This document shows, piece by piece, positions 1-64,000 of a stretch of 64,000 nt of DNA. Made by a program: the position numbers and the translations under genes. The notes below the pieces were generated by a model. It saw only the letters and a program-made list of their open reading frames with translations, was not told where the DNA came from and ran no database searches. The first letter of the stretch is position 1. Every line of letters starts with the position of its first letter. This DNA comes from Alphaproteobacteria bacterium (GTDB lineage: Bacteria > Pseudomonadota > Alphaproteobacteria > Sphingomonadales > Sphingomonadaceae), in the NCBI GenBank assembly GCA_005883305.1, contig VBAC01000001.1, forward strand, positions 1,426,001 to 1,490,000, given 5' to 3'.

Positions 1-53
1 CCGGGCTTCTACACCCACGGACACATTGCCTTAGATCGATTCGCGGTGCAAGT

Positions 54-80
54 TTCCCCGAAAGGGGAAGCAAGCGCTTG
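54..80. repeat. Hairpin plus palindrome upstream of the first phage-like gene
   Basis: TTCCCC and GGGGAA pair as a perfect 6-bp stem closed by a GAAA tetraloop (54-69). A 10-bp palindrome CAAGCGCTTG follows directly (71-80). No T-tract follows, so a terminator is not well supported. It lies 33 bp before the likely ATG at 114 and may be a leader structure or protein-binding site. The function is unknown. Confidence 0.4.
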
Positions 81-113
81 CCCCCATGTTCCCATTTCGT
101 TCACTGTCGCCCG

Positions 114-452
114 ATGGCCGAATCGCCCCTCCTGTCGGATCAGCTAAGGGACAAGGCGCTTCTCGCCCTCGAAGACGCTATCCAGGAATGTCGCTATCGG
201 ACTCCGCGCCCGTCATTCGCGGTGCGCTTCGCCCTCGCCTATCTCTGGGTTTATTCGGGCGGGGATCGGCGGCCTTTCGACGAGTTATGGCGGGCGATGC
301 GAAGCGAGAAGACTCCGTGGAGTTTCAGCGGCGCGGATATGGCGTTGCTCCGCATCTATCGCGTGCTTGGGCTTGAGCGTCCCGGTGCCGTCGGGAGTCT
401 GTGCTGGCGGAGCTGGGAGGCCCACGAGGGCCACGGCGGGGGCCAAGATTGA
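114..452 (+). CDS. Small phage-type hypothetical protein (112 aa)
   Basis: I do not recognise a named family. The ATG at 114 (MAESPLLSD) is preferred over an upstream TTG at 78, which would sit inside the palindrome. The protein is soluble and mostly helical: a central segment with the LAYLWVYSGGD motif (about residues 47-57) is followed by an Arg-rich helix and a Gly/His-rich tail. The reading frame is intact and starts a plus-strand run of short genes (114-1719) that includes an SRAP protein and converges on a capsid-bearing minus-strand operon. Its position and size fit an accessory gene of a phage or satellite. It has no signal peptide or membrane segment. Confidence 0.5.
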   Translation: MAESPLLSDQLRDKALLALEDAIQECRYRTPRPSFAVRFALAYLWVYSGGDRRPFDELWRAMRSEKTPWSFSGADMALLRIYRVLGLERPGAVGSLCWRSWEAHEGHGGGQD

Positions 453-534
453 CTCTGCGCTTTCCGCCGCGACATCGACAAGCTTGCGCCCGGCGCCCGG
501 CGGTATATCCGTTCGCGGGAAGGGAGACGTGGCG

Positions 535-714
535 ATGGCGGATCAACCCCCGGCCGAGTTTCACTGGAAGATGAGCGACCCAGACGCTGACGGCAACGTG
601 TGGCTTCAATGGACCGACGAAGGCGGCTCGTCCAACCTCCTGATGCTCGGGGCGCAAGCCGCCGTTGCCGAGTGCATGGCGGACTGGCTCGGGCGGATCG
701 ACTTCGGTAACTAG
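535..714 (+). CDS. Small hypothetical protein (59 aa)
   Basis: The ATG at 535 is preceded by AGGGAG at a good distance; a GTG two codons upstream is an alternative. The product is short and acidic with a Trp-rich central part (HWKMSDPDADGNVWLQW), and ends in a helix containing AECMADWLGRIDF. I know no family for it. The next gene begins 5 bp after its stop, so the two are probably co-transcribed in the same phage-like plus-strand run. Confidence 0.5.
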   Translation: MADQPPAEFHWKMSDPDADGNVWLQWTDEGGSSNLLMLGAQAAVAECMADWLGRIDFGN

Positions 715-719
715 CCGCG

Positions 720-923
720 GTGCCGATTGTCCCGACCCCCGCTGGCTTCCCGGTCGACGCGCTGAGCGCCGCCTATCGGCGATGCGTCGAGCTCGCGCAG
801 CCGTTCGTGCTCAGCATCGGCGGCGAGCTTCACGCGCTCGCCCTTCCGCCGGATCACGATATCATCCTGTTCAACCCGCCGCTCGAGTTGACCCCGGACG
901 TGCTTCGGATGGTGCTGGGCTGA
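720..923 (+). CDS. Small hypothetical protein (67 aa), coupled to the SRAP gene
   Basis: This starts at a GTG 5 bp after the previous stop. Its TGA overlaps the ATG of the SRAP gene (TGATG at 921-925), which suggests translational coupling. The sequence has no motif I recognise; it is a small mixed alpha/beta protein without membrane segments. The tight packing argues that it is a real gene of the plus-strand accessory operon and not a chance frame. Confidence 0.5.
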   Translation: MPIVPTPAGFPVDALSAAYRRCVELAQPFVLSIGGELHALALPPDHDIILFNPPLELTPDVLRMVLG

Positions 924-1522
924 TGTGCAACCGATTCCGCCAGACGAAGACGCGGGCGAACCTTTCGCAGATTTTCGGCGCCCGCCCCCTGGTCGATCCG
1001 CCCGAGCCGCGAACGGACATATTCCCAAAATACTCCGCATGGATTGTCCGCAAGGAAGCCGGCGAGCGCGTTCTCGATTACATGCCCTGGGGGATTCCGC
1101 TCGCCATGCGGGGGACCAAGGGTCAAATGCTGGCGCCTAAGCCGATAACGAACGTCCGCAACCTCGAAAGCAGCTTCTGGCGCTCCACGATCGCCAAGCC
1201 GGAATGGCGATGCCTGGTGCCGTTCACGTCCTTTGCCGAGCCGAAGCCGGGCAAGGATGAGGGTGGAAAGCCCGCGTGCTGGTGGTTCACGCTCCCGGCA
1301 AGCGAAGTCGCCGCCTTCGCCGGCATCTGGCGCCCCTCCGAATGGGGCAATGTGTTTTCGTTTCTGACGTGCGAGCCTAACCCGCTCGTTGCGTCGCTGC
1401 ATCCCAAGGCCATGCCGGTGATCCTCGATCCGGGCGATTATGACGCTTGGCTAGATGGCGAGACGGCGGAAGCGTGCGCCCTCGCCGCCCCCTTCCCCTC
1501 GCAGTTGATGGCGGTGACGTGA
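923..1522 (+). CDS. SRAP-domain protein (SOS response-associated, YedK/HMCES family)
   Basis: SRAP proteins crosslink through Cys2 to abasic sites in single-stranded DNA and shield them during replication. The 199-aa product starts MCNRF, so after Met removal the catalytic Cys is N-terminal. The other expected active-site residues are present: Asn77 in ITNVRN, Glu106 in SFAEPK and His160 in SLHPKAMPVIL. Length matches single-domain bacterial members (about 200-230 aa). The start is fixed by the MCN motif and by the TGATG overlap with the upstream gene. The downstream gene overlaps its stop (GTGA). SRAP genes are common in phages and mobile elements, which fits the capsid-bearing neighbourhood. 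Function is inferred from family knowledge. Confidence 0.9.
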   Translation: MCNRFRQTKTRANLSQIFGARPLVDPPEPRTDIFPKYSAWIVRKEAGERVLDYMPWGIPLAMRGTKGQMLAPKPITNVRNLESSFWRSTIAKPEWRCLVPFTSFAEPKPGKDEGGKPACWWFTLPASEVAAFAGIWRPSEWGNVFSFLTCEPNPLVASLHPKAMPVILDPGDYDAWLDGETAEACALAAPFPSQLMAVT

Positions 1523-1719
1523 CCCCCGAGCGCGAACGCTGGGCTTGCGCCCAAACTCTCATAAACCAGCACGGCCGGCGCGCGGTCGGCGAGGCCAATA
1601 TGCGGATACAAGAACTCGTCGAGGCCGATGATAGGGCGGGGGTCGAGTGCTGGCTGGATATTCTGGCGAAGATCGCCACGCTTCTCCGCGAGCGGGAAGA
1701 TGTCGACACTCTCCAGTGA
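1519..1719 (+). CDS. Small helical protein (66 aa), DUF6961-like
   Basis: It starts with GTG at 1519, overlapping the SRAP stop by 4 nt (GTGA), so it is translationally coupled. The pattern TPERERWACAQTLINQHG, then an EANMRIQELVEADDRAGV helix and an LDILAKIATLL helix, resembles small sphingomonad proteins I associate with DUF6961, though I cannot confirm this. No enzyme motif is visible. It is the last gene of the plus-strand run and ends 2 bp before the stop of the convergent minus-strand phage operon. Confidence 0.5.
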   Translation: MTPERERWACAQTLINQHGRRAVGEANMRIQELVEADDRAGVECWLDILAKIATLLREREDVDTLQ

Positions 1720-1721
1720 GA

Positions 1722-2456
1722 TTAGGCCGCCAGCCGCTCGTCAAAGGCATCCGGATTCGCTCGCACCTCGCGGAGAAGCGCATAGGCCTCGGCCAGCGTC
1801 GGCGCCAAGGCGCGGATGCGATGGGCGTGGCGCAAATTCGAAAGCCCGGAGTGAATGACGTGCGCCGGCTGGTAGCATTCGCATTCGAGGAAGCCGGCCT
1901 CGGCATTGATGCCCCGAAAGCGCTTCACGACTCCAGTGATCCTGCCATAAACCGCGCGCGGCCATGCCTTTTCGCGGTCGCGCACGTCGAAGGTGAACAG
2001 GTCGCCCTCCCTTATTTCTGTGTCCCGGCCGACATCGACAATCGCGAAGCTGTAGCCTGAAGTGAGAGGCGCCATGCACCCCCCGACCAGGCGAATGACG
2101 TGGAACCGGCGCACGTCCCACAGGTCGAAATGGCGCAGCCAATGGTCGCGCTTCGGCGGCATCGACTTTCCCGGCGCCGGAGGCAGGGGCGCGCCGAACG
2201 ACATTGGGCCGGATCGCACGACGGCGGTGCCTTGGGGATAAGTCGCGAGCGGCGCCGTCCCGTTGGCGGCGCGCGGCTTCGGAGCGGTGAGCGCGTGCAG
2301 CGCCATGCCCGCGCCGACCACCGTGGCGGCGACGATCGCTGAGGCGAAAAGCGACCCGACCCCTATGGCCGCCAGCGCGCCAGGCAACAGATAGGGCGCG
2401 AAGACGATCACCGCGACTGCCACCACAACCGCGACGACTTTGAGCACCTTCCCCAC
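1722..2456 (-). CDS. Phage protein with hydrophobic N-terminus and S24-like C-terminal domain
   Basis: The GTG at 2456 has a strong AGGAGG upstream and lies 1 bp after the preceding gene, so longer frames are rejected. The 244-aa product has hydrophobic segments at about residues 4-25 and 33-55, then a Pro/Ala linker. The C-terminal region (about 110-200) carries VGGCMAPLTSGYSFAIVDVG and EGDLFTFDVRD. This resembles the LexA/S24 signature G-x-S-M-x-P...GD, but with Cys where the nucleophilic Ser would be, so peptidase activity is doubtful. It is the last gene of the minus-strand phage operon. A role in virion assembly or regulation is possible; I cannot decide. Confidence 0.55.
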   Translation of the reverse strand: MGKVLKVVAVVVAVAVIVFAPYLLPGALAAIGVGSLFASAIVAATVVGAGMALHALTAPKPRAANGTAPLATYPQGTAVVRSGPMSFGAPLPPAPGKSMPPKRDHWLRHFDLWDVRRFHVIRLVGGCMAPLTSGYSFAIVDVGRDTEIREGDLFTFDVRDREKAWPRAVYGRITGVVKRFRGINAEAGFLECECYQPAHVIHSGLSNLRHAHRIRALAPTLAEAYALLREVRANPDAFDERLAA

Positions 2457-2457
2457 G

Positions 2458-2712
2458 CTAAGCCTCCTCTCTGACGACCATCGGCGCCCTAGAAATTCGC
2501 GTGCTAGGCGCGGCAGAACTGAGGCCAATCGCCTTGAACGCCATTCCCACCGCGAGCGTGAGACCCGCGGTGAGCACGGCACTCGCCACGATCGCAGTCA
2601 TCCCGACAAAGCCGAGGCCGGCCACTATCGAGAGGCCGCCGGTCGGCGCCGCAAGAACGGCTAGGGCTACGACGGCGGCGATCGTCGCGACCGTCTTGAG
2701 CGCCTTCCCCAT
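2458..2712 (-). CDS. Small membrane protein of the phage operon (84 aa)
   Basis: The sequence begins MGKALKTVATIAAVV and has two hydrophobic stretches (about residues 6-30 and 33-62) separated by Gly/Thr, followed by a basic polar tail. The N-terminus is similar to that of the next protein (GKVLKVVAVV), so the two genes may have arisen by duplication. It starts 15 bp after the terminase-like gene and ends 1 bp before the next start. A tiny two-TM protein near the end of a phage operon could be a holin-like or assembly protein, but no lysis enzyme is visible nearby. Confidence 0.5.
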   Translation of the reverse strand: MGKALKTVATIAAVVALAVLAAPTGGLSIVAGLGFVGMTAIVASAVLTAGLTLAVGMAFKAIGLSSAAPSTRISRAPMVVREEA

Positions 2713-2727
2713 GCTATCCGTTTCCCT

Positions 2728-3150
2728 TCATTCCCACGGCTTTTTGCCCGACGCGCCATCGACTGCGCGGCCCGCGCCGCGAGGCAGGATCTGCGATTGC
2801 TGGGTGAGCCGCATCGAGCGGGCGCAGGCCGTCAGCGCGCGCGTCTCGCGCTCAGCCATCGCCAAAAGCTTATCAAGACGGGCCAGCCCGCCATCCTCGT
2901 TAATCCACGCGGGATCGAATGCGGCGATCTGGCGGGCCATTGCATCGGCTCGAGCCTTGTGTCGGCAATAGGCGACCAGGATTGGATATTGAGCTCGCGA
3001 GAACCAGCCACTTGGCATGGTGCCGACGACATCGCGCCAGACAGTGCCCTCATTATCCCCGAGCTCGGCAGGCGGCGGCGGCCGGCGCGCCTCGATCAAG
3101 ACCGGGGCGACGGAAAGGGCTGAGGTGGATTTACGACCGCGCTGGCGCAT
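2728..3150 (-). CDS. Phage terminase small subunit-like protein (P27 family)
   Basis: Small terminases recognise phage DNA and hand it to the large-subunit motor. The 140-aa sequence begins MRQRGRKS like P27-type small subunits. It then has a Pro-rich lead (RRPPPPAEL), a segment VWRDVVGTMP, a helix PILVAYCRHKARADAMARQI and a late helix LLAMAERETRALTACARSMRLTQQSQ. These elements occur in the order seen in the P27 family. Its ATG overlaps the stop of the upstream 61-aa gene (TGATG). No large terminase subunit follows, which is unusual because the two are normally adjacent. The family call rests on pattern, not on an alignment. Confidence 0.65.
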   Translation of the reverse strand: MRQRGRKSTSALSVAPVLIEARRPPPPAELGDNEGTVWRDVVGTMPSGWFSRAQYPILVAYCRHKARADAMARQIAAFDPAWINEDGGLARLDKLLAMAERETRALTACARSMRLTQQSQILPRGAGRAVDGASGKKPWE

Positions 3151-3335
3151 CAGAATTCTTGCCGATTAGAGTTTGTGGCTGGGGGCGGCGGTGTCCGCTT
3201 CCCAGCAATGTGAAGAATCTCCCGCCCCCCTCGGCCCGTTGGCACGCTGGCGGGTAGATGGAACCCCGCCAGCGCACCTTCGGCGCTCTCCGCGTGAGGC
3301 TTGTCCGCCGCGGTGAGCATGGGATCAGGCGACAT
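3150..3335 (-). CDS. Small hypothetical protein between capsid and terminase genes (61 aa)
   Basis: This reads MSPDPMLTAADKPHAE and onward, with a Gly-rich centre and basic tail; I know no family for it. Possible starts are ATG at 3350, 3335 or 3320. I chose 3335, which begins 11 nt inside the end of the capsid gene and is consistent with coupling. Its TGA overlaps the ATG of the terminase-like gene. It may be a head-completion or connector-type protein by position only. Confidence 0.45.
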   Translation of the reverse strand: MSPDPMLTAADKPHAESAEGALAGFHLPASVPTGRGGREILHIAGKRTPPPPATNSNRQEF

Positions 3336-4425
3336 TGCCAAAGTCGCCATAGATCAGCGCCTCGGGGCGCTTGGCGGCGAAGCCGATCCGCTCTTCCCCG
3401 AGCACAGTCACGAGGTTCTTCGTGAAGTCGTCATTCACGAAGCCGACCTCGACGCGGGCGGACCAACGATCATAGAGGGTCTGGGCCTTGAACGCGCCGA
3501 CCAGGAACTTGTCGACGGTCATGGCCTGGGTGGTGACGACGGGCAGACCGAAGAGGCGCGGCTCCGCAACGACGCCCGGATCTCCGAGGATATACTTGCC
3601 CTCGCCATCCTTCAGCAGACGCATCCTCCACCAGTCGGAAGGGTGCAGCACCACACCGTCCGGCGGAATGTCGGTAAGCGATGCCTGCAAGATCGCGAGC
3701 GCGATGGTGTCGATCTCGTTTTCCGTGGGGTCGGGGCTGATCGGTGACGCGTAGGCCGTTGCCAGCGCCGCCATGCCTTCGAGGTTCTGCCCGGTGCCAT
3801 CGCCGAACAGAAGCTGCGCCTCTTCCACCAATGACAGCCCATAAAGCAGCTCATCGTCGATGATGGAGCGAAGCTGAGGCACGTCTTCCAGAACCTGCCG
3901 CGAGGCCTTCATCCAGTGGGCGATGACGCGCATCGGCACCGTTTCTAGGTCGAATTTGATATCCGATTCCGGCTTGGTCGCGCCTTCGGCAACCGGCGCC
4001 GCGCTATTCGTCCGGCCGGTCTGCTTGGGATATTCCACCGAGCCGCTGGTCGCGTTCACGACCGTCAGCAAGTTTCGGATCGTCAGGCGCCGGCGCGGCA
4101 GGGTGGTCGCCGTGTCGGCTTGCGGCACGATCAGATCGCCGACCGATCCCGCTGCATCAGTGGTGAGCGAGGTAAGGGACGCCTTCACCTCCAGTGAGGC
4201 CCGGTCGCCTCGCGTCATGCTGGCCAGGCCGGCGCCTTTTGCGTCGACGAACTGCTGTCCAAGGGACGCGCCGACGTGCGTGCCGTCCCCCCCGCCTCTA
4301 CGGGCGAGCTTCTGCTCGATTTCATCGATCCGCGCGGCGTTCTCGGCCGCCCTGACGCGATGGTCGTCGATGTGACTCTTGATTTCGGCCGCAATCTCTT
4401 CGACCGACTGTCCGTTGTAGCTCAT
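3325..4425 (-). CDS. Phage major capsid protein, HK97 family
   Basis: This 366-aa protein has the layout of HK97 gp5-type capsid subunits. A short helical delta-like segment (about residues 5-45, VEEIAAEIKSHIDDHRVRAAE) is followed by the shell fold. It includes DAAGSVGDLIVPQ, RNLLTVVNATSGSVEYP, the E-loop/spine region, VEEAQLLFGDGTGQNLEG, the P-domain segment VVLHPSDWWRMRLLKDGEGKYILG and GLPVVTTQAM. The C-terminal part is intact (RWSARVEVGFVNDDFTKNLVTVLGEERIGF). A GGGGA ribosome site precedes the ATG. No prohead protease or portal gene is present beside it, so the delta segment may be removed by an outside protease or not at all. This is the best-supported phage gene in the window. Confidence 0.92.
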   Translation of the reverse strand: MSYNGQSVEEIAAEIKSHIDDHRVRAAENAARIDEIEQKLARRGGGDGTHVGASLGQQFVDAKGAGLASMTRGDRASLEVKASLTSLTTDAAGSVGDLIVPQADTATTLPRRRLTIRNLLTVVNATSGSVEYPKQTGRTNSAAPVAEGATKPESDIKFDLETVPMRVIAHWMKASRQVLEDVPQLRSIIDDELLYGLSLVEEAQLLFGDGTGQNLEGMAALATAYASPISPDPTENEIDTIALAILQASLTDIPPDGVVLHPSDWWRMRLLKDGEGKYILGDPGVVAEPRLFGLPVVTTQAMTVDKFLVGAFKAQTLYDRWSARVEVGFVNDDFTKNLVTVLGEERIGFAAKRPEALIYGDFGNVA

Positions 4426-4429
4426 TGAT

Positions 4430-4618
4430 TTAATCCCCAGCCCTCGCCAGCAACGCGGCGAATTGCTTCAATTCAGCGACCTCTTCGGCCTCGGCCAGTT
4501 CGGACGGATCCTCGCCAGTCAGGGCTTTCCACGCCGCAGCGGCACCCGCTTTGGATCGACGGCTCGAAAAGCCCCATTCTCGGAGGGTCGCCTCAAGGTC
4601 GCGGATAGTCTTGGTCAT
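4430..4618 (-). CDS. Small helical protein upstream of the capsid gene (62 aa)
   Basis: The protein begins MTKTIRDLEATLREWGFSSR and continues with helices KAGAAAAWKALTGED and ELAEAEEVAELKQFAALLARA. The ATG overlaps the stop of the preceding ORF (ATGA) and its own stop lies 4 bp before the capsid ATG. The charged helical make-up resembles small head-associated proteins or capsid-assembly helpers, but there is no motif to prove it. Tight coupling to capsid makes a structural role reasonable. Confidence 0.5.
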   Translation of the reverse strand: MTKTIRDLEATLREWGFSSRRSKAGAAAAWKALTGEDPSELAEAEEVAELKQFAALLARAGD

Positions 4619-4761
4619 GCGCGCACCTCGACGGGCGGCCTGAGAAGGCCGTTCAATCCGTCGCCGGTCCGCACGTCTCGCGCGTAGTGGGCGGGTATCG
4701 CGTCGAGCATCTCACTCGTTGCGATGTCCTGGAAGGTAATGCAATACCGCTCCAATGTCAA
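4615..4761 (-). CDS. Tiny coupled ORF (48 aa), probable TTG start
   Basis: A longer frame starts at 4836, but it would overlap the previous gene by about 80 bp. A TTG at 4761 overlaps that gene's stop in a TTGA junction and gives MTLERYCITFQDIATSEM, so I prefer it. The stop overlaps the next ATG (ATGA). The product is a short basic protein with no known family. Overlaps at both ends support a real, co-translated ORF. Confidence 0.4.
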   Translation of the reverse strand: MTLERYCITFQDIATSEMLDAIPAHYARDVRTGDGLNGLLRPPVEVRA

Positions 4762-5012
4762 TGCCCGGCCCTCTTTATCTCGGCGAGTAGCTGGTCGCCG
4801 CCCGCCATCGTGAAGTCGGCCTGTCGCTGCAACCATTCGACGGTTGCCGAGACGCCGGCCGCCCTCAGAAGCCGCTCGATCAAAGCGACTTGCATCGCCG
4901 TCACGGCGACATTCTCCGAAACGCCGCCGACCATCAGCCCATCAATCCAGGCATGGGTCCGCTTGAGTAGGTCGAGCATCTCAGCGCGCTCGCCTTGCGT
5001 CGGTTCGATCAT
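4758..5012 (-). CDS. Small helical phage protein (84 aa)
   Basis: This begins MIEPTQGERAEMLDLLKRTH, includes AMQVALIERLLRAAGVSATVEWLQRQADF and ends QLLAEIKRAGH. It starts 1 bp after the stop of the upstream gene, whose last codons supply its AAGGAG ribosome site. Its N-terminus (MIEP) resembles that of the upstream protein, which hints at duplication. There are no membrane segments or catalytic motifs. Function is unknown. Confidence 0.5.
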   Translation of the reverse strand: MIEPTQGERAEMLDLLKRTHAWIDGLMVGGVSENVAVTAMQVALIERLLRAAGVSATVEWLQRQADFTMAGGDQLLAEIKRAGH

Positions 5013-5013
5013 T

Positions 5014-5217
5014 TCAATTCTCCTTCACGATTGCGATGACGGTGAGCCCTGCCAAGGCGCGAGCGAGGATGATCCGCTGGGATCGGCTGACACCGCAGTC
5101 GCGCAGGCGATGTTCCACCTCGCGGACGCCGAGGGGCCGACTGATCTCGTCCAGGAGGCGCAGCACCTCGGCGCGGACGGCGGGGGCCGCGCTCGCTAAG
5201 TGTTCCGGCTCGATCAT
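5014..5217 (-). CDS. Small helical phage protein (67 aa)
   Basis: The ATG at 5217 overlaps the stop of the 31-aa HNH-like relic (ATGA) and has AAGGGGC upstream. The product has a repeated-helix look (APAVRAEVLRLLDEISRPLGVREVEHRLRDCG, then SRSQRIILARALAGLTVIAIV). The second half resembles a small helix-turn-helix or winged fold, but no family is assigned. It is part of the coupled minus-strand operon between the replication-like gene and the capsid gene. Confidence 0.45.
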   Translation of the reverse strand: MIEPEHLASAAPAVRAEVLRLLDEISRPLGVREVEHRLRDCGVSRSQRIILARALAGLTVIAIVKEN

Positions 5218-5309
5218 GAGCCGCCCCTTGCGGGCGCGCGAAGCTGCGCCAGGCGACGGGCTCGCCACCGTGAAGTGCTATACCACTTGCCGTGGGGCTG
5301 CTTGCTCAT
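5214..5309 (-). pseudogene. 31-aa ORF resembling the N-terminus of a phage HNH endonuclease (truncated)
   Basis: This short frame is open from an ATG at 5309, which overlaps the stop of the replication-like gene, to a TGA overlapping the next ATG. It reads MSKQPHGKWYSTSRWRARRL and then AQLRAPARGGS. The W-Y-x-S-x-R-W-x-x-R-R-x-x-Q-L-R pattern matches the start of phage HNH nucleases that sit beside terminases, where a zinc-binding Cys/His and HNH core would follow. Here the core is missing and an unrelated gene follows. It may be a vestige fixed by translational coupling, or a small protein in its own right. Confidence 0.4.
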
Positions 5310-5965
5310 ACCGCGGCCTTTCGGCTCGCCGATGGGCCGCCCGCTATTTTGCCCCCATTTTCCTCTGAGAATTTCGGCTCGGTTCCGGTGCCTGGGTATG
5401 GCTTACTTATAAGCACTACCCCGTCGGTAGCAGGGCCGGCCGGCGTTCTTGGCAGTTTTCCGTCAGTGTCTGCTACCGCATTGGTAGCAGCGGCGACCCT
5501 GCTTGCTACGAACGCGGTAGCAGCACGGGGCTCCCCTGCTACCGCATCGGTAGCGTCGATTTGCGCTTCCGGAGTCCAGTCAAGGTATTCGTTTGTCGCC
5601 TTGATCGGGCGGCCAATGCTGTCCGTGGTGTTGACGAATGTTAGGCGATAGGTCCGCGCCAGCCGCTGCTTCCACTTCGCCTCGAGCCCCACGTCGACCA
5701 GCCCGCACTTGATAAGCTCGGCAATGGCTGGAGCGAAGCAGGCCTCGTTCTTGCGGTTGAGAGCGTGCGCCAGTTCCTTGAAGCTCAGTCCGATCTGCCC
5801 GTTATTGTAGCCGTTCAGCCGCGCCACGATCTCGACCAGGACGCAACGGGCCATTGGGTTGAGGTGGCGATAGGCTTCGCTCTTGATGACACTGATTGGG
5901 ATGCCGGCGAAGCCAGCTCCGCGCGTGTCGGCGCGATGCTCGGCCTTCACCTTACCGCGCGCCAC
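5306..5965 (-). CDS. Replication-initiator-like winged-helix phage protein (219 aa)
   Basis: The N-terminal half (about residues 20-110) looks like a winged helix of phage replication or plasmid Rep-type proteins: GIPISVIKSEAYRHLNPMARCVLVEIVARLNG, then LSFKELAHALNRKNEACFAPAIAELIKCGLVDV and a basic strand KQRLARTYRLTF. The second half (about 135-190) is a low-complexity linker with an 11-residue repeat (ATDAVAGEPRA, ATAFVASRVAA, ATNAVADTDGK). That linker is encoded by four palindromic DNA repeats at 5413-5556, as in initiators whose gene contains the origin (for example lambda O). The ATG overlaps the end of the upstream 71-aa gene by 14 nt. Function is inferred from fold and repeats; a regulator is the alternative. 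Confidence 0.6.
   Translation of the reverse strand: MARGKVKAEHRADTRGAGFAGIPISVIKSEAYRHLNPMARCVLVEIVARLNGYNNGQIGLSFKELAHALNRKNEACFAPAIAELIKCGLVDVGLEAKWKQRLARTYRLTFVNTTDSIGRPIKATNEYLDWTPEAQIDATDAVAGEPRAATAFVASRVAAATNAVADTDGKLPRTPAGPATDGVVLISKPYPGTGTEPKFSEENGGKIAGGPSASRKAAV
5413..5556. repeat. Four iteron-like palindromes inside the replication-like gene
   Basis: Four copies of CTACC-N5-GGTAG, usually extended to TGCTACC-N5-GGTAGCA, have centres at about 5423, 5480, 5513 and 5546. The copy at 5470-5490 has perfect 8-bp arms (CTGCTACC, GGTAGCAG). The third has one arm mismatch. The last three are exactly 33 bp apart (about three helical turns) and the first is offset by 57 bp. They use GCT and GTA codons that are uncommon in this GC-rich genome, which suggests DNA-level selection. 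Their arrangement fits an origin or operator bound by the encoded protein. A more A/T-rich stretch lies beside them at about 5340-5412. Confidence 0.65.
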
Positions 5966-6167
5966 GGCAAACCTCGATCGAGTCAGGATCGCAGCCCAGA
6001 GCCTTTAGGGCCGCCGCGGCGGCTTCTACCGATGGATAGGGCGCCAATCGCGCGCCGATACGGCTGGCGCGCACGGCCGGCTCAACGAAGTTAACCAGCG
6101 AATCGATTGCCGCGTAACAGGCTCCTAGCTCTGGATGCGTCCCTTTGAAGAGGTCTGTCTCGCTCAT
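5952..6167 (-). CDS. Small hypothetical protein (71 aa)
   Basis: The protein begins MSETDLFKGTHPELGACYAA and contains a helix SVEAAAAALKALGCDPDSIEV. Its ATG overlaps the stop of the first gene of the operon (ATGA at 6164-6167), and its end overlaps the replication-like gene by 14 nt. I know no family. It is soluble and possibly regulatory. Confidence 0.5.
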   Translation of the reverse strand: MSETDLFKGTHPELGACYAAIDSLVNFVEPAVRASRIGARLAPYPSVEAAAAALKALGCDPDSIEVCRGAR

Positions 6168-6463
6168 GCGGCTACACTCTTCGCGGTCGCGGAGGCGGGC
6201 GTTACCGCCGTCAGCTCATGCTGATCGCGCCACCAATGCCGGGCAATGATTGGCGGGATTTTTTTGCTCGAAAGGTTAGACAGCCCGCCGGCGTCCCCAA
6301 AAGAAATTTCCAGTCGTTTTGCGTAGGTTTGCCAGCTTAAACCATTGAGACTAGCCGCTTCAGGCAGTCCCGTAGGGGTCACCATTACCGAGCGACCGGG
6401 AGCCACATGCGCGGCCTCGGGACTTAACCCGAGTGACTCGGCCCCCACAAAAAACTGTAACAT
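6164..6463 (-). CDS. First gene of the phage minus-strand operon, hypothetical (99 aa)
   Basis: Starting at ATG 6463 the protein reads MLQFFVGAESLGLSPEAAHV, then a segment LNGLSWQTYAKRLEISFGDAG and a basic stretch LSSKKIPPIIARHWWRDQH. The centre could form a small DNA-binding helix pair, but I cannot name a family. The reading frame stays open upstream across the neighbouring CYTH-CHAD gene, so the true 5-prime end could once have lain further out and been cut at the element border. Only about 54 bp separate it from the divergent chromosomal gene, leaving little room for two promoters. Confidence 0.5.
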   Translation of the reverse strand: MLQFFVGAESLGLSPEAAHVAPGRSVMVTPTGLPEAASLNGLSWQTYAKRLEISFGDAGGLSNLSSKKIPPIIARHWWRDQHELTAVTPASATAKSVAA

Positions 6464-6517
6464 TTCACGATCACAATGGCCTCTTGGGGGGCGGCCTGCG
6501 CTCGGCGGGAAAAAGCT

Positions 6518-7978
6518 GTGTCCGACGAAGTCGAGTTGAAGTTCGACGTCGATCCGGCGTGCGCGGAGCGGCTGCGCGCGGCCCCGGCGCTCGCGGCCGC
6601 CGAGCCGCGGGTCGAGCAAAGCGAATCCATCTATTTCGACACGCCGGACCAGGCGCTTCGCCGCGCCGGGGTTTCGCTGCGCGTGCGCCGCTCGGGGGGG
6701 AGGATCGTCCAGACGGTCAAGCGCAAGAAGGGCGACGCCGCCGGCCTGTTCGTCCGCGAGGAATGGGAGGCCGAGCTTAAGCGCTTCGGCCTCGATCCGG
6801 GGGCCTTCGCCGATCCCGAGGCGCGACGTCTGCTCGCCCGCTTCGACCGCGCGGCGCTCGCCCCGGTGATCCGAACGTCCTTCACCCGCACCGCCTGGCA
6901 GGTCGCCCATGACGGCAGCCGGATCGAGGTCGTGCTCGACGAAGGGGCGGTCAAGGCCGGCCGGCGCAGCACCCCGCTGAGCGAGATCGAGCTCGAGCTG
7001 ATCGACGGCAAGCGCGGAGCGCTCTTCGCCCTCGCGAGCGAGATCGGCGTGGCCGCGCCCCTTTTCCTCGGAACGATGAGCAAGAGCGAGCGCGGCTATG
7101 CTTTGCTGGAGCAGAGCCTGGGGCGCCCGGCCAAGGCCGAACCGGTCGTGCTCGGCGGCGGCGACAGCGCGGCAGACGCCTTCCGCAAGACCGCCTTGGC
7201 CTGCCTTCGCCATTACCGGCTCAACGAGATGGCCCTGCTCGCGCGCCGCGATCCCGACGCGCTTCACCAGGCGCGGGTGGCGCTTCGGCGGCTGCGCTCG
7301 GCGCTGACCCTGTTCCGCCCGGCCGCGAAGGGCGCCGGCTATGAGCGAATCCGCGCGGAGCTGCGCTGGTATGCAAGCCAATTCGGGGACGCGCGCAACC
7401 TCGACGTCCTGCTCGCCGGGGCATTGTTGCCGAACGATGCCGCCCTGCGCGGGTCGGTCAAGGCCGAGCGCGAGCGCGCCTACGATGAGGTCCTGGCGAC
7501 GCTCCGATCGGAGCGCGCCCGGGCGCTGATGCTCGACATCGCTTTGTGGATCGAGCTTGGAGGCTGGGCGCGCAGGCGCCGGGCGCTCGGCAAGGTCCGC
7601 GATCTGGCGGCGCAACGGCTCGATCGGCAGTGGCGCAAGGTCTGCCGGCGGGGTCCGGAGCTCTCCTCGCTCGATCCCGACGCCTCCCATTTGCTGAGGA
7701 TCGACGTCAAGAAGCTTCGCTACGCGGCCGAATTCCTCGCCTCGCTCTATGCCGAAAAGGCGCTTGCGGGCCGCAGCCGCCGCTTCGTCGGCGCGCTTAG
7801 GGAACTGCAGGAAAGGCTCGGCGCGGCCAACGACGCCCACGTCGCGCGCGCGCTCCTCGCCCGCCTCGCGCCGGGCCGGGAAGCCGAGATCGTCATTCCC
7901 GACGTGGCGCGAGGCCCGGCCGAAGCCGCTTTTGGCAAGGCCGCGGCGTCCGCCGGCTATTGGCTGCCCGAAGGCTGA
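6518..7978 (+). CDS. CYTH and CHAD domain-containing protein
   Basis: CYTH domains bind triphosphates or polyphosphate, and CHAD domains are Arg/Lys/His-rich helical modules that bind polyphosphate. The 486-aa product begins at GTG 6518 (MSDEVELKFDVDP), where the ExExK-type motif of CYTH reads EVELKF. The CYTH part covers about residues 1-200 (SESIYFDTPD, VSLRVRRSGG, IELELIDGK). The CHAD part covers about 215-480 with typical HQARVALRRLRSALTLF, QFGDARNLDVLLA, IDVKKLRYAAEFL and LQERLGAANDAHVARAL. It stands directly beside the phage-like module but has host-type codon use. An upstream ATG at 6476 is less likely. Confidence 0.88.
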   Translation: MSDEVELKFDVDPACAERLRAAPALAAAEPRVEQSESIYFDTPDQALRRAGVSLRVRRSGGRIVQTVKRKKGDAAGLFVREEWEAELKRFGLDPGAFADPEARRLLARFDRAALAPVIRTSFTRTAWQVAHDGSRIEVVLDEGAVKAGRRSTPLSEIELELIDGKRGALFALASEIGVAAPLFLGTMSKSERGYALLEQSLGRPAKAEPVVLGGGDSAADAFRKTALACLRHYRLNEMALLARRDPDALHQARVALRRLRSALTLFRPAAKGAGYERIRAELRWYASQFGDARNLDVLLAGALLPNDAALRGSVKAERERAYDEVLATLRSERARALMLDIALWIELGGWARRRRALGKVRDLAAQRLDRQWRKVCRRGPELSSLDPDASHLLRIDVKKLRYAAEFLASLYAEKALAGRSRRFVGALRELQERLGAANDAHVARALLARLAPGREAEIVIPDVARGPAEAAFGKAAASAGYWLPEG

Positions 7979-7989
7979 TACGGGCGCGG

Positions 7990-9465
7990 TCAGGACGAGC
8001 TCCGCGGCGGTCTCCCTGCCCGCGCGGCCTGGAACCGGGCGAGCAGGGCGTCGGCCATCGTCTCCGCCTCCGCCGCGTCGAGATCGTGCATCTCGGGCGA
8101 GACCAACGCGCCCGATCCGGCGGTGTCGAGGAGCAGGTTCGACAGGCGAAGCGCGCGCTGGACAGGGCCGCGCATGACCCGGATCGTCTGGGTCTTCTCG
8201 TAAGGCACGATCCACATCCGGCGTTTGAGATAGCCGTCCGCGACGAACAGGGCGCGCTCGCCCAGCGCATGGCCATGCTTTCGCCAACGCAGAATCCCGA
8301 TCAGCGCCGCGGCGAGCAGCGCCAAAGCGGCGAGGCCGAGCCAAGGCTCGACGAGAAAGGCCGCGGCCGCCGCCAGCGCCGCCATCGCCAAAGCGGGCGC
8401 GGACTGGCGGACCAGAGCGCGCCGCGGGACGCCGTGAAGCGCTTGTCGGGGCGGCGGCTCGGGAAAGCCGGCGGCGGCGAGCACCGGCAGGATCTCCGCC
8501 ATCCGCGCGAACGGAGCGGCGACCTGCACGCCGCCTTCCTTGCGGTCGGCGCCGAGTGTCTGGAACGAGAGCCGGTGCCAGCCGAACAGCCGCGCGAGCG
8601 GCCCGCTCTCGATCAGCGCCACCTGCGCCCGGCGGATCGGGATCACCACCTCGGAGAGGGTGAAGAGCCCGCGCCGCCGTCTCAGGCCCGCCGCGGTCCT
8701 CGTCAGGGTGAAGCCGAAATCCCGGGTCACCGCCCGTCCGACGCCGGCCACCAGGCCGAGCGCGAGCATCATGGCGGCGAGGCCGAGCGCCAGCCGGGCG
8801 GTGATCAGGTGCGCCGCCCGGTCCGCGCGCTCGGGCGTGAACCAGTCGCTCCAGTTGAACAGGCCGAACTGGTCGAGCTGCTGAAGCGCGCCGGCGATGA
8901 CCGCGAAGAAGACCAGCGAGAAGCCGAACAGTCCCGACAGGACGAGCCGCGGCAGGTCCATCGCGAACAGCACGGGCTCTTCGGGCAACGCCGCTTCGGC
9001 GTGCGCCCCAGCCGGCCCCGCCCCGTGGCGGACGCGGTCGCGAAGCGCCTCGGCGTCGGCCAGGGCGATCATGTCGAGCGTCCCTTCGTCCTTGGCCGCG
9101 CCGCCGGTCTCGATCCTCACGGCAGCGGTGCCGAACAAGCGGGCGAGCAGCTTCCGTTCGATGGCGATGTCCTGCACCCGGTCGAAGGGGATGATCCGGC
9201 GCTGGCGGCGAAGCAGCCCTTTCTCGATCACGATCTCCCCGGGCCCGATCGTGTAGCGGAAGCGCCACCAATAGAGCGCTGCGAGCACGGCCGCGAGGAG
9301 CAGGAAACCCAAAGCGAAGGTCAGCAACGGCGCCAGGTCCCGGTCGCGCACCGCCACCAGCAGGCCCGCGGCGCCGGCAAGCATCTGGGGCGCGGACTTG
9401 AGCCAGCGGGCGACCAAGGTCGCCGGATGAAGCCGCCGCGGGATCGGGTCCGGCGCGTCGCTCAA
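7990..9465 (-). CDS. YdbT-like membrane protein with three bacterial PH domains
   Basis: This 491-aa protein has membrane helices near residues 22-65, about 175-260 and 370-410. Three PH_2-type repeats are marked by YWWRFRYTIGPGEIVIEKG...IPFDRVQDIAIERKLLARLFG, DFGFTLTRTAAGLRRRRG...IPIRRAQVALIESGPLARLFG and LFVADGYLKRRMWIVPYEKTQTIRVMRGPVQRAL. It matches the second protein of the YdbS/YdbT pair. Start is a TTG that overlaps the stop of the upstream partner (TTGA), giving MSDAPDPIPRR. The pair probably acts in the inner membrane; the physiological role is poorly known in the family. Its stop lies 12 bp from the convergent CYTH-CHAD gene. Confidence 0.85.
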   Translation of the reverse strand: MSDAPDPIPRRLHPATLVARWLKSAPQMLAGAAGLLVAVRDRDLAPLLTFALGFLLLAAVLAALYWWRFRYTIGPGEIVIEKGLLRRQRRIIPFDRVQDIAIERKLLARLFGTAAVRIETGGAAKDEGTLDMIALADAEALRDRVRHGAGPAGAHAEAALPEEPVLFAMDLPRLVLSGLFGFSLVFFAVIAGALQQLDQFGLFNWSDWFTPERADRAAHLITARLALGLAAMMLALGLVAGVGRAVTRDFGFTLTRTAAGLRRRRGLFTLSEVVIPIRRAQVALIESGPLARLFGWHRLSFQTLGADRKEGGVQVAAPFARMAEILPVLAAAGFPEPPPRQALHGVPRRALVRQSAPALAMAALAAAAAFLVEPWLGLAALALLAAALIGILRWRKHGHALGERALFVADGYLKRRMWIVPYEKTQTIRVMRGPVQRALRLSNLLLDTAGSGALVSPEMHDLDAAEAETMADALLARFQAARAGRPPRSSS

Positions 9466-9920
9466 GCCAAGTCCTCGCGGATCTTGCCGCGGATGCGGTC
9501 GCGCATCGCCTCGGCATCGGCCATGGCGAGCCCCGGCAGGGGCACCGCGGCGCCATGGGTGCCGGCGGTGTGCAGGATCAGGGTGGCGAGCCCGAACGGC
9601 CGCTGGATCGGGCCCTGCGCGACGTCGATATGCTGGACCCGCGGGAATGGGACGATCGTCCGCACCCGGATCAACGTGCCGCGCCGGATCTCCAGCTCGT
9701 CCGCGCCCTCGCGATAGCCCCAGCGGCGATAGCGGCGCCGAGGCACGATCACCGTCGCGCCGAGGCCGAGGGCAAGCGTAGCGCCGGGCAAGGCAGAAGC
9801 CGGAATCCCCCACTCGCGCGCCGGCCGATCGAGGATCCAGGCTGCGAGCGCCAGCACCGCGGCGACGAGGCCCACACGAATCGTCAGCACCCAGATTTGC
9901 CGGGAATCGAGCCGCGTCAT
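9462..9920 (-). CDS. YdbS-like membrane protein with one bacterial PH domain
   Basis: The 152-aa product has two membrane segments (about residues 7-25 and 35-55) and one PH_2-type domain: RRWGYREGADELEIRRGTLIRVRTIVPFPRVQHIDVAQGPIQRPFGLATLILHTAG. It ends AEAMRDRIRGKIREDLA. Its stop overlaps the start of the three-domain partner, so the two form a coupled pair. ATG 9920 has GGGGAGG 8 nt upstream; a GTG at 9965, also with a Shine-Dalgarno-like GGAGG, would add 15 residues. Confidence 0.82.
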   Translation of the reverse strand: MTRLDSRQIWVLTIRVGLVAAVLALAAWILDRPAREWGIPASALPGATLALGLGATVIVPRRRYRRWGYREGADELEIRRGTLIRVRTIVPFPRVQHIDVAQGPIQRPFGLATLILHTAGTHGAAVPLPGLAMADAEAMRDRIRGKIREDLA

Positions 9921-10052
9921 CTCTGGGACCTCCCCGCCCTCTTCGTCCTGCCGATGCTCCGCCACGCCCGCGCCTCCCCATTTCACCTTATGGTGACATT
10001 CCCGCGCGCAAGCGAATAGAGGCATAATCGGGCTTGTTGGGAGGATTCTCGG

Positions 10053-10901
10053 ATGGCGTCACGATCTGTGCCGCGGGCATTGCTGGCGTTGGCGGGCGTG
10101 GTCGCGGCGGGGCTGCTCGTCTATTTCTTCCTCTTTCCCCATGGCCCCCGCGTGCCGGCCGTCAGGCCGGGGCCCGAATTCGATCCCGGCCAGTTCGTAC
10201 AGGGCCGCCCGCGCCTCGACGTCCCCTTCATCGCCAGCGACATGCAGGTGGTCGACGCGATGCTGGCGATGGCCGCCGTCAGGCCGAACGATTACGTCCT
10301 CGATCTCGGTTCGGGCGACGGGCGAATCCTGATCACCGCGGCGCGAAGCAACGGCGCGCGGGGCCTCGGCGTCGACATCGATCCGGCCCGAATCCGCGAA
10401 TCGAACGCCAATGCGCGCGACGCCGGAGTCAGCAACCGGGTCGCCTTCCGCCGCGAGGACCTGTTCCAGACCCCGCTCGCCGAAGCGGACGTCGTGACGC
10501 TCTATCTGCTGCCCCAGATCAACCTGCGCCTCAGGCCCCGAATCCTCGCCGAGATGCGCCCCGGGACGCGCGTGGTCTCCCACGATTACGACATGGGCGA
10601 CTGGCGCTGGGAGGAGCGCCGCCGGGTCGGCAACGCGATGATCTACATGTGGATCGTCCCCGCCCGCGTCGCCGGGATCTGGACCCTGAGCGAGAACGGC
10701 CGGGACCAAGCGATGGTCCTCACCCAGGAATATCAGACGTTCGGCGGAACGCTCGGCGGAACCCGGGTCGAGCAGGGCCGGCTCACCGGCGACCAGATCC
10801 GCTTCGTCGTCCGGGGCGGCGGCGGAAGACGGGTCTACGAAGGCCGGGTGAACGGCAACGCGATGGCCGGCGAAGGCTGGCGGGCGGCGCGCTCGGGCTG
10901 A
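10053..10901 (+). CDS. Membrane-anchored or secreted class I SAM methyltransferase
   Basis: The 282-aa protein begins with a signal-anchor (ALLALAGVVAAGLLVYFFLF, about residues 9-28). It then has a Rossmann methyltransferase core with motif I YVLDLGSGDGRI, an acidic GLGVDIDPARI strand and LYLLPQINLRLRPRILAEMRPGTRVVSH. The C-terminal part (about 215-282) is a beta-rich extension. GGGAGG lies 9 nt before the ATG. Similar proteins modify unknown substrates near the membrane. The substrate is not evident here, and the neighbours give no pathway clue. Confidence 0.75.
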   Translation: MASRSVPRALLALAGVVAAGLLVYFFLFPHGPRVPAVRPGPEFDPGQFVQGRPRLDVPFIASDMQVVDAMLAMAAVRPNDYVLDLGSGDGRILITAARSNGARGLGVDIDPARIRESNANARDAGVSNRVAFRREDLFQTPLAEADVVTLYLLPQINLRLRPRILAEMRPGTRVVSHDYDMGDWRWEERRRVGNAMIYMWIVPARVAGIWTLSENGRDQAMVLTQEYQTFGGTLGGTRVEQGRLTGDQIRFVVRGGGGRRVYEGRVNGNAMAGEGWRAARSG

Positions 10902-10930
10902 GGAAGATCGCCTCCCGCAGCAATTGAGTC

Positions 10931-11012
10931 GTCATTGCGAGCGTAGCGAAGCAATCCAGTGCAAGATCCGAGGCCCGCTGGATTGCTTCGTCGCTACGCT
11001 CCTCGCAATGAC
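10931..11012. repeat. Inverted repeat of the CATTGCGAGC..GAAGCAATCC type
   Basis: GTCATTGCGAGCGTAGCGAA..GCAATCCAG pairs with CTGGATTGCTTCG..CTACGC..CTCGCAATGAC around a short centre, giving a long imperfect hairpin. It lies between the methyltransferase gene and the end of the DUF938 gene, which converge, so it may act as a bidirectional transcription end. It belongs to a different sequence family from the GTCATCCCGGCGAA hairpins found elsewhere in the window. Confidence 0.75.
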
Positions 11013-11017
11013 GATGC

Positions 11018-11620
11018 TCAGCCCTTGCGCAGCACCACCGACAGATTGTTGGCCGGCATCGGCGTCACCGATTCCAGCGCGAAGCCATGTCCCTCCGCCT
11101 CGGCCACCACGTCCTCGAGGTTCCGAAGCCCCCATTCGCCGTCCCGCGCCTTGAGGCTTTCGTCGAACGCTTCGTTGCTCGGCGCCGTCTCCACTCCCGA
11201 CTGGCGGTAGGCGCCGTAGAGGTAGAGCGGCGCCCCGGGCGCGAGCAGCCGTCCGGCGCCGCGCATCAGCCCCTCCGTGGCCGCCCAGGGGCTGATGTGG
11301 ACCATGTTGATGCACAGGATCGCGTCGGCCTGCGCCACCGCCCAGTCGCGCGCCCGAGCGTCGAGCGAGACGGCCGGCAGGAGGTTGAACAGCCCGGCTT
11401 CGGCCCGCCAGGCGTCGATCGAGCGCAGGGCGGCCGCCGCCGGATCGCTCGGCTGCCACAACAGCTTCGGAAATTCGCGCGCGAAATGCACGACATGCTC
11501 GCCGGTGCCGCTGGCGATCTCCAGCACCAGCCCGCGCGCGGGCAGCACGTCCCGCAGCACCTCGGCGATCGGCCCGGCGTTGCGCTCGACGTGCGGCGCG
11601 GATTGGCGGTGGTCGGTCAT
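11018..11620 (-). CDS. DUF938 SAM-dependent methyltransferase
   Basis: This 200-aa protein matches the DUF938 group of class I methyltransferases: APHVERNAGPIAEVLRDVLP, motif I LVLEIASGTGEHVVHFA, then LWQPSDPAAAALRSI, the motif INMVHISPWAATEGLMRGAGRLL and LYLYGAYRQSGVETAPSNEAFDESLKARDGEWGLR. The ATG overlaps the gcvPB stop (ATGA), so it is the last gene of the glycine cleavage operon here. Its substrate is unknown in the family. The link with glycine and one-carbon metabolism is positional only. Confidence 0.85.
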   Translation of the reverse strand: MTDHRQSAPHVERNAGPIAEVLRDVLPARGLVLEIASGTGEHVVHFAREFPKLLWQPSDPAAAALRSIDAWRAEAGLFNLLPAVSLDARARDWAVAQADAILCINMVHISPWAATEGLMRGAGRLLAPGAPLYLYGAYRQSGVETAPSNEAFDESLKARDGEWGLRNLEDVVAEAEGHGFALESVTPMPANNLSVVLRKG

Positions 11621-13233
11621 TCCGCCGCTTCGGCGGCCGCGGGCTCCTGCCAGACCAGCACCGGCTTGCGCGCCGCCAGCGTCTCGTCCAGCCGCCGCCG
11701 CGGAGCGAAGACCGGGGCAGCTTTCAGACTCTCGTCGCCCGCCTTGGCGCGCTCCGCCACGCTCCTTAACGCGCCGATGAACTGATCGAGCGCCGCCTTG
11801 CTCTCGGTCTCGGTCGGCTCGACCAGCATCGCGCCGTGGACGACCAGCGGGAAGTACATGGTCATCGGATGATAGCCCTCGTCGATCAGCGCCTTGGCGA
11901 GATCCAGCGTGGAGAGGCCGTTCGCGAAGCCGCGATCGCTGAACAAAGCCTCGTGCATGCACGGCCCGCTCGCGCCGAACGGAGCGTCGAGCACGTCCTC
12001 CAGGCGGCGCAATATGTAATTGGCGTTGAGCACCGCATCCTCGGCCACCTGCCTCAAGCCGTCGGCGCCGTGGCTCAGCATGTAGGTGAGCGCGCGGGTG
12101 AACATGCCCATCTGGCCGTGGAAGGCGGTCATCCGCCCGAAGGTGCGGCCGTGATGCTCGCCGGCGGTTTCCTCCTCGATCAGGACATAGCCGCCGTCCT
12201 GCCTTTCGACGAACGGCAGCGGCGCGAACGGCGTCAGCGCCGCGGAGAAAACCACCGGGCCCGAGCCCGGCCCGCCGCCCCCGTGCGGGGTGGAGAAGGT
12301 CTTGTGCAGGTTGATGTGCATCGCGTCGATGCCGAGGTCGCCCGGCCGCACGCGCCCGACGATCGCGTTGAAATTGGCGCCGTCGCAATAGACCAGCGCG
12401 CCCGCCTCGTGCACCGCCTTCGAAATCTCGATCATTTCGGGCTCGAACAGGCCGCACGTATTGGGGTTGGTGATCATCACCGCAGCAACGTCCGGCCCCA
12501 GCCGCGCCTTCAGCGCCGCTAGGTCGACGCGGCCGGCCGCGGTCGCCGGGATGTTTTCGACCCGGTAGCCGGCGAAAGCCGCGGTCGCCGGATTGGTGCC
12601 GTGCGCGCTCTCCGGCACGAGGATCACCTCGCGCGCGTCGCCCCGCGCCTCCAGCGCCGAGCGGATCGCGAGCAGGCCGCACAATTCCCCGTGCGCCCCC
12701 GCCTTGGGGCTCATCGCCACGCTATGCATGCCGGTGAGCTTGACCAGCCATTCGCCGAGCGTGGCGATCAGCTTCAGCGCGCCTTGCACGGTGTCGACCG
12801 GCTGGAGCGGATGGATGTCGGCGAAACCCGGCATCCGCGCGACCTTCTCGTTGAGCCGCGGATTGTGCTTCATCGTGCACGATCCGAGCGGGAAGAGGCC
12901 GAGGTCGATCGCATAATTCTGGCGGCTGAGGCGGGTGTAATGCCGCACCATTTCCGGCTCGGAAAGGCCCGGCAGGCCGATCTCGCGATTGCGCTCCAAT
13001 CCCCCCAATCTGTTCCCCGGCGAAGGCCGGGGCCCAGGGCTGGGGCCCTCCTGGGCCCCGGCCTTCGCCGGGGAACAAGAAGGTTCGATATCCACGCCGG
13101 TGCTCTGCGTATCCCCGATCTCGAAGATCAGCGCCTCCTCGAGCATCAGAGCGCGGTTGCCGGTGAAGGTCGCGGGGACCTCGGCCGAGGCCTCGGGCGC
13201 CGTCGGGCGCCAGCCGCTCTGGTTGATGCTCAT
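11617..13233 (-). CDS. gcvPB: Glycine dehydrogenase (decarboxylating) subunit 2
   Basis: GcvPB and GcvPA together form the PLP-dependent P-protein that decarboxylates glycine and passes the aminomethyl group to lipoyl-GcvH. The 538-aa chain carries FTGNRALMLEEALIFEIGD, LYPLGSC-type FPLGSCTMKHNPRLNE, SPKAGAHGELCGLLAI, SAHGTNPATAAFAGY and the PLP-lysine motif NLHKTFSTPHGGGGPG. Between residues about 52 and 75, where relatives have a short acidic linker before RLGGLER, a 65-bp hairpin repeat is inserted in frame and adds Ser/Pro/Ala/Gly-rich residues. The start ATG at 13233 (MSINQSGWRP) avoids an upstream repeat-encoded extension. gcvPA lies upstream and a DUF938 gene overlaps its stop. Confidence 0.95.
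   Translation of the reverse strand: MSINQSGWRPTAPEASAEVPATFTGNRALMLEEALIFEIGDTQSTGVDIEPSCSPAKAGAQEGPSPGPRPSPGNRLGGLERNREIGLPGLSEPEMVRHYTRLSRQNYAIDLGLFPLGSCTMKHNPRLNEKVARMPGFADIHPLQPVDTVQGALKLIATLGEWLVKLTGMHSVAMSPKAGAHGELCGLLAIRSALEARGDAREVILVPESAHGTNPATAAFAGYRVENIPATAAGRVDLAALKARLGPDVAAVMITNPNTCGLFEPEMIEISKAVHEAGALVYCDGANFNAIVGRVRPGDLGIDAMHINLHKTFSTPHGGGGPGSGPVVFSAALTPFAPLPFVERQDGGYVLIEEETAGEHHGRTFGRMTAFHGQMGMFTRALTYMLSHGADGLRQVAEDAVLNANYILRRLEDVLDAPFGASGPCMHEALFSDRGFANGLSTLDLAKALIDEGYHPMTMYFPLVVHGAMLVEPTETESKAALDQFIGALRSVAERAKAGDESLKAAPVFAPRRRLDETLAARKPVLVWQEPAAAEAAE
13012..13076. repeat. GTTCCCCGGCGAAGGCCGGGG hairpin inserted within gcvPB
   Basis: This is a near-perfect palindrome: GTTCCCCGGCGAAGGCCGGG...CCGGCCTTCGCCGGGGAAC with a short GC-rich centre. 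The arms match the intergenic hairpin at 47602-47710. It lies wholly inside the gcvPB coding sequence and keeps the frame open on the minus strand. It is a member of the dispersed GTCATCCCGGCGAA-like family. Confidence 0.85.
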
Positions 13234-13273
13234 CGATAAAGCTCCGAGTTCAGGATCCGCACCGCCGCAAAAG

Positions 13274-13368
13274 CCCTCTCCCGTGGGGAGAGGGTCGGGT
13301 GAGGGGTTCGGGACTCTCCGGATAGGCCGTAGCCCCTCACCCCAACCCTCTCCCCGAGGGAGAGGGAG
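13274..13368. repeat. CCCTCTCCC/GGGAGAGGG double hairpin between gcvPA and gcvPB
   Basis: CCCTCTCCCGTGGGGAGAGGG (13274-13294) and CCCTCTCCCCGAGGGAGAGGG (13347-13367) are two hairpins. Their inner flanks GGGTGAGGGG and CCCCTCACCC also pair, making a larger cruciform. It lies in the 154-bp gap between the two P-protein genes. Related CCCTCTCC..GGAGAGGG sequence occurs at 43870-44085. It is a mobile intergenic repeat type, and may alter mRNA stability between gcvPA and gcvPB. Confidence 0.75.
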
Positions 13369-13387
13369 CCAGGCCATGCCGCTCCCC

Positions 13388-14740
13388 TCATGCCAGCACT
13401 CCCTCGAGCGCCGCCGCGAGCGCCTCGACGTCCTCCTCGGTGACCGTCTCGGTCACCGCCACGACCAGCCCGTTGGCCAGCCCCTCCTCGTCCGGATAGA
13501 GCCGCCCGAGCGAGACTCCGCCGAGCACGCCCTGCTCGGCCATCGCCCGCACCGCGGGCCGCGCTTCCTTCGGCAGCCTCAGCGTGAATTCGTTGAAGAA
13601 CGCCTCGTTGACCAGGCTCACCCCCGGCACGCGCGCCAGGCGCTCGGCCGCCGCCGCCGCTTTGGCGTGGTTGAGCGCGGCGAGCTGCCTCAGGCCCTTC
13701 TCGCCGAGCAAAGTCATGTGCATCGTCCACGCCAGCGCGCAGAGCACCGAGGAGGTGCAGATGTTCGAGGTCGCCTTCTCGCGCCGGATATGCTGCTCGC
13801 GGGTCGAGAGCGTCAGCACGAAGCCGCGCTTGCCTTCCGCGTCCACCGTCTGGCCCGCGAGCCGCCCCGGCATTTGCCGCACATATTTGTCGCGAGTCGC
13901 GAACAGGCCGACATAAGGCCCGCCGAACTGCAGCCCCACTCCGATCGACTGGCCCTCGCCGACGACGATGTCCGCGCCCATCTCGCCCGGGCTCCGACAA
14001 GCCCCCAGCGCCACCGGCTCGGTCACCACCGCCACCAGCAGCGCACCCGCCGCCCGGCACCTGGCGGCCAGCGCGGAAAGATCGGCGATTCGGCCGAGGA
14101 TGTCGGGATATTGGACGACGACGCACGACGTTTCGTTGTCGATTTCCAGGGAATCGAGATCGGTGCCCGCCTCGAGCGTCGGGGCCCGGTGCACCAGCGC
14201 GTCGCCGGTGAACTTCGCCATCGTCCTTGCCACCGACACGTAATGCGGGTGCAGGCCCGAGGAGAGCACGGCCTTGCCGCGCCGGGTGACCCGGCCGGCC
14301 ATGGCGATCGCCTCCCAGCAGGCGGTCGAGCCGTCGTACATCGAGGCGTTGGCGACGTCGCAGCCGTAGAGCCGCGCGACCTGCGTCTGGAACTCGAACA
14401 GCAGCTGGAGCGTCCCTTGCGCGATCTCCGGCTGGTAGGGCGTGTAGCTGGTGAGGTACTCGCCGCGCTGGATCAGGTGATCGACGCTCGCCGGAATGTG
14501 GTGGCGATAGGCGCCGCAGCCGAGGAAGAAGGGCACGTCCCCCGCCGCGACATTGGCCCGGGCCATCGCCCCGAGCTGGCGCTCGACCGAAAGCTCGCTG
14601 GCATGGTTCGGCAGATCGTGGATCGCTCCGTCGAGCCGCGCGGCCTCGGGCACGTCGACGAACAAATCGTCGATCGAGCCGGCGCCGATCGCGGACAGCA
14701 TCTGTCGCCGGTCCTCATCCGACAAAGGTAGGTAACGCAT
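13388..14740 (-). CDS. gcvPA: Glycine dehydrogenase (decarboxylating) subunit 1
   Basis: The 450-aa product is the N-terminal half of the split P-protein. It begins MRYLPLSDEDRRQMLSAIG and contains FLGCGAYRHHIPASVDHLI, the signature LTSYTPYQPEIAQGTLQLLFEFQT, VANASMYDGSTACWEA, VVQYPDILGRI and FGGPYVGLFATRDKYVRQMPGRL. Full length matches the family (about 445-450 aa). The start is placed at ATG 14740, just after a hairpin-rich spacer; an ATG upstream at 14794 would translate part of that repeat. It acts with GcvPB, GcvH and GcvT in glycine cleavage in the cytosol. Confidence 0.96.
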   Translation of the reverse strand: MRYLPLSDEDRRQMLSAIGAGSIDDLFVDVPEAARLDGAIHDLPNHASELSVERQLGAMARANVAAGDVPFFLGCGAYRHHIPASVDHLIQRGEYLTSYTPYQPEIAQGTLQLLFEFQTQVARLYGCDVANASMYDGSTACWEAIAMAGRVTRRGKAVLSSGLHPHYVSVARTMAKFTGDALVHRAPTLEAGTDLDSLEIDNETSCVVVQYPDILGRIADLSALAARCRAAGALLVAVVTEPVALGACRSPGEMGADIVVGEGQSIGVGLQFGGPYVGLFATRDKYVRQMPGRLAGQTVDAEGKRGFVLTLSTREQHIRREKATSNICTSSVLCALAWTMHMTLLGEKGLRQLAALNHAKAAAAAERLARVPGVSLVNEAFFNEFTLRLPKEARPAVRAMAEQGVLGGVSLGRLYPDEEGLANGLVVAVTETVTEEDVEALAAALEGVLA

Positions 14741-14755
14741 TCGCTTCTCCCCGAT

Positions 14756-14860
14756 TCCTCCCCGCGATTTCGCGGGGAGGGGGACCATGCGCAAGCATGG
14801 TGGAGGGGCCCCTCCACCGCCCTGCGGGCGGTCCCCCTCCCCTGCAAATGCAGGGGAGGA
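14756..14860. repeat. Cluster of consecutive hairpins upstream of gcvPA
   Basis: Adjacent palindromes fill the gap between the methyltransferase gene and gcvPA. They are TCCTCCCCGCGATTTCGCGG, CATGCGCAAGCATG, GGTGGAGGGGCCCCTCCACC, a CCGCCCTGCGGGCGG unit and CCCTCCCCTGCAAATGCAGG. The block is a compound palindromic repeat. Placed inside the gcv operon, it could act as an RNA processing or attenuation structure, but this is inference. Confidence 0.7.
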
Positions 14861-14866
14861 TAAGAA

Positions 14867-15637
14867 TTATTCCGGCCGCTTCATCGCGAAGCGCAGCCGC
14901 ACATAATCGGCGCAGAACGTCCCGTCGGGGCGCCTCAGCGCCGGCGCGACCCGCGCCTCGACCGCCGCGGCGATGTCGTCGCGCTCCCATTCGGGCACCA
15001 TCGCCACGTCCATCACCCCGGCGCGGAACGTACGCACCCATTCCGCGACCCCCCCCGGAAGCGGCGTTGGCCGGCCGATCAGCTCCGCCCGCACCTCGGA
15101 GAAGCCCGCCACGCAATAGAGCCGCGTGAATTCCTCGATGCCCGCATACCAGGCCGGGTCCTGCTCCGGCATCTCGTAGCCGCGCATCGAAAGCTCGTCC
15201 CTGAGCGCGCCGCGCAGCGCAAGCAGGTTGCCCTCCCCGCCCATCTCGCCGACGAAGCGTCCGCCCGGCCGAAGCGCCTTGAACACCCCGCTCGCCACCG
15301 CGTCCGCATCCAGCATCCAGTGCAGGGCCGCGTTGGAAAAGACCGCGTCGAACGCTCCGAACCGCCCCAGGTCCATCGCCTCGGCGTCGCCGACGAAGGC
15401 GTCGATCCCCCGCGCCCGAGCCGCCTCGACCATCTCCTGCGAGCTGTCGATGCCGATCACGCTCGCACCCGCCTCGACGATCCGCTGGGTCAGCGCGCCG
15501 TCGCCGCAGCCGAGATCGAGGATCAGCTCGCCCGGCTGGGGATTGAGCAGCCGAAGCGCCTCGTCCCCCAGCGCCGGAACGAAGGCGGCATTCCTTGCAT
15601 AATCGGTCGGCGACCAGCGACTGGCGAGGTTCACCAT
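14867..15637 (-). CDS. Class I SAM-dependent methyltransferase (trans-aconitate-methyltransferase-like)
   Basis: The 256-aa protein has motif I LILDLGCGDGALTQRIVEAG, post-I VIGIDSSQEMVEAARARG, DAFVGDAEAM and FSNAALHWMLD, then GGRFVGEMGGEGN. This layout is shared with trans-aconitate 2-methyltransferases and related enzymes. ATG 15637 has AAGGAG 9 nt upstream. It is embedded between gcvH and gcvPA on the same strand, so it is probably transcribed with the glycine cleavage genes. This links a SAM enzyme to one-carbon supply, although its substrate is unknown. Confidence 0.8.
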   Translation of the reverse strand: MVNLASRWSPTDYARNAAFVPALGDEALRLLNPQPGELILDLGCGDGALTQRIVEAGASVIGIDSSQEMVEAARARGIDAFVGDAEAMDLGRFGAFDAVFSNAALHWMLDADAVASGVFKALRPGGRFVGEMGGEGNLLALRGALRDELSMRGYEMPEQDPAWYAGIEEFTRLYCVAGFSEVRAELIGRPTPLPGGVAEWVRTFRAGVMDVAMVPEWERDDIAAAVEARVAPALRRPDGTFCADYVRLRFAMKRPE

Positions 15638-15722
15638 GGCGAGCACTCCTTACGCGTTACCTGAAGGCAACCCGCGGCCCGCGATCCGGCTCCCGCCGTC
15701 CTGATCTGTGTAAGCCGGATTT

Positions 15723-16094
15723 TCAAAGCTCCTCGCAATAGGCCTTGTACTGCTCGGCGCTCATCAGCTCGCCGAGCTCGTGATTGTCGGCGAGCGTCAG
15801 CCTGAAGAACCAGCCTTCGCCTTCCGGATCGGTGTTGACCAGGCTCGGCTCGTCGACCACGGCCTGGTTGCCGGCGCTGACCGTGCCCGAGACCGGCGCG
15901 TAGACGTCGCTCGCCGCCTTGACCGATTCGACCACCGCCGCCTCGCCGCCCTTGGCCACCGTCCGGCCCGCTTCGGGCACCTCGACGAACACGACGTCGC
16001 CCAATTGCCCCTGGGCGAAATCGGTGATGCCGACGGTCGCCTCGTCGCCCTCGACCCGGACCCACTCATGCTCCCTGGTGTAGTAAACGCTCAT
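15723..16094 (-). CDS. gcvH: Glycine cleavage system H protein
   Basis: GcvH carries the aminomethyl group on a lipoyl-lysine between the P and T proteins. The 123-aa sequence is full length: YYTREHEWVRVEGDEATVGI, DFAQGQLGDVVFVEVPEAG, the lipoylation site VVESVKAASD (Lys at about residue 59), APVSGTVSAGN and LVNTDPEGEGWFF. Its ATG overlaps the gcvT stop (ATGA). The lipoate would come from LipA with LipB, and lipB is present further along (58456). Confidence 0.97.
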   Translation of the reverse strand: MSVYYTREHEWVRVEGDEATVGITDFAQGQLGDVVFVEVPEAGRTVAKGGEAAVVESVKAASDVYAPVSGTVSAGNQAVVDEPSLVNTDPEGEGWFFRLTLADNHELGELMSAEQYKAYCEEL

Positions 16095-17203
16095 GCGGCG
16101 GCTCCCTTGCGCTTGTAGCGATGCGGAACGAACGGCATCCCCGTGACGGTTCCGTTGAAGATCTTGCCCCGCGCGGCGAGGCGGATGCTCGTCCCCGGCT
16201 CGGCCGAGGCGGTCGGTACATAGGCCATGGCGATCGGTGCCCCGAGGCTCGGCGAGAAGCCGCCCGAGGTCACCTTGCCGACCTCGTTGCCTTCCTCGTC
16301 GACCACCAAAGCCCCCTCGCGCACCGGCTGGCGCCCCTCGATCAGGAGCCCGACGCGCTTGCGGATCGGGCCTGCGCTCAGTTCCTTGGCGATCCGAGGC
16401 CAGCCCGGAAAGCCGCCCTCCTCGCGCCGCCGCTTCGAAAGCGCGAAGACCAGGTCGGCCTCGACCGGCGTGGTCGAAATGTCGAGATCGTGGCCGTAGA
16501 GCGGAAGCCCCGCCTCGAGCCGCAGCGAATCGCGCGCGCCGAGGCCGATCGGCCTGACCTCCTCCTGCGCCAGGATCAGGTCCGCGACCTGCTCGGCGGA
16601 GACGGCGGGCACGGAAATCTCATACCCGTCCTCGCCGGTATAGCCCGAGCGGCTGATCCAGGCGCTGACCCCGCCGATCCGAAAGCCCCCCGCGGTCATG
16701 AAGGTCAGCTCCTCCACCCCCGGCGCGAGCCGCGCGAGCGCGTCGACCGCCTTCGGCCCTTGGAGCGCCAACAGCGCCTGCTCCTTCATATGATCGAGCA
16801 CGGCGCCGCGCGGCAGCCGCGATTCCACCCATTCGATGTCGCCATGCTTGGTCGCGCCGTTGACGACGAGGTAGAAATGCTCGCCGCGCCTTGTGACCAT
16901 CAGATCGTCGATGATCCCGCCCTCGTCGTTCAGCAGCAGCGAATATTTGGGCCTGCTATCCCTAAGGATGGCGAAATCGGCCGGAAGCAGCGCCTCGAGC
17001 CCCTTCTCCGCCTCGGGCCCGGCAATGATGATCTGGCCCATATGGCTGACGTCGAACAGGCCGGCGCTGGAGCGGGTCCACAGGTGCTCGGCCATGATTC
17101 CTTCATATTGGACGGGCATGGCATAGCCGGCGAAGGGCACCATCCGGCCGCCGCGCGCGCGGTGCCAGGAGTCGAGGGGAAGCGCTTGTTCGGTTTCGCT
17201 CAT
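16091..17203 (-). CDS. gcvT: Aminomethyltransferase (glycine cleavage T protein)
   Basis: GcvT moves the one-carbon unit to tetrahydrofolate and releases ammonia. The 370-aa protein shows MVPFAGYAMPVQYEGIMAEH, AGLFDVSHMGQI, LNDEGGIIDDLMVTR, ISRSGYTGEDGYEI, GLGARDSLRLEAGLPLYGHD and a C-terminal barrel with VGKVTSGGFSPSLGAPIAMAYV. It is the first gene of the operon. Its ATG lies about 55 bp after the end of a tandem glycine riboswitch, so expression should respond to glycine. gcvH overlaps its stop. Confidence 0.97.
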   Translation of the reverse strand: MSETEQALPLDSWHRARGGRMVPFAGYAMPVQYEGIMAEHLWTRSSAGLFDVSHMGQIIIAGPEAEKGLEALLPADFAILRDSRPKYSLLLNDEGGIIDDLMVTRRGEHFYLVVNGATKHGDIEWVESRLPRGAVLDHMKEQALLALQGPKAVDALARLAPGVEELTFMTAGGFRIGGVSAWISRSGYTGEDGYEISVPAVSAEQVADLILAQEEVRPIGLGARDSLRLEAGLPLYGHDLDISTTPVEADLVFALSKRRREEGGFPGWPRIAKELSAGPIRKRVGLLIEGRQPVREGALVVDEEGNEVGKVTSGGFSPSLGAPIAMAYVPTASAEPGTSIRLAARGKIFNGTVTGMPFVPHRYKRKGAAA

Positions 17204-17257
17204 GCCGGCTCCAGCTAGTATCGCGGCCCGACCGCATCGCGATCGGAACCGTCATAT

Positions 17258-17486
17258 ACCCCCTCTGTCGCCGGGACCTGAGAGCTTTCCCCGCCGAAGC
17301 CCCGTGAGGCGAAGGAGGGTTGCACCGTCGGTGGCCCACCGTCGCCGAGGCTAAAGCGGGCGCTTTCCAGAGCGTCCTGTCCGCGCGGTCCTTTTGCCTG
17401 AGAGATTCCGGGGCGGTTGCTCCTTCGGCGCCCGCCAAAGCCCGTAAAGGCGAAGGCGGGCCTCTCCCGCGCGTCCATTCGGACCG
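17258..17486 (-). ncRNA. Tandem glycine riboswitch controlling gcvT
   Basis: Read on the minus strand, two aptamers can be seen. The first runs GGACGCGCGGGAGAG, GCCGAAGGAGCAA and AATCTCTCAGGCAAAAGGACC. The second contains GGACGCTCTGGAAAGCG, ACGGTGCAACC, and GGAAAGCTCTCAGGTCC followed by a GACAGAGGGGG tail. These CTCTCAGG-n-AAAGGAC and GGAGAG-type blocks are typical of the class. Each aptamer keeps the conserved core, with the usual short linker between them. In most bacteria this element switches on the gcv operon when glycine is plentiful. The ATG of gcvT follows about 55 nt later. Confidence 0.95.
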
Positions 17487-17490
17487 GGCG

Positions 17491-17519
17491 GCCATGACGC
17501 AGGGGGGAGCGGGTGTCAA
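17491..17519 (-). promoter_or_regulatory. Putative sigma-70-type promoter for the gcv operon
   Basis: On the minus strand a perfect TTGACA (plus-strand positions 17514-17519) is followed after 17 bp by CATGGC (17491-17496). It lies immediately upstream of the first riboswitch aptamer, where the transcription start is expected. The -10 match is weak, as is common in alphaproteobacteria. Confidence 0.5.
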
Positions 17520-17582
17520 TTGGCTGGGACGAAACGAACCAACCGTTTGAATGGCGCGTGGCTTCGAGCGGCTTGGCTAAGC

Positions 17583-18158
17583 CTAGCTAGGAAAGCGATC
17601 AGCAAATCCTTGCCCTACCGCTATAGCGTGCGCACAGTTCCCATTTCTGAGATACGGCCCGACGGCCGTAAAATACTCGCACGCCAGATCAATCCAATCC
17701 TCGGCGGAGTCGGACTGAGGTGACGGGACGGGAATTCCGTTCATCTGAACCTGCAGCATAAACGCATCAATTTCTCGGCAGACCCTCATCGTATCGAAGT
17801 ATATTGAACTGAACTGACGAAATCTTTGGTCATGATGGGCCACATCAACAAACTTGTTCATGCGATGACCCAGCGTTTTCAATGGATCAGATCTTGGCCG
17901 CGAGGCACGGATTGTCATTCGAACGGTAACTAAGACCAAGATGAGGGCACCGGCGGGAATGAGAAACCAAGCCGAGGTAACGACAGCCAGAAGACCTCCC
18001 CAAAGCGAACTCAACCCCGACCGGGTTGCGGGGACATAGCTAGCGCCGTTGCTCCGCATAGTGGCGTAGTCAGTTGTCAGCATTGCGCCACCGACCACAC
18101 CGAGTAGCGCCAATAACAGCGCCCCACCCGCCTTCAATATTGCTTTCATCGGGCGCAT
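17583..18158 (-). CDS. Two-TM membrane protein of unknown function (191 aa)
   Basis: From ATG 18158 (MRPMKAILKAGG; 18149 is also possible) the protein has a hydrophobic segment at about residues 8-28 and another at about 50-80 (GGLLAVVTSAWFLIPAGALILVLV). A basic loop and a cytoplasmic helical C-terminal part follow (about 95-190: HHDQRFRQFSSIYFDTMRVCREIDAFMLQVQM, then DWIDLACEYFTAVGPYLRNG). I know no family. The coding sequence is visibly richer in A/T and in codons such as ATA, CTT and CGT than its neighbours, suggesting recent acquisition. It stands alone between the gcv promoter and a divergent gene. Confidence 0.6.
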   Translation of the reverse strand: MRPMKAILKAGGALLLALLGVVGGAMLTTDYATMRSNGASYVPATRSGLSSLWGGLLAVVTSAWFLIPAGALILVLVTVRMTIRASRPRSDPLKTLGHRMNKFVDVAHHDQRFRQFSSIYFDTMRVCREIDAFMLQVQMNGIPVPSPQSDSAEDWIDLACEYFTAVGPYLRNGNCAHAIAVGQGFADRFPS

Positions 18159-18317
18159 CCTAGGCAGTGCGCGCGGGGTCCGCAAAGCGAAAGAAGCGAG
18201 CCACCTCGGGCTTGATACCGCGAGGTTTTTCAACGACCGTCGCCCTTTCAGCCACTCAACCATGTCGGTTAAAAGAAGCTCTTTCCGGCAACCTCAATTC
18301 ATGCTTTACCTTCGTCT

Positions 18318-19445
18318 ATGGAACAAGCCACGAACCGATTCGCCCCCGGGGCGCTGGCCGATGAGTCCGCCCCGCCCCGCAAGCCCCAAGCCTCAGCGCC
18401 CGCCTTCGATCCGCCGCCGCTCCTCTCCGACGCGCTCGGCGAGACCTTGGCTGAAACCTTCCCGGAGGGCGCGCGCAAGCCGCGCCACGACGGCTGGACG
18501 CCCGAGGCCGTAGGTGTCTTCCTCCGTAGCCTCGCCGCCACCGGCGTGGTCGAGCATGCGGCGCGCGCCGCGGGCCTCTCCGCCGCCTCCGCCTACGCCT
18601 TCCGCAACCGCCGCCAGGGGCGCGCCTTCGCCAGGATGTGGGATGCGATGCTGATCCACCGCGCCCGCGCGCGGGTCGCCTCGGAATTGCAGGGCCGCTC
18701 GATCGCGGGCTGCGTCTCGATCCGCAAGCGGGACGGCGAGGTGGTCGGCGAGTATCATTATTACGATAACCGCCTGGCCATGGCGATGCTCACCCGGCTC
18801 GACCGGCTCGCCGAGCGCGAGGCGGCGAGCGACGCCCAGCTGCGCGCCCTCTCCGAAGATCTCGACGACTATATCGATTGCCTGGCGGAGGGCGGCGACG
18901 CCGATGCCTTCGTAGAAGCGCGCGCGCCCGCCGAAGCCGAGCCGGAGCCGGCGCCCCTGCCCGTGCCGGACGACGATCCCGAGCTGACGGCCTTCGCCCG
19001 CCTCACCGGCTGCTCCGATTATTCGGACGTGCCCGGCAACGAGATCGAGGTCACCGACCTCGATCCGTCGCGCCGGTCCGAATGGAGCCCGGACCAATGG
19101 ATACGCGCCTTCCGCAGCGGCTTCTTCGCCTGGCTCGAAAACTATCGCTTCAGCGACGGCCATGGCGCGCCCGGCCCGGGCGCGCCGCTGGCCTTCGTTA
19201 CGTTGCGCGCCGCGGCGGCGGCCGCCCTCAGGGGCGATTCCCCGGATCCAGCCAATCCGATGGAGATGAAGCGCCTCGGCCTGGCGGAAGACATAGAGAT
19301 CGACGATCTCGATCTCGAGCTGGTCGGAGGATGGAGCGATGAGCAGCTCGCCCGCGGTTGGTGCAGCGGCTTCCTGCTCGAGGTGCCGCCCGAGCTGTGG
19401 GAGGAAGCCGCCGCCCTCATCGACGACGACGGGGACGAGCTATGA
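18318..19445 (+). CDS. Sphingomonad-type hypothetical protein with N-terminal HTH (375 aa)
   Basis: Residues about 58-125 (WTPEAVGVFLRSLAATGVVEHAARAAGLSAASAYAFRNRRQGRAFARMWDAML) form a helix-turn-helix of the kind found at the start of phage small terminases and related chromosomal proteins. The middle has VASELQGRSIAGCVSIRKRDGEV and a helix-rich segment. The C-terminal half is acidic, with PEAEPEPAPLPVPDDDPEL, then two WS-type repeats: SEWSPDQWIRAFRSGFFAWLE and GGWSDEQLARGWCSGFLLEVP. Such proteins occur in sphingomonads without a known function. DNA binding is inferred from the HTH. No clear ribosome site is visible. Confidence 0.65.
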   Translation: MEQATNRFAPGALADESAPPRKPQASAPAFDPPPLLSDALGETLAETFPEGARKPRHDGWTPEAVGVFLRSLAATGVVEHAARAAGLSAASAYAFRNRRQGRAFARMWDAMLIHRARARVASELQGRSIAGCVSIRKRDGEVVGEYHYYDNRLAMAMLTRLDRLAEREAASDAQLRALSEDLDDYIDCLAEGGDADAFVEARAPAEAEPEPAPLPVPDDDPELTAFARLTGCSDYSDVPGNEIEVTDLDPSRRSEWSPDQWIRAFRSGFFAWLENYRFSDGHGAPGPGAPLAFVTLRAAAAAALRGDSPDPANPMEMKRLGLAEDIEIDDLDLELVGGWSDEQLARGWCSGFLLEVPPELWEEAAALIDDDGDEL

Positions 19446-19531
19446 CCGCCTCTTGGCAAGTCTCAACTTCCTCAACTTATTTCCCGCCATGCTCTGCGAA
19501 AAGGTACCGCGCGGCATGCCGGCCTCGGCAT

Positions 19532-19591
19532 CTTCGCGCCTTTGCGTCTTCGCGTGAGGAAATTCTGCAGGACTCACGCAAAGGCGCGAAG
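19532..19591. repeat. CTTCGCGCCTTTGCGT inverted repeat
   Basis: CTTCGCGCCTTTGCGT (19532-19547) pairs perfectly with ACGCAAAGGCGCGAAG (19576-19591). CGTGAG and CTCACG inside the loop pair too. The sequence differs from the GTCAT hairpins, so it marks a separate repeat family with a single copy in this window. Confidence 0.7.
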
Positions 19592-19670
19592 AGGCAAAGG
19601 CTCAGAGGCCCTTCGCGACTGCCGTGGCCATATGGACGGAATTTCGGACTGCCGCGTCGCTCCACTTGTC

Positions 19671-19755
19671 GTCATGCCGGACTTGGTCCGGCATCCACCT
19701 TTCCTTCCCCTGCGAGGACGAAAGAAGCTGGACCCCGGATCAAGTCCGGGGTGAC
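19671..19755. repeat. GTCATGCCGGACTTGGTCCGGCA..GTGAC hairpin repeat
   Basis: GTCATGCCGGACTTGGTCCGGCATCCA opens and TGGACCCCGGATCAAGTCCG plus GGGTGAC closes the element. Each end is a small hairpin and the two ends pair with each other. It follows the plan of the other GTCAT..GTGAC elements, with GGACTTGGTCC or GGATCAAGTCC replacing the GGCGAAAGCC core. Confidence 0.8.
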
Positions 19756-19777
19756 GGCAGTACTGGCGCGGGGAAAC

Positions 19778-20422
19778 TTAGCGCGTCGCGTTGTAGCGCA
19801 GCTGGTCCTGGTCGAGCTCGAAGCCGATCAGCACCTCGAAGCGCGCCCGCTCGACCGCCGCCCGCACCGCGGGATCGGCCATCGGATCGACCGCGGCGTT
19901 GGGATCGCCGGCGCGGCGGGGGCGGGTGATCTGGTCGCGGATGTCCTCGGGCAGGGTCGCCGCCGAGCGAAGGACGTGGGTGGTTGCGCTTGCGCTGGTG
20001 CTGGTGCGCAGCTGGCCGTCGTCGAAGTGGATTCCGACGCGGCTGACGCGCTTGGCGACGATGTTGGTTCCGCCCTGAATGACGGTCGCGAAATAGGGCA
20101 GGGTCGCATCGCGCGCGCCGGCGGCGTCGCGGCGCCGGGCCTGGACGTCGAAGCTGATCTCGGTGACGATGAACTCGCCGCTGTCGTTGCAGGTGCCGCG
20201 CACGTTGGTGATCTGGGCGACCAGGTCGATCGCATCGGCGTCGCGGCTGTTCGCCGGATTGAAGAAGGTGATGTCGCCGGTCGGCGCGGCGATCGCCACC
20301 GGGGGGCAGGCGGTGTAGTTGGCGAGGATGCCCGTCGCCATGATGTCGCCTTCCTTCGCGCATCCGAAGAGGCCGAGAGACAGCAGGGCAGCGGCGGCTG
20401 CTTTGGACATGGAAAGGCGCAA
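19778..20422 (-). CDS. Putative lipoprotein of unknown function (about 214 aa)
   Basis: The N-terminus is a lipoprotein signal (MSKAAAAALLSLGLFGC, lipobox LFGC) followed by AKEGDIMATGILANYTACPPVAI. The mature part is beta-rich and has SFDVQARRRDAAGARDATLPYFATVIQGGTNIVAKR, then a helix near the C-terminus (DPAVRAAVERARFEVLIGFELDQDQLRYNATR). Two starts are possible: a TTG at 20422 with GGGGAT upstream, and an ATG at 20410. The protein is likely anchored in the inner leaflet of the outer membrane. I recognise no named family. It is divergent from ispH. Confidence 0.65.
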   Translation of the reverse strand: MRLSMSKAAAAALLSLGLFGCAKEGDIMATGILANYTACPPVAIAAPTGDITFFNPANSRDADAIDLVAQITNVRGTCNDSGEFIVTEISFDVQARRRDAAGARDATLPYFATVIQGGTNIVAKRVSRVGIHFDDGQLRTSTSASATTHVLRSAATLPEDIRDQITRPRRAGDPNAAVDPMADPAVRAAVERARFEVLIGFELDQDQLRYNATR

Positions 20423-20519
20423 AACGAGATCCCCAATGATGCTGGTGACGCCTTCCTAGCGCCGCCAGCCTTTCGTGCAAGCTGGCATTCGGATAGAGCC
20501 CCACCCATCTGAACGTCAA

Positions 20520-21464
20520 ATGAGCAAGCCGCCACTCACCCTTCTGATCGCCGCCCCGCGCGGCTTCTGCGCCGGAGTCGACCGCGCCATCCGCATCGTC
20601 GAGCTGGCGCTCGAGCGTTACGGAGCGCCGGTCTATGTCCGCCACGAGATCGTCCACAACAAGTTCGTGGTCGACAGCCTCAAGGCCAAGGGCGCGGTCT
20701 TCGTTCCGGAGCTCGATCAGGTGCCGGACGGCGTGCCCGTGGTCTTCTCCGCCCATGGCGTTCCCAAGGCGGTGCCCGCCAAGGCGGCCGAGCGCGGGCT
20801 CAACTATCTCGACGCGACCTGCCCGCTCGTCTCCAAGGTCCACCGCCAGGCCGAACGGTTGATCGAACGCGGACGGCACATATTGTTCGTCGGCCATGCC
20901 GGCCATCCCGAGGTGATCGGCACGTTCGGCCAGGTGCCGGAGGGACGGATGACCTTGATCGAGACCGCCGCCGACGCGGAAACGCTCCAGCCCGCCGATC
21001 CCGAGAGCCTGGCTTTCCTCACCCAGACCACGCTTTCGGTCGACGACACGGCGGAGATCGTCGCCATCCTTCGCCGCCGCTTCCCCTCGATCGCCATGCC
21101 GCGCAGCGAGGACATTTGCTACGCGACCTCGAACCGCCAGGCGGCGGTCAAGGCGATCGCCGCGCGCTGCGACGCCCTGCTTGTGATCGGCTCGCCGAAC
21201 AGCTCCAATTCGCTTCGCCTCGTCGAGGTCGCCGAGCGCGAAGGGGCGCGCGCGCGCCTCGTGGGGCGGGGCGCGGACCTGGACTTCGCCTGGCTCGAAG
21301 GGGTGCGCACGCTCGGCATCACCGCCGGCGCCTCGGCGCCCGAGCTGCTGGTGCGCGAAGTGGTCGACGCGCTGGCCGAGCGGTTCGAGGTGACCGAGGA
21401 GCCGGTCGAGGGAGTCGAGGAGCGGATGGTCTTCAAGCTGCCCGCGGGCCTGGAGGCGGCGTGA
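20520..21464 (+). CDS. ispH: 4-hydroxy-3-methylbut-2-enyl diphosphate reductase
   Basis: IspH is the [4Fe-4S] enzyme that makes IPP and DMAPP in the last step of the MEP isoprenoid pathway. The 314-aa sequence has the N-terminal cluster Cys in [16 protein letters not shown], the middle one in [12 protein letters not shown] and the third in [10 protein letters not shown]. It also has the substrate motifs [26 protein letters not shown] and GSPNSSNS. All three cluster cysteines are present. The ATG at 20520 gives the usual start [16 protein letters not shown]; in-frame extensions upstream are not needed. Confidence 0.97.
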
Positions 21465-21480
21465 CCGCTCTCTCCTCCGA

Positions 21481-21571
21481 GTCACCCCGGCGAAGGCCGG
21501 GGCCCACGACCACGGCTCAGCTCCAGCCGGGGGCCACGGTGTTCATGGGTTCCGGCTTTCGCCGGAATGAC
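21481..21571. repeat. GTCACCCCGGCGAAGGCCGGGG..CGCCGGAATGAC hairpin repeat
   Basis: The left end GTCACCCCGGCGAAGGCCGG and right end CCGGCTTTCGCCGGAATGAC form hairpins and pair with each other around a central CCCA..TGGG segment. It lies between ispH and rnhA, only 27 bp before the rnhA start, so it could affect rnhA translation. It is one of about eight copies in the window. Confidence 0.85.
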
Positions 21572-21597
21572 TCCCCGATCGCTTGCCGGAACAGCGC

Positions 21598-22047
21598 GTG
21601 ACCGAGGTCGAAATCTTCACCGACGGCGCCTGCAAGGGCAATCCCGGGCCGGGCGGCTGGGGAGTCGTCATCCGCTCGGGCGAGCGCGAGAAGGAGCTGT
21701 CGGGCGGGGAGCCGCTGACGACCAACAACCGCATGGAGCTGCTCGCCGCGATCCGCGGCCTCGCCTCGCTGAAGCGCCCGTGCCGCGTGCGGCTCTACAC
21801 CGACAGCAACTACGTCCGCGACGGAATCACCAGGTGGATCCACGGCTGGCTCCGCAACGGCTGGCGCACCGCCGACAGGAAGCCGGTCAAGAATGCCGAG
21901 CTCTGGCAGGAGCTGCTCGAGGCGCAGCAGCCCCACCGGGTCGAATGGCATTGGGTGAAGGGCCATAGCGGCCACCCCGAAAACGACCGCGCCGACGCCC
22001 TCGCCTGCGCGGCGGCTTTGGCTCAGCCGAAGCGGAGCGCGGAATAG
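21598..22047 (+). CDS. rnhA: Ribonuclease HI
   Basis: RNase HI cleaves the RNA strand of RNA-DNA hybrids. The 149-aa sequence contains the catalytic residues: Asp in [16 protein letters not shown], Glu in [10 protein letters not shown], Asp in [12 protein letters not shown] and a C-terminal [14 protein letters not shown] with the last Asp. The basic protrusion ([23 protein letters not shown]) is typical. I chose the GTG at 21598 ([10 protein letters not shown]); a TTG at 21583 would add 5 residues. Its 3-prime end overlaps the convergent FAD-oxidoreductase gene by 25 bp. Confidence 0.95.
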
Positions 22048-23075
22048 GGGGCGGGGTCGATCTCCGGCGTCCGCCCGAGCAGCAAGGCGGCCGCAAGCCT
22101 GGCGGCGGCGGGCGCGGTCTGGATGCCGAAGCCGCCCTGCCCCGCGCACCAGAAAAAGCCGGGCTCGGCGAAGCCGTAGACCGGCAGCCGGTCCGGCGCG
22201 AAGCTCCTGAGGCCCGCCCATTTGCGCTCGACCGCCTGCACCCGCCAGTCGACCGCATCCTCAAACCGGTCGATCGCCAGCGCGACGTCGATCTCCTCGG
22301 GCGCGCAGTCGCACGGCTCGCACGGAGTCTCGTCGTGCGGGCTAAGCCACAGCCGCCCGCCCGGCTCGGGCTTGAAGTAGAACCGCTCCGAAGCGTCGAT
22401 CACCAGCGGCAGGCGCTCCGGCGCGGGCGGATCGGTGCGCAGCTGGGCGATCGTCCTTCGGCAAGGCTGGATTCCGATCCGCTCCGCGCCGGCACGCTCC
22501 GCGACCTCGTCGGCCCACGCCCCCGCCGCGTTGACCAGCACGTCGGCCTCGAACGACCGCCCGCCCGCCTCGATTCTCCAGCGCCCAGCGCCGCGAGTCG
22601 CCGCGGTCATCGGCGCGCCGGTGATCAGCGCCGCACCGCCTTGCCTGGCAGCCTTAAGGCAGGCCGCGTGAAGGCCGGCGACATCGATGTCCGCGCAGCT
22701 CGGCTCGGCCAAGCCGTGATCCCAGCCCGGCCTCAGCCCTGGAATCGCCCCCTCGAGCGCGGGGCGGTCCATCGCGTCGAACAGATCGGGGAAGTCCGCC
22801 GACAGCTTCTCCAGCGCGCCCCTGCCCTGCGCGTCCGCGATGTGCACCGCGCCTCTCGGCCGAAGCCAAGGCGCGAGCAGCGGGCCCGACGCCGTGGTGA
22901 GCGGCCGGATCATCGGCCCGCCATAGCTCTCGGACCAGAAAGCCGCCGAGCGCCCGGTCGAGTGATAGCCCGGCTGCGCCTCGGCCTCGAGGATCGTCAC
23001 CGACGCCGACCCGGCAATCTCGGCCGCGAGGCTCGCCCCGGCGATGCCCGCGCCTATGACGACCACGTCGCTCAC
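22023..23075 (-). CDS. FAD-dependent oxidoreductase (DAO family)
   Basis: The 350-aa protein belongs to the D-amino-acid oxidase-type family. An N-terminal dinucleotide fold [20 protein letters not shown] is followed by [22 protein letters not shown], then [21 protein letters not shown]. The C-terminal FAD signature is [40 protein letters not shown]. Similar sphingomonad enzymes are often annotated as glycerol-3-phosphate or glycine/D-amino-acid oxidases, but the substrate cannot be read from sequence. The GTG start at 23075 overlaps the upstream hydrolase stop (GTGA), so they are coupled. A possible link to glycine metabolism nearby is speculative. Confidence 0.85.
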
Positions 23076-24004
23076 GCAGCGCGCTCGTCCAAGAAGGCGT
23101 CGATCCGCGCCAGCGCGTCGTTTCGCACCGCATCCGCCTCGCGCAGGATCTCGTGCGCCGCCTTCGGAAACTCCTCCAGCCGAGCATCGGGAAGCAGCGC
23201 CGCGGCGCGGCTGATCTCGCCGTTGCTGACCAGACGGTCTTTCCCGGCGGCCAAGATCAATATCGGCAGGCGCACCGCGGCCAGCCGCTCGGCGGTGAAG
23301 GCGGAGGCGGCCGAGCGGAAGGCGGCGCGCATCCAGCCCCAGGTCGGGGCGCCGAGCTCCCACTCCGGCTCCTGGCGCCACCACCACAATTCGTCCTCGT
23401 ATCGCTCGCGCGACCCGGTCAGGATTCGCTGCCGCTGGCCGCCCGGGACCTGAAGCGCCGGCGGCGCCTTCCACATCGGGATGTTGCGAAAGCCGCAAAG
23501 GGCCATCGTCTCGGCCACGTCGGGCGCCAGCCAGCCGGGTAGCGGCGCGCTGTTGACCCCGATCATCGGGGCGACGAGCACCGCCGCGTCGAGCGCCGGC
23601 TGCGCCTCCACCAGAGTCCGTAGCAGCAGGTGCCCGCCCATCGAATGGCCAATCGCGACGTGCGGACCCGCCGTGCCGCCGCGCCAGTCGGCGATCAGCG
23701 CCGCGCAGTCGTCGATGAGGGCGTCGAACGAGTCGAACCGATATCCGTCCCCCTGCGATCCGCCCTGGCCGCGCCAATCGAAGGCGGTGACGTTCCACCC
23801 GCGATCGTGCCAATGCGCGAAGGCTTCCAGATATTTCTCGATGAAATCGCCCCGCCCGCCGGCGAAGATCAGGCTGCCACGCGCCTTCCGGCGGCCCGGC
23901 TGCGGCCAGTCCATCTTGCGAATCGCCCAGCCGTCGGGCGCCGTCCAGGTTCCGAAACGAGCGCCTTGCGGGCGCGCGCGCCGGTGGTTCGGGGGATTTT
24001 CCAT
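23072..24004 (-). CDS. Alpha/beta hydrolase (lysophospholipase/S33-like)
   Basis: The 310-aa hydrolase has an oxyanion-hole region LIFAGGRGDFIEKYLEAFAHW, FDWRGQGGSQG, the nucleophile elbow AIGHSMGGHLLLR, the acid strand LPILILAAGKDRLVSN and the catalytic His in FPKAAHEILREADAVR. This matches the serine aminopeptidase S33/monoacylglycerol lipase group (PldB-like). No signal peptide is visible, so it is cytosolic. The ATG at 24004 lies 48 bp from the divergent prepilin peptidase gene. It is coupled to the FAD oxidoreductase downstream. Confidence 0.85.
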   Translation of the reverse strand: MENPPNHRRARPQGARFGTWTAPDGWAIRKMDWPQPGRRKARGSLIFAGGRGDFIEKYLEAFAHWHDRGWNVTAFDWRGQGGSQGDGYRFDSFDALIDDCAALIADWRGGTAGPHVAIGHSMGGHLLLRTLVEAQPALDAAVLVAPMIGVNSAPLPGWLAPDVAETMALCGFRNIPMWKAPPALQVPGGQRQRILTGSRERYEDELWWWRQEPEWELGAPTWGWMRAAFRSAASAFTAERLAAVRLPILILAAGKDRLVSNGEISRAAALLPDARLEEFPKAAHEILREADAVRNDALARIDAFLDERAA

Positions 24005-24052
24005 GCGCCCCGGTTACGGTTTCGAAAGGTCGGGCGTCTAGTGCCTGCAAAT

Positions 24053-24523
24053 ATGGCTAACGCGCTCTCCATGACCCTGCTCGGCCTGCTGGCGGCGATG
24101 CTGCTGGCGGCGTGCTGGTGGGACGTCAAATCGCGCACCATTCCCAACGAGCTCAATCTCGCCATCGCCTTGCTGGCGATCCCCTTCTGGTGGTCGATCG
24201 GTCTGCCGCTCTGGCCGGACGCCGCGATCCAGGTCGGCATCGCCGCGATCGTCTTCGGCCTGTTCTCCATCGCCTTCGCGATCGGAGCGATGGGCGGGGG
24301 CGACGTGAAGCTGATCGGCGCGCTCGCTTTGTGGCTGCCGTTCCAGGCGCTGGTGCTGCTTCTGGTGGTGATGTCGCTGGCCGGCGGCGTGCTCACCGCC
24401 GCGATGTATATCCGCCACCGCCTGAAGTCCGGCGAGGGTCAACTCGAAGTTCCGTACGGTCTGGCGATCGCATTCGGCGGTTTGTGGCTGATTAGCGAAC
24501 GCTTTCTTAACCAGTTTGGCTGA
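24053..24523 (+). CDS. cpaA: Prepilin peptidase (CpaA/TadV-type, A24 family)
   Basis: This 156-aa membrane aspartyl protease is of the short type that processes Flp prepilins. It begins MANALSMTLLGLLAAMLLAA and shows the first catalytic Asp in CWWDVKSRTIPNELN and the second in the AMGGGDVKLIGALALWLP motif. It has about five hydrophobic helices. ATG 24053 is chosen; a GTG at 24041 is possible. It opens the Tad/Cpa pilus cluster that continues with cpaB 52 bp downstream. No Flp pilin gene, which often precedes it, is present in the window. Confidence 0.92.
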   Translation: MANALSMTLLGLLAAMLLAACWWDVKSRTIPNELNLAIALLAIPFWWSIGLPLWPDAAIQVGIAAIVFGLFSIAFAIGAMGGGDVKLIGALALWLPFQALVLLLVVMSLAGGVLTAAMYIRHRLKSGEGQLEVPYGLAIAFGGLWLISERFLNQFG

Positions 24524-24575
24524 TGACTAGGGCCTGATTTTTCACTCAGGTCCCGCAGGGGAGGCGACACGCGCC

Positions 24576-25595
24576 ATGGACGTTAAGAAGATCGTGCTGC
24601 TCGTAGGCGCACTCATCATTGCAGGCGTCACCGCCTTCATGGCCAAGAGCATGTTCACCGGCGCAGCCGCGCCGCAGGCGCAGGCCAGCCAGCAGGTTCC
24701 GGCCGGACCGGAAGTGCTCGTCGCGACCCGCACCTTGTCGGTCGGCACGATCATCGACCCCGAGGCGTTTCGCTACCAGCCCTGGCCCCAGGGCCTGGTC
24801 CAGCCCGCTTATTTCACGCGCGGCGAGGGCGTCGATCCGCAAAGCCTGGTCGGCACGGTCGTGCGCAATGAGATCACCGCGGGCCAGCCGCTGACCCAGG
24901 GGGCGATCGTTCGTCCGGGCGAGCGCGGCTTCCTCGCCGCGGCGCTCGGCCCCGGCATGCGCGCCGTGACGGTCGGTGTTTCCGCCACCAGCGGAGTCGC
25001 CGGCTTCGTCTTCCCGGGCGACCGGGTCGATCTCGTGCTTGCGCAGGAAGTCGAAGGCGGCGGGGACGGCCCGCCCCTGCGAGTCTCCGAGACGATCGTT
25101 CGCAACATCCGCGTCCTCGCGGTCGACCAGCGCCTCAACGCCCGCGACGAGCAGGGCAACCAGGTTCCGCAGACCGTCGCCACGGTGACGTTCGAGGCGA
25201 CCCCCAAGATCGCCGAGAAGATCGCGGTCGCGCAGACCATCGGCCAGCTTTCGCTGTCGCTGCGCAGCCTTGCCGACAACAATGCCGAGCTGGAGCGCGC
25301 GATCGCGTCCGGCGAGGTGACCGTGCCTGAAAATGGGGATCCCCGGGCCGAGCGGCAGATGCTGCTCGCCGTCTCCAGCCGGCCGGTCGACGACAATACG
25401 ACCTATACCGTCGGGGCCGATGTCTCGCGCTTCCAGCGCAGCACCGTTCCCGGCCGGGCGCGAGACAATAACAGCAACGGGTCCGCGTCCAACTCCTCGC
25501 CCAACTCGGCCGGAATTCCGGCAGCCGGTCTCGGACCGGTGGTTCGGGTCGCGCGGGGAAATACTGTGACCGTCGTTCCGGTGGGAGCCAGGTAA
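24576..25595 (+). CDS. cpaB: Flp pilus assembly protein CpaB
   Basis: CpaB is a periplasmic, inner-membrane-anchored protein needed for Tad pilus assembly. The 339-aa chain has an N-terminal anchor (KKIVLLVGALIIAGVTAFMAKSMF) and then a SAF domain. Signature segments are VLVATRTLSVGTIIDPEAFRYQPWP, GTVVRNEITAGQPLTQGAIVRPGERGFLAAALGPGMRAVTVGVSATSGVAGFVFPGDRVDLVL and TIVRNIRVLAVDQRLN. The C-terminal part is a disordered Ser/Asn/Arg-rich tail. GGGGAGG lies before the ATG. The last base of its TAA overlaps the cpaC ATG (TAATG), indicating coupling. Confidence 0.95.
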   Translation: MDVKKIVLLVGALIIAGVTAFMAKSMFTGAAAPQAQASQQVPAGPEVLVATRTLSVGTIIDPEAFRYQPWPQGLVQPAYFTRGEGVDPQSLVGTVVRNEITAGQPLTQGAIVRPGERGFLAAALGPGMRAVTVGVSATSGVAGFVFPGDRVDLVLAQEVEGGGDGPPLRVSETIVRNIRVLAVDQRLNARDEQGNQVPQTVATVTFEATPKIAEKIAVAQTIGQLSLSLRSLADNNAELERAIASGEVTVPENGDPRAERQMLLAVSSRPVDDNTTYTVGADVSRFQRSTVPGRARDNNSNGSASNSSPNSAGIPAAGLGPVVRVARGNTVTVVPVGAR

Positions 25596-27190
25596 TGAAG
25601 AGCAAGATCAGCATGAAGCGTGCCGCGCTCGGCACCGCGCTTGCGGCCGCCCTGGCCGCGGGGATCGCGGCGACCGCGCCGAGCCAGGCCGTCGCCCAGT
25701 CCGGCGCTGTCGCCCCCGGAAGCGACATCACTCTCTCGGTCGGCACCGGCCGGCTGGTGCGGGTGGGCGGCGCGATGTCCGATCTGTTCGTCGCGAACAA
25801 CGAGATCGCCGACGTCGAGGTCCGCTCGCCGACGCAATTCTACGTCTTCGGAAAGACCGCGGGCAACACCACGGTCTACGCCACCGACCGTTCGGGCCGG
25901 GTCGTCTTCTCGGCCAGCGTCCGGGTCGGCCAGAACCTCGCTTCGGTCGGCCAGATGCTTCACTCGGCAATGCCTGAGGCGGACATCGTCGCCACGCCGA
26001 TGAACGGCATGGTTCTCCTCACCGGGACAGTCGCCCAGCCGAACGACGCGGCGGAGGCCGAGCGCCTCGCCCAGGCCTTCGTCGGCGAGGGCACGCAGGT
26101 GGTCAGCCGGCTTCGGACGGCGACTCCCCAGCAGGTGATGCTCCAGGTCAAGATCGCCGAGGTGAACCGCTCGCTTCTGCGCGAGATCGGCACCAACCTC
26201 CTGTCGCGCGACAGCTCGGGCGGCTTCCTTTTCGGCATCGGTCGCGGCAATCCGGGAAGCTTCAATATCGCCCAGGGCCCGGCCAATCCGGCGACCGGCG
26301 TGATCCCGGAGACGCTGACCGGCGCGACGTTCAATTTCCCGGCGGGCGCGACCACGCTCGGCGCCGCCGGCCACCTGCTCGGGCTCGACATCCTGAGCAC
26401 GATGAATCTTGCCGAAACCACCGGCCTGGTGACCACCCTGGCCGAGCCTTCGATCGTCGCCCTTTCGGGCGAAACGTCGAGCTTCCTGGCCGGCGGCGAG
26501 TTCCCGATCCCGATCTCGCAGTCGCTGGGCAGCGTCACCATCGAGTATAAGCAATATGGCGTCGGCCTCGCCTTCTCGCCGATCGTGCTCGAGGACGGCC
26601 GAATCCAGATGCGCGTCCGCCCCGAGGTTTCGGAGCTGTCCAACGAAGGCACGATCCGCCTCAACGGTTTCAACGTGCCGGCGCTGACGGTGCGCCGCGC
26701 CGAAACGACCGTCGAGCTTGGCTCAGGCCAGAGCTTCATGATCGCCGGCCTTCTGCGCAACCACAACACCAACACGATCGACCGCGCGCCTTTCCTCGGC
26801 AACATCCCGATACTCGGCGCGCTGTTCCGCTCAACCCGCTACCAACGGGCGGAGACGGAGCTGGTGATCGTCGTCACGCCTTATCTGGTGCGCCCGGTCT
26901 CGAACCCCGCCCAGATCGCCCTTCCGACCGACGGCCACCGCAATCCCGACGAGGCCCAGCGCCTGCTGATCGGTGCGGAGAATGACTCCCGCACCGGCGA
27001 GCAGCGTCCGGGCCCGACCGCGGGGCCGGGCCGCACCGTCGCCCCCGGAATCGGCCCCACCGGCGACGCCTCGCCGGCCCTGCCCGCGCCCGGCCGGAGC
27101 CCGGTTCGGGACCTCAGCGCCTCCGCCGCGCTTCCTCCGCAGCAGCCGCAGCCGGCCCGCTCGTCCGCCCAGCCCGGGTTCAACTTCTGA
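25595..27190 (+). CDS. cpaC: Tad/Flp pilus secretin CpaC (RcpA)
   Basis: CpaC forms the outer-membrane pore of the Tad pilus. The 531-aa protein has a signal peptide (ALAAALAAGIAATAPSQAVAQ) and then a pilus-N domain (ITLSVGTGRLVRVGGAMSDLFVANNEIADVEVRSPTQFYVFGKTAGNTTVYATD). A BON-like part follows (MLHSAMPEADIVATPMNGMVLLTGTVAQPNDAAEAER). The secretin core runs through VMLQVKIAEVNRSLLREIG, TTLAEPSIVALSGETSSFLAGGEFPIP, RPEVSELS and FLGNIPILGALFRSTRYQRAETELVIVVTPYLVRP. The tail is Pro/Gly-rich (about 440-531). cpaD follows. Confidence 0.96.
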   Translation: MKSKISMKRAALGTALAAALAAGIAATAPSQAVAQSGAVAPGSDITLSVGTGRLVRVGGAMSDLFVANNEIADVEVRSPTQFYVFGKTAGNTTVYATDRSGRVVFSASVRVGQNLASVGQMLHSAMPEADIVATPMNGMVLLTGTVAQPNDAAEAERLAQAFVGEGTQVVSRLRTATPQQVMLQVKIAEVNRSLLREIGTNLLSRDSSGGFLFGIGRGNPGSFNIAQGPANPATGVIPETLTGATFNFPAGATTLGAAGHLLGLDILSTMNLAETTGLVTTLAEPSIVALSGETSSFLAGGEFPIPISQSLGSVTIEYKQYGVGLAFSPIVLEDGRIQMRVRPEVSELSNEGTIRLNGFNVPALTVRRAETTVELGSGQSFMIAGLLRNHNTNTIDRAPFLGNIPILGALFRSTRYQRAETELVIVVTPYLVRPVSNPAQIALPTDGHRNPDEAQRLLIGAENDSRTGEQRPGPTAGPGRTVAPGIGPTGDASPALPAPGRSPVRDLSASAALPPQQPQPARSSAQPGFNF

Positions 27191-27219
27191 TGGCCGCCGT
27201 CGCTCGAAAGGATAAGACC

Positions 27220-27882
27220 ATGTCCCGCTTGATCAGCATCGCCGCGGTCTCCGTTTTCGGACTCGTCGTCGGCGGCTGCTCGACGCAGCCCGACCAGCTC
27301 GAGGTGCGCCGCAACTACAGCCTCTACTCGCTTCACCAGCCGGTGGTCGAGCGGACCAGCTTCGTGTTCGACGTCGCCGCCCAGGGCGACGGCGTTTCCG
27401 ACGCCGAGCAGGGCCGGCTTGCCGCCTGGTTCGATTCGATCGGCCTTCGCTACGGCGACACGGTGGCGATCGACGGGGGCGACTACAATTCGGCCGGCGC
27501 CAAGCGTGACGTGGCGCGGGTCGCCTCGGCGCACGGCCTTCTCATCGCCGACGCCGGAGCGCCGGTGACCGAAGGCGCGGTTCCGCCCGGCTTCGTCCGG
27601 GTCGTCGCCAGCCGCTCGACCGCAAGCGTCGACGGTTGCCCGAGTTGGGGCGATCCCGGCATCGAGTCGCCGGTTCGCACCGGCACCAATTACGGCTGCG
27701 CGGTCAACACCAACCTTTCCGCGATGATCGCCAATCCCGAGGATCTGATCCACGGCCGCGAGCCTTCCGGCAACGGCGCCGCGCAGACCGCCGGGCGGGC
27801 CGCCCGTTCGTACCGCGAAAGCACGCCCACCGGCCGCCAGGGCCTCCCGGCCGCCCAAACCACTCCGCAGGGAGGCAGGTAA
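27220..27882 (+). CDS. cpaD: CpaD pilus lipoprotein
   Basis: CpaD is an outer-membrane lipoprotein thought to help the secretin assemble. From ATG 27220 the sequence MSRLISIAAVSVFGLVVGGC has a clear lipobox (VGGC, Cys 20). An ATG at 27190 overlapping the cpaC stop would move the lipobox deeper, so 27220 with GGATAAG upstream is preferred. Family segments include NYSLYSLHQPVVERTSFVFDV, LAAWFDSIGLRYGDTVAIDGG, FVRVVASRSTASVDGCPSWG and YGCAVNTNLSAMIANPEDLIHGREP. The C-terminus is Ala/Gln/Gly-rich. Confidence 0.92.
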   Translation: MSRLISIAAVSVFGLVVGGCSTQPDQLEVRRNYSLYSLHQPVVERTSFVFDVAAQGDGVSDAEQGRLAAWFDSIGLRYGDTVAIDGGDYNSAGAKRDVARVASAHGLLIADAGAPVTEGAVPPGFVRVVASRSTASVDGCPSWGDPGIESPVRTGTNYGCAVNTNLSAMIANPEDLIHGREPSGNGAAQTAGRAARSYRESTPTGRQGLPAAQTTPQGGR

Positions 27883-27886
27883 GACC

Positions 27887-29173
27887 ATGAACGCGCCTTT
27901 TCACGCATCGCGCGCGGCTTCGCTCCGCGACCCGTTCAGCGCCTTCGTCACCGACGAGGAAACCGCCGAGCTGCTGCGGCCGATCGCCGTCGAGCACGGC
28001 TGGTCTCCGGAGAAGGTCAACAAGGGCGGCCTGCGCAACGCGGTCCAGACACTCTCGGTCTCGGCCAGCCCGTCGATCCTGTTCGTCGATCTTTCGGAGA
28101 GCGGCGACCCGCTCAACGACATCAACGCCCTCGCCGAGGTGTGCGAGCCGGGAACGGTGGTCATCGCCGCCGGCCAGGTCAACGACGTCCGCCTCTACCG
28201 CGATCTCGTCGCCTCGGGCATTCAGGATTACCTGCTGAAGCCCTTCTCGCCCGATCAGCTGCGCGACGCCTTCGCCAATGCGCAGATGACCATCTCGGGG
28301 CCGCGCATCGCCGAAAGCGGCATGGAAAAGCCCAACGTGATGGCCGCGGTGATCGGAGTCCGCGGCGGCGTCGGCGCCTCGACCATCGCCACCTCGCTCG
28401 CCTGGCTGATGGGCGACAAGGGCGGCCGCTCGACGGCCTTGCTCGATCTCGACGTCCATTTCGGCACCGGCGCGCTTGCGCTCGATCTCGAGCCCGGCCG
28501 CGGGCTGACCGACGCGATCGAAAATCCGAGCCGGATTGACGGACTGTTCATCGAACGCGCGATGGTCCGCGCCAACGAGAAGCTTTGCGTGCTCTCAGCC
28601 GAGGCGCCGATCAACCAGTCGATGATGTCCGACGGTTCCGCCTTCTACCAGCTGCAGGAAGAGATCCGTCACGCCTTCGAAGGCACGGTGATCGATCTGC
28701 CGCGGCAGATGATGGTCCACTATCCCCACCTTTTGGGCGACGTGCACGTCGTCGTCGTCGTCGCGGAGTTCACGCTCTCCGGAACGCGCGATTCGATCCG
28801 AATCCTTTCCTGGCTCAAGGCCAATGCGCCGCAGGCCCGGATCATCGTCGTCGCCAATCGTTGCCAGAACGGCATCCAGGAAGTGAGCCGCAAGGATTTC
28901 GAGCACTCGATCGAGCGCAAGGTCGACATCGTCGTGCCGTTCGATCCGAAGATGGCGGCCCAGGCCGCCAAGCTCGGCCAGCCGCTCGCCAAGGTCGCCA
29001 AGTCCGGCAAGGTGTCGCAGCCGCTCGCCCAGCTTCTCGCGCTCACCGTTGCCCAGGAGGCCGATGGGGCGGAGGAAGGCGGGGCGCCGAGCGGCGGCTC
29101 GCTTCTGGGCAAGCTCGGCAACTTCAAGTCGCTGGTCTCGAAAAAGCCCAGGGAAGCTTCCGCGGCGGCTTAG
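27887..29173 (+). CDS. cpaE: CpaE/TadZ pilus assembly ATPase (MinD/ParA-like)
   Basis: CpaE localises the Tad machine at the cell pole. The 428-aa chain has an N-terminal receiver-like domain (SPSILFVDLSESGDPLNDINALAEVCEPGTVVIAAGQVNDVRLYRDLVASGIQDYLLKPFSPDQLRDA). The C-terminal ATPase has a deviant P-loop VRGGVGASTIATSLAWLM, STALLDLDVHFGTGALALDLEPGRGL, VIDLPRQMM and IVVANRCQNG. It starts 4 bp after cpaD with GGGAGG upstream. The next gene is tadB; the cpaF ATPase gene that normally follows cpaE is missing. Confidence 0.94.
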   Translation: MNAPFHASRAASLRDPFSAFVTDEETAELLRPIAVEHGWSPEKVNKGGLRNAVQTLSVSASPSILFVDLSESGDPLNDINALAEVCEPGTVVIAAGQVNDVRLYRDLVASGIQDYLLKPFSPDQLRDAFANAQMTISGPRIAESGMEKPNVMAAVIGVRGGVGASTIATSLAWLMGDKGGRSTALLDLDVHFGTGALALDLEPGRGLTDAIENPSRIDGLFIERAMVRANEKLCVLSAEAPINQSMMSDGSAFYQLQEEIRHAFEGTVIDLPRQMMVHYPHLLGDVHVVVVVAEFTLSGTRDSIRILSWLKANAPQARIIVVANRCQNGIQEVSRKDFEHSIERKVDIVVPFDPKMAAQAAKLGQPLAKVAKSGKVSQPLAQLLALTVAQEADGAEEGGAPSGGSLLGKLGNFKSLVSKKPREASAAA

Positions 29174-29200
29174 GCCGGCCGGCGAGAAGAGGGAGGCGAA

Positions 29201-30175
29201 ATGCCGAGTTTCACGGTCATCATGCTGCTCGGCGGGGTCGTTGCCTCGGCGATGCTCGCGCTCTCGGCCTTTTCCGGGCCCTCGGCCGGCAAGCTGGTGT
29301 CGCGCCGCCTCGAGGATCTGCGCGAACGGCACAGCCGTTCGACCGACGTCGCTGCCCAGGCGCAGCTCAAGCGCATTTACGCCCAGCGGCAGAATCGCGG
29401 CGACGGCTTCGCCAAGCGCTTCATCCCCAAGCCCGCCTTGCTTCAGCTGCGGCTGAGCCAGACCGGGCACAATTGGACGCTCGCGCATTATGTGCTCGCC
29501 TCAGCGGGCCTGGGCCTCGCCACCTTCGGCGGCCTGGCCTTCAAGGGCCTGCCGCTGATGCTGGCCGTCCCGCTCGGCCTGTTCGCGGGCGTCGCCATTC
29601 CCCATTTCGTGATCGGCAAGCTGGTCCAGCGCCGGGTCAACAAGTTCACGGCGCGCTTCCCTGACGCGATCGAACTGATGGTCCGCGGCCTGCGCTCGGG
29701 CCTGCCCATTTCCGAGACCGTCGGAATCGTGGCGGACGAGCTTCAGGCGCCGGTCGGTACCGAATTCCGCACCGTCGCCGACAAGATGCGGATCGGGCGG
29801 ACGATGGACGTCGCGTTGCAGGAAACCGCGAACCGCCTCGGCACCGCCGAGTTCCAGTTCTTCGTCATCAGCCTCGCGATCCAGCGCGAAACCGGCGGCA
29901 ATCTTGCCGAAACGCTGTCGAACCTGGCGGACGTTCTGCGCAAGCGCTCGGCGATGAAGCTGAAGATCCGGGCGATGTCGTCCGAATCCAAGGCCTCGGC
30001 CTACATCATCGGCGCTCTGCCGTTCATCGTCTTCGGGCTGATCTGGTTCATCAACGGCAAGTATATGCAGAATTTCTTCGTCGACGAGCGGCTGATGATG
30101 GTCGGCGGCGGCGGCATGGTGTGGATGGCGATCGGCGCCTTCATCATGGCCAAGATGATCAACTTCGAAATCTAG
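29201..30175 (+). CDS. tadB: Tad pilus inner-membrane platform protein TadB
   Basis: This is a type II secretion F-domain protein of the Tad system. The 324-aa sequence has an N-terminal membrane helix (TVIMLLGGVVASAMLALSAF), a basic cytoplasmic region, two further helices around residues 95-135 and the GspF core. The core includes RFPDAIELMVRGLRSGLPISETVGIVADELQAPVGTEFRTVADKMRIG and ISLAIQRETGGNLAETLSNLADVLRKRSAMKLKIRAMSSESKASA. It ends with two C-terminal helices. It follows cpaE by 27 bp with a GAGGGAGG ribosome site. It would form the assembly platform together with TadC. Confidence 0.94.
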   Translation: MPSFTVIMLLGGVVASAMLALSAFSGPSAGKLVSRRLEDLRERHSRSTDVAAQAQLKRIYAQRQNRGDGFAKRFIPKPALLQLRLSQTGHNWTLAHYVLASAGLGLATFGGLAFKGLPLMLAVPLGLFAGVAIPHFVIGKLVQRRVNKFTARFPDAIELMVRGLRSGLPISETVGIVADELQAPVGTEFRTVADKMRIGRTMDVALQETANRLGTAEFQFFVISLAIQRETGGNLAETLSNLADVLRKRSAMKLKIRAMSSESKASAYIIGALPFIVFGLIWFINGKYMQNFFVDERLMMVGGGGMVWMAIGAFIMAKMINFEI

Positions 30176-30191
30176 AGGGACGGGACTGATT

Positions 30192-31181
30192 ATGGTGACG
30201 CACGGCCCGACGGTCATGGGGATCGATGTGGTGATGGTGGCGAGCTTCCTCGCCGCCATCGCCACCTTCTCCGTGCTCGTCGCCATCTATGCCGCCACCA
30301 CGGTTCGCGACCCGATGGCCAAGCGGGTCAAGGCACTGAACGAGCGCCGCGAGCAACTCAAGGCCGGCATCGTCGCGTCCACCACCAAGCGGCGCAAGAC
30401 GATCACCAACCGCAACGAGATGGCCGACAAGGTCCGCAACCTGCTGTCCTCGCTGAAGATGCTCCAGGAAAGCCAGGTGGTGAAGGCGCAGGCCAAGCTG
30501 ATGCAGGCCGGCGTGCGCTCGAAGGACCTCGCCTTCGTCGTCATCTTCGCCCGGATGGTGCTTCCGATCGTGTTCGGCATCGGAATCATCACGCTCGTCT
30601 ACGTCATCGATTATTTTCCGCTGTGGGGGGCGTTCAAGAAATACGGGCTCGTCGCGGGCACGCTGATCCTCGCCTACAAGGCGCCGGATTTGTGGCTGAA
30701 GAACAAGGTCCAGAAGCGGACCCACGCGATCCGCAAGGGCCTGCCGGACGCGCTCGATCTGCTCGTCATCTGCGCCGAGGCCGGCCTCACCGTCGACGCC
30801 TCCTTCGGCCGGGTCGCGCGCGAGCTCGGCAAGGCTTATCCGGAGCTCGGCGACGAGTTCGCCTTGACCTCGATCGAGCTCGGCTTCCTCACCGATCGCC
30901 GGCTCGCTTTCGAAAACCTCGCCAAGCGTATCGACCTCGATTCGGTGCGCGGCGTGGTGACGACGATGATCCAGACCGAGAAATACGGAACGCCGCTGGC
31001 CTCCGCCCTGCGCGTCCTCTCGGCCGAATTCCGCAACGAGCGCATGATGCGCGCCGAAGAGAAGGCCGCGCGGCTGCCGGCGATCATGACCGTGCCGCTG
31101 ATCCTGTTCATCCTGCCGGTCCTGTTCATCGTCATTCTCGGCCCGGCGGCCTGCTCGATCCACGACGCGCTCCTTACCTAA
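30192..31181 (+). CDS. tadC: Tad pilus inner-membrane platform protein TadC
   Basis: The second F-domain platform protein (329 aa). An N-terminal helix (VVMVASFLAAIATFSVLVAIYA) is followed by helices near residues 110-165. The T2SSF region reads GLPDALDLLVICAEAGLTVDASFGRVARELGKAYPELGDEF, then LAKRIDLDSVRGVVTTMIQTEKYGTPLASALRVLSAEFRNERMMRAEEKAARLPAIMTVPLILFILPVLFIVILGP. It starts 16 bp after tadB. A strong hairpin at 31204-31238 follows its stop and probably ends the cluster. Confidence 0.94.
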   Translation: MVTHGPTVMGIDVVMVASFLAAIATFSVLVAIYAATTVRDPMAKRVKALNERREQLKAGIVASTTKRRKTITNRNEMADKVRNLLSSLKMLQESQVVKAQAKLMQAGVRSKDLAFVVIFARMVLPIVFGIGIITLVYVIDYFPLWGAFKKYGLVAGTLILAYKAPDLWLKNKVQKRTHAIRKGLPDALDLLVICAEAGLTVDASFGRVARELGKAYPELGDEFALTSIELGFLTDRRLAFENLAKRIDLDSVRGVVTTMIQTEKYGTPLASALRVLSAEFRNERMMRAEEKAARLPAIMTVPLILFILPVLFIVILGPAACSIHDALLT

Positions 31182-31203
31182 GAAGCTCCTTCTAAGTTCG
31201 GCT

Positions 31204-31238
31204 CCGGAACAATCGCGCCTCCCGCGCGATTGTTCCGG
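31204..31238. repeat. Perfect 15-bp hairpin after tadC
   Basis: CCGGAACAATCGCGC (31204-31218) and GCGCGATTGTTCCGG (31224-31238) form a perfect stem around a CTCCC loop. There is no T-run, so it is not a classical intrinsic terminator, but it could block 3-prime exonucleases at the end of the Tad transcript or slow transcription. The next gene starts 21 bp later. Confidence 0.7.
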
Positions 31239-31258
31239 TAACGACTTGGGAGATCCGC

Positions 31259-31507
31259 ATGCTCGCTTTCACGCCGGACCAGTGGCTGATCCTGCTCCTT
31301 GCCTTCATTCTGGGGCTGATCCTCGGCATGGCTTTCCTCGCCAGCCCGAAATGGAAAGGCCGCTATCGCGACGAGGTTCGCCGCCGGCAGGCGCTCGAGG
31401 CCGAGAATGCGCAGCTCCGCCGCGACGCTTCGGAGATGGACACGCTCCGCCAGGCCGCCGCCCGCGACGAGGCGCGCCGCCGCGACGACGGCCCCGGACC
31501 GCTCTAA
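31259..31507 (+). CDS. Small membrane protein with coiled-coil tail (82 aa)
   Basis: Residues about 8-28 (WLILLLAFILGLILGMAFLA) form one membrane helix. The cytoplasmic tail is a charged coiled coil (DEVRRRQALEAENAQLRRDASEMDTLRQAAARDEARRRD). GGGAG lies before the ATG. It follows the Tad cluster on the same strand but beyond the hairpin. Its fold resembles a LapA- or YtxH-like single-span protein, though no family is assigned. Confidence 0.65.
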   Translation: MLAFTPDQWLILLLAFILGLILGMAFLASPKWKGRYRDEVRRRQALEAENAQLRRDASEMDTLRQAAARDEARRRDDGPGPL

Positions 31508-31530
31508 AATAGGGGGCTGTCCCCTATTTT
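31506..31530. terminator. Bidirectional terminator shared by the 82-aa gene and ppdK
   Basis: AAAATAGGGG (31506-31515) pairs with CCCCTATTTT (31521-31530) around a GCTGT loop. A-rich and T-rich flanks on both strands let it end transcription from either side. The two genes converge here. The ppdK stop codon (TAG on the minus strand) lies within the stem, and the other gene ends 2 bp inside the left arm. Confidence 0.75.
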
Positions 31531-34184
31531 CCGCGCAGCGCCGCCTGGGCGGCCGCGAGACGGGCGATCGGGACTCGGTAGGGCGAGGCGCTGACGTAAT
31601 CGAGGCCTGCGCTCTCGCAAAAGGCGATGCTCGAAGGATCGCCGCCATGCTCGCCGCAAATGCCGAGCTTGAGGGCGGGCCTCGCGCCCCTGCCCCGCTC
31701 CGCGGCCAGCGAAATGAGCTCGCCGACGCCCTCGACGTCGATGCTGACGAAGGGATCGCGCTCGAAAATGCCCTTTTCGACATAGGCGGGCAGGAACTTG
31801 CCCGCGTCGTCGCGGCTGAGGCCGAGCGCGGTCTGGGTAAGATCGTTGGTGCCGAAGCTGAAGAAGGCCGCTTCCTGCGCGATATCGGCGGCGCGAAGGG
31901 CGGCGCGCGGCAGCTCGATCATCGTTCCAACCAGATAGTCGACGCTTCGGCCGGTCTCTTCGAACACCGTCTTCGCTGTCCGGTCGATCAACGCACGGAC
32001 CAGCCGCAGCTCTTCGCGGGTGGCGACGAGTGGAACCATGATTTCCGGTATCGGCGGCTCGCCCTGTGCAGCCACCTCCAGCGCCGCCTCGAAGATCGCG
32101 CGCGCCTGCATCTCGTAGATTTCGGGACAGGTGATGCCGAGCCTGCAGCCGCGATGGCCGAGCATCGGGTTGGATTCGGCAAGCTCCGCCGCCCGGCGGC
32201 GCAGCGCCTCGATCCCGACGCCCGACGCGGCCGCCACCTCCGCGAACTCCTCTTCGCCGTGTGGCAGGAATTCGTGAAGCGGCGGATCGAGCAGGCGGAT
32301 GGTGACCGGAAGGCCGGCCATCACGCGGAAAATCTCGACGAAATCCCCGCGCTGGGCCGGGAGCAGCTTATCTAGCGCGATCCGGCGGGCGCCCTCGTCC
32401 GCGGCGAGGATCATCTGCCGTACTTTGGCGATCCGCTCGGCCTCGAAGAACATGTGCTCGGTGCGGCAAAGGCCGATTCCCTCCGCTCCGAACTCCCGGG
32501 CGGTTCGGCAGTCGAGCGGAGTCTCCGCATTGGCCCGAACGCCGAGCCGGCGCTTGGCATCGGCCCATTGCATCAGGATTCCGAAATCGCCGACAAGCTC
32601 GGGCTGCACGGTCGGCACCTCCCCGAGCATCACCTCGCCGCTCGAACCGTCGAGGGTGATCAGATCGCCCTCCTTTATCTCGTGCGTGCCGACGCGCATC
32701 AGCCGCGCCCGGTAATCGATGGTCAAACCACCCGCGCCCGACACGCAGGGCCGGCCCATACCGCGGGCCACGACCGCGGCGTGGCTGGTCATTCCACCCC
32801 GCGCGGTGAGGATGCCTTCCGCGGCGTGCATCCCGTGGATATCCTCGGGGCTGGTCTCGACCCGCACGAGGATGGTCTTCTCTCCGTCCGCAGCCCATTT
32901 CTCGGCCGTGTCGGCGTCGAAAACCGCCTTGCCGCAGGCGGCCCCGGGCGAGGCCGGAAGCCCCTTGGCGATCACGCTTCGCGGGGCCGCGGGATCGAGC
33001 GTCGGGTGGAGCAGCTGGTCGAGAGCGGCCGGATCGATCCGAAGCACCGCCTCCTCCTCGGTGATCAGCCCCTCGCGCGCCATTTCCACGGCGATGGCGA
33101 GCGCCGCCTTGGCGGTGCGCTTGCCCGAGCGGGTCTGAAGCATCCACAGGGTGCCGCGCTCGACGGTGAACTCGATGTCCTGCATGTCGCGATAGTGGCG
33201 CTCGAGCAGGTCGAAGACGCGCGCCAGCTCGGCGAACACCTCGGGCATCGTTTCTTCCATCGACGGCGCCTTCGCGCCGGCTTTGTCGCGCGCCGCGCGG
33301 GTCAGATATTGCGGCGTGCGGATTCCGGCGACGACGTCCTCACCCTGGGCGTTGATCAGATATTCGCCGTAATAAGCGCGCTCGCCGGTGGAAGGGTCGC
33401 GGGTGAAGGCGACGCCGGTGGCCGAGGTCTCGCCCATATTGCCGAACACCATCGCCTGGACGTTGACCGCGGTGCCCCAATCGCCCGGGATGTTGTTGAG
33501 CCGGCGGTAGGTCTTCGCCCGGTCCGACTGCCACGAGCCGAACACCGCCCCGATCGCGCCCCACAGTTGCTCCTGCGGATCTTCGGGAAAGGGCGCGCCG
33601 AGCTCCTCCTCGACAAGCTCCTTGTAGCGCGCCGTCAGCCGCCGCCAATCGCCGGCCTCCAGCTCCGTGTCGAGATGGACGCCCTTGTCCTCCTTGGCGA
33701 TCTCGAGCGCCTCCTCGAACAGATCGTGGCGAAGGCCCAGCACGACATTGGCGTACATGTGGACGAAGCGGCGGTAGCTGTCCCAGGCGAAGCGCGCATC
33801 GCCCGAGCCGTTGGCGAGGCCCTCGACCGTCGCGTCGTTGAGGCCGAGATTGAGGACGGTGTCCATCATCCCCGGCATCGAGACCCGCGCGCCGGACCGA
33901 ACCGAGACGAGGAGGGGATCGGCAGGATCGCCGAAGCGGCGCCCGGTCACCTGCTCGATATGGGCGATCCCCTCGGCGACTTCAGCGGCGAGCGTGTCGC
34001 GAAAGCTGTCGCCCTTCTCGTAATAAAGCGCGCAGGCCGGAGTCGCGATGGTGAAGCCGGGCGGCACCGGAAGCCCGATCGAGGCCATCTCGGCCAGATT
34101 CGCGCCCTTGCCGCCGAGCAGCTCCTTGTTGCCCGCCTCCCCGTCCGTGACGCCGCCGCCAAAGCGGTAGACCGCGCGGGCCAT
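31524..34184 (-). CDS. ppdK: Pyruvate, phosphate dikinase
   Basis: PPDK interconverts pyruvate, ATP and phosphate with phosphoenolpyruvate, AMP and pyrophosphate, and supports gluconeogenesis. The 886-aa protein is full length. The N-terminal ATP-grasp part has LLGGKGANLAEMASIGLPVPPGFTI, VSVRSGARVSMPGMMDTVLNLG and FGNMGETSATGVAFTRDPSTGE. The phospho-His domain has GGMTSHAAVVARGMGRPCVSG. The PEP-binding TIM barrel has GIGLCRTEHMFF, LRRRAAELAESNPMLGHRGCRLG, FFSFGTNDLTQTALGLSRDD and GICGEHGGDPSSI with the catalytic Cys. Its ATG overlaps the glyS stop (TAATG), so they are co-transcribed. Confidence 0.97.
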   Translation of the reverse strand: MARAVYRFGGGVTDGEAGNKELLGGKGANLAEMASIGLPVPPGFTIATPACALYYEKGDSFRDTLAAEVAEGIAHIEQVTGRRFGDPADPLLVSVRSGARVSMPGMMDTVLNLGLNDATVEGLANGSGDARFAWDSYRRFVHMYANVVLGLRHDLFEEALEIAKEDKGVHLDTELEAGDWRRLTARYKELVEEELGAPFPEDPQEQLWGAIGAVFGSWQSDRAKTYRRLNNIPGDWGTAVNVQAMVFGNMGETSATGVAFTRDPSTGERAYYGEYLINAQGEDVVAGIRTPQYLTRAARDKAGAKAPSMEETMPEVFAELARVFDLLERHYRDMQDIEFTVERGTLWMLQTRSGKRTAKAALAIAVEMAREGLITEEEAVLRIDPAALDQLLHPTLDPAAPRSVIAKGLPASPGAACGKAVFDADTAEKWAADGEKTILVRVETSPEDIHGMHAAEGILTARGGMTSHAAVVARGMGRPCVSGAGGLTIDYRARLMRVGTHEIKEGDLITLDGSSGEVMLGEVPTVQPELVGDFGILMQWADAKRRLGVRANAETPLDCRTAREFGAEGIGLCRTEHMFFEAERIAKVRQMILAADEGARRIALDKLLPAQRGDFVEIFRVMAGLPVTIRLLDPPLHEFLPHGEEEFAEVAAASGVGIEALRRRAAELAESNPMLGHRGCRLGITCPEIYEMQARAIFEAALEVAAQGEPPIPEIMVPLVATREELRLVRALIDRTAKTVFEETGRSVDYLVGTMIELPRAALRAADIAQEAAFFSFGTNDLTQTALGLSRDDAGKFLPAYVEKGIFERDPFVSIDVEGVGELISLAAERGRGARPALKLGICGEHGGDPSSIAFCESAGLDYVSASPYRVPIARLAAAQAALRGK

Positions 34185-36403
34185 TATCCCTCGATCCTGG
34201 AGAAATCCGCAACGCGGTGAACGGCGTCGCGGACTCGCGCCAGCAGGCCGAGCCGGGCTTCGCGCTTGACCGAATCCGGATCGTTGACGGTGACCTTCTC
34301 GAAGAAGGCGTCGACCGGCCCGCGAAGCCCGGCCAGGGCCTTCATCGCCCGCTCATAATCCTCCTCCGCGACCGAGCTCGCGACGCGCGGCTCCGCGGCG
34401 TCGAGCGCCTCGTCCAATTCCGACTCCTCGATCTCCGGCGCGTAGGACGGCGGCCGAGTCACGCCGCTGCCGGTCCACCCCTCCTTCTTGAGAATGTTGG
34501 TGGCGCGCTTGTAGCCGGCGAGAAGGTTCACGCCCTCGGGCGTCTCAACGAAGGTCTGCAGCGCCTTCACCCGCGCGAGCAGGCGCACGAGATCGTCCTC
34601 CCCGCCGAGCGCGAAGACCGCGTCGATCAGGTCGTGGCGCACTCCCGCCTCGCGCTGCTGGACTTTGAGCCGGTCGCCGAGGAACTCGAGGATCGCCTCC
34701 TCGATGCCCTTGACCTCGTCGATGATCCTGCCGCGCTCGATATTGGGCGTGAGATCCGATTTCCAGCGGACCAGGACCCGCTCGCCGTGCCGGTAGGTAA
34801 AGCTGCCGACCTCGGCGGTGATCTCATGTTCGTGATCGCCGGTATCGAGCAGGTCCGGGAAGCTCACCGAGCGGATCGCACCGAGCCGCGAGACGGCGTT
34901 CAGCACCGCCGCCTGGACCAGCACATCGGACAGCGGCAGCCGCAGGCCGTTGCGGGTCAGGATCTGGAGGAAGCCAAGGGCCGCGCGGCGCAGCGCGAAC
35001 GGATCGCGCGATCCGGTCGGCTTCTCGCCGATCGAGAAGAAGGCGACGAGCGTGTCGAGCTTGTCGGCGATGTTGACCGCGACCGTGACCGGATCGGTCG
35101 GCGCCTCGTCCCCCTGCCCTGTAGGCCGGTAATGATCGCGGATCGCATTGGCGACCGCGTCGCTCTGGCCCTGGGCGCGGGCATAATAGCCGCCGATCAC
35201 GCCCTGAAGCTCTGGGAACTCGCCGACCATCTCGGTGACGAGATCGGCCTTGGCGAGCCGGGCGGCGGTCTTCACGTCCTCCATGTCCGCGCGGATCAGC
35301 CGCTCCTGGACCAGCCATTCGGCAAGCTTGGCGACTCGCTCGACCTTGTCGGCCGTCGTGCCGAGCTTCTCGTGGAAGACGATCTGGTCGAGCTTCTTGG
35401 CCTGCTCAGGCAACGGGACCTTGAGGTCCTGGTCCCAGAAGAAGCGGGCATCGCTGAGGCGGGCGGCGAGCACCTTCTCGTTGCCGGCGACGACGGCGTT
35501 GGGATCGCTGGATGCGATGTTGGCGATGCAGACAAAGCGGTTGGAGAGCGCGCCATCCTCGCTTTGGCAGGCGAAATATTTCTGGTTCACCCGCATCGTT
35601 AGCCGGATCAGCTCGGGCGGAAGCGCGAGGAAGGCCTCGTCGAAGCTGCCCTTCAGCGGCACCGGCCATTCCGTGAGCCCGGCATTTTCCGCCACCAGCC
35701 CCTCGTCCGGGATCGTCTTGGTCTTGCGCTGGAGCTTGTTCGATTCCTTGCGGATGATCGCCTTGCGCTCCTCGGAATCGACGATCACGTGGCACGCGCG
35801 CAGCTTCTCCGCATAATCGTGAGCGCCGCCGATGGTGATCGGCCCCGGATGGTGGAAGCGGTGGCCGACAGTGGCGGCGCCGGAGCGGATCCCGGCAATC
35901 TCGAACTCGACCACCTGCTCCCCGAGTAGCGCGACGATTCCCTGAAGCGGCCGCACCCACCGCGGGCTCTCGGTCGAAGCCGAAGCCTCGCCCCAGCGCA
36001 TCGATTTGGGCCAGGGAAAGGTCTGGATCAACTCCGGAATTATCTCCGCCAATACATCGCCCGTGGGCTGACCGGGCTTTTCGACGACGGCGAACCAGAC
36101 ACCAGCCCGATCCTCTAACTGTTCCTTCGCCAGGCCCGTACTGCGCAGGAAGCCATCGAACGCTTGCTGGGGCGCAGACGTGCGCGGGCCTCGAATTTCG
36201 GTCACTCCAGAGGATGTTTCTTGCGGCAAATCTCGAACAATCACTGCGAGGCGTCGTGGAGTGACGAAATGCTGGACAGCTAGGCCATGGAAGCCGAAAT
36301 CGCCCAGTCGGTCGCTCAATCTGCGCGAAAGCTCGTCACCAGCCTTCTCCTGCATCCGCGCCGGGATTTCTTCGGACAGAAGCTCGAGCAGGAAATCAGC
36401 CAC
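34184..36403 (-). CDS. glyS: Glycyl-tRNA synthetase beta subunit
   Basis: With GlyQ this forms the alpha2-beta2 bacterial glycyl-tRNA synthetase; the beta chain binds tRNA. The 739-aa sequence begins MADFLLELLSEEIPARMQ and contains FHGLAVQHFVTPRRLAVIVRDLP, FPWPKSMRWG..RWVRPLQGIVALLG, LTEWPVPLKGSFDEAFLALPPELIRLTMRVNQKYFAC and LSDARFFWDQDLKVPL. It also has the HD-like region TDPVTVAVNIADKLDTLVAFFSIGEKPTGSRDPFALRRAALG, plus a C-terminal anticodon-binding part. ppdK overlaps its stop. A GTCAT hairpin and a tRNA-like fragment separate it from glyQ. Confidence 0.97.
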   Translation of the reverse strand: MADFLLELLSEEIPARMQEKAGDELSRRLSDRLGDFGFHGLAVQHFVTPRRLAVIVRDLPQETSSGVTEIRGPRTSAPQQAFDGFLRSTGLAKEQLEDRAGVWFAVVEKPGQPTGDVLAEIIPELIQTFPWPKSMRWGEASASTESPRWVRPLQGIVALLGEQVVEFEIAGIRSGAATVGHRFHHPGPITIGGAHDYAEKLRACHVIVDSEERKAIIRKESNKLQRKTKTIPDEGLVAENAGLTEWPVPLKGSFDEAFLALPPELIRLTMRVNQKYFACQSEDGALSNRFVCIANIASSDPNAVVAGNEKVLAARLSDARFFWDQDLKVPLPEQAKKLDQIVFHEKLGTTADKVERVAKLAEWLVQERLIRADMEDVKTAARLAKADLVTEMVGEFPELQGVIGGYYARAQGQSDAVANAIRDHYRPTGQGDEAPTDPVTVAVNIADKLDTLVAFFSIGEKPTGSRDPFALRRAALGFLQILTRNGLRLPLSDVLVQAAVLNAVSRLGAIRSVSFPDLLDTGDHEHEITAEVGSFTYRHGERVLVRWKSDLTPNIERGRIIDEVKGIEEAILEFLGDRLKVQQREAGVRHDLIDAVFALGGEDDLVRLLARVKALQTFVETPEGVNLLAGYKRATNILKKEGWTGSGVTRPPSYAPEIEESELDEALDAAEPRVASSVAEEDYERAMKALAGLRGPVDAFFEKVTVNDPDSVKREARLGLLARVRDAVHRVADFSRIEG

Positions 36404-36408
36404 GATCC

Positions 36409-36490
36409 GTCATTCCAGCGAAAGCTGGAATCCCCCTTCCTTTTCCGACCGCCGCGAAGGCAGTGAGATCCCAGCTTTCGCTGGGATGAC
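36409..36490. repeat. GTCATTCCAGCGAAAGCTGGAAT..GGGATGAC hairpin repeat
   Basis: GTCATTCCAGCGAAAGCTGG at the left and CCCAGCTTTCGCTGGGATGA plus C at the right are each hairpins and pair with each other. It lies 6 bp upstream of the glyS ATG (minus strand), in the glyQ-glyS spacer. It is one copy of the dispersed family. Confidence 0.85.
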
Positions 36491-36523
36491 GATGTGGTTC
36501 CCCGGGCCGGAATCGAACCCGCG
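36491..36523 (-). other. 3-prime tRNA-like fragment beside the glyQ stop codon
   Basis: On the minus strand, just after the glyQ TGA, the sequence GCGGGTTCGATTCCGGCCC is followed by GGGGAACCA. This looks like a T-arm (TTCGATTC loop) plus acceptor end and ACCA of a tRNA or tmRNA. The upstream part is glyQ coding sequence and does not form the rest of a tRNA, so this is not a functional tRNA gene. It may be an attachment-site remnant from an integration event, or chance. Confidence 0.35.
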
Positions 36524-37396
36524 TCACGCCGCCCACCCGTTCTTCTCCATCCAGGCCTGGCAGGCGCCCTTCGCCAGCTCCCTCACCCGGCCGATATAGG
36601 CCGCGCGCTCGGCGACGGAGATGACGCCGCGGGCCTGTAGGGTGTTGAAGATGTGGCTCGCCTTGATCGCCTGATCGTAGGCGGGGAGCGGCAGCTTCGC
36701 CTCGATGCAGCGGCGGCATTCCTCGGCCGCGTGGGTGAAGCGCAGGAACAGGCTGTCGGTGTCCGCCACCTCGAAATTATAGGCGCTGAACTCGACCTCG
36801 TTCTCGTGGAACACCTGGCCGTAGGTGACGCCTTCATCGTTGAAGGCGAGATCGTAGACGCTGTCGACGCCCTGAATGTACATGGCCAGCCGCTCGAGCC
36901 CGTAGGTCAGCTCGCCCGCGACCGGCTTGCAATCGAACCCGCCGACCTGCTGGAAATAGGTGAACTGGGTCACTTCCATGCCGTCACACCAGACCTCCCA
37001 GCCGAGACCCCAGGCGCCCAGCGTCGGGCTCTCCCAATCGTCCTCGACGAAGCGGATGTCGTGCTTCAGCGGATCGACGCCGATCGCCGCGAGGCTGCCG
37101 AGATAGAGAGCCTGGAGGTCCGGCGGACTCGGCTTCAGGATTACCTGATATTGATAATAATGCTGAAGCCGGTTCGGGTTCTCCCCGAAGCGCCCGTCCG
37201 TCGGCCGGCGCGAAGGCTGGACATAAGCCGCCTTCCACGGCTCGGGGCCGAGCGCGCGCAAGGTCGTGGCGGGGTGGAAGGTGCCCGCGCCCATTTCGAC
37301 GTCATAGGGTTGAAGGATGAGGCATCCCTGCCGGCTCCAATAATCGTGGAGCGTCAGGATCAGTCGCTGAAAGCTGAGCGGCTGGTCGGCGGCCAC
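36524..37396 (-). CDS. glyQ: Glycyl-tRNA synthetase alpha subunit
   Basis: The catalytic chain of the tetrameric bacterial enzyme (290 aa). It begins [49 protein letters not shown] and carries [80 protein letters not shown] and [22 protein letters not shown]. These match class II synthetase motifs of the family. ATG at 37396. It sits upstream of glyS in one direction and is separated from it by repeat sequence. Confidence 0.97.
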
Positions 37397-37518
37397 AATG
37401 ATTCCTTCGCGGGTGCGGTATCTGGCGGTCGGCTTTGGCGCATGGCGCCCGCGCGGTCAAACCGGCACAGACCAAAAACTCGAGAGAAGGCACCGCAAAG
37501 TGCGCGGGGAAGGCACGT

Positions 37519-37560
37519 TTCGCTGACACATTGTCAGGTGATCTTGACAATGTCAGCGAA
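37519..37560. promoter_or_regulatory. Operator-like palindrome upstream of the membrane protein/XRE pair
   Basis: TTCGCTGACA (37519-37528) is mirrored exactly by TGTCAGCGAA (37551-37560). Inside are two smaller palindromes, TGACA-CAT-TGTCA and TGACA-A-TGTCA. The second includes TTGACA, which could serve as a -35 box for the plus-strand genes. The element lies 44 bp before the 128-aa membrane-protein gene. It is a good candidate for autoregulation by the XRE protein of the same operon. Confidence 0.5.
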
Positions 37561-37603
37561 TCGCGACATTTAGTCAGCATAACATTACACGAGGCATCGA
37601 CAT

Positions 37604-37990
37604 ATGAAACGCGAGAAGCGCTCTTCGATCTACATGACGGCCGCTCACATGGGGGCCATCGGCACTCCCCTGCTCCTTGCCGCCCTCTTCCTTCACTGGC
37701 CCGACTTCGTGCACGGATTCTCGATCGGCCTTCTGGTCGTGAGCCTCTCCCTGCTTCTGTGGCGGCGGCTACGGGACGAATATATCGAGCAATTGTGGAA
37801 TGCCGGAACGTCCTGGGCCTTCGCGGCCATCGTGCTGTGCTTCCTGTTCCTGCCATTTTATCAGGAAATGACCGCAGGGGGCCCTCCGCTTGCCCCCCAG
37901 ACCCTCTTTCCGCCGGACTGGGCGGGCATCGCCGCGATCACCGCCTTCTTCGTCGGCTTCCACATCAAATGGCTTCGGAGCCGGGCATGA
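37604..37990 (+). CDS. Four-TM membrane protein paired with an XRE regulator (128 aa)
   Basis: The sequence MKREKRSSIYMTAAHMGAIG is followed by hydrophobic helices at about residues 18-32, 37-52, 70-87 and 103-122, with a conserved-looking polar segment WRRLRDEYIEQLWNAGTSWAF between helices 2 and 3. Its stop overlaps the ATG of the XRE gene (ATGA). Membrane protein plus small XRE regulator pairs of this kind are common, and the D-E-Y-x-x-Q motif recurs in them. Their role is unclear. A palindromic operator lies upstream. Confidence 0.7.
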   Translation: MKREKRSSIYMTAAHMGAIGTPLLLAALFLHWPDFVHGFSIGLLVVSLSLLLWRRLRDEYIEQLWNAGTSWAFAAIVLCFLFLPFYQEMTAGGPPLAPQTLFPPDWAGIAAITAFFVGFHIKWLRSRA

Positions 37991-38202
37991 ACAATCGGCT
38001 CAAGGTGCTCCGCGCCGAGAGGAACTGGAGCCAGGCCGATCTGGCCGAGCGGCTCGACGTCTCGCGCCAGGCGGTGAACGCGATCGAGACCGGCAAGCAC
38101 GATCCGTCCCTGCCGCTGGCCTTCCGCATCGCGCGGCTATTCGGCCAGCGGATCGAGGAGATTTTCGATGACGGCACTCCGCGCGAGGCATGGCGGGTCT
38201 AA
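37987..38202 (+). CDS. XRE-family helix-turn-helix regulator (71 aa)
   Basis: A minimal HTH_3 protein: MNNRLKVLRAERNWSQADLA, then ERLDVSRQAVNAIETGKHDPSLPLAFRIARLFGQRIEEIF. It is related to the YozG-type regulators. The ATG overlaps the stop of the membrane protein gene, so the two are translated together. It probably binds the palindrome upstream of its operon (37519-37560). It has no effector domain, so the membrane partner may control it. Confidence 0.9.
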   Translation: MNNRLKVLRAERNWSQADLAERLDVSRQAVNAIETGKHDPSLPLAFRIARLFGQRIEEIFDDGTPREAWRV

Positions 38203-38257
38203 CCTCGCCTTTCCTCCCCTTTGTGCTAAAGCCCCGAACCGAATGGAGAAGTTGACG

Positions 38258-39199
38258 ATGAAATGGTCCACCCTGGCGTGCGCCGCCGCGCTCGCGCTGG
38301 CCCCGGCGGCCGCTAATGCCGAGCCGCCCGCGCCCGCAGCGCCGCCCGCTGCCGCCGCCCCTGCCCCGCTTCCCGACGCGAACCCGGCGCTCTGGGTCGT
38401 GCGCGACGAGGACACGACGATCTACCTGTTCGGGACCTTCCACCTGCTCGACTCCAGGCCATGGTTCAACGACGAGATCAAGACCGCCTTCGATGCCTCG
38501 AACGAGCTCGTCATGGAGGCCATCCTGCCGGAGGATCCGGCCTCGCTCCAGCCGGTGATCATGCGCTATGCGGTCGACCCCGACGGGCGCACCTTGTCCT
38601 CGCGCCTCACCGCCGAGCAGAATGCCGAGCTCGGCCGGGCGCTGACCGCGGTGGGCGTTCCCGCCACGGCGTTCGACCGGTTCGAGCCCTGGTTCGTGTC
38701 CATGAGCCTGGCCGTGCTGAGCGCTCAGAAGCTGGGCATCAGTGGTGCCGCGGGGCCCGAGACGGTGTTGACCCAGGCGGCGCACGCCCGCCACATGCCG
38801 ATCGCGGAGCTCGAGGGTTTCGAGCTGCAGCTGCGCCTGCTCGATTCCATGCCGGAAGCACTCCAGGCGGCCCAGCTCGAGGAGACGCTGAAGGAGCATG
38901 AGGAGATCGGCGGCAAGCTCGCCCCGATGCTCGCTGCCTGGTCCGCCGGCGACGTCGAGCGGCTCGTAGCTCTGATGAACGAGGAGCAGGACGCCGACGA
39001 CCGCGCCCTTCACCGGCTGATCTTCACCGAGCGCAACGCCAATTGGGCGCGCTGGATCGAGGAGCGGATGGCGCGTCCCGGAACGGTGTTCATCGCCGTC
39101 GGCGCCGGCCACCTCGCCGGAGAGGACAGCGTCCAATCGGTTCTCGCGGCCCACCATGTGCGCGTGGAGCGCGTTCCTCACGTCGGCGCAGCGCACTAG
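38258..39199 (+). CDS. TraB/GumN family protein
   Basis: The 313-aa protein has a signal peptide ([20 protein letters not shown]) and a Pro/Ala-rich linker. The TraB/GumN (Tiki-like) domain follows: PALWVVRDEDTTIYLFGTFHLLDSRPWFNDEIKTAFDASNELVME, ETVLTQAAHARHMPIAELEGFELQLRLLDSM, ERNANWARWIEERM and TVFIAVGAGHLAGEDSVQSVLAAHHVRVERV. The paired GTFH and GAGHL motifs are the family signature and may bind metal. It is exported to the periplasm. The ATG at 38258 has GGAGAAG upstream; 38243 is an alternative. Confidence 0.88.
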   Translation: MKWSTLACAAALALAPAAANAEPPAPAAPPAAAAPAPLPDANPALWVVRDEDTTIYLFGTFHLLDSRPWFNDEIKTAFDASNELVMEAILPEDPASLQPVIMRYAVDPDGRTLSSRLTAEQNAELGRALTAVGVPATAFDRFEPWFVSMSLAVLSAQKLGISGAAGPETVLTQAAHARHMPIAELEGFELQLRLLDSMPEALQAAQLEETLKEHEEIGGKLAPMLAAWSAGDVERLVALMNEEQDADDRALHRLIFTERNANWARWIEERMARPGTVFIAVGAGHLAGEDSVQSVLAAHHVRVERVPHVGAAH

Positions 39200-39208
39200 C
39201 TTGCCTGA

Positions 39209-39239
39209 GAAGGCGCGCTCGCCTATAGGCCGCGCCTTC
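39209..39239. terminator. Hairpin after the TraB/GumN gene
   Basis: GAAGGCGCG (39209-39217) pairs with CGCGCCTTC (39231-39239). The inner GCCTATAGGC is itself palindromic. It is followed by CCCC and not a T-run. It lies 10 bp after the stop and probably separates this gene from rplY. Confidence 0.5.
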
Positions 39240-39314
39240 CCCCGTTCATGGTCATCCCTGGAGGCGTGAGCGCGGGCGTTTGGATATCAACTTTTAGCAA
39301 CTTGGAGACATGCA

Positions 39315-39995
39315 ATGAGCGAGCAGCTTACGCTGTCGGCCGAGACGCGCGAACGGGCTGGCAAGGGAGCCTCCCGTGTTCTGCGTCGCGAAGGCCGCGT
39401 CCCCGCCGTCGTCTACGGCAACAATGAAACGCCCCTCTCGATCCACGTCGAGGAAAAGGCGCTGGTGAAGGCCCTTTCGGGCGGCCACTTCATGAACTCG
39501 GTGGTGATGATCGAGGCCGGCGCCACGCCGGTCCGCACGCTGCCCAAGGACGTCCAGTTCCATCCGGTCACGGACCGGCCGCTGCATGTCGATTTCCTGC
39601 GCATCTCCGAGCATGCCAAGGTCACCGTCGCGGTGCCGATCCGATTCACCGACGAGGACGAATCGAAGGGCATCAAGCGCGGCGGCGTGCTCAACCAGGT
39701 CCGCCACGACCTCGAGCTCGTCTGCGACGCGGCCGAGATCCCGGAGGAGATCCTGATCAGCCTCGCCGGCATGGATATCGGCGATTCGCTGCACATCTCC
39801 GCCGTCACTTTGCCCAAGGGCACGGAATCGGCGATCACCGACCGCGATTTCACCATCGCCACGATCGTCGCCCCGTCCGGCGTCAAGTCGGAGGCTGCTG
39901 AGGCGGCCGCGGCGGCCGAGGGTGCCGAAGAGACGGCCGCGGACGATGTCCCGACCGTCGGGGAGGCCGAAGCCGAGGGCGGCGAGGCCGAATAA
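39315..39995 (+). CDS. rplY: 50S ribosomal protein L25/general stress protein Ctc
   Basis: This 226-aa CTC-type L25 binds 5S rRNA. The L25 domain (about residues 1-95) has [44 protein letters not shown]. The TL5/CTC beta domain (about 100-190) has [56 protein letters not shown]. The last 35 residues are Ala/Glu-rich and acidic, as in many alphaproteobacterial members. GGAG lies upstream of the ATG. pth follows, the usual order. Confidence 0.96.
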
Positions 39996-40066
39996 ATTGC
40001 CGTTCCGCTGGCTGGCCTCGCTTTTCACGCCGCGGCGCGTGGAGGTGCACGGCCAGCCGGGGGGTG

Positions 40067-40091
40067 CCCATCAAAGTAATACTTTGATGGG
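40067..40091. repeat. Perfect 11-bp hairpin between rplY and pth
   Basis: CCCATCAAAGT (40067-40077) and ACTTTGATGGG (40081-40091) pair perfectly around AAT. It lies 49 bp before the pth GTG in the 145-bp gap. No T-run follows. It could tune read-through from rplY to pth or protect the rplY message. Confidence 0.65.
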
Positions 40092-40140
40092 GGCCCCGGC
40101 GGACGCTCCTGACGCCGGCGATTGGGGGGAATTCGCGCCC

Positions 40141-40713
40141 GTGCAGATCTGGGTCGGCCTCGGCAATCCCGGCGCGCAATATGCGATGCACCGGCACAAT
40201 GTCGGCTTCATGGCCGCCGACGCCATCGCCGAAACCCACCCGTTCGAGTCCGCCAAGAAGGCCTTTTCGGGCTGGACCCGACAAGGCCGCATCGGCGGGC
40301 AGCGAATCCTGCTGCTCAAGCCCGCCACCTTCATGAACGACAGCGGCCGCTCGGTCCGCGCGGCGATGGACTTCTTCAAGAAGGGGCCGGAGGACGTCAC
40401 CGTCTTCTACGACGAGCTCGATCTGGCGCCCTTCAAGGTCAAGGTGAAGGTCGGCGGCGGCACCGCCGGGCATAACGGCATCCGCTCGCTCGACGCCCAT
40501 ATCGGCAACGATTTCCGCCGCGTGCGCATCGGCATCGGCCACCCCGGCCACAAGGACAAGGTGACGAAGCACGTCCTCGGCAATTACGCCAAGGCCGAGA
40601 TGGACCAGCTCGCCGACACGCTGGGCGCCATCGCCGCCGAGGCCGAATGGCTCGCCATAGGCGACGAGGCCCGCTTCATGAACGATGTGGCGCTGCGGCT
40701 GCGGCAGGATTAG
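40141..40713 (+). CDS. pth: Peptidyl-tRNA hydrolase
   Basis: Pth recycles peptidyl-tRNA that falls off ribosomes. The 190-aa sequence from GTG 40141 starts VQIWVGLGNPGAQYAMHRHN, with the catalytic His in RHNVGF. It then has LLLKPATFMNDSGRSV, VFYDELDLAPFKVKVKVGGGTAGHNGIRSLDAHIGNDFRRVRIGIGHPG and the C-terminal helix. Length matches the family (about 190 aa); frames extending upstream across the hairpin are unlikely. It follows rplY. Confidence 0.96.
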   Translation: MQIWVGLGNPGAQYAMHRHNVGFMAADAIAETHPFESAKKAFSGWTRQGRIGGQRILLLKPATFMNDSGRSVRAAMDFFKKGPEDVTVFYDELDLAPFKVKVKVGGGTAGHNGIRSLDAHIGNDFRRVRIGIGHPGHKDKVTKHVLGNYAKAEMDQLADTLGAIAAEAEWLAIGDEARFMNDVALRLRQD

Positions 40714-40723
40714 GCTCGGGGGC

Positions 40724-41065
40724 ATGATGACGCCCCTTATCGCCCTCGCCATCGCCGCCCAATCGACCCCGATCGAAATGCGCTGCGGCTGGCTGCACAA
40801 TCCGACTCCGGGCAATTGGTGGCTGGCCGACCGCGACGGCGAATGGCTGATCGGCGCGCAGGGCGGCTACCAGGCGCCCGGGATGGACGAGATGCCGGAC
40901 ATGTCGACCGCAGGGTGGACCGAGACCAACGGCCATTACGGGCACGGCTGCGCCTGCATCCGCATAACGGTCGACCGCCGCACCCGCCGGGTCACCCGGA
41001 TCGTCTCGGCCCGCCCGCTGCCGCTTCGCCGGTGCCAGGCTGATCCCCGCCTCAGGCGGCCATAG
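40724..41065 (+). CDS. DUF4087 secreted protein
   Basis: The 113-aa protein starts MMTPLIALAIAAQS, a short signal peptide. The DUF4087 pattern follows: EMRCGWLHNPTPGNWWLADRDGEWLIGAQGGYQAPG, then GHYGHGCACIRITVDRRTRRVTRIVSARPLPLRRCQADPRL. Conserved Cys residues occur in RCGW, GCAC and RRCQ. It is probably periplasmic with disulfides; function is unknown. It starts 10 bp after pth and overlaps the convergent membrane protein gene by 14 bp. Confidence 0.85.
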   Translation: MMTPLIALAIAAQSTPIEMRCGWLHNPTPGNWWLADRDGEWLIGAQGGYQAPGMDEMPDMSTAGWTETNGHYGHGCACIRITVDRRTRRVTRIVSARPLPLRRCQADPRLRRP

Positions 41066-41393
41066 CCCGCCGCGCCCAGGCACCGGCATAAGCGGCGGCA
41101 AGCGCCGGCAGGACCAGGCAAGCCATTACGAGCCAGTCGGTGCCCGCGGGCGGAAACCCCTGATAGGCAGGCGAATAGAGGCCGGTCAGGAAGCTGCCCG
41201 CATGGGCGGCGAGGATGGCGAGGCCCAGCATGAGGCCGGTGACGAGCGCCGCCGCGGGACGAACGAAGCCGACCGCGGCCGAGAGCGCCAGCAGCAGCGC
41301 CAGGATCACCGTCACCTCGTCGGTGTGCCACTCGGCATAGATGAGCACGGCCAGCCCGAGCGCCAGCGCTGCAAGATAGACCCCTCTGTTCAT
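41052..41393 (-). CDS. Four-TM membrane protein of unknown function (113 aa)
   Basis: From ATG 41393 (MNRGVYLAALALG) the protein is almost wholly hydrophobic, with helices at about residues 5-20, 27-45, 47-70 and 83-105. I know no family. The ATG overlaps the stop of the large metalloprotease gene (ATGA), so it is co-translated with it. It might be a small partner of that protease, but this is positional inference. Confidence 0.65.
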   Translation of the reverse strand: MNRGVYLAALALGLAVLIYAEWHTDEVTVILALLLALSAAVGFVRPAAALVTGLMLGLAILAAHAGSFLTGLYSPAYQGFPPAGTDWLVMACLVLPALAAAYAGAWARRAMAA

Positions 41394-43816
41394 AGCTCCG
41401 GCCACTCCTCCCCTTCCGCCCCGATCGGCATGCCCGGCGGGATTCGCGGCAGGCGACGCTGGTCGGCGAGCGCGGCGCCGAGCGCCTCCCGGTCGGCGAG
41501 CAGCCGGCCGAGGCCCCGGCTCCAGTCGTCGCTCGCTCGGGATAGCTGCGCCGCGAGACGGCTGAGGCGCTCCGACAGCGCCAATGCGATCGTCGGCGAC
41601 AAGGCCGGGTCGCGCTGGACTCGGGCCAGCGCGAGAGCGGTGGTGGTCGCGATCCGGCGCTGAACCGCGGCTCCCGACGAATCGAGGCCGCCGAACGCGA
41701 AGACGCGCCCGATCAGCCGGTCGATGACTTCATGCGCCGGAGGCGAGGCGGCATTCGCCTGGTTCTGGATGTCGAGCCGGTTGAGTCGCTCGGGCGCGAG
41801 CAGGCCCGTCAGCGTCACCATCGCGCCGACTTCGGAGGCGGCGAGCGGATCGAACAGCGGGCCGCCCGGAGTCGGGATGGTTTCGATATCGGTCTGCCGG
41901 TCCGAATTGCCGGACCAGCCGGCCGAAAGATTGACGAGGATCGGAGACGGAACCGTGAGCGCGCTTGGCGAGAGCGTGTCGAGCAGCGCGTCGAGGGCTT
42001 GCCGCTGCCTCGCGGGGTCGACCGGATGCGCTTCGCCATAGCCGTCGCCGGCCAGCGCGTAAGTGAAATCGACGCCGCCGAGCAGCTTGGCCGCCGCCTC
42101 GACCTGATAGCGGTGAAGCAGCCAGACCGGCACGAAGGCGCGGCGGAGCTGCGATTGCGGATCGCCCGGATGGAGCGCCGCCGGCCCGAAGCGCTCGACC
42201 GCGGCCTGCCGAACGGCCATCACCCGAACCAGCTCGGCGACCGGATCGGCAGCGTCGTCCCACAGGCTGCCGAGAGGATGGGAAGAGCCGGCCGGGCGGC
42301 TGTCGTCGTCGGCGACGTAGCGAAGCCCCTCGGTCATCGCCGCGCGCATCCGCGCCTCCCCTTCCGCGTCGGTCTGCGCGCCGTATAGCCAGTCGACCGC
42401 GAACCGGTCCCAGCGGCCGATGCCGGTGCCGTAGGCGTCGGTGAGGTCCGGAACCCCGTTCACCAGGCCGACGCGCGGCGCGGGATAATCCATCACCGAA
42501 TAGCGCCCGGCGGCCGATCCGGCGAAATTGTGGGCGAAGCCGAGCGCATGGCCGACTTCATGCGCGCCGAGCTGGCGGATTCGTGCCAAAGCGGCGGTGA
42601 CCGGATCGTTGGGATCGCCGGTGCCGGTCAGGCCTGCTCCGACCAGCGCCTGATAGATCATCAGGTCCTGGCGGATGCGCAGCGAGCCGAGCAGAACCTG
42701 GCCCTTGACGATCTCGCCGGTCCTGGGATCGACGATCGGCTGGCCGTAGGACCAGCCGCGGGTCGCGCGGTTGACCCAGTTGACGACGTTGTAGCGGATG
42801 TCGAGCGGGTCGGCGCCCTCGGGCAAGATCTCGGCGCGGAAGGCGCCCGGCCAGCCTGCCGCGGCGAAGGCATCCGCCCACCACGAAACGCCCTCGCGCA
42901 GCGCGGAGCGGATCGGCTCGGGCGCCGCGCGGTCGATGTAGAAGACGATCGGATTGCGCACCGGCGAGGCGGGATCGGACGGATTGGTCCGCTCGAGCCG
43001 GAAGCGGTTGGCCAGCTCGTAGACCACGGGCCGGCCGAGCGGCGCCGAGAAATCGACCACCTGCATTCCGAACGAACCGGCACGCGGATCGAAACGTCGC
43101 GGCTGGTAGCCCGGCTCCGGCAGGGCGATCAGCGAATGGCGAACGACGAAGCTGACATTGCCCGTCACCGGCGCGATATTGCCCACCTCCGGCCCGGGAC
43201 GCGCGCTGACGAACGTCAGCCGCGCCTCCAGCTCGATGTTGCGCGGGAAGACGCGCACGAAATTGACGTCGGCCACGCTGAGCTCGGGGACGAGCCGGTA
43301 ATCGCCATTGTCCTGCTCGCGAAGTGCCCGGGCGATGTTCTGGTCGTCGCGCGTCAGGAAGGACGCGATGTCGACCAGCAGCCGCCCGTCGGCGGTCTCG
43401 GCCGCGACATCGCCCATCCAGATCGTCGAGTAAGCGAAGCTTCGGCGGACCCCTTCCCGTTCGTCGGCGCCCGCGCCGCTCGCGCGGAAGCGGGGATTCT
43501 CGATCTCCGCCACGATCTTTCGGCCGATCCGGCGAAACACGATCAGCCGCGCCTCGCTGCTTTGCGCGCGGTCGAGCCCGAGCGATGCCGATCCCAGACC
43601 GGATTCGAGCGCGCTGACATAGAGGAAGCGGCCCGAAACCCCGTCCGCGCCGGGCCGCGGCAGGGACAGGATGATCCGCCCGCCGCCTCGATCGACGTGG
43701 ACGGGCAGCAGCCCTTCCTCGGCCGTCGTCCCGGCGAGCACCTGCGCGGGCGGATCGATGGCGAAGGCGGGAGCGGCGGCGGCTGCGAGCAGCAAGACGG
43801 CGAGGCGAAGCTTCAT
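41390..43816 (-). CDS. Zinc-dependent metalloprotease (DUF5117/DUF5118-type)
   Basis: The 808-aa exported protein has a signal peptide (KLRLAVLLLAAAAAPAFA). An N-terminal beta-rich region (DUF5117-type) is followed by a metzincin-like active site HEVGHALGFAHNFAGSA, with a downstream Met-turn candidate SVMDYPAPR. The C-terminal DUF4953-like helical part includes VMAVRQAAVERFGP and LLHRYQVEAAAKLLGG. Other family marks are RNPIVFYIDRAAPEPIRSALREGVSWWADAFAAAGW and DIRYNVVNWVNRATRGWSYG. It acts in the periplasm or outside the cell; its substrates are unknown. ATG 43816 is chosen because it begins the signal peptide. A four-TM gene overlaps its stop. Confidence 0.9.
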   Translation of the reverse strand: MKLRLAVLLLAAAAAPAFAIDPPAQVLAGTTAEEGLLPVHVDRGGGRIILSLPRPGADGVSGRFLYVSALESGLGSASLGLDRAQSSEARLIVFRRIGRKIVAEIENPRFRASGAGADEREGVRRSFAYSTIWMGDVAAETADGRLLVDIASFLTRDDQNIARALREQDNGDYRLVPELSVADVNFVRVFPRNIELEARLTFVSARPGPEVGNIAPVTGNVSFVVRHSLIALPEPGYQPRRFDPRAGSFGMQVVDFSAPLGRPVVYELANRFRLERTNPSDPASPVRNPIVFYIDRAAPEPIRSALREGVSWWADAFAAAGWPGAFRAEILPEGADPLDIRYNVVNWVNRATRGWSYGQPIVDPRTGEIVKGQVLLGSLRIRQDLMIYQALVGAGLTGTGDPNDPVTAALARIRQLGAHEVGHALGFAHNFAGSAAGRYSVMDYPAPRVGLVNGVPDLTDAYGTGIGRWDRFAVDWLYGAQTDAEGEARMRAAMTEGLRYVADDDSRPAGSSHPLGSLWDDAADPVAELVRVMAVRQAAVERFGPAALHPGDPQSQLRRAFVPVWLLHRYQVEAAAKLLGGVDFTYALAGDGYGEAHPVDPARQRQALDALLDTLSPSALTVPSPILVNLSAGWSGNSDRQTDIETIPTPGGPLFDPLAASEVGAMVTLTGLLAPERLNRLDIQNQANAASPPAHEVIDRLIGRVFAFGGLDSSGAAVQRRIATTTALALARVQRDPALSPTIALALSERLSRLAAQLSRASDDWSRGLGRLLADREALGAALADQRRLPRIPPGMPIGAEGEEWPEL

Positions 43817-43869
43817 GGCCCGGGACGATAGACTGGCAATCGCCCGGCGCAACGTCTAACGGACGCCGC

Positions 43870-44085
43870 GAATAGCCCTCGCCCCTTCGGGGAGAGGGCT
43901 GGGAGAGGGGAACGGCCTCTCCATTTCAATCAACATCCGAGGGTCGGGATGATGGGACTCCCCTCTCCCCGGCCAGTGCTCCCCTAGCCCAAGGTGCGAA
44001 ATGCCCCCGGCATTTCGCAGATCGTGCTGGGAGCACGATCGACCTAGAGCTAGGGGAGCACTCCCCATAGGGGAGAGGGAGAAGT
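43870..44085. repeat. Nested palindromic element upstream of ychF
   Basis: An outer stem AGTGCTCCCCTAGC (43975-43988) pairs with GCTAGGGGAGCACT (44049-44062). It encloses two hairpins: GCGAAATGCC-CCC-GGCATTTCGC (43996-44018) and GATCGTGCT-GGG-AGCACGATC (44020-44040). Further out, CCCTCTCCCC (43960-43969) pairs with GGGGAGAGGG, and a CCCCTTCGGGG hairpin lies at the left. The whole gap between the metalloprotease and ychF is thus a multi-branched palindrome. The right edge runs into the ychF ribosome site (GGGAGAGGGAG). Confidence 0.75.
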
Positions 44086-44086
44086 C

Positions 44087-45187
44087 ATGGGCTTTCGTTG
44101 CGGAATCGTCGGGCTGCCGAATGTCGGCAAGTCCACCTTGTTCAACGCGCTGACCGAGACGGCGGCGGCGCAGGCGGCCAATTATCCGTTCTGCACGATC
44201 GAGCCGAACGTCGGCCGAGTCGCCGTGCCGGATCCGCGTCTCGATCGCATCAGGGAGATCGCCAAATCGGCCCAGGAGATCGAGACCCAGCTCGAATTCG
44301 TCGACATCGCCGGGCTCGTGCGCGGCGCCTCGACCGGCGAAGGGCTCGGCAACCAGTTCCTCGGCAACATCCGCGAGGTCGACGCGATCGTCCACGTTCT
44401 GCGCTGCTTCGAGGGCGGCGACGTGACCCATGTCGAGGGCCGGGTCGATCCGGTGGCCGACGCCGAAACGGTCGAGACCGAGCTGATGCTCGCCGATCTC
44501 GAAAGCCTCGAAAAGCGCGTCCCCGCCCTCGCCAAGAAGGCGCAGCAGGGCGACAAGGAGGCCAAGATCCAGGCGAGCGTGCTCGGCCAGGCGCTGGATC
44601 TGCTGCGCGATTCGAGGCCCGCGCGGTTCGTCGAGCCGAAGGATCCGGAGGAGAAGCTGGCGCTGGAGCGCGCGCAGCTGCTGACGGCCAAGCCGATCCT
44701 CTACGTCTGCAATGTCGACGAGGGCGACGCGGCAACCGGCAACGCCCACAGCGCGGCGGTGTTCGCCAAGGCTGAAGCCGAAGGCGCGAAGGCGGTGATC
44801 ATCTCCGCCGCGATCGAGGCCGAGATTGCCACCATGCCGGTCGAAGACCGCGCCGAGTTTCTCTCCGATCTCGGCCTCACCGAGACCGGCCTCAGCCAGA
44901 TCATCCGCGCCGGCTACGATCTCCTCCACCTCATCACCTTCTTCACCGCCGGCCCCAAGGAGGCGCGCGCCTGGACGGTCGAGAAGGGCGCGAAGGCCCC
45001 GCAGGCCGCGGGCGTGATCCATTCGGACTTCGAGCGCGGATTCATCCGCGCCGAGACGATCGCCTATGAGGACTTCATCGCCTGCGGCGGCGAGCCGGGG
45101 GCGAAGGAAGCCGGCCGGATGCGCGCCGAGGGCAAGGATTATGTCGTGCAGGACGGCGACGTCCTCCTGTTCCGCTTCAACGTTTGA
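44087..45187 (+). CDS. ychF: Redox-regulated ATPase YchF (Obg-like)
   Basis: The 366-aa ATPase of the Obg family has the G1 motif [18 protein letters not shown] and then [59 protein letters not shown] and the altered G4 region [11 protein letters not shown] (N-x-x-E type, which favours ATP). A coiled coil follows. The C-terminal TGS domain has [45 protein letters not shown]. YchF binds ribosomes and affects stress responses. GGGAGAGGGAG at the end of the repeat element is its ribosome site. Confidence 0.97.
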
Positions 45188-45219
45188 AGAGGCCGTAACC
45201 GCGCGATAAGGCTGGGAGC

Positions 45220-46767
45220 ATGACGATCATGCTCAATCGCCGCCGCTTCATCACCGGCGCCGCCGCCACGGCTTTCGCCGCCCCCGCCATCCTTCGCGCG
45301 CAGAGCGTCTTTCGCGCCTATCCGTTCAGCCTTGGAGTCGCCTCGGGCGAGCCGGCGGCGGACGGGTTCGTCATCTGGACCCGGCTCGCGCCCGAGCCGC
45401 TGGAGCAGCACGGCGGGATGGCGATGGCGCCCATGCCGGTCACCTGGGAAGTGGCGTCCGACGAGGGCTTCCGAACGATCGTCCGCCACGGCGAGGAGCT
45501 GGCGCGGCCGGAGCTCGGCCATTCGGTCCATGTCGAGCTGACCGGCCTCGAGCCCGACCGGCCCTATTGGTACCGCTTCCGCGCCGGCGGCGAGCGAAGC
45601 ATCAACGGCCGTGCCCGCACCCTCCCAGCCACCGGCGCCAGCCCGGCGGCGCTTCGTTTCGGAGTCGCAGGCTGCCAGAATTACGGCGACGGCTACTTCA
45701 CCGCCTACCGCCACCTAGCGCGCGAGGACCTCGCCTTCGTCTATCATTATGGCGACTATATCTACGAATACCGGATCGACGCGGTGCACCCGAGCCGGGG
45801 CGGAAGCCTGGTCGCGGCGGCGCGCCAGGGCGGCGAGCAGGATTGCTTCGACCTTGCCGACTACCGGGCACGCTACGCGCTCTACAAGGCGGACACCGAT
45901 CTGCAGCGCGCCCATGCGGCGCACAGCTTCTTCCATACGTTCGACGACCATGAGATCACCGACAATTGGGTGCAGGACGTCGATCCGGACGGAGCGCCGA
46001 CGGACCTCTTCCGGACGCGCCGGGCGATGGCGCTCCAAGCGTGGTACGAGAATCTGCCCGTCCGCCGCTCGATGCTTCCGCGCTACGGCGCCGTCAGTGC
46101 CCATCGCAGCGTTCGCTACGGCGATCTGATGAAGATGGAGGTGCTCGACACCCGCCAGTTCCGCTCCGATCAGCCCTGCGAGGACGGCTTCAAGCCGAGC
46201 TGCCCGGCCGTGACCGACGCCAATGCCCAGGTCCTCGGCGCCGAGCAGGAAGCCTGGCTCGCGCGCAACCTCGCCGACCGCGACTCGCGCTGGAACTGCC
46301 TCGCGCAGCAGATCATGATGATGTCGCTCGACCGCCGCACCGGCGACGAGCCGGCGAAAATCATGAATATGGACAGCTGGGCCGCCTACGAGGTGCCGCG
46401 GCAGCGGCTGCTCGCGCGGATGCGCGGCCTCGACAATGTCGTCGTCCTGACCGGCGACGAGCATCAGAACTTCGCCGGCATCCTCCAGAGCGGCGATCGG
46501 CCGGTCGCGGTCGAGTTCGTCGGCACCTCGATCTCGAGCGGGGGCGACGGCTCGGACCAGCGCCGCGGAAGCGACCGGATCCTCGCCGAGAACCCGCAGC
46601 TCAAGTTCATCAACGACCAGCGCGGCTACCTCACCTGCGAGGTGACGCCGGACGAATGGCGGACCAACTTCATGGTCGTCGACCGGGTGAGCACGCCGGG
46701 CGGCGCCCTGGGCAAGCGCGCGACGTTCGCCGTGGCACGCGGCCAGGCCGATTTAAACCAGGCCTGA
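45220..46767 (+). CDS. Alkaline phosphatase D (PhoD) family protein
   Basis: The 515-aa protein begins with a Tat signal (NRRRFITGAAATAFAAPAILRAQS). The PhoD N-terminal domain follows (FSLGVASGEPAADGFVIWTRLAPEPLE, with the YRFRAGGE motif). The metallophosphatase core has FGVAGCQNYGDGYFTAYRHLAREDLAFVYHYGDYIYEY, FFHTFDDHEITDNWVQD, DLMKMEVLDTRQFRSD and VVVLTGDEHQNFAGIL. The metal ligands D, H and N are present. It acts in the periplasm as a phosphodiesterase or phosphatase with Ca/Fe as in the family. It is the first of three closely spaced genes. Confidence 0.92.
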   Translation: MTIMLNRRRFITGAAATAFAAPAILRAQSVFRAYPFSLGVASGEPAADGFVIWTRLAPEPLEQHGGMAMAPMPVTWEVASDEGFRTIVRHGEELARPELGHSVHVELTGLEPDRPYWYRFRAGGERSINGRARTLPATGASPAALRFGVAGCQNYGDGYFTAYRHLAREDLAFVYHYGDYIYEYRIDAVHPSRGGSLVAAARQGGEQDCFDLADYRARYALYKADTDLQRAHAAHSFFHTFDDHEITDNWVQDVDPDGAPTDLFRTRRAMALQAWYENLPVRRSMLPRYGAVSAHRSVRYGDLMKMEVLDTRQFRSDQPCEDGFKPSCPAVTDANAQVLGAEQEAWLARNLADRDSRWNCLAQQIMMMSLDRRTGDEPAKIMNMDSWAAYEVPRQRLLARMRGLDNVVVLTGDEHQNFAGILQSGDRPVAVEFVGTSISSGGDGSDQRRGSDRILAENPQLKFINDQRGYLTCEVTPDEWRTNFMVVDRVSTPGGALGKRATFAVARGQADLNQA

Positions 46768-46768
46768 C

Positions 46769-47116
46769 GTGGCCGCCCATCTCTTCGTCTACGGCTCGCT
46801 GCGCGATCCCGCGGTCCAGCGCGGCCTGTTCGGCCGGGCCGTCGAGGGAACGCCGGACGCTCTGCCGGGCTACCGGCTCGGCGAGGTGACGATCACGGAC
46901 GCAGCGGCGATCGCGGCCAGCGGGACCGCGGGTCACCGGATCCTCCGGCGGAGCGACGAGCCCCAGGCGCGCGTCGAAGGGCTGGTGCTTCATCTCACCG
47001 ACGCCGAGCTGGCGACCGCCGACGATTACGAGGTCGACGATTATGCGCGCATTGCAGTGACTCTGGAATCGGGTAACGAGGCCTTCGTCTACGCGGCTGC
47101 CGGAGAAACGCATTGA
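46769..47116 (+). CDS. Gamma-glutamylcyclotransferase-like (AIG2/GGCT) protein
   Basis: The 115-aa protein has the GGCT-fold signature HLFVYGSLRDPAVQRGLFGR, then PDALPGYRLGEVTI and a catalytic Glu candidate in ARVEGLVLHLTDAELATADDYEVDDYARIAVTLESG. It starts with GTG 1 bp after the phosphatase stop. Its TGA overlaps the TTG start of the MaoC gene. The reaction is likely on gamma-glutamylamines, but the exact substrate is not known. Confidence 0.82.
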   Translation: MAAHLFVYGSLRDPAVQRGLFGRAVEGTPDALPGYRLGEVTITDAAAIAASGTAGHRILRRSDEPQARVEGLVLHLTDAELATADDYEVDDYARIAVTLESGNEAFVYAAAGETH

Positions 47117-47559
47117 TCTGGTTCGAGGACCTCGAGGTCGGCAAGGAGCGCTATTTCGGAAGCGCCGAGGTGGACCGCGAGGAGGTGATCGCCTTCGCCC
47201 GGCGATACGATCCGCAGCCCTTCCATCTTTCCGACGAAGCGGCGGCCAAGACCTATTTCGGGCGCCTCTCCGCGAGCGGCTGGCACACCTGCGCGATGGT
47301 CATGGGGGTGATCGCCCGCAAGGTCGTCGAGGAGGAGCAGGCCGGCCTCGGAGCGCCGGGAATCGACGAGCTGCGCTGGCTGAAGCCCGTCTATCCGGGC
47401 GACACGCTGCACGTCCACGGAACGATTCTCGAAAAGACCCCGTCGCGCTCGAAGCCGGACATCGGCTCGTTCCGCACCAAAACGACGGTGACCAACCAGG
47501 ACGGAATCCCGGTGCTCACCTTCGTCTCGATCGTGCTGATGCGGCGCCGGCCGCAATAG
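47113..47559 (+). CDS. MaoC family dehydratase
   Basis: This 148-aa single hotdog-fold enzyme is of the (R)-enoyl-CoA hydratase type. It begins WFEDLEVGKERYFGSAEVDREEVIAFARRYDPQPFHLSDEAAAKTYFGRLSASGWHTCAM, where the catalytic D and H are in the YDPQPFH motif. It then has GIDELRWLKPVYPGDTLHVHGTILEK. It starts at a TTG that overlaps the previous stop (TTGA). Such enzymes hydrate trans-2-enoyl-CoA for beta-oxidation or PHA supply. The operon gives no clear pathway. Confidence 0.9.
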   Translation: MIWFEDLEVGKERYFGSAEVDREEVIAFARRYDPQPFHLSDEAAAKTYFGRLSASGWHTCAMVMGVIARKVVEEEQAGLGAPGIDELRWLKPVYPGDTLHVHGTILEKTPSRSKPDIGSFRTKTTVTNQDGIPVLTFVSIVLMRRRPQ

Positions 47560-47601
47560 CGCGGCGCAAAACTCCAGCTCGGGGCGGATACTCACATTGC
47601 C

Positions 47602-47710
47602 GCTCCCCGGCGAAGGCCGGGGCCCAGGAGCCGAAGGCTTTCCCCAACGCTTTCGCGTCCCAAGCCCGGCTCGCCCCGGGCCTGGACCCCGGCCTTCGCC
47701 GGGGAACGAC
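47602..47710. repeat. GCTCCCCGGCGAAGGCCGGGG..CGCCGGGGAACGAC hairpin repeat
   Basis: Left end GCTCCCCGGCGAAGGCCGGG and right end CCCCGGCCTTCGCCGGGGAA are hairpins and pair with each other. The centre (about 60 bp) has CCCAGGAGCCGAAGG and CCGGGCCTGGA. It lies between the convergent MaoC gene and petC, and the end is 21 bp from the petC stop. Its arms match the copy inserted in gcvPB. Confidence 0.85.
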
Positions 47711-47730
47711 TGACTTGATCGGGCTCGACT

Positions 47731-48672
47731 CTAGCCCGCGATTCCCGCCTCGCCCTTGGCCTCCGCGATCCTCGCCTGGTTCTCCGGATCGAGCGCGCCC
47801 GTCCGGCGGACCCTGCGGCTCGCCCCACCGTGCCAGATCTGCTGATAGGCCATGTAGGCGAGGATCGTCGCCAGAGTCAGGAAGACGAGCGCCACGAGAC
47901 CCATATTCTTGCGCTGGTCGGCATTGGGCTCGGCCGCCCACATCAGGAAGGCGGAGACGTCCTCGGCCATCTGCGCGCGGGTCGGCGCCGGATTGCCGGG
48001 CGCGTAGGTCACCTGGCCGTCGGCGGTCAGCGGCGGCGGCATGGCGATGTTGAGGTTGGCGAAATAGGGGTTGAAGTGGAGCGTTCCGCTCGGCCGGTTC
48101 TCGGCGGGAAGGGCCTCGCCCTCTTCGTTGCGGTAGGTCGCCGGATCGCGATAGCCGGTGATCAGCGAGGCGATATAGGCGGGGCCGCCCTCGCGCGCCT
48201 TGGCCATCAGCGAAAGGTCGGGCGGAAGCGCGTTGTTGTTCGCCGCGCGGCCCGCGGTCTCGTTCGCATAGGGGCTCGGGAAATGATCGGCCGGGATCGC
48301 CTTGCGGGTGGCGGGCTCGCCGGTATCCGGATTGATCGACGCCACCTGGATCGGCCACTGATCGGCGATCGCGCGCACCTCCGCCTCCGTATAGCCGATC
48401 TCGCGCAGGTTACGGAACGCGACGTAGTTCAGGCTGTGGCAGGCGGCGCAGACCTCCTTGAAGACCTGGAAGCCGCGCTGGAGCTGCTGCGTGTCGTAGC
48501 GGCCGAGCGGGCCGTTGAACGAATAGGAGATGTTGCGCGCTTCCTCGTGGAAGCGATGCTCGGCGGTCGCTGCCGGCGGCTCGCCGACATAGGCGATCAC
48601 GCCCCACAGCAGCGACCAGGCGGCCACTCCGACGAAACCCAGGCCGACGAGGAAACCGAGAATTCGAACCAT
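47731..48672 (-). CDS. petC: Cytochrome c1 of the bc1 complex
   Basis: Cytochrome c1 passes electrons from the Rieske centre to cytochrome c. The 313-aa protein has an N-terminal signal anchor (GFLVGLGFVGVAAWSLLW), the heme motif CAACH in QVFKEVCAACHSLNYVAFRNL, a heme ligand candidate in IAMPPPL (Met), and family segments LPPDLSLMAKAREGGPAYIASLITGY and LHFNPYF. A C-terminal membrane helix follows (VALVFLTLATILAYMAY). It is the third gene of the petABC (fbcFBC) operon, 15 bp after petB. Confidence 0.95.
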   Translation of the reverse strand: MVRILGFLVGLGFVGVAAWSLLWGVIAYVGEPPAATAEHRFHEEARNISYSFNGPLGRYDTQQLQRGFQVFKEVCAACHSLNYVAFRNLREIGYTEAEVRAIADQWPIQVASINPDTGEPATRKAIPADHFPSPYANETAGRAANNNALPPDLSLMAKAREGGPAYIASLITGYRDPATYRNEEGEALPAENRPSGTLHFNPYFANLNIAMPPPLTADGQVTYAPGNPAPTRAQMAEDVSAFLMWAAEPNADQRKNMGLVALVFLTLATILAYMAYQQIWHGGASRRVRRTGALDPENQARIAEAKGEAGIAG

Positions 48673-48687
48673 GACTGCGTCGTCCCC

Positions 48688-49965
48688 TTACGCTTGCGCC
48701 GGCGCGGCTTCGGCGGCTTCGCCGTGCAGCACGCTTTCCGAGATCGAATTGGGCAGCGGCTTCGTTTTTTCGACCATCGAGAGGATCGGCAGGATGATCA
48801 GGAAGTGCGCGAAATAATACATCGTGGCGACCTGGCTGATCATCACATAGGGCTCTTCAGCCGGCGAGCCGCCGCAATAGCCGAGCACCGCGACGTCGAC
48901 GATCAGGATCCAGAAGAACATCCGGAAGGTCGGCCGGTAGCTGCCGGAGCGCACCGGCGACTTGTCGAGCCAGGGCAGAAGGAAGAGCAGAAGGATCGAG
49001 CCGAACATCGCCAGCACGCCCCACAGCTTGGCCGGCAGGATGAAATCGACGGTGAAGGCGCGAAGAATCGCGTAGAACGGCCAGAAATACCATTCGGGCA
49101 CGATGTGCGCCGGAGTGGAAAGCGGGTTGGCGGGCACGTAGTTGACCGCGTGGCCGAGGAAGTTCGGCAGGAAGAAGATCAGCACCGCGAGGAAGATCAT
49201 CGCGACGCCGGCGCCGAAGCCGTCCTTGGCGGTGTAATAGGGGTGGAACGGCACCGTGTCCTGCGGGGTCTTCACGTCCACCCCGGTCGGGTTGCCCGAG
49301 CCCGGGATGTGAAGCGCCCAGATGTGGAGGATGATGACGCCGGCGATCACGAACGGCAGCAGATAGTGGAGCGAGAAGAAGCGCGTCAGCGTCGCCTGAT
49401 CGGGCGCGTAACCGCCGAGAAGCCAATGCTGGATCGGCTCGCCGACCAGCGGGATCGCCCCGAACAGGCCGGTGATCACCTTGGCGCCCCAGAAGCTCAT
49501 CTGCCCCCAGGGAAGCACATAGCCCATGAAGGCGGTGGCCATCATCAAAAGGAAGATGACCAGGCCGAGCATCCACACCATCTCGCGCGGCGCCTTGTAG
49601 GAACCGTAATAGAGGCCGCGGAAGATGTGGATGTAGGTGACGATGAAGAAGAAGCTGGCGCCGTTGGCGTGGGCGTAGCGAAGGAACCAGCCCTGGTTCA
49701 CGTCGCGCATCACATGCTCGACCGAAGCGAAGGCGCCCGCGGCCGAGGCCTCGTAATGCATCGCCATGACGATCCCGGTGACGATCTGAAGCACCAAAGC
49801 GAGGCCGGCGAGGACTCCGAAATTCCACCAATGGTTGAGGTTGCGCGGCACCGGATAGCCGCCGCCGACCGAGCCGTAGACGAGGCGCGGCAGCGGCAGC
49901 CGGTCGTCCAGCCAGCGCATGAACGAATTCTTCGGCTTGTATTCTTCAGCCCAGGGAAAGCTCAT
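48688..49965 (-). CDS. petB: Cytochrome b of the bc1 complex
   Basis: The 425-aa integral membrane subunit holds hemes bL and bH and both quinone sites. It has eight predicted helices. Signature parts are [63 protein letters not shown] (heme-binding His), [25 protein letters not shown] and the Qo motif [15 protein letters not shown]. It also has [25 protein letters not shown]. It is encoded 11 bp after petA and 15 bp before petC. Confidence 0.97.
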
Positions 49966-49976
49966 CGTGTCAGACC

Positions 49977-50555
49977 TCAGCCGATGCGAACTTGGGTGGG
50001 TGTCGTGAATTCATAATCCGGCACCTCGAGGTTGCGGGGCGCCGGGCCTTTGCGCACGCGCGCGGCGGTGTCGTAGTGCGAGCCGTGGCAGGGGCAGAAA
50101 TAGCCGCCATATTCGCCGCGCTGCTCGCCCTCGGCGGCGCCCAGCGGAACGCAGCCCAGGTGGGTGCAGACGCCGAGCGTGATCAGCCAATTGCGATGGC
50201 CTTCCTTGGTCCGCTCGGCGAGGGTCTGCGGATCGCGCAGCGAGCCGGTGTCGACCGCGTTGGCGGCCTGGATCTCGGCCGGGGTCAGGTTGCGGATGAA
50301 GATCGGTTGCTTGCGCCAGATCGTCTTGATCGCCTGGCCGGGCTGGATGTGGGAGATGTCGACGTCGATCTGGGCGAGCGCGAGCACGTCCGCCGACGGG
50401 TTCATCTGGTTGACCAAAGGATAGAGCAAGGCGGCCCCGCCGACGCCGGCGAAGCTCACGGCGGCGATGCTGATGAAGTCCCTGCGGCGGATTTCGCCGC
50501 CCTCGGCGGTGTCGGCCGCGAGGGCCGTCCCATCATTCGTCTCAACCGCGGCCAT
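49977..50555 (-). CDS. petA: Rieske iron-sulfur subunit of the bc1 complex
   Basis: The 192-aa protein begins with a twin-Arg type anchor ([28 protein letters not shown]). It has the 2Fe-2S ligands in [10 protein letters not shown] and [11 protein letters not shown], with [13 protein letters not shown] near the end. ATG 50555 has GGAC upstream. It is the first gene of the petABC operon. The complex oxidises ubiquinol and reduces cytochrome c at the inner membrane. Confidence 0.96.
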
Positions 50556-50859
50556 AATGTCCTTCAGGGTTGCTCGATTAGCGCGAATATGCGTCCGCAC
50601 CGCCCCAGGATCGGGCGGCTTGGCGGGCCTGATAGACGCGCGACGCGGCCTTTGCCAACAGCGAAGTTGGTCCCGGAAATAGCGCGCAGCGCTAATCGCG
50701 GAGTCAGCTCGCTCGGACGGCGGAGCGCCTGAAACGCCGCACCGGCGGATCGGCGTCCGCCCGTGGCTGCGAAGCACCGTCCCGGAAGCGCGCCCGCGGA
50801 GCACTTTGAACGGGTGCCGGATTGAGATAGTCTCGCCCCGGGCAATCGGGGGAACGGAG
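50556..50859. other. 304-bp divergent intergenic region upstream of petA
   Basis: This gap separates petA (minus) from a membrane protein gene (plus) and should hold both promoters. I see no gene. There are scattered short inverted repeats, for example GCGCGCAGCGC near 50682-50692, but no clear consensus promoter or operator could be identified by eye. Confidence 0.4.
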
Positions 50860-51654
50860 ATGGCGACACTGACGCAAAGACCAACCGCTCCCGCCGTCGG
50901 CGACGAGCGTTTCTTCCTGCGCGGCGCGATCGTCATGGCGTTGATCGTCGTCGCCGGCTTCTCGCTCCAGCTGGCGATGGGCCGATCGACCTTCGCGTCG
51001 CCCGTGCGGGTCCATGCCCACGCCATCGTGTTCATGGGCTGGGTGGCGATCTACCTGCTTCAGAACGTCTTCGCCGCGACGGGGCGGATGCACCTCCACC
51101 GGCCGCTCGGCTGGATCGCCGCGGCGTGGATGGTGCCGATGGTCGTTCTCGGCTGCTACGTCACCGCCGTGATGGTCCGCAACGGGCAGGTGCCGTTCTT
51201 TTTCCGGCCGCTGCAATTCCTCGTCTTCGATCCGATGACCGTGTTCACCTTCGCCGTCCTGACCACGGCGGCGATCGTTCTGCGCCGCCGCACCGAATGG
51301 CACCGGCGGCTGCATTTCTGCGGCATGGCGATGCTGCTCGGCCCCGCCTTCGGGCGGCTGCTGCCGATGCCGCTGCTTCAGCCCTGGGCCTGGGAGGCGG
51401 CCTTCGCGGCCTGCTTGATCCCGCCGTTCGTCGGCGCCATGGTGGACGTCAGGCGCGGCGGGCGAGCCCATCCGGCCTGGCGCTGGGGGATTGCGGCGAT
51501 GCTCGGCGGCTTCCTGCTGACCGAGGCGATCACCTACAGCCCGCTCGGCGACGCGATCTACCGGGGAGTCACCGCGGGTTCTCCGGGCGCCGCCATCCCG
51601 CCGCTCGATTTCGCGCCGCCGCCGGAGGGCCCGCTGATGACCGGGCGGAGCTGA
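50860..51654 (+). CDS. Multi-pass membrane protein of unknown function (264 aa)
   Basis: From ATG 50860 ([20 protein letters not shown]) there are about seven helices, including [79 protein letters not shown] and [13 protein letters not shown]. The repeated polar-His positions ([38 protein letters not shown]) resemble the protein at 54347 (FHLHGVAASIWVAM, LPLHRAVGKSSL). They probably belong to one family. Histidines near membrane helices suggest metal or heme binding, which is untested. Confidence 0.7.
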
Positions 51655-51682
51655 CGGTCGCCCGGTCCCACGTGCGGCGAGC

Positions 51683-51856
51683 CTAGCCGGCCAATATGGT
51701 CGCCGCCGTCTCCTGGATATTGCCGGAGACGAGCAGCGGATTGCCGCCGACGATCCCGACATTGGTCTGGTTGTTCTCGGCCGCGCGCAGCCAGGCGACA
51801 TTCTCCACGACGACCATATAGTCGCCCCCCATGGACTTGAGCAGAACGAACTTCAT
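51683..51856 (-). CDS. Short conserved-looking protein (57 aa)
   Basis: A good ribosome site CCGGAGG lies 7 nt upstream of the ATG at 51856. The protein starts MKFVLLKSMGGDYMVVVENV, continues AWLRAAENNQTNVGIVGGNP and ends LLVSGNIQETAATILAG. The strand-strand-helix pattern resembles small FlbD- or LytTR-like beta proteins, but no family is certain. It lies alone between a membrane protein and trmL and is shorter than usual gene-calling cut-offs. The clean start signal and composition argue for a true gene. Confidence 0.6.
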   Translation of the reverse strand: MKFVLLKSMGGDYMVVVENVAWLRAAENNQTNVGIVGGNPLLVSGNIQETAATILAG

Positions 51857-51948
51857 CGACGAACCTCCGGAAATTGCAGGACATCCCTAGGGGGGCGGGC
51901 TCTCTTTCCGGTTAATATCCTGGCCGCCCCTTCGTCGAAGAGAAGATC

Positions 51949-52404
51949 ATGCGCCTCGCCCTCTATCAGCCCGACCAGGCCGGCAATGTCGGAACGATCA
52001 TTCGCCTCGCCGCCTGCCTCGGCGTTCCGCTCGATCTGATCGAGCCCCTGGGCTTTCCGTGGGGCGACCGGGCGCTGAAGCGCGCCGGGATGGACTATGC
52101 CGAAATCGCCAACGTGACCCGGCACGAAAGCTGGGAGACGTTCGCGGCCCGGCTCGAGGGGCGGCTGGTGCTGTTCACCACTGCCGCAGCCGCGGTGCCG
52201 CTGCCCGACGCGCGCTTCGAGCCGGGCGACACGCTCCTGCTCGGCTCCGAAAGCCGCGGCGCGCCGGAGGAGGCGCACGAGCGGGCGGATTTGCGGGTGC
52301 GCATCCCCCAAGTCGAGGGGACGCGGTCGCTGAACCTTGCGGTGGCGGCGGGGATCGGCGTGGCGGAGGCGATCAGGCAGACGGGGTTGTGGGCGCTGGG
52401 CTGA
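51949..52404 (+). CDS. trmL: tRNA (cytidine(34)-2'-O)-methyltransferase TrmL
   Basis: This SPOUT methyltransferase modifies the wobble base of tRNA-Leu. The 151-aa sequence has LALYQPDQAGNVGTIIRLAACLGVPLDLIEPLGF, the KRAGMDYAE segment, LLLGSESRGAPEEAHERADLRVRIPQVEGTRSLNLAVAAGIGVAEAIRQTG with the knot motif. It is full length for TrmL. The start ATG 51949 begins the family core directly. The plus-strand gene converges on the minus-strand 565-aa gene. Confidence 0.94.
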   Translation: MRLALYQPDQAGNVGTIIRLAACLGVPLDLIEPLGFPWGDRALKRAGMDYAEIANVTRHESWETFAARLEGRLVLFTTAAAAVPLPDARFEPGDTLLLGSESRGAPEEAHERADLRVRIPQVEGTRSLNLAVAAGIGVAEAIRQTGLWALG

Positions 52405-52431
52405 GCGCGCGACTGCGACAGGCGCTACGCA

Positions 52432-54129
52432 TCATCGCCGCCGCGGAGCGCCGGCCCGCGCGGCGGACGGGCACGACGCGGCGCTTGCTCCCGGCCGAGG
52501 GCCGGCGGCGGCGGCGCCCGATCGGCTGACCGGAACGCGGTCGCTGATCGACCAGATCGAATCGACGAGGAGCAGGCTGTTGAAGATCGCATTGTCCTGC
52601 GCGTAGACGTCGAGCGCGTCGGGCACGGGCGCGCCGCACATGAGCCGCCCCGCCTCGTAGCTGCCGACCGGCCAGGGAGGCGACGGCGCCGGAGGCGGGG
52701 GCTCGCCCGGCGCGGCGGCGCGGTGGTGGCAGTTCATGCAATTGGTCCGGATCGGGTGATTGGCGGCGAGCTCGATATAGGGGTTGTAGGCGATCGGCCA
52801 TTGCGGCCCGCGCGGCCCCGGCGGGCCCTGGAACCCGTAGGTCGATGTCATCAGATAATGGCGCCAGGGCCCCGGCGCGCCAGGGATATCGGGACGGTTC
52901 GCCGCGAACGGGCCGGCGTCGGGCCGGTCGTGCCACCAGACCGACTGGAAGGTCCAGTCGGCCTGCTCCCTGGTCATGATGTGCATCGCCACCACGATCA
53001 GATAATCGCCCTGCTGAAACGGCCGGTTATAGGCCCAGTAGGACGAGGCATCGAGGATCGCCCGGTCGCACGGCGTCATGCTCGCCAGATCGGGCTGGAA
53101 GCCGTAAAATTCGTCGATCGAATGGACTGGAGCGCCGGGATAGAGATTCGGCCCGAGCGGCGCGCCGTTGAGGGCGATGCCGCCGTTCGTCAGCAGGCTG
53201 ACGTCGCGCGTGCCGGCGGCCGGCGTTTCGGCCGAGACCGCCACCGCGCGCCGCCATTGGCCCGAGATTTCGAAGCCCGAATAAGCCCCGTTGTCCGACT
53301 CGAGATTGTCCCACACCGGCAGCGCCCAATAGCCGGTCTGCGGCACCGGCCACATCATCGGCTTGAGCGCGACCGAGTTCGCCGCGAGCCGCGGCCAGTT
53401 CGGCTGCTGTTGGCCGGGCGCGGGCAGCATCCGCTCGAGCGTCGCCGGCTGGTAGAGATTCTGGCCGCGAATCGAGTTGAAGGCGGAGTCGTTGTAGACG
53501 ACTCCGGCGACCATGATGTCGCCGTTGGATTCCAGCGTGGGACCGTCGTTGAGCGCGGCCGGGATGCCGGACGTCGCCGGCCGGATGCACCCGGCCTGCT
53601 GATAGGCCGGATTGTTCAGCACCGCAGCGGGCAACGTGTAGACGGGGGAGACGGGAAAGCTGATCGGGTCCTCGCCGGCCTGCGCCGCGCCGCCGACCGC
53701 GCGGCGCCGGGCGCCGAGCGAAAGCCGGCCGCCAATGGCGTGGCTGGCGGCCATCGCGGCCGAGCCCTCGCCCGTGAACGCCTGGGTCGAGGTGCACCAG
53801 GTGCGCCAGACCGGGCCGGCGCCGGTGGCGCTGTTGAGTCCGGCCCATACGAACCAGCCATGTTCGCGGGCGCGCGCCTCGTTGCCCTGCTGCACCCACT
53901 GGGCGACGGTCCCCTCCGGCTGCGGAAAATCGAAGCCGGCCGGGATCGGCGCGGTCGGCTGGCTGCAGACCTGGAACGCGCCGACGTAAATGCCGGCGCG
54001 CGCGGGGGCGCCACGGCCGCGCCAGCCGTCGAACGCGCCCGCCAGCCAGGCGATTGCGGCCAGGACGATCAGGGCGATGACAATCCACAATAAAGGTGAA
54101 AGCCCGCGGCGGCCGGCGACTGCGTTCAT
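52432..54129 (-). CDS. Membrane-anchored protein with a single CxxCH heme motif (565 aa)
   Basis: From ATG 54129 (GAGGAG upstream) the sequence MNAVAGRRGLSPLLWIVIAL starts an N-terminal anchor (to about residue 32) ahead of a long periplasmic part. The region RTNCMNCHHRAAAPGEPPPP (about residues 460-480) has one CxxCH, so a single c-type heme is likely. The mature part has many Trp and Pro residues and a repeated pattern of NGDIMVAGVVYNDSAFNSIR and ALPVWDNLESDNGAYSGFE type. The last 45 residues are Ala/Arg/Gly-rich and may be read-through of G/C-rich sequence. I know no named family. An electron-transfer or peroxidase-like role is possible. Confidence 0.65.
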   Translation of the reverse strand: MNAVAGRRGLSPLLWIVIALIVLAAIAWLAGAFDGWRGRGAPARAGIYVGAFQVCSQPTAPIPAGFDFPQPEGTVAQWVQQGNEARAREHGWFVWAGLNSATGAGPVWRTWCTSTQAFTGEGSAAMAASHAIGGRLSLGARRRAVGGAAQAGEDPISFPVSPVYTLPAAVLNNPAYQQAGCIRPATSGIPAALNDGPTLESNGDIMVAGVVYNDSAFNSIRGQNLYQPATLERMLPAPGQQQPNWPRLAANSVALKPMMWPVPQTGYWALPVWDNLESDNGAYSGFEISGQWRRAVAVSAETPAAGTRDVSLLTNGGIALNGAPLGPNLYPGAPVHSIDEFYGFQPDLASMTPCDRAILDASSYWAYNRPFQQGDYLIVVAMHIMTREQADWTFQSVWWHDRPDAGPFAANRPDIPGAPGPWRHYLMTSTYGFQGPPGPRGPQWPIAYNPYIELAANHPIRTNCMNCHHRAAAPGEPPPPAPSPPWPVGSYEAGRLMCGAPVPDALDVYAQDNAIFNSLLLVDSIWSISDRVPVSRSGAAAAGPRPGASAASCPSAARAGAPRRR

Positions 54130-54346
54130 GAGGCTATTGCTCCTCTTCTTGCAGATTTCTTGCAAAGATAATCTAGATCATATTCTTGACCTCGCCACAC
54201 GTTTTTCGCTCCATTCCGGTGGCTCGAAATGATGATCCGCTCGACGAGCGCCACAGGCCCGCGACGCGTTCGAAACCTCGCCCCGATTTCGCGGGAGGAG
54301 CGCGGTTTTCGTGCTATGACGCTGCGGCAACGGGAGGGGGGTCCCC
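54130..54346. promoter_or_regulatory. A/T-rich divergent promoter region
   Basis: This 217-bp gap between two divergent genes has an unusually A/T-rich block at about 54137-54190. It includes a direct repeat CTTGCAgATTT / CTTGCAaAGAT and a TAGATCATATT stretch. These could serve promoters in either direction, but no clean -35/-10 pair is obvious. The right half is G/C-rich with a GCGGGAGGAGCGCGG segment. Confidence 0.35.
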
Positions 54347-55174
54347 ATGCCATATCGCCACGCGCATTATTACGTCCTCGTCGTCATGGCGGTGATCGCC
54401 GCGGGCTTCTGGCCGAGCTATTTTTCGGTCTGGGGGAGCGTTCCGTGGCAGTTCCACCTGCATGGCGTCGCCGCCAGCATCTGGGTGGCGATGGTCGCGG
54501 GGCAGAGCTGGACCGCGCACCACAAGCAGCTGCCGCTGCACCGCGCGGTCGGCAAATCGAGCCTGTTCCTCTTCCCCTTTCTGATCGCCGGCCTCTCGGC
54601 GATCATCGACGTCACCGCCAAGGGCTATGTCGCCGGCGACGGCCCGTCGCGGATGATGTTCGGCGGCTCCTTCCTGATCGGCATGGCCGTCGCCATCGCC
54701 GCCTACGTCACGGTCTATTACCGGGCGCTCAAGTTCCGGCGGAAGGTGTGGGTCCATTCGGGCTATATGCTGGCGACGCCTTTGATCCTGTTCGAATCGC
54801 CGTTCGGGCGGATCCTCAACGGCTTCATGCCGGGGCTTCAGATCCGGGGGCTCGACGATCTGCACCTGATCATGCCGGCTATCCTGTGGTCGATGGCGCT
54901 GGAGCTGGCGTTCGTCGCCGCGATCTGGCTCAGATATCGCGAGAAGGCCCGGCCGTTCCTCGTCGCCGCGGGCTTCATCGCCGCCCAGATGCTGACCATG
55001 GGCCTGATGGCCGACGTGCCGCTGCTGCGCTCTCTGCTCGCGGCCCTGGGCCATGTGCCGAGCGCGGCGGTGGTGCTGACCGGCTTCGCGATCGGCGCGC
55101 TGACCAGCTGGGCCGGCTGGCAGGCCGGCAAGCGGCCGGCGGCGGCGATGCCGGAGGCGCTGCAGCCCGCTTAG
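54347..55174 (+). CDS. Multi-pass membrane protein of unknown function (275 aa)
   Basis: The protein begins MPYRHAHYYVLVVMAVIAAG and has about seven helices. Conserved-looking parts are VPWQFHLHGVAASIWVAMVAGQSWTAHHKQLPLHRAVGKSSLFLFPFLIAG, VHSGYMLATPLILFESPFGR and LHLIMPAILWSMALELAFVAAIW. It resembles the protein at 50860 in the placing of histidines. GGGAGGGGGG is upstream of the ATG. Its stop overlaps the convergent cupin gene by 4 bp. Function is unknown. Confidence 0.7.
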   Translation: MPYRHAHYYVLVVMAVIAAGFWPSYFSVWGSVPWQFHLHGVAASIWVAMVAGQSWTAHHKQLPLHRAVGKSSLFLFPFLIAGLSAIIDVTAKGYVAGDGPSRMMFGGSFLIGMAVAIAAYVTVYYRALKFRRKVWVHSGYMLATPLILFESPFGRILNGFMPGLQIRGLDDLHLIMPAILWSMALELAFVAAIWLRYREKARPFLVAAGFIAAQMLTMGLMADVPLLRSLLAALGHVPSAAVVLTGFAIGALTSWAGWQAGKRPAAAMPEALQPA

Positions 55175-56124
55175 CGCGCGATCTTCGCCGTCGTTACGTG
55201 GAGCAGGCGGAAATCGTCCGACGCTTCGCTCAGCCGCCACGCCTCGCCCGGCGGGATGACGAAGCTGTCGGCGGGACCGAGGGGATGACGGTCGCCGGCG
55301 TCGAGCCGGGCCGAGCCTTCGAGGACGAAGCCCAAGGCCAGCTCGCCCTCGTGCGGCGGAACGAGGACGGCCGGCGCGGCTCCTGGCCGCACGATACGCG
55401 CTTCGGCGAGCCCGCCGCTCGCCTCGCTTACCCCGGTCTCCTGTGCCTCGGCGCCGTGCCACGGCGTCCAGGGCGCCGCGGCAGCGGCGTGGTGGAGGAA
55501 ATGCTGGCCGCCGTAGAGCCTCCCCGGATCGGCCTCGCCGTTCGGCAGGACCATGTCGTGGTCGGCGAAGGTCTCGTGGCTCGCGGGGCAGCTGATCTCC
55601 ACCACCTCGAGCCCGGCCGAGCTTTCGAGCACGCGGTGGCGGATGCCGGGCGGCTGGAGGACCATGTCGCCCGCGTGCATGACGAAGGGATCGCCCTGGT
55701 CCTGGTAGACGACCCGGACCCAGCCCCGGCGCACCGCGATCAGCTGGAAGGCGATGCGGTGAAAATGGACCCAATCGGCGACCGGACCGCCTTCGGGGAT
55801 TGAAATATGCGAGGCGATGTAGCGCCCGCCGAGCCGCCCCGGGATGAGATCGCGGTAGCGCATCCCCGCCCGCCCCTCGCCCGCCGCGGCGCCCGCACGG
55901 GTGACGACGAGTTCGGGCCGAAAGGCGGGGAGGCCGGCGGAGGGCGCCGGCGCGTCCGGCCGCGAGGTCAGCCGCACCCGCGTCCCGTCATGCGTCAGGA
56001 CCGCCGTATGCGGATCGTCGGCGGGGAAGATGAGGTCCAGCCGCATGCCGAGGGCGCGCAGCAGATCGAGCGCCGCGGCAAAGTCGGCTGAGACCAGTTG
56101 AAGCTCGTCCGGACGGTCGGCCAT
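55171..56124 (-). CDS. Cupin-domain protein with VOC-like N-terminus
   Basis: The 317-aa protein has three parts. Residues about 1-60 (DELQLVSADFAAALDLLRALGMRLDLIFPADDPHTAVLTHDGTRVRLTS) look like half of a glyoxalase/VOC fold. Residues about 120-200 form a cupin with WVHFHRIAFQLIAVRRGWVRVVYQDQGDPFVMHAGDMVLQPPGIRHRVLESSAGLEVVEI. Residues about 255-310 form a second cupin (GELALGFVLEGSARLDAGDRHPLGPADSFVIPPGEAW). The first keeps His ligands (HFH, RHR); the second has few. It could be a dioxygenase or sugar-binding protein; the exact role is unknown. ATG 56124. Confidence 0.72.
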   Translation of the reverse strand: MADRPDELQLVSADFAAALDLLRALGMRLDLIFPADDPHTAVLTHDGTRVRLTSRPDAPAPSAGLPAFRPELVVTRAGAAAGEGRAGMRYRDLIPGRLGGRYIASHISIPEGGPVADWVHFHRIAFQLIAVRRGWVRVVYQDQGDPFVMHAGDMVLQPPGIRHRVLESSAGLEVVEISCPASHETFADHDMVLPNGEADPGRLYGGQHFLHHAAAAAPWTPWHGAEAQETGVSEASGGLAEARIVRPGAAPAVLVPPHEGELALGFVLEGSARLDAGDRHPLGPADSFVIPPGEAWRLSEASDDFRLLHVTTAKIAR

Positions 56125-56213
56125 GACGCACCTTAGCCTCCGATCGGGGATTGTGGCCACCGCCGCTCAAGCCCCCTCCCCACGTCGGCGAGGATTTGAT
56201 AGGCGATCGCTCC

Positions 56214-57056
56214 ATGATCGCGCTCGACGACCAGCAGCAACAGGCCCGCGACTGGTTCGAATCGCTTCGGGATCGGATCTGCGCCGAGTTCGAGGCGATC
56301 GAGCGCGAGGCGGGCGGCGACGCCGCGTTCGCCTACACCCCCTGGGATCGGGAGGATCCGGACGGCTCCCCGGGCGGCGGCGGCGTTCGCGGCGTGATGA
56401 AGGGCAAGGTGTTCGAGAAGGTCGGAGTCAACGTCTCGACCGTCGGCGGCCGCTTCTCCGAGGAGTTCGCCCGGACGATTCACGGAGCGGAGGAGGATCC
56501 GAGCTTCTTCGCCACCGGAATCAGCCTCGTCGCCCACATGGCCAACCCGCACGTCCCCGCCGTGCACATGAACACGCGCTTCCTCGCCACCACCAGGCGC
56601 TGGTTCGGGGGCGGCGCGGACCTCAATCCGCCGATCCCTTGCGGCGAGGATACGGACGAATTCCACGCCCGGCTCCGCGCCGCCTGCGCCGCTCACGACC
56701 CGACCTATTATCCGCGCTTCTCGAAATGGGCGGAGGATTATTTCTTCATTCCCCACCGCGGAGCCCATCGCGGAGTCGGCGGAATCTTCTACGATCATTT
56801 GGAGGGCTTCTTCGACCAGAATTTCGCCTTCACCCGCGACGTCGGCGAGGCGTTCCTGGACGTCTTCCCGCGGATCGTCCGGCGGCGGATGGAAACGCCG
56901 TTCACCGACGAGGACCGCTCGAAGCAGCTCGCCTGGCGCGGCCGCTACACCGAGTTCAACCTCATCTACGATCGCGGCACCCTGTTCGGCCTCAAGACCG
57001 GCGGCAATGTCGACGCGATCCTGATGAGCCTTCCGCCGCTGGCGACGTGGGAATGA
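56214..57056 (+). CDS. hemF: Oxygen-dependent coproporphyrinogen III oxidase
   Basis: HemF converts coproporphyrinogen III to protoporphyrinogen IX using O2 in heme synthesis. The 280-aa protein starts MIALDDQQQQARDWFESLRD and contains GGGGVRGVMKGKVFEKVGVNVSTVGG, PHVPAVHMNTRFLATTRRWFGGGADLNP, FHARLRAACAAHDPTYYPRFSKWAEDYFFIPHRGAHRGVGGIFYDHLEG and GRYTEFNLIYDRGTLFGLKTGGNVDAILMSLPP. All are family signatures. The GNAT gene starts 10 bp downstream. Upstream frames with no family match are not included. Confidence 0.97.
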   Translation: MIALDDQQQQARDWFESLRDRICAEFEAIEREAGGDAAFAYTPWDREDPDGSPGGGGVRGVMKGKVFEKVGVNVSTVGGRFSEEFARTIHGAEEDPSFFATGISLVAHMANPHVPAVHMNTRFLATTRRWFGGGADLNPPIPCGEDTDEFHARLRAACAAHDPTYYPRFSKWAEDYFFIPHRGAHRGVGGIFYDHLEGFFDQNFAFTRDVGEAFLDVFPRIVRRRMETPFTDEDRSKQLAWRGRYTEFNLIYDRGTLFGLKTGGNVDAILMSLPPLATWE

Positions 57057-57066
57057 GGGTGGGGGA

Positions 57067-57642
57067 ATGAGCTTCGGCCTCACGCCCGTGCCGGCGGGGC
57101 ACGTCGCGGCGATCGTCACCTATCTCGAAATGAACGCCCGGCCGGCGCTCGAGCCGGAGCCCGATTCGCCGCTTCGGCTTCGGCGATGGGAGACGATCGA
57201 TCCGGCGCGCTACCGCGACCTGTTCCGCCGGGTCGGCGGGCGCTGGCTGTGGTTCTCGCGTCTGGCCATGAGGGATGCCGAGCTCCTCGAAAAGGCCGGC
57301 ACGGTCTACGAAGTGATCGACGAGGGCGGCGCCTCGTGCGGCATGGTCGAGCTCGATTTCCGCCGGGACAAATGCATGATCCTGTTCCTGGGGCTGGTCC
57401 CGGAGCTCGCCGGGCAGGGCCATGGCCGCTGGCTTTTCGCCGAGACCCTGCGCCGCGCCTGGGCGCCCGGGATCGCGCAGGTGACGGTCCACACCTGCTC
57501 GCTCGACCATCCGGCGGCCTTGCCCTCCTATCTCAGGGCCGGCTTCGCCGCCGTGGGCCGGGCGTTCGAAAGCTTTCCCGATCCGCGCCTCGCGGGGCTT
57601 CTGCCGCGCGATGTCGCGCCTCAGCTGCCGCTGGTCGAATAG
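57067..57642 (+). CDS. GNAT family N-acetyltransferase
   Basis: The 191-aa protein has an acetyl-CoA binding motif: LFLGLVPELAGQGHGRWLFAETLRRAWAPGIAQVTVHTCSLDHPAALPSYLRAGFAAVGR. The Q-x-x-G-x-G/A loop reads GQGHGRWLF. The N-terminal part (about 1-80) has MNARPALEPEPDSPLRLRRW and WFSRLAMRDAELLEKAG. It follows hemF by 10 bp, suggesting co-transcription, but the substrate is unknown. Confidence 0.85.
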   Translation: MSFGLTPVPAGHVAAIVTYLEMNARPALEPEPDSPLRLRRWETIDPARYRDLFRRVGGRWLWFSRLAMRDAELLEKAGTVYEVIDEGGASCGMVELDFRRDKCMILFLGLVPELAGQGHGRWLFAETLRRAWAPGIAQVTVHTCSLDHPAALPSYLRAGFAAVGRAFESFPDPRLAGLLPRDVAPQLPLVE

Positions 57643-57643
57643 C

Positions 57644-58384
57644 CTATTCGAACACCGCCGCCGGAACCTGGGGCGCCAGCGCGCGGTAGATCGCGGCGTA
57701 GAGCATGATGATCAGCGTCGAGAAGGCGGCGGTCAGCGCGGTCGCCATGATCGTCGTCAGCAACGAGCCCAGCTCCTGCCCCGCCGCCAGGTGGAAAACG
57801 ATGCCGAGCAGCGTTTCGGCGACACCGATCGAGACGGCGCCGACGATGAGGACGATCAGCACGAGGCCGAGGATCGCCCAGCCCTGTCCTTGAGTCAGCG
57901 TGAAGGACCGGCGAATCGCGTCGATCGGGCCGCGCCTGTTCTCGGCGACCATGATCGCGCCGGCCGGCGCCACGCGCGCCCAGACATAGAGGCCCGGGAT
58001 GATGAAAAGAATCGCAGCCGCGAGGACCATGAAGCCGGAAATCACGGTCATCAGGAAATAGAAGGGCAGCAGGCCCAGCGCGAACATCAGCGCGCCGCCG
58101 ACCGTCGTGCGCTCGGCGAACACCAGCCGCAATATCGCCAGGCCCCCGACCATGCTGATCAGCCCCTGAAGCACCAGCCAGGGCGCGGCCGAGCGATACC
58201 ATTCGACCATCATTTCAAGCATCCGGCTCAAATCCTGCGTCTGCGGATCCTCCGGCTTGAGAAAGACGTCGAAGAGCAAAGCGGGAAGGAAGATGAAGAC
58301 GCCGGCGATCGCGGCGATCAGGGTCGCGTGGCGGCGGGTAAGCGCGATCGTATCGTCCCAGACGGCGCTGTAGGAAATCGTCAT
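57644..58384 (-). CDS. YciC-like multi-pass membrane protein (246 aa)
   Basis: The protein has six hydrophobic segments: ATLIAAIAGVFIFLPALLFDVFL, WLVLQGLISMVGGLAILRLVF, VGGALMFALGLLPFYFLM, GFMVLAAAILFIIPGLYVWARVAPAGAIMV, ILGLVLIVLIVGAVSIGVAETLLG and LLTTIMATALTAAFSTLIIMLYAAIYRAL. The GLYVWARVAPAGAIMVAENRRGPIDAIRRSFTLTQGQGWAILG stretch is typical of the glycerophosphoryl diester phosphodiesterase membrane-domain/YciC group. It ends 2 bp from the convergent GNAT gene. Function is unknown. Confidence 0.72.
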   Translation of the reverse strand: MTISYSAVWDDTIALTRRHATLIAAIAGVFIFLPALLFDVFLKPEDPQTQDLSRMLEMMVEWYRSAAPWLVLQGLISMVGGLAILRLVFAERTTVGGALMFALGLLPFYFLMTVISGFMVLAAAILFIIPGLYVWARVAPAGAIMVAENRRGPIDAIRRSFTLTQGQGWAILGLVLIVLIVGAVSIGVAETLLGIVFHLAAGQELGSLLTTIMATALTAAFSTLIIMLYAAIYRALAPQVPAAVFE

Positions 58385-58455
58385 TCGAAAAGGCCCCTCT
58401 CGTCTGGCCTGAGCATAGCCTTTGCGCCGCGGGGCTTACAAGCTAGGTCGCGGCG

Positions 58456-59103
58456 GTGGCTTCGAACGATATCGAATGGCGGGTCTCCGCGGGCCTCACG
58501 CCTTATCCGGAGGCGCTGGCGGAAATGGAGGCGCGCGCCGCCGCGATTCGCGCCGGCGAGGCGCGCGAGCTGGTCTGGCTGCTCGAGCATCCGCCGCTCT
58601 ACACCGCAGGCACCAGCGCCGATCCCGCCGAGCTGTTCAACCCGCAGGGCTTTCCGGTCTACGCGGCCGGGCGCGGCGGCCGCTACACCTATCACGGGCC
58701 CGGGCAGCGGGTGGGCTATGTGCTGATCGACCTCGACCGGCGCGGCCGCGACGTGCGGCGATTCGTCCACGCGCTCGAAGGCTGGGTGATCGCGGCGCTC
58801 GCCGGGCTGGGCGTCGAGGCGCGGCGCGCGCCGGGGCGAATCGGCATCTGGGTCGATCGCCGCGGCGGCGAGGCGAAGGTGGGCGCGCTGGGCCTGCGCG
58901 TTCGCCGCTGGGTCACGATGCACGGCTTCTCGGTCAACCTCAGCCCGGAGCTTTCGCACTTCTCGGGCATCGTGCCGTGCGGTATCGCCGAATTTCCGGT
59001 AACCAGCCTCAGGGAAATGGGATTGGCGGACGTCCAGCCCCGTTTCGATCTGGCTCTCAGGGACGGATTCGAAGACTTTCTAACCTCGCTCAGCGCGGAA
59101 TAG
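58456..59103 (+). CDS. lipB: Octanoyl-[ACP]-protein octanoyltransferase LipB
   Basis: LipB moves octanoyl from ACP to lipoyl domains; LipA then adds sulfur. This supplies lipoate for GcvH and 2-oxoacid dehydrogenases. The 215-aa protein has [21 protein letters not shown], the family motif [19 protein letters not shown], the catalytic Lys in [25 protein letters not shown] and the catalytic Cys in [15 protein letters not shown]. It starts with GTG at 58456. A lipoprotein gene follows from its own promoter. Confidence 0.95.
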
Positions 59104-59125
59104 GCGGGGCTGGAACCGGGAAGGC

Positions 59126-59152
59126 TTGAGGGCGGCGCCCTTTCCATATAAA
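59126..59152 (+). promoter_or_regulatory. Putative promoter of the 85-aa lipoprotein gene
   Basis: TTGAGG (59126-59131) is followed after 15 bp by TATAAA (59147-59152), the best -10-like match in the area. The 5-prime untranslated part includes a CCCC-GATTT-GGGG hairpin and ends in GGGAG before the ATG at 59222. The spacer is shorter than the ideal 17 bp. Confidence 0.45.
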
Positions 59153-59221
59153 TGTGCACCCCGATTTGGGGATCTAAGAGGGGCGAACCCGACCAAATCA
59201 CCAATCTAGGGAGACTATTTC

Positions 59222-59479
59222 ATGCGTAAGATTCTCACTGCCTCGATGGTCGCCGGCGCGGCTCTCATGGTCGCCGCTTGCGGCGGCAACACCGCGGCGA
59301 ACAACACGGCGGCCGACACCAATGCGGTCGACGCCACCTACGACGCCAATGCCTCCGACATGAGCATGGACACCAACATGTCCATGGACACCAACCTGAC
59401 GACCAACACCACCACGGTGGACGGCAACGCGTCGACCACCACGACGACGACCAACACGACGACGACCAACGCCCAGTAA
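59222..59479 (+). CDS. Small Thr/Asn-rich lipoprotein (85 aa)
   Basis: The signal KILTASMVAGAALMVAACGG has a lipobox (VAAC, Cys at about 20). The mature part is a low-complexity run of Asn, Thr, Asp and Met (NAVDATYDANASDMSMDTNM, then TTNTTTVDGNASTTTTTT). No fold is expected. A strong terminator follows 26 bp after the stop and its own promoter lies upstream, so it is probably a well-expressed single gene. A second small lipoprotein of the same type follows. Confidence 0.75.
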   Translation: MRKILTASMVAGAALMVAACGGNTAANNTAADTNAVDATYDANASDMSMDTNMSMDTNLTTNTTTVDGNASTTTTTTNTTTTNAQ

Positions 59480-59504
59480 TCGGGTTCGGAACGTTATCGA
59501 CGGG

Positions 59505-59538
59505 AAGGCCGCCGGATTTCCGGCGGCCTTCTTTTTTT
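59505..59538 (+). terminator. Intrinsic terminator after the 85-aa lipoprotein gene
   Basis: AAGGCCGCCGG (59505-59515) pairs with CCGGCGGCCTT (59520-59530) around ATTT, and a run CTTTTTTTG follows. This is the clearest rho-independent terminator in the window. Confidence 0.93.
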
Positions 59539-59613
59539 GTCTCCCGCTTTCGTCTTGAAAGCGTGGCCTTCCGCGGGGATAAGCGGGGCGACGCCATCCA
59601 TGGAGACTTGAAG

Positions 59614-59892
59614 ATGCGCAACATGATCAAGATCGCCGTCGCCGCCGGAATGACCCTCGCAATGACCGCCTGCGACCGCGGCGCGGCCCCGGCCAACAAC
59701 GCAGCGGCCAACGAGCTCGACGCCAACATGACGATGAGCGAGCCGGCCAACGATGCCAGCGCGATGGAAAGCACGACCAACGCCGCCGAACCGGTCGCCC
59801 CCATGCCCGCCGAGAACAGCAGCAATAGCGGCACGAACGTCGGCGGCGATGCCGGCGGCAACAACGTCGAGAGCAACACCGTCGGGATGTAA
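59614..59892 (+). CDS. Small Asn/Ala-rich lipoprotein (92 aa)
   Basis: From ATG 59614 (GGAG upstream) the protein MRNMIKIAVAAGMTLAMTAC has a lipobox (MTAC). The mature part is disordered: GAAPANNAAANELDANMTMS, then EPANDASAMESTTNAAEPV and an Asn/Gly/Ser tail. The Asn-Thr-Met-rich style matches the 85-aa lipoprotein upstream, so the two may be tandem duplicates. Function is unknown. Confidence 0.7.
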   Translation: MRNMIKIAVAAGMTLAMTACDRGAAPANNAAANELDANMTMSEPANDASAMESTTNAAEPVAPMPAENSSNSGTNVGGDAGGNNVESNTVGM

Positions 59893-60014
59893 GGCCCGGT
59901 CGCGCGCGCGCCCGCCAGACGGTTCGGCGCGCGCGACCAAAGGCGCCGCTGCTTGTGGGGCGCCCCGCGCCTCCATGCTAAGCGAAGCCGATAGGGGGCC
60001 AGGGAAGGAATGAG

Positions 60015-60680
60015 ATGATCGCGATCTGGAAATTCGTCCGCCGGGCGACCGCGGCGGCCGGTCTCGCCGGCTTCGCTACCGCGGCCTCGGCCCAGCTGTT
60101 CGTCACCGATCCGGTCTTCCACCTCGGGCCGATCGAAGGAAACGATCCGCTCGTCGGCATCGCTTTGCCCGGCGCGACACCGGCCGAATATCGCGCCCAC
60201 ATGCTGTGGAACCTGCGCGCCGGCCTCAACGTCGCTGCGCTGCAATGCCAGTTCTCGCCCTATCTGCGCACGGTCGACACCTACAATGCGGTGATCAACA
60301 ACCATTCGCGCGAGCTGGCCGCCGCCTACACCGCGCTCGAAGGCTATTTCCGGCGTGTCGGCGGCCGCGGCGGCGCCGGGAATTTCGATCGCTATTCGAC
60401 CCAGACCTATAACAATTTCTCGACCCTGCAGGCCCAATACGCCTTCTGCCAGACGGCCGCCCGGATCGGCAAGGAAGCGCTTGCGCGGCCGCGCGGCCAG
60501 CTCGCCCAGCTCGCCTCGGAACGGATGCGCGAGCTTCGCGACAGCCTGATTCCGACCCCCGATCGCTACGCCTTCGACCGCTCGCCGCTGCGCCTGTCGC
60601 CGATCGCCGTGTCGAGCCGCGGGCGCGACTGCAGAAGCTTGCCCCGCGACGAGCGGCGCGCGTGCGAGCGGGCGCGCTAG
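60015..60680 (+). CDS. Secreted hypothetical protein (221 aa)
   Basis: The signal peptide (IWKFVRRATAAAGLAGFATAASAQ) is followed by a mature protein with LFVTDPVFHLGPIEGNDPLVG and LWNLRAGLNVAALQCQFSPYLRTVDTYNAVINNHSRELAAAYTALEGYFRR. It also has FDRYSTQTYNNFSTLQAQYAFCQTAARIGKEALA. The C-terminus has two further Cys (DCRSL, RACER). It resembles periplasmic proteins of unknown function common in sphingomonads. GGGAAGGA lies upstream of the ATG. Confidence 0.7.
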   Translation: MIAIWKFVRRATAAAGLAGFATAASAQLFVTDPVFHLGPIEGNDPLVGIALPGATPAEYRAHMLWNLRAGLNVAALQCQFSPYLRTVDTYNAVINNHSRELAAAYTALEGYFRRVGGRGGAGNFDRYSTQTYNNFSTLQAQYAFCQTAARIGKEALARPRGQLAQLASERMRELRDSLIPTPDRYAFDRSPLRLSPIAVSSRGRDCRSLPRDERRACERAR

Positions 60681-60719
60681 GTCGGCTCAAATAGCAGGGC
60701 GGTTTCGTTCAATGATAGA

Positions 60720-60831
60720 GTCATCCCGGCGAAAGCCGGGACCCATGAACGCGGTGTTGGGAGGAAAGACGTAAGTCTGCGCTCCTCCTGAACCCAAAGT
60801 GTGCATGGGTCCCGGCTTCCGCCGGGACGAC
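60720..60831. repeat. GTCATCCCGGCGAAAGCCGGGA..CGCCGGGACGAC hairpin repeat
   Basis: GTCATCCCGGCGAAAGCCGG plus GACCCATGAA at the left pairs with TGCATGGGTCCCGGCTTCCG plus CCGGGACGAC at the right around a 60-bp centre. It lies between the 221-aa gene and the end of queC. Confidence 0.88.
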
Positions 60832-60878
60832 TCCATTTTTTGCCCAAACCTGAATCCTGATTGAGACGGGACCTTGGC

Positions 60879-61574
60879 TCACGCGCCGCCGTCCCCGAGA
60901 ATCGCATAATCGGTCGGATCGGCGATCCCCGCCTCGGCGAATCCCCTGGCCCTCAACCGGCAGGAATCGCACAGGCCGCAATGCTTGAGGTCGCCGGTCG
61001 GGTCGTAGCAGGACCAGCTCATCCCGGCGTCGAGGCCGAGCCGCGCCGCCTCGCGCGCGATATCGGCCTTGGTCATCGCCATCAGGGGCCTGTGGACTTT
61101 GAACGCCTCGCCCTCGATCCCTGCCTTAGTCGCGAGGCCGGCCATCGTCTCGAACGCGGCGACGAATTCCGGCCGGCAATCGGGATAGCCCGAATAATCG
61201 AGCGCGTTGACGCCGATGAACATGTCGCGCGCGCCCGCCGCTTCGGCCCAGCCGAGCGAGAGCGAGAGGAAGATCGTGTTGCGCGCCGGAACGTAGGTGA
61301 CCGGGATCGCGCCCTCCTCCACCCCGCTCTTTGGCACCTCGATGTCGGCGGTCAGGGCCGAGCCGCCGAAGCCGGTGAGATCGAGCGGCAGGACGATGTG
61401 CCGCTCGGCGCCCAAAGCGGCGGCGATGGCCCGGGCCGAGTCGATCTCCACCCGGTGGCGCTGGTTGTAATCGACGGTCAGCGCGAGCAGCGAAAAGCCG
61501 GCCTCCCGGGCAAGGCCGGCGGCGACCATCGAATCCAGGCCTCCGGAGAGGAGCACGACTGCGCGGGCGGACAT
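60879..61574 (-). CDS. queC: 7-cyano-7-deazaguanine synthase QueC
   Basis: QueC makes preQ0 from 7-carboxy-7-deazaguanine in queuosine synthesis. The 231-aa protein has the PP-loop VVLLSGGLDSMVAAGLA, then LTVDYNQRHRVEIDSARAIA, VPARNTIFLSLSLGWAEA, GVNALDYSGYPDCRPEFVAAFE and the zinc-binding Cys cluster SWSCYDPTGDLKHCGLCDSCRLRARGF. Start ATG 61574 begins the PP-loop directly. It is transcribed toward a repeat, away from the small-RNA region. Confidence 0.96.
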   Translation of the reverse strand: MSARAVVLLSGGLDSMVAAGLAREAGFSLLALTVDYNQRHRVEIDSARAIAAALGAERHIVLPLDLTGFGGSALTADIEVPKSGVEEGAIPVTYVPARNTIFLSLSLGWAEAAGARDMFIGVNALDYSGYPDCRPEFVAAFETMAGLATKAGIEGEAFKVHRPLMAMTKADIAREAARLGLDAGMSWSCYDPTGDLKHCGLCDSCRLRARGFAEAGIADPTDYAILGDGGA

Positions 61575-61634
61575 GGGCCGGCATATAGCGAGCCACGCCC
61601 AAAAAAGAACGGGCCGCCCCCCGCCCCCTGGGGA

Positions 61635-61747
61635 GTCATCCCGGCGAAGGCCGGGACCCATGAACTCAGAGAATGAATTGGCGGTCAGACGGCGTCGCCT
61701 CTCCGCGATGATCGGTGTTCATGGGTCCCGGCTTTCGCCGGGATGAC
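61635..61747. repeat. GTCATCCCGGCGAAGGCCGGGA..CGCCGGGATGAC hairpin repeat
   Basis: GTCATCCCGGCGAAGGCCGG plus GACCCATGAA and TTCATGGGTCCCGGCTTTCG plus CCGGGATGAC pair around a 60-bp centre. It lies upstream of queC, flanked by two copies of AAAAAGAACGGGCCGCCCC (61602-61621 and 61765-61783). Confidence 0.88.
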
Positions 61748-61763
61748 TCTGAGCGCGAGGCCA

Positions 61764-61865
61764 CAAAAAGAACGGGCCGCCCCCGAAGGGACGGCCCAGT
61801 TCAGGCCTCTCGAAGCCTGCTAGGGAGGAAAGCGTGCCCAATGAAAGGCACGCACATCCTCTAGC
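61764..61865 (-). ncRNA. Candidate small RNA with intrinsic terminator
   Basis: Read on the minus strand, the region has three hairpins. The first is GCGTGCC-TTTCATTG-GGCACGC. A single-stranded TTTCCTCCCTAG stretch, able to pair with a Shine-Dalgarno sequence, follows. The second is CAGGC-TTCGAGAG-GCCTG. The third is GGGCCGTCCC-TTCG-GGGGCGGCCC followed by GTTCTTTTTG, a strong terminator. No ORF is present. The CCTCCC motif in a loop plus Hfq-like T-tail matches the plan of alphaproteobacterial sRNAs such as the SuhB/MmgR-type, but identity is not confirmed. A CtrA-like box lies just upstream. Confidence 0.6.
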
Positions 61866-61872
61866 GGCGAAT

Positions 61873-61891
61873 GGTAAACAGCCGGTTAACC
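61873..61891 (-). promoter_or_regulatory. CtrA-like binding box upstream of the small RNA
   Basis: On the minus strand GGTTAACCGGCTGTTTACC contains TTAA-N7-TTTAC, one mismatch from the CtrA consensus TTAA-N7-TTAAC. It lies about 10-25 bp upstream of the expected small RNA start. CtrA control is known to use such spaced half-sites in alphaproteobacteria. The site is inferred from one match only. Confidence 0.4.
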
Positions 61892-61925
61892 ACGGGCGAA
61901 GGGCGGATCGAGATTCAATTTCATC

Positions 61926-62008
61926 GTCATTCCCGCGAAAGCGGGAATCCAGCTTCTTCAATCGCCTACGAGGAGAAACAAGCTGGACCCCCGCTTTCGC
62001 GGGGTGAC
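61926..62008. repeat. GTCATTCCCGCGAAAGCGGGAAT..CGGGGTGAC hairpin repeat
   Basis: GTCATTCCCGCGAAAGCGGG plus AATCCAGCTT pairs with AAGCTGGACCCCCGCTTTCG plus CGGGGTGAC. It lies between the CtrA-like box and the 125-aa gene, a further copy of the dispersed family with a GCGAAAGC core. Confidence 0.88.
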
Positions 62009-62087
62009 GGGCAAGGTAATATCCGGAGCCAAACAAGCCAACGACGCTGAATGTCGGTCCGTCCGAGGCCGGCCCAGGCTCAAGGCC

Positions 62088-62465
62088 TCAGCAGGCGCCG
62101 ATCTTGCGCGCCTGGGCGCGGAGCGCGAAGGGCGTGCCGTTGTGCAGGCCCTGGCTGTCGATCTGCACCAGCCGCGGAGTCTCCACCCGAAGCACCGTGC
62201 GGCCGCGGCCGACGCCCGGGCAGACATAGTTGACCGTCACCGAATGGGCATCCGACGAGATCACCTCGTGGGTGCAGGCCTGGGGGCCGTGCTGCGGCTG
62301 GGCGAGCAGGAAGGGATCGCCGAGGCAGACGGTTCCGGCCGGGCTGTCGCCGGACCGAAGCTCCCATTGCCCGCGCTCGACCGCGCCGAGCGGGCCGGGC
62401 GCCTGCGACACGGCCGGCCAGGCCAGAGCGGCGGAAAGAAGCGCGAAGGGGGGAAGGATACGCAT
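62088..62465 (-). CDS. Secreted DUF3617-like protein (125 aa)
   Basis: The signal peptide (RILPPFALLSAALAWPAVSQ) is followed by a small beta-rich domain: VERGQWELRSGDSPAGTVCLGDPFLLAQPQHGPQACTHEVISSDAHSVTVNYVCPGVGRGRTVLRVETPRLVQIDSQGL. The spaced Cys residues and the G-x-W-E start resemble DUF3617 proteins. It is probably periplasmic. Function is unknown. It ends with C as the last residue (RKIGAC). Confidence 0.65.
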   Translation of the reverse strand: MRILPPFALLSAALAWPAVSQAPGPLGAVERGQWELRSGDSPAGTVCLGDPFLLAQPQHGPQACTHEVISSDAHSVTVNYVCPGVGRGRTVLRVETPRLVQIDSQGLHNGTPFALRAQARKIGAC

Positions 62466-62526
62466 GAGACGGGGCCTACTCGGTCCGAATTACAGCAAAT
62501 TTACGGCATCGGCGCCCCGACCGCAA

Positions 62527-63438
62527 TCAATCGTTGAGTTCGCTCGCCTTGATCGGAAAGACTCTGGAGCAGAATTCGCAATCGACGCTGATGAAGCCCT
62601 CGTCGTCGACCATCTCCGCCTGCTCCTCGGCCCCGAACCGTCCGATCACCCCGCGGATATAATCGTAGCTGCACCGGCAGCCCTTGCTCAGCGGCACGGC
62701 AGCGAGCACGCGCGCCTCCTCCTCGTGGAACAGGCGCCAGAGCAGGGTTTCGAGCGGCAGGGCCGAATCGACCAGCTCCTCGCGGCGGATCGTTTCGCCG
62801 AGCGCCCGGACATGGTCCCATTCGGGATGGTCGAGCCTGGTGTGCAGCCGCTCGCGCCCCTCCTCGCCTTCCGGCAAATGCTGGAGGAGAATTCCGCCGG
62901 CGGCATGGCCCTTGTCCGAGACCGCGAGTCGAACGAGGCTCGGGATCTGCTCGGACTGGGCGAAGAAATGCTCGACCGCCTCGCCGAGGCTCCCGCCTTC
63001 GAGCGGGACGATGCCCTGGTAGCGCTCGTTCGACGCGGACTGGTCGAAGGTGATCGCCAGATAGCCCTTGCCGAACAGGGCGAAGAGCGAGGGCAGGTTC
63101 GGCTGCTCCGCGAGCCGCTCGGTATCGAAGCGGACATAGCCGCGAAGCTCGCCGCCGCGATAGTCGGCCACGAGCAGGTCGACGATCCCGGCCTCGGTCT
63201 GCGCCTGCAGAGTGAGCTGGCCGCCGGCGTCCTTGAGCGTTGCGCCGAGCAGGGCGGTCAGCACCAAAGCCTCGGAGAGGAGCCGGGCGATCGACGCCGG
63301 ATAATCGTGCGCCGAGAGGATGTCGTCGAGCACCGGGCCGAGGCGCACCAGCCGCCCGCGGGCGTGCCGGTCGGGAAGCGCGAAGCCGATCGCCGCGTCG
63401 ATCGCCGCGGCCGCATTGGTCGTTTTGTCGGAATCCAT
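62527..63438 (-). CDS. hslO: Redox-regulated chaperone Hsp33
   Basis: Hsp33 is a holdase switched on by oxidation of a zinc centre. The 303-aa protein has RLVRLGPVLDDILSAHDYPASIARLLSEALVLTALLG, LQAQTEAGIVDLLVADYRGG, LAITFDQSASNERYQGIVPLEGGSLGEAVEHFFAQSEQIPSLVRLAV and the C-terminal zinc switch CRCSYDYIRGVIG...VDCEFCSRVFPI (CxC and CxxC). All four ligand Cys are present. ATG 63438 gives MDSDKTTNAAAAIDAAIGFALP. Confidence 0.96.
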   Translation of the reverse strand: MDSDKTTNAAAAIDAAIGFALPDRHARGRLVRLGPVLDDILSAHDYPASIARLLSEALVLTALLGATLKDAGGQLTLQAQTEAGIVDLLVADYRGGELRGYVRFDTERLAEQPNLPSLFALFGKGYLAITFDQSASNERYQGIVPLEGGSLGEAVEHFFAQSEQIPSLVRLAVSDKGHAAGGILLQHLPEGEEGRERLHTRLDHPEWDHVRALGETIRREELVDSALPLETLLWRLFHEEEARVLAAVPLSKGCRCSYDYIRGVIGRFGAEEQAEMVDDEGFISVDCEFCSRVFPIKASELND

Positions 63439-63512
63439 CGCGCCGATGTGGCGATTGAGTCGGCGGGGTCAATATCTTCCGTCCTGCGGGCCGCTTCTGT
63501 AGGGTGGGCGCC

Positions 63513-64000
63513 ATGGCCGACGCAGGGAAAGGGAAGCGCGAAGCGCCGGGCGTGCCGCTGGCCTCCGGCGACCACGCGCCGTGGTTCCGCGCCGCGGCGC
63601 TTTCGGGATCGCCCACTTATCAATTCGATACGGTCGCCGGGCGCCACGTCCTGCTGCTCTTCATCGGCTCGGCGAAGCACGAAGCGATGCGCCACGCGCT
63701 CGCCGTCGTCGCCCGCGAACGCGCTTTGTTCGACGACGAGACCGCCTGCTTCTTCGGAATAACCGTCGATCCACAGGACGCCGAGGCGGGCAGAATCGTC
63801 CAGCAGCTCCCGGGCGTCCGCTTCTTCCTCGATTTCGACCGCAAGGTCAGCGCGCTCTACGGGGCGATCGACGGCGAACGCTACCGCCCGCACTGGCTGC
63901 TGCTCGATCCCGGCCTCAGGGTCGTCGGCCGCTTCGCCGCGGACCAGGGCGAACAGGCCGTCGCCGCTCTGAGAGAGAGAATCGCCGGCGCCGGCGAGAG
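63513..64000 (+). CDS. N-terminal redoxin part of a 2OG-Fe(II) oxygenase (partial)
   Basis: Starting at ATG 63513 the protein reads MADAGKGKREAPGVPLASGD, then a thioredoxin/AhpC-like domain: HAPWFRAAALS, HVLLLFIGSAKHEAMRHALAVV, ACFFGITVDPQDAEAGRIVQ, VRFFLDFDRKVSALYGAI and HWLLLDPGLRVVGRFAA. The usual peroxiredoxin Cys position is Ser in FIGSAKHE. This arrangement is seen at the start of sphingomonad redoxin-2OG-Fe(II) oxygenase fusions, where a C-terminal oxygenase domain follows. The gene is cut by the window end, so the second domain is inferred. Confidence 0.6.
   Translation, partial: MADAGKGKREAPGVPLASGDHAPWFRAAALSGSPTYQFDTVAGRHVLLLFIGSAKHEAMRHALAVVARERALFDDETACFFGITVDPQDAEAGRIVQQLPGVRFFLDFDRKVSALYGAIDGERYRPHWLLLDPGLRVVGRFAADQGEQAVAALRERIAGAGE

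What the first reader, a model, noticed from the sequence alone, without database searches (positions are those of the whole stretch)
1..6463. Compact capsid-bearing phage-derived module without portal, large terminase, tail, lysis or integrase genes
The minus-strand operon encodes a replication-initiator-like protein, a major capsid protein and a P27-like small terminase, with about ten tiny overlapping genes, but none of the usual partners. Genes are intact and tightly coupled, which is unlike a decaying prophage. This could be a satellite that borrows a helper phage, or a new minimal element.
Basis: partly seen in the sequence, partly recalled or inferred. Interest (0 to 1): 0.75.

Follow-up and report, generated by a model that had tools for sequence, protein, structure and literature searches.

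The report
Phage satellite with own capsid shell
A 10-kilobase piece of parasitic DNA sits in a tRNA gene of an alphaproteobacterium and carries its own virus-shell protein and packaging-recognition protein but no packaging motor or entry gate, so it probably borrows the rest from a helper virus; relatives built in a similar way occur in other bacteria of this class.

Summary
The block at window 1-6463 is the right part of a 10.24 kb integrated element (genome C1:1422129-1432386). It lies between the 3' end of a tRNA-Glu gene and an exact 21-bp copy at window 6366-6386. Inside are an initiator with iterons in its own gene, an HK97-type major capsid protein (MCP), a TerS and small genes. Portal and TerL are absent; of the prohead protease only the C-terminal domain is left.

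Eighteen elements with an MCP of this clade and no portal or TerL are bracketed by tRNA repeats 9.3-11.8 kb apart, in Hyphomicrobiales and Sphingomonadales. Satellite and phage MCPs split cleanly in a 57-row tree (99/93); a 131-row tree needs three label changes. The MCPs look selected and keep the HK97 cross-link residues (17 of 17). Three relatives lie in the late region of prophages with a different MCP; one splits the prophage TerL.

Best reading: PICI-like satellites that bring their own, probably small, shell and borrow portal, TerL and tail. Capsid genes in PICIs are known (SaPIbov5 Ccm, PmCI172): a new variant of a known kind. Nothing was tested at the bench.

The parts
1..6386 (.). 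the part of the element that lies in the window. Left of the window, in coordinates of L003 (genome C1:1406001-1426000): tRNA-Glu(CTC) 16072-16147 (+), attL core 16129-16149, tyrosine integrase 16159-17277 (-), 60-aa ORF 17274-17456 (-), 182-aa ORF that looks HTH-like by eye 17456-18004 (-), cargo ORFs 18051-18794 (-) and 19097-19777 (-)
   Evidence: integrase PF00589 E 9.4e-17 and phrog_1 E 2.6e-31; the other ORFs have no family match over a cut-off
114..452 (+). cargo ORF, 112 aa
535..714 (+). cargo ORF, 59 aa
720..923 (+). cargo ORF, 67 aa
923..1522 (+). SRAP (SOS-response-associated peptidase) cargo gene
   Evidence: PF02586 E 2.5e-25
1519..1719 (+). DUF6961-like small protein
   Evidence: PF22284 17.9 bits, below its cut-off
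1722..2456 (-). 244-aa late gene: N-terminal hydrophobic segment plus a domain with a GxCMxP motif; conserved in satellite L125
   Evidence: tblastn, alignment; structure model unusable, pLDDT 40
2458..2712 (-). 84-aa hydrophobic late protein
   Evidence: ORF
2728..3150 (-). terminase small subunit (PAJU2-type)
   Evidence: phrog_12559 E 7.9e-37; 49.6% to PAJU2 gp1
3150..3350 (-). 66-aa ORF between MCP and TerS
   Evidence: ORF
3325..4425 (-). HK97-fold major capsid protein with a delta-like N-terminal domain, 366 aa
   Evidence: PF05065 E 3.5e-52; HK97 gp5 PDB chains, e.g. 1ohg E 3.5e-67; cross-link residues kept
4430..4618 (-). free-standing C-terminal domain of the prohead protease; catalytic part missing
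   Evidence: protease profile E 1.7e-4 on the six-frame set, alignment
4615..4836 (-). small ORF (46-73 aa by start choice)
4758..5012 (-). 84-aa protein conserved between initiator and capsid genes in six satellites (this one, L106, L107, L125, L127, L131); predicted three-helix protein
   Evidence: pLDDT 91; no PDB match with E<=0.001
5014..5217 (-). 67-aa ORF, conserved in L125
   Evidence: 40% identity
5306..5965 (-). replication initiator, probably lambda-O-like
   Evidence: phrog_270 E 0.0042; family in 36 of 397 family genomes, the own one included; the gene at the same place in L124 is phrog_391 O-like E 1.9e-10
5416..5554 (.). putative origin: iterons (five copies of CTGCTACC counted on either strand) inside the initiator gene
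   Evidence: the repeat finder; 1 of 1000 codon-block shuffles as high
5952..6167 (-). 71-aa ORF, conserved in L113 upstream of its initiator
   Evidence: 48% identity
6164..6385 (-). 73-aa ORF whose ATG lies in attR
6366..6386 (.). attR core, 21 bp, exact copy of the tRNA-Glu 3' end; right border of the element

Best explanation
The element is an integrated phage satellite of PICI-like type, 10.24 kb, resident in tRNA-Glu. When a helper siphophage of the HK97/D3/Rivra type enters or is induced, the integrase excises the element (inferred) and its O-like initiator starts replication at iterons inside its own gene (inferred). The element then makes its own HK97-type MCP. That MCP assembles on the helper's portal, is matured by the helper's protease (this element kept only the protease's C-terminal domain; 12 of 17 bracketed relatives kept a protease), and forms a small, cross-linked shell sized for about 10 kb. 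Its TerS steers the helper's TerL to satellite DNA, and helper tails finish the particle. Shown here: borders, gene content, absence of portal and TerL, conservation, purifying selection, the MCP clade, relatives in prophage late regions. Inferred: excision, replication, shell size, use of helper portal, TerL, protease and tail, transfer.
For: 21-bp att repeat at the tRNA-Glu 3' end and window 6366-6386 with an adjacent integrase. Profiles from 16 TerL and 16 portal sequences find neither in the 18 att-bracketed elements at E<=1; controls gave portal in 6 of 7 loci and TerL in 5 of 7, with most control loci in or close to the training rows. Integrase in 16 of 18 brackets, protease in 12 of 18 plus the fragment here. 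Relatives: 9 of 10 loci from genome contigs have this MCP without TerL or portal by tblastn. In an order and class search with the MCP alignment 25 loci were classified: 8 lack a portal, 7 of these are tRNA-bracketed at 9.3-11.3 kb and the eighth (L185) ends at the MCP; 0 of 17 portal-bearing loci show a bracket (Fisher 2.9e-6). Three of the seven (L161-L163) match L133, L132 and L131 in contig length and att spacing, so four are new. Eighteen brackets in all, 9.3-11.8 kb, median 10.3 kb. MCP tree of 57: satellites and phages are two sides of one branch, 99/93, 98% of bootstrap trees. MCP dN/dS 0.09-0.34 in five of six pairs; K169, N356 and E363 kept in 17 of 17. In L206 a satellite with protease, MCP and integrase lies inside a prophage TerL, whose two pieces cover model positions 4-273 and 269-500 of 510; L127 and L214 lie just upstream of prophage TerL or portal genes. 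In-gene iterons.
Against: No experiment and no virion sequence: excision, replication and transfer are not shown. No empty site was found in the genus. The host genome holds no HK97/D3-type helper prophage, only a GTA-like cluster and a P2-like gene set; Pfam portal is also absent from the whole genomes of G290, G321 and G077 and of the hosts of L130-L133, so helpers would have to come from outside. This element has lost the protease catalytic domain, which could be read as decay. TerS of this family was found in only 2 of 18 brackets and the initiator family in 4 of 18, so the 18 are tied mainly by the MCP, length and tRNA site. No integrase was recognised in the brackets of L126 and L176. 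With 79 viral-contig MCPs added the split is no longer perfect: 3 label changes against a shuffled mean of 16.2; three of the four portal-labelled rows inside the clade are satellites next to a prophage portal, the fourth (L222) carries portal and TerL of its own. Several dS values exceed 1, so dN/dS is rough. The small-shell claim rests on genome length alone, and a passage in PMC12946183 gives only about 4 kb for oblate T=3 GTA particles.
Confidence: 0.72

Rival explanations
1. Ccm-like spoiler: still a satellite, but its MCP enters only part of the shell (as pentamers) together with the helper's capsid protein, shrinking the helper capsid, as for Ccm of SaPIbov5.
For: Closest worked-out precedent: Ccm is a capsid-protein homologue that occupies pentamers, cannot form shells alone and is delta-cleaved although no protease was identified in SaPIbov5 (passages of PMC8569155). 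This element, like five other brackets, lacks a complete protease. Satellite and neighbouring prophage MCPs are homologous, 49-52% identical over the parts aligned, so co-assembly is plausible.
Against: 12 of 18 brackets carry their own prohead protease, which a minor subunit would not need. Satellite MCPs have no missing domain segment and keep the cross-link residues. CP and Ccm share 24% identity and Ccm lacks the long N-arm.
Confidence: 0.27
2. Remnant of a degraded prophage that kept MCP, TerS and integrase by chance.
For: No portal or TerL, no tail or lysis gene recognised; the protease is reduced to its C-terminal domain; the nearest homologues of MCP and TerS in phage records are ordinary phage proteins.
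Against: Similar make-up and length in 18 att-bracketed elements in two orders; MCPs form their own clade; MCP dN/dS 0.09-0.34 in five pairs; the order MCP then TerS differs from phages, in which this TerS adjoins TerL in PAJU2 and in 9 of 9 viral loci; initiator with in-gene iterons.
Confidence: 0.06
3. Capsid decoy kept for immunity: the MCP is made during infection to poison helper assembly and protect the cell, without the element being transferred.
For: Satellite capsid genes can interfere with phages: helper titres were 10^6 to 10^7 higher with a ccm mutant of SaPIbov5. A relative carries defence-like cargo, a Fic-type gene in L124.
Against: An intact integrase, att sites, initiator with iterons and TerS are not needed for a decoy; the spread over different tRNA genes and genera implies movement. 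No PADLOC match in five proteins of this element.
Confidence: 0.07
4. Rider on the host's gene transfer agent: particles are completed with the resident GTA portal and tail.
For: The only cluster in this genome with HK97-type portal, protease and MCP is the GTA-like one.
Against: The element MCP is of the D3/phiL7/Rivra type and matches the RcGTA capsid chains in the PDB only at 25 bits; relatives are found next to ordinary prophages.
Confidence: 0.02

Closest known systems
SaPIbov5-type PICI with Ccm (PMC8569155: passages and outline seen)
   Same: small satellite; capsid-protein homologue with a delta domain; no protease identified in SaPIbov5, as for this element; the helper's portal is used
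   Different: different bacterial phylum; MCP much closer to phage relatives (49-52% against 24%); most relatives here encode a protease
Gram-negative PICIs, including PmCI172, EcCICFT073 and helper-embedded HE-PICIs (PMC6092414, PMC6893505, PMC10111431: passages; section 20 of the last read)
   Same: integration, replication and late zones; [quoted passage not shown] small capsids seen for PmCI172; L205/L206, L127 and L214 have a helper-embedded layout, and the paper names a Terminase_1 site
   Different: this element shows no AlpA, Bro gene or primase and its integrase points outward; Alphaproteobacteria; MCPs of one clade with a protease in most and no portal or TerL
Capsid-forming PICI (cfPICI; definition seen in passages of PMC10690885)
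   Same: own capsid gene; elements with the same initiator family carry TerL, MCP, protease and portal (L105; L222) or TerL, MCP, protease and an adaptor (L070)
   Different: cfPICIs encode the full head and packaging set and borrow only tails; this element has no portal, TerL or intact protease
Tycheposons and VEIMEs (named in a passage of PMC11389934; the two primary papers are not held)
   Same: tRNA-integrated satellite-like elements; I recall that some tycheposons carry MCP and TerS (recalled, not checked)
   Different: could not be compared here
Siphophages phiL7, Rivra, D3 and PAJU2
   Same: homologous MCP (phiL7, Rivra, D3: 43-50%) and TerS (PAJU2: 49.6%)
   Different: phages of 44-56 kb with their own TerL and portal (for phiL7, PAJU2, Rivra)

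Membership tests
PICI-like phage satellite (general) | integrase and att sites bracketing a roughly 10-15 kb element | tested here: met
PICI-like phage satellite (general) | own replication module | tested here: met
   initiator family plus in-gene iterons; the initiator match by itself is weak and activity was not tested
PICI-like phage satellite (general) | lacks genes needed for autonomous particles | tested here: met
   no TerL or portal; no tail or lysis family at E<=0.01 among the 20 proteins scanned
PICI-like phage satellite (general) | induced and packaged by a helper phage | not testable with these tools
   needs induction and virion sequencing; relatives adjoin prophage late genes
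Gram-negative PICI sensu PMC10111431 | AlpA-type excisionase and inward-pointing integrase | tested here: not met
   no AlpA match in this element and the integrase reads outward, into the tRNA; an AlpA/HTH-type gene is present in relatives L106 and L206
Gram-negative PICI sensu PMC10111431 | Bro zone and primase-type replication | tested here: not met
   none in this element; Bro-N/ANT in L206, primase matches in L130 and L133
cfPICI | encodes portal, TerL, protease and MCP | tested here: not met
   only MCP
SaPIbov5/Ccm type | capsid-protein homologue without own portal | tested here: met
SaPIbov5/Ccm type | homologue occupies pentamers and redirects shell size | not testable with these tools
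   needs cryo-EM
Defective prophage | broken genes and relaxed selection | tested here: not met
   intact ORFs, MCP dN/dS 0.09-0.34 in five of six pairs; one gene, the protease, is truncated

The most novel reading that the evidence does not exclude
A monophyletic lineage of alphaproteobacterial satellites that brings only the parts fixing particle dimensions and DNA choice: the shell (MCP with or without protease), TerS in some and a tape-measure protein in some (L106, L132). The portal, motor and remaining tail are borrowed, so that the whole shell of a helper with a homologous MCP is swapped for a roughly 10 kb (T=3-like) one built on the helper's portal. This would be a stable middle state between ordinary PICIs and cfPICIs.
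Probability: 0.45. Interest if true: 0.75.

Novelty: new variant of a known kind. Interest (0 to 1): 0.6.

Why it matters
Satellites that carry a capsid protein but not a portal are a natural test of how capsid size is set in HK97-type phages: the same helper portal would be used by two homologous shells of different volume. The MCP clade occurs in Hyphomicrobiales and Sphingomonadales; none of the 15 papers listed (of 67) holds both 'phage satellite' and 'sphingomonad'. Natural satellite-prophage pairs (L127, L206, L214) are at hand for experiments. It also suggests that some small 'incomplete prophages' with a lone capsid gene are working satellites.

Tried and rejected
Portal, TerL or tail genes left of position 1: not found, the element ends at the tRNA 3.87 kb to the left. 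Fragment of a common prophage: rejected by the TerS survey (1 of 298 family genomes, the own one) and by the MCP clade. GTA relation: the MCP matches RcGTA chains only weakly. Empty attachment site in relatives: the flanking protein window 6518-7978 has matches in 15 of 26 genus genomes, but no tRNA was seen in the 13 loci scanned, one of them the own, so no empty site is shown. Homology of the 84-aa protein (window 4758-5012) with the 91-95-aa protein at the same place in four Hyphomicrobiales satellites: not supported (hhalign probability 2%). PDB fold search with the model of the 84-aa protein: nothing with E<=0.001. The window 1722-2456 protein: no match in phage records and an unusable model (pLDDT 40). 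Defence genes among five proteins of this element: none in PADLOC. Exact att repeats for the satellite in L127: none convincing. L111 (G077) has the initiator, a 10.5 kb tRNA bracket and a far more distant capsid protein; with L070 and L105 it was left out of the second MCP tree because of long branches and it is not among the 18. Five rows (L180-L184) were left out of the 131-row tree and L181-L183 out of the residue count.

A mistake found on checking: I had taken a 353-aa gene of L070 for a portal and put it among 17 portal training rows; PHROGs does not recognise it. Without that row the profile gives the same answers on the brackets, on the 25 order and class loci and on the 79 viral contigs, and L070 drops out of the controls. 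My notebook entries that call L070 a textbook cfPICI are superseded: it has TerL, MCP, protease and an adaptor, but no portal was recognised.

Sampling notes: the genome-contig loci came from patterns made on satellite MCPs, which favours satellites; the order and class search was made to check this, but its query was also a satellite MCP alignment. The viral-contig scan with A2 kept the best 80 of 256 relatives. Control loci L105, L102 and L127 were training rows and L020 is close to training row L019; L013 and L018 were not in training. Two papers that looked close in the listings (PMC4490671, PMC12946183) were checked by passages and do not describe this family there.


Full report
What is there. 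The window is C1:1426001-1490000 of a 3.03 Mb genome. Twenty kb to the left were fetched. A tRNA-Glu(CTC) gene lies at L003:16072-16147, and 12 bp beyond it lies the 3' end of a 372-aa tyrosine integrase gene that reads towards it (PF00589 E 9.4e-17). The last bases of the tRNA with the two that follow, 21 bp in all, recur exactly at window 6366-6386. Outside the repeat the two sites do not resemble each other (5 of 30 and 7 of 30 identical bases). In 84 kb only four 20-bp direct repeats 5-30 kb apart exist, this one included.

Gene content. From right to left on the minus strand: two small ORFs, an initiator (219 aa), four small ORFs, the MCP, a 66-aa ORF, TerS, an 84-aa hydrophobic protein and a 244-aa protein. 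The MCP is an HK97-type capsid protein (PF05065 E 3.5e-52; HK97 gp5 chains in the PDB). TerS matches phrog_12559 at E 7.9e-37 and PAJU2 gp1 at 49.6%. Between 114 and 1719 lies a plus-strand cargo block with a SRAP gene (PF02586 E 2.5e-25). Further left are cargo ORFs and the integrase. The 62-aa ORF just upstream of the MCP (4430-4618) is the C-terminal domain of a prohead protease without its catalytic part.

The initiator. It matches replication initiators weakly (phrog_270 E 0.0042), but its family occurs in 36 of 397 genomes of the bacterial family, the own one included. The gene at the same place in satellite L124 is a clearer O-like initiator (phrog_391 E 1.9e-10). Inside the initiator gene there are five copies of CTGCTACC counted on either strand, partly as palindromes. 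One of 1000 codon-block shuffles reached that number. Of 22 homologous genes tested, six (L106, L103, L105, L110, L111, L119) have an 8-mer of their own at least four times with 0 of 200 shuffles as high; for the other 16 between 1 and 200 of 200 shuffles are as high. An origin inside the initiator gene, as in phage lambda O (recalled), is the simplest reading.

No portal, no TerL. Profiles from 16 TerL and 16 portal sequences find nothing at E<=1 in six frames of 18 att-bracketed elements (a first run on 13 regions). Controls gave portal in 6 of 7 loci and TerL in 5 of 7 (L018 is truncated, L102 shows none). The protease profile hits 13 of 18 brackets, this element by its C-terminal fragment only; the integrase profile hits 16 of 18. 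Pfam portal (PF04860) is absent from the whole genomes of G290, G321 and G077 and from four of the ten genomes reached through L124-L133; the other six have portals, which for L127 and, 17 kb away by my reckoning, probably L126 belong to neighbouring prophages.

Relatives. Twenty loci around the initiator family were fetched. Two (L106, L107) share initiator, the 84-aa protein and an MCP 58-60% identical. Some members of the initiator family carry more of the head set: L105 has TerL, MCP, protease and portal; L070, a 10.9 kb viral contig, has TerL, MCP, protease and an adaptor, with no portal recognised. A scan of genome contigs with an MCP alignment gave ten loci in Agrobacterium, Sphingomonas, Rhizobium, Falsochrobactrum, Methylobacterium, Qipengyuania, Allopontixanthobacter and Tsuneonella (Falsochrobactrum and Methylobacterium are Hyphomicrobiales and Qipengyuania Sphingomonadales, the orders of the others are recalled). 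Nine of ten show no TerL or portal by tblastn in the stretch held; the tenth, L127, is discussed below. In the eight of these ten where a tRNA gene lies in the stretch, a repeat of the tRNA end brackets the MCP at 9.5-11.8 kb.

Check with another sample. The alignment of 13 satellite MCPs was searched in 385 class and 396 order genomes and 25 loci were classified. Eight have no portal; seven of these are bracketed by tRNA repeats at 9.3-11.3 kb and the eighth ends at the MCP. Of 17 loci with a portal (14 with TerL as well) none shows such a bracket; a 20 kb stretch could not hold both ends of a 40 kb prophage, so that part is expected. Adding three from viral contigs (L189, L190, L213) there are 18 bracketed elements of this MCP clade: 9.3-11.8 kb, median 10.3 kb. 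They are tied by the MCP, the length and the tRNA site; the initiator family is in 4 of 18 and this TerS family in 2 of 18. Elsewhere replication genes differ, for example an O-like gene in L124 and primase matches in L130 and L133.

Tree. In a tree of 57 MCPs, 17 satellite and 40 phage sequences are the two sides of one branch (99/93, 98% of bootstrap trees). An earlier tree of 39 with three distant rows had satellites in two groups. With 79 viral-contig MCPs added and five rows left out (131 rows, quick method) the labels need 3 changes against a shuffled mean of 16.2. Four rows labelled 'portal' fall inside the satellite clade. Three of them (L205, L206, L214) are satellites whose stretch also holds a neighbouring prophage's portal and second MCP; the fourth (L222) carries portal, TerL, protease, MCP and an initiator of this family, like a cfPICI. 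Of eleven unlabelled viral contigs, nine show neither portal nor TerL and lie in the satellite clade; L224 has a TerL and the same MCP as L222, and L265 starts at the MCP and lies among phages.

Satellites in prophage late regions. In L206 the prophage TerL is split: one piece covers model positions 4-273, the other 269-500 of 510. Between them lies about 10.4 kb with a HTH_17/AlpA-like gene, a Bro-N/ANT gene, protease, MCP, a 1178-aa ORF and an integrase; the prophage continues with portal, protease and a second MCP 52.5% identical to the satellite's over the part held. L205 is the same arrangement cut short. In L127 a satellite lies just before a TerL whose match to PAJU2 TerL starts at residue 23, followed by portal, protease and a second MCP, 50% identical to the satellite's. 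L214 has a satellite just before portal, protease and MCP. Exact att repeats were not found for L127, and no repeat over 11 bp for L206. This resembles the helper-embedded layout described for Enterobacterales PICIs, where a Terminase_1 site is named (PMC10111431, passages and section 20).

Signs of function. Nei-Gojobori dN/dS of the MCP is 0.09-0.34 in five pairs (dS saturated in a sixth) and 0.09-0.41 for three protease pairs; dS is near or above 1 in all, so the values are rough. The HK97 cross-link residues K169, N356 and E363 are kept in 17 of 17 satellite MCPs and 36 of 37 phage MCPs. L106 and L132 also carry tape-measure-like proteins. In L130 a TerS of this family also follows the MCP.

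Mechanism. From this I infer a satellite that replaces the shell and steers DNA choice but borrows portal, motor and tail. Length fits a T=3-like shell: (3/7)^1.5 of a 40-44 kb genome is 11.2-12.3 kb, T=4 would give 17-19 kb. This is arithmetic, not evidence of structure, and oblate T=3 GTA particles hold only about 4 kb (passage of PMC12946183). The main open point is whether the satellite MCP forms the whole shell or, like Ccm of SaPIbov5, only the pentamers (PMC8569155). The protease in 12 of 18 brackets and the undiminished MCP favour the whole shell; the missing protease here and the homology to prophage MCPs leave the Ccm way open.

Known and new. [quoted passage not shown] PmCI172 makes small capsids and encodes an MCP homologue (PMC6092414; PMC6893505). 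So the principle is known. I found no paper on an alphaproteobacterial family of this make-up in searches of an open-licence library, judged by listings and the passages cited; a survey of satellites and the primary papers on tycheposons and VEIMEs are not held, and the primary cfPICI paper was not looked up, so a description there cannot be excluded. The rank is a new variant of a known kind.

Noticed in passing
L188 (G000 C1:468001-488000), about 3671-17584: GTA-like cluster with portal, protease and MCP (profile hits) in which a 688-aa ORF (looks like a beta-helix protein by eye) lies between protease and MCP.
   Followed up: partly
L187 (G000 C1:855001-875000), about 623-10322: P2-like prophage gene set by eye (capsid, scaffold, terminase, portal) in the same genome; a possible but unrelated helper.
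   Followed up: partly
L222 1-16536: Viral contig with portal, TerL, protease and MCP in that unusual order plus an initiator of this family: a cfPICI-like element with an MCP in the satellite clade.
   Followed up: partly
L106 4916-7561 and L132 12674-14689: Satellites that carry a tape-measure-like protein besides the MCP, hinting that tail length may be replaced too.
   Followed up: partly
L102 (G061) 11101-18116: Locus with the same initiator family that has protease, portal, a 1201-aa ORF and a neck protein; no PF05065 capsid gene was found in that genome.
   Followed up: partly
L070 8859-9920: 353-aa gene between an adaptor-like gene and the element end, where a portal would be expected; not recognised by PHROGs.
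   Followed up: partly
L126 15290-16597: 435-aa ORF at the element end where an integrase would be expected; no PHROGs match. The only recognised integrase lies outside the bracket.
   Followed up: partly
L124 11159-11833: Fic-type gene (SoFic / PDC-S04 models) as cargo of a satellite.
   Followed up: no
L107 14481-14708 and 16755-16982; L106 3740-3967: Small ORF with paired cysteines present twice in L107 and once in L106 near the element end.
   Followed up: no
window 923-1522: SRAP (HMCES/YedK-type) gene as cargo; SRAP-like matches also lie at L120 6712-7278 and just outside the bracket of L130 at 4358-4606.
   Followed up: no
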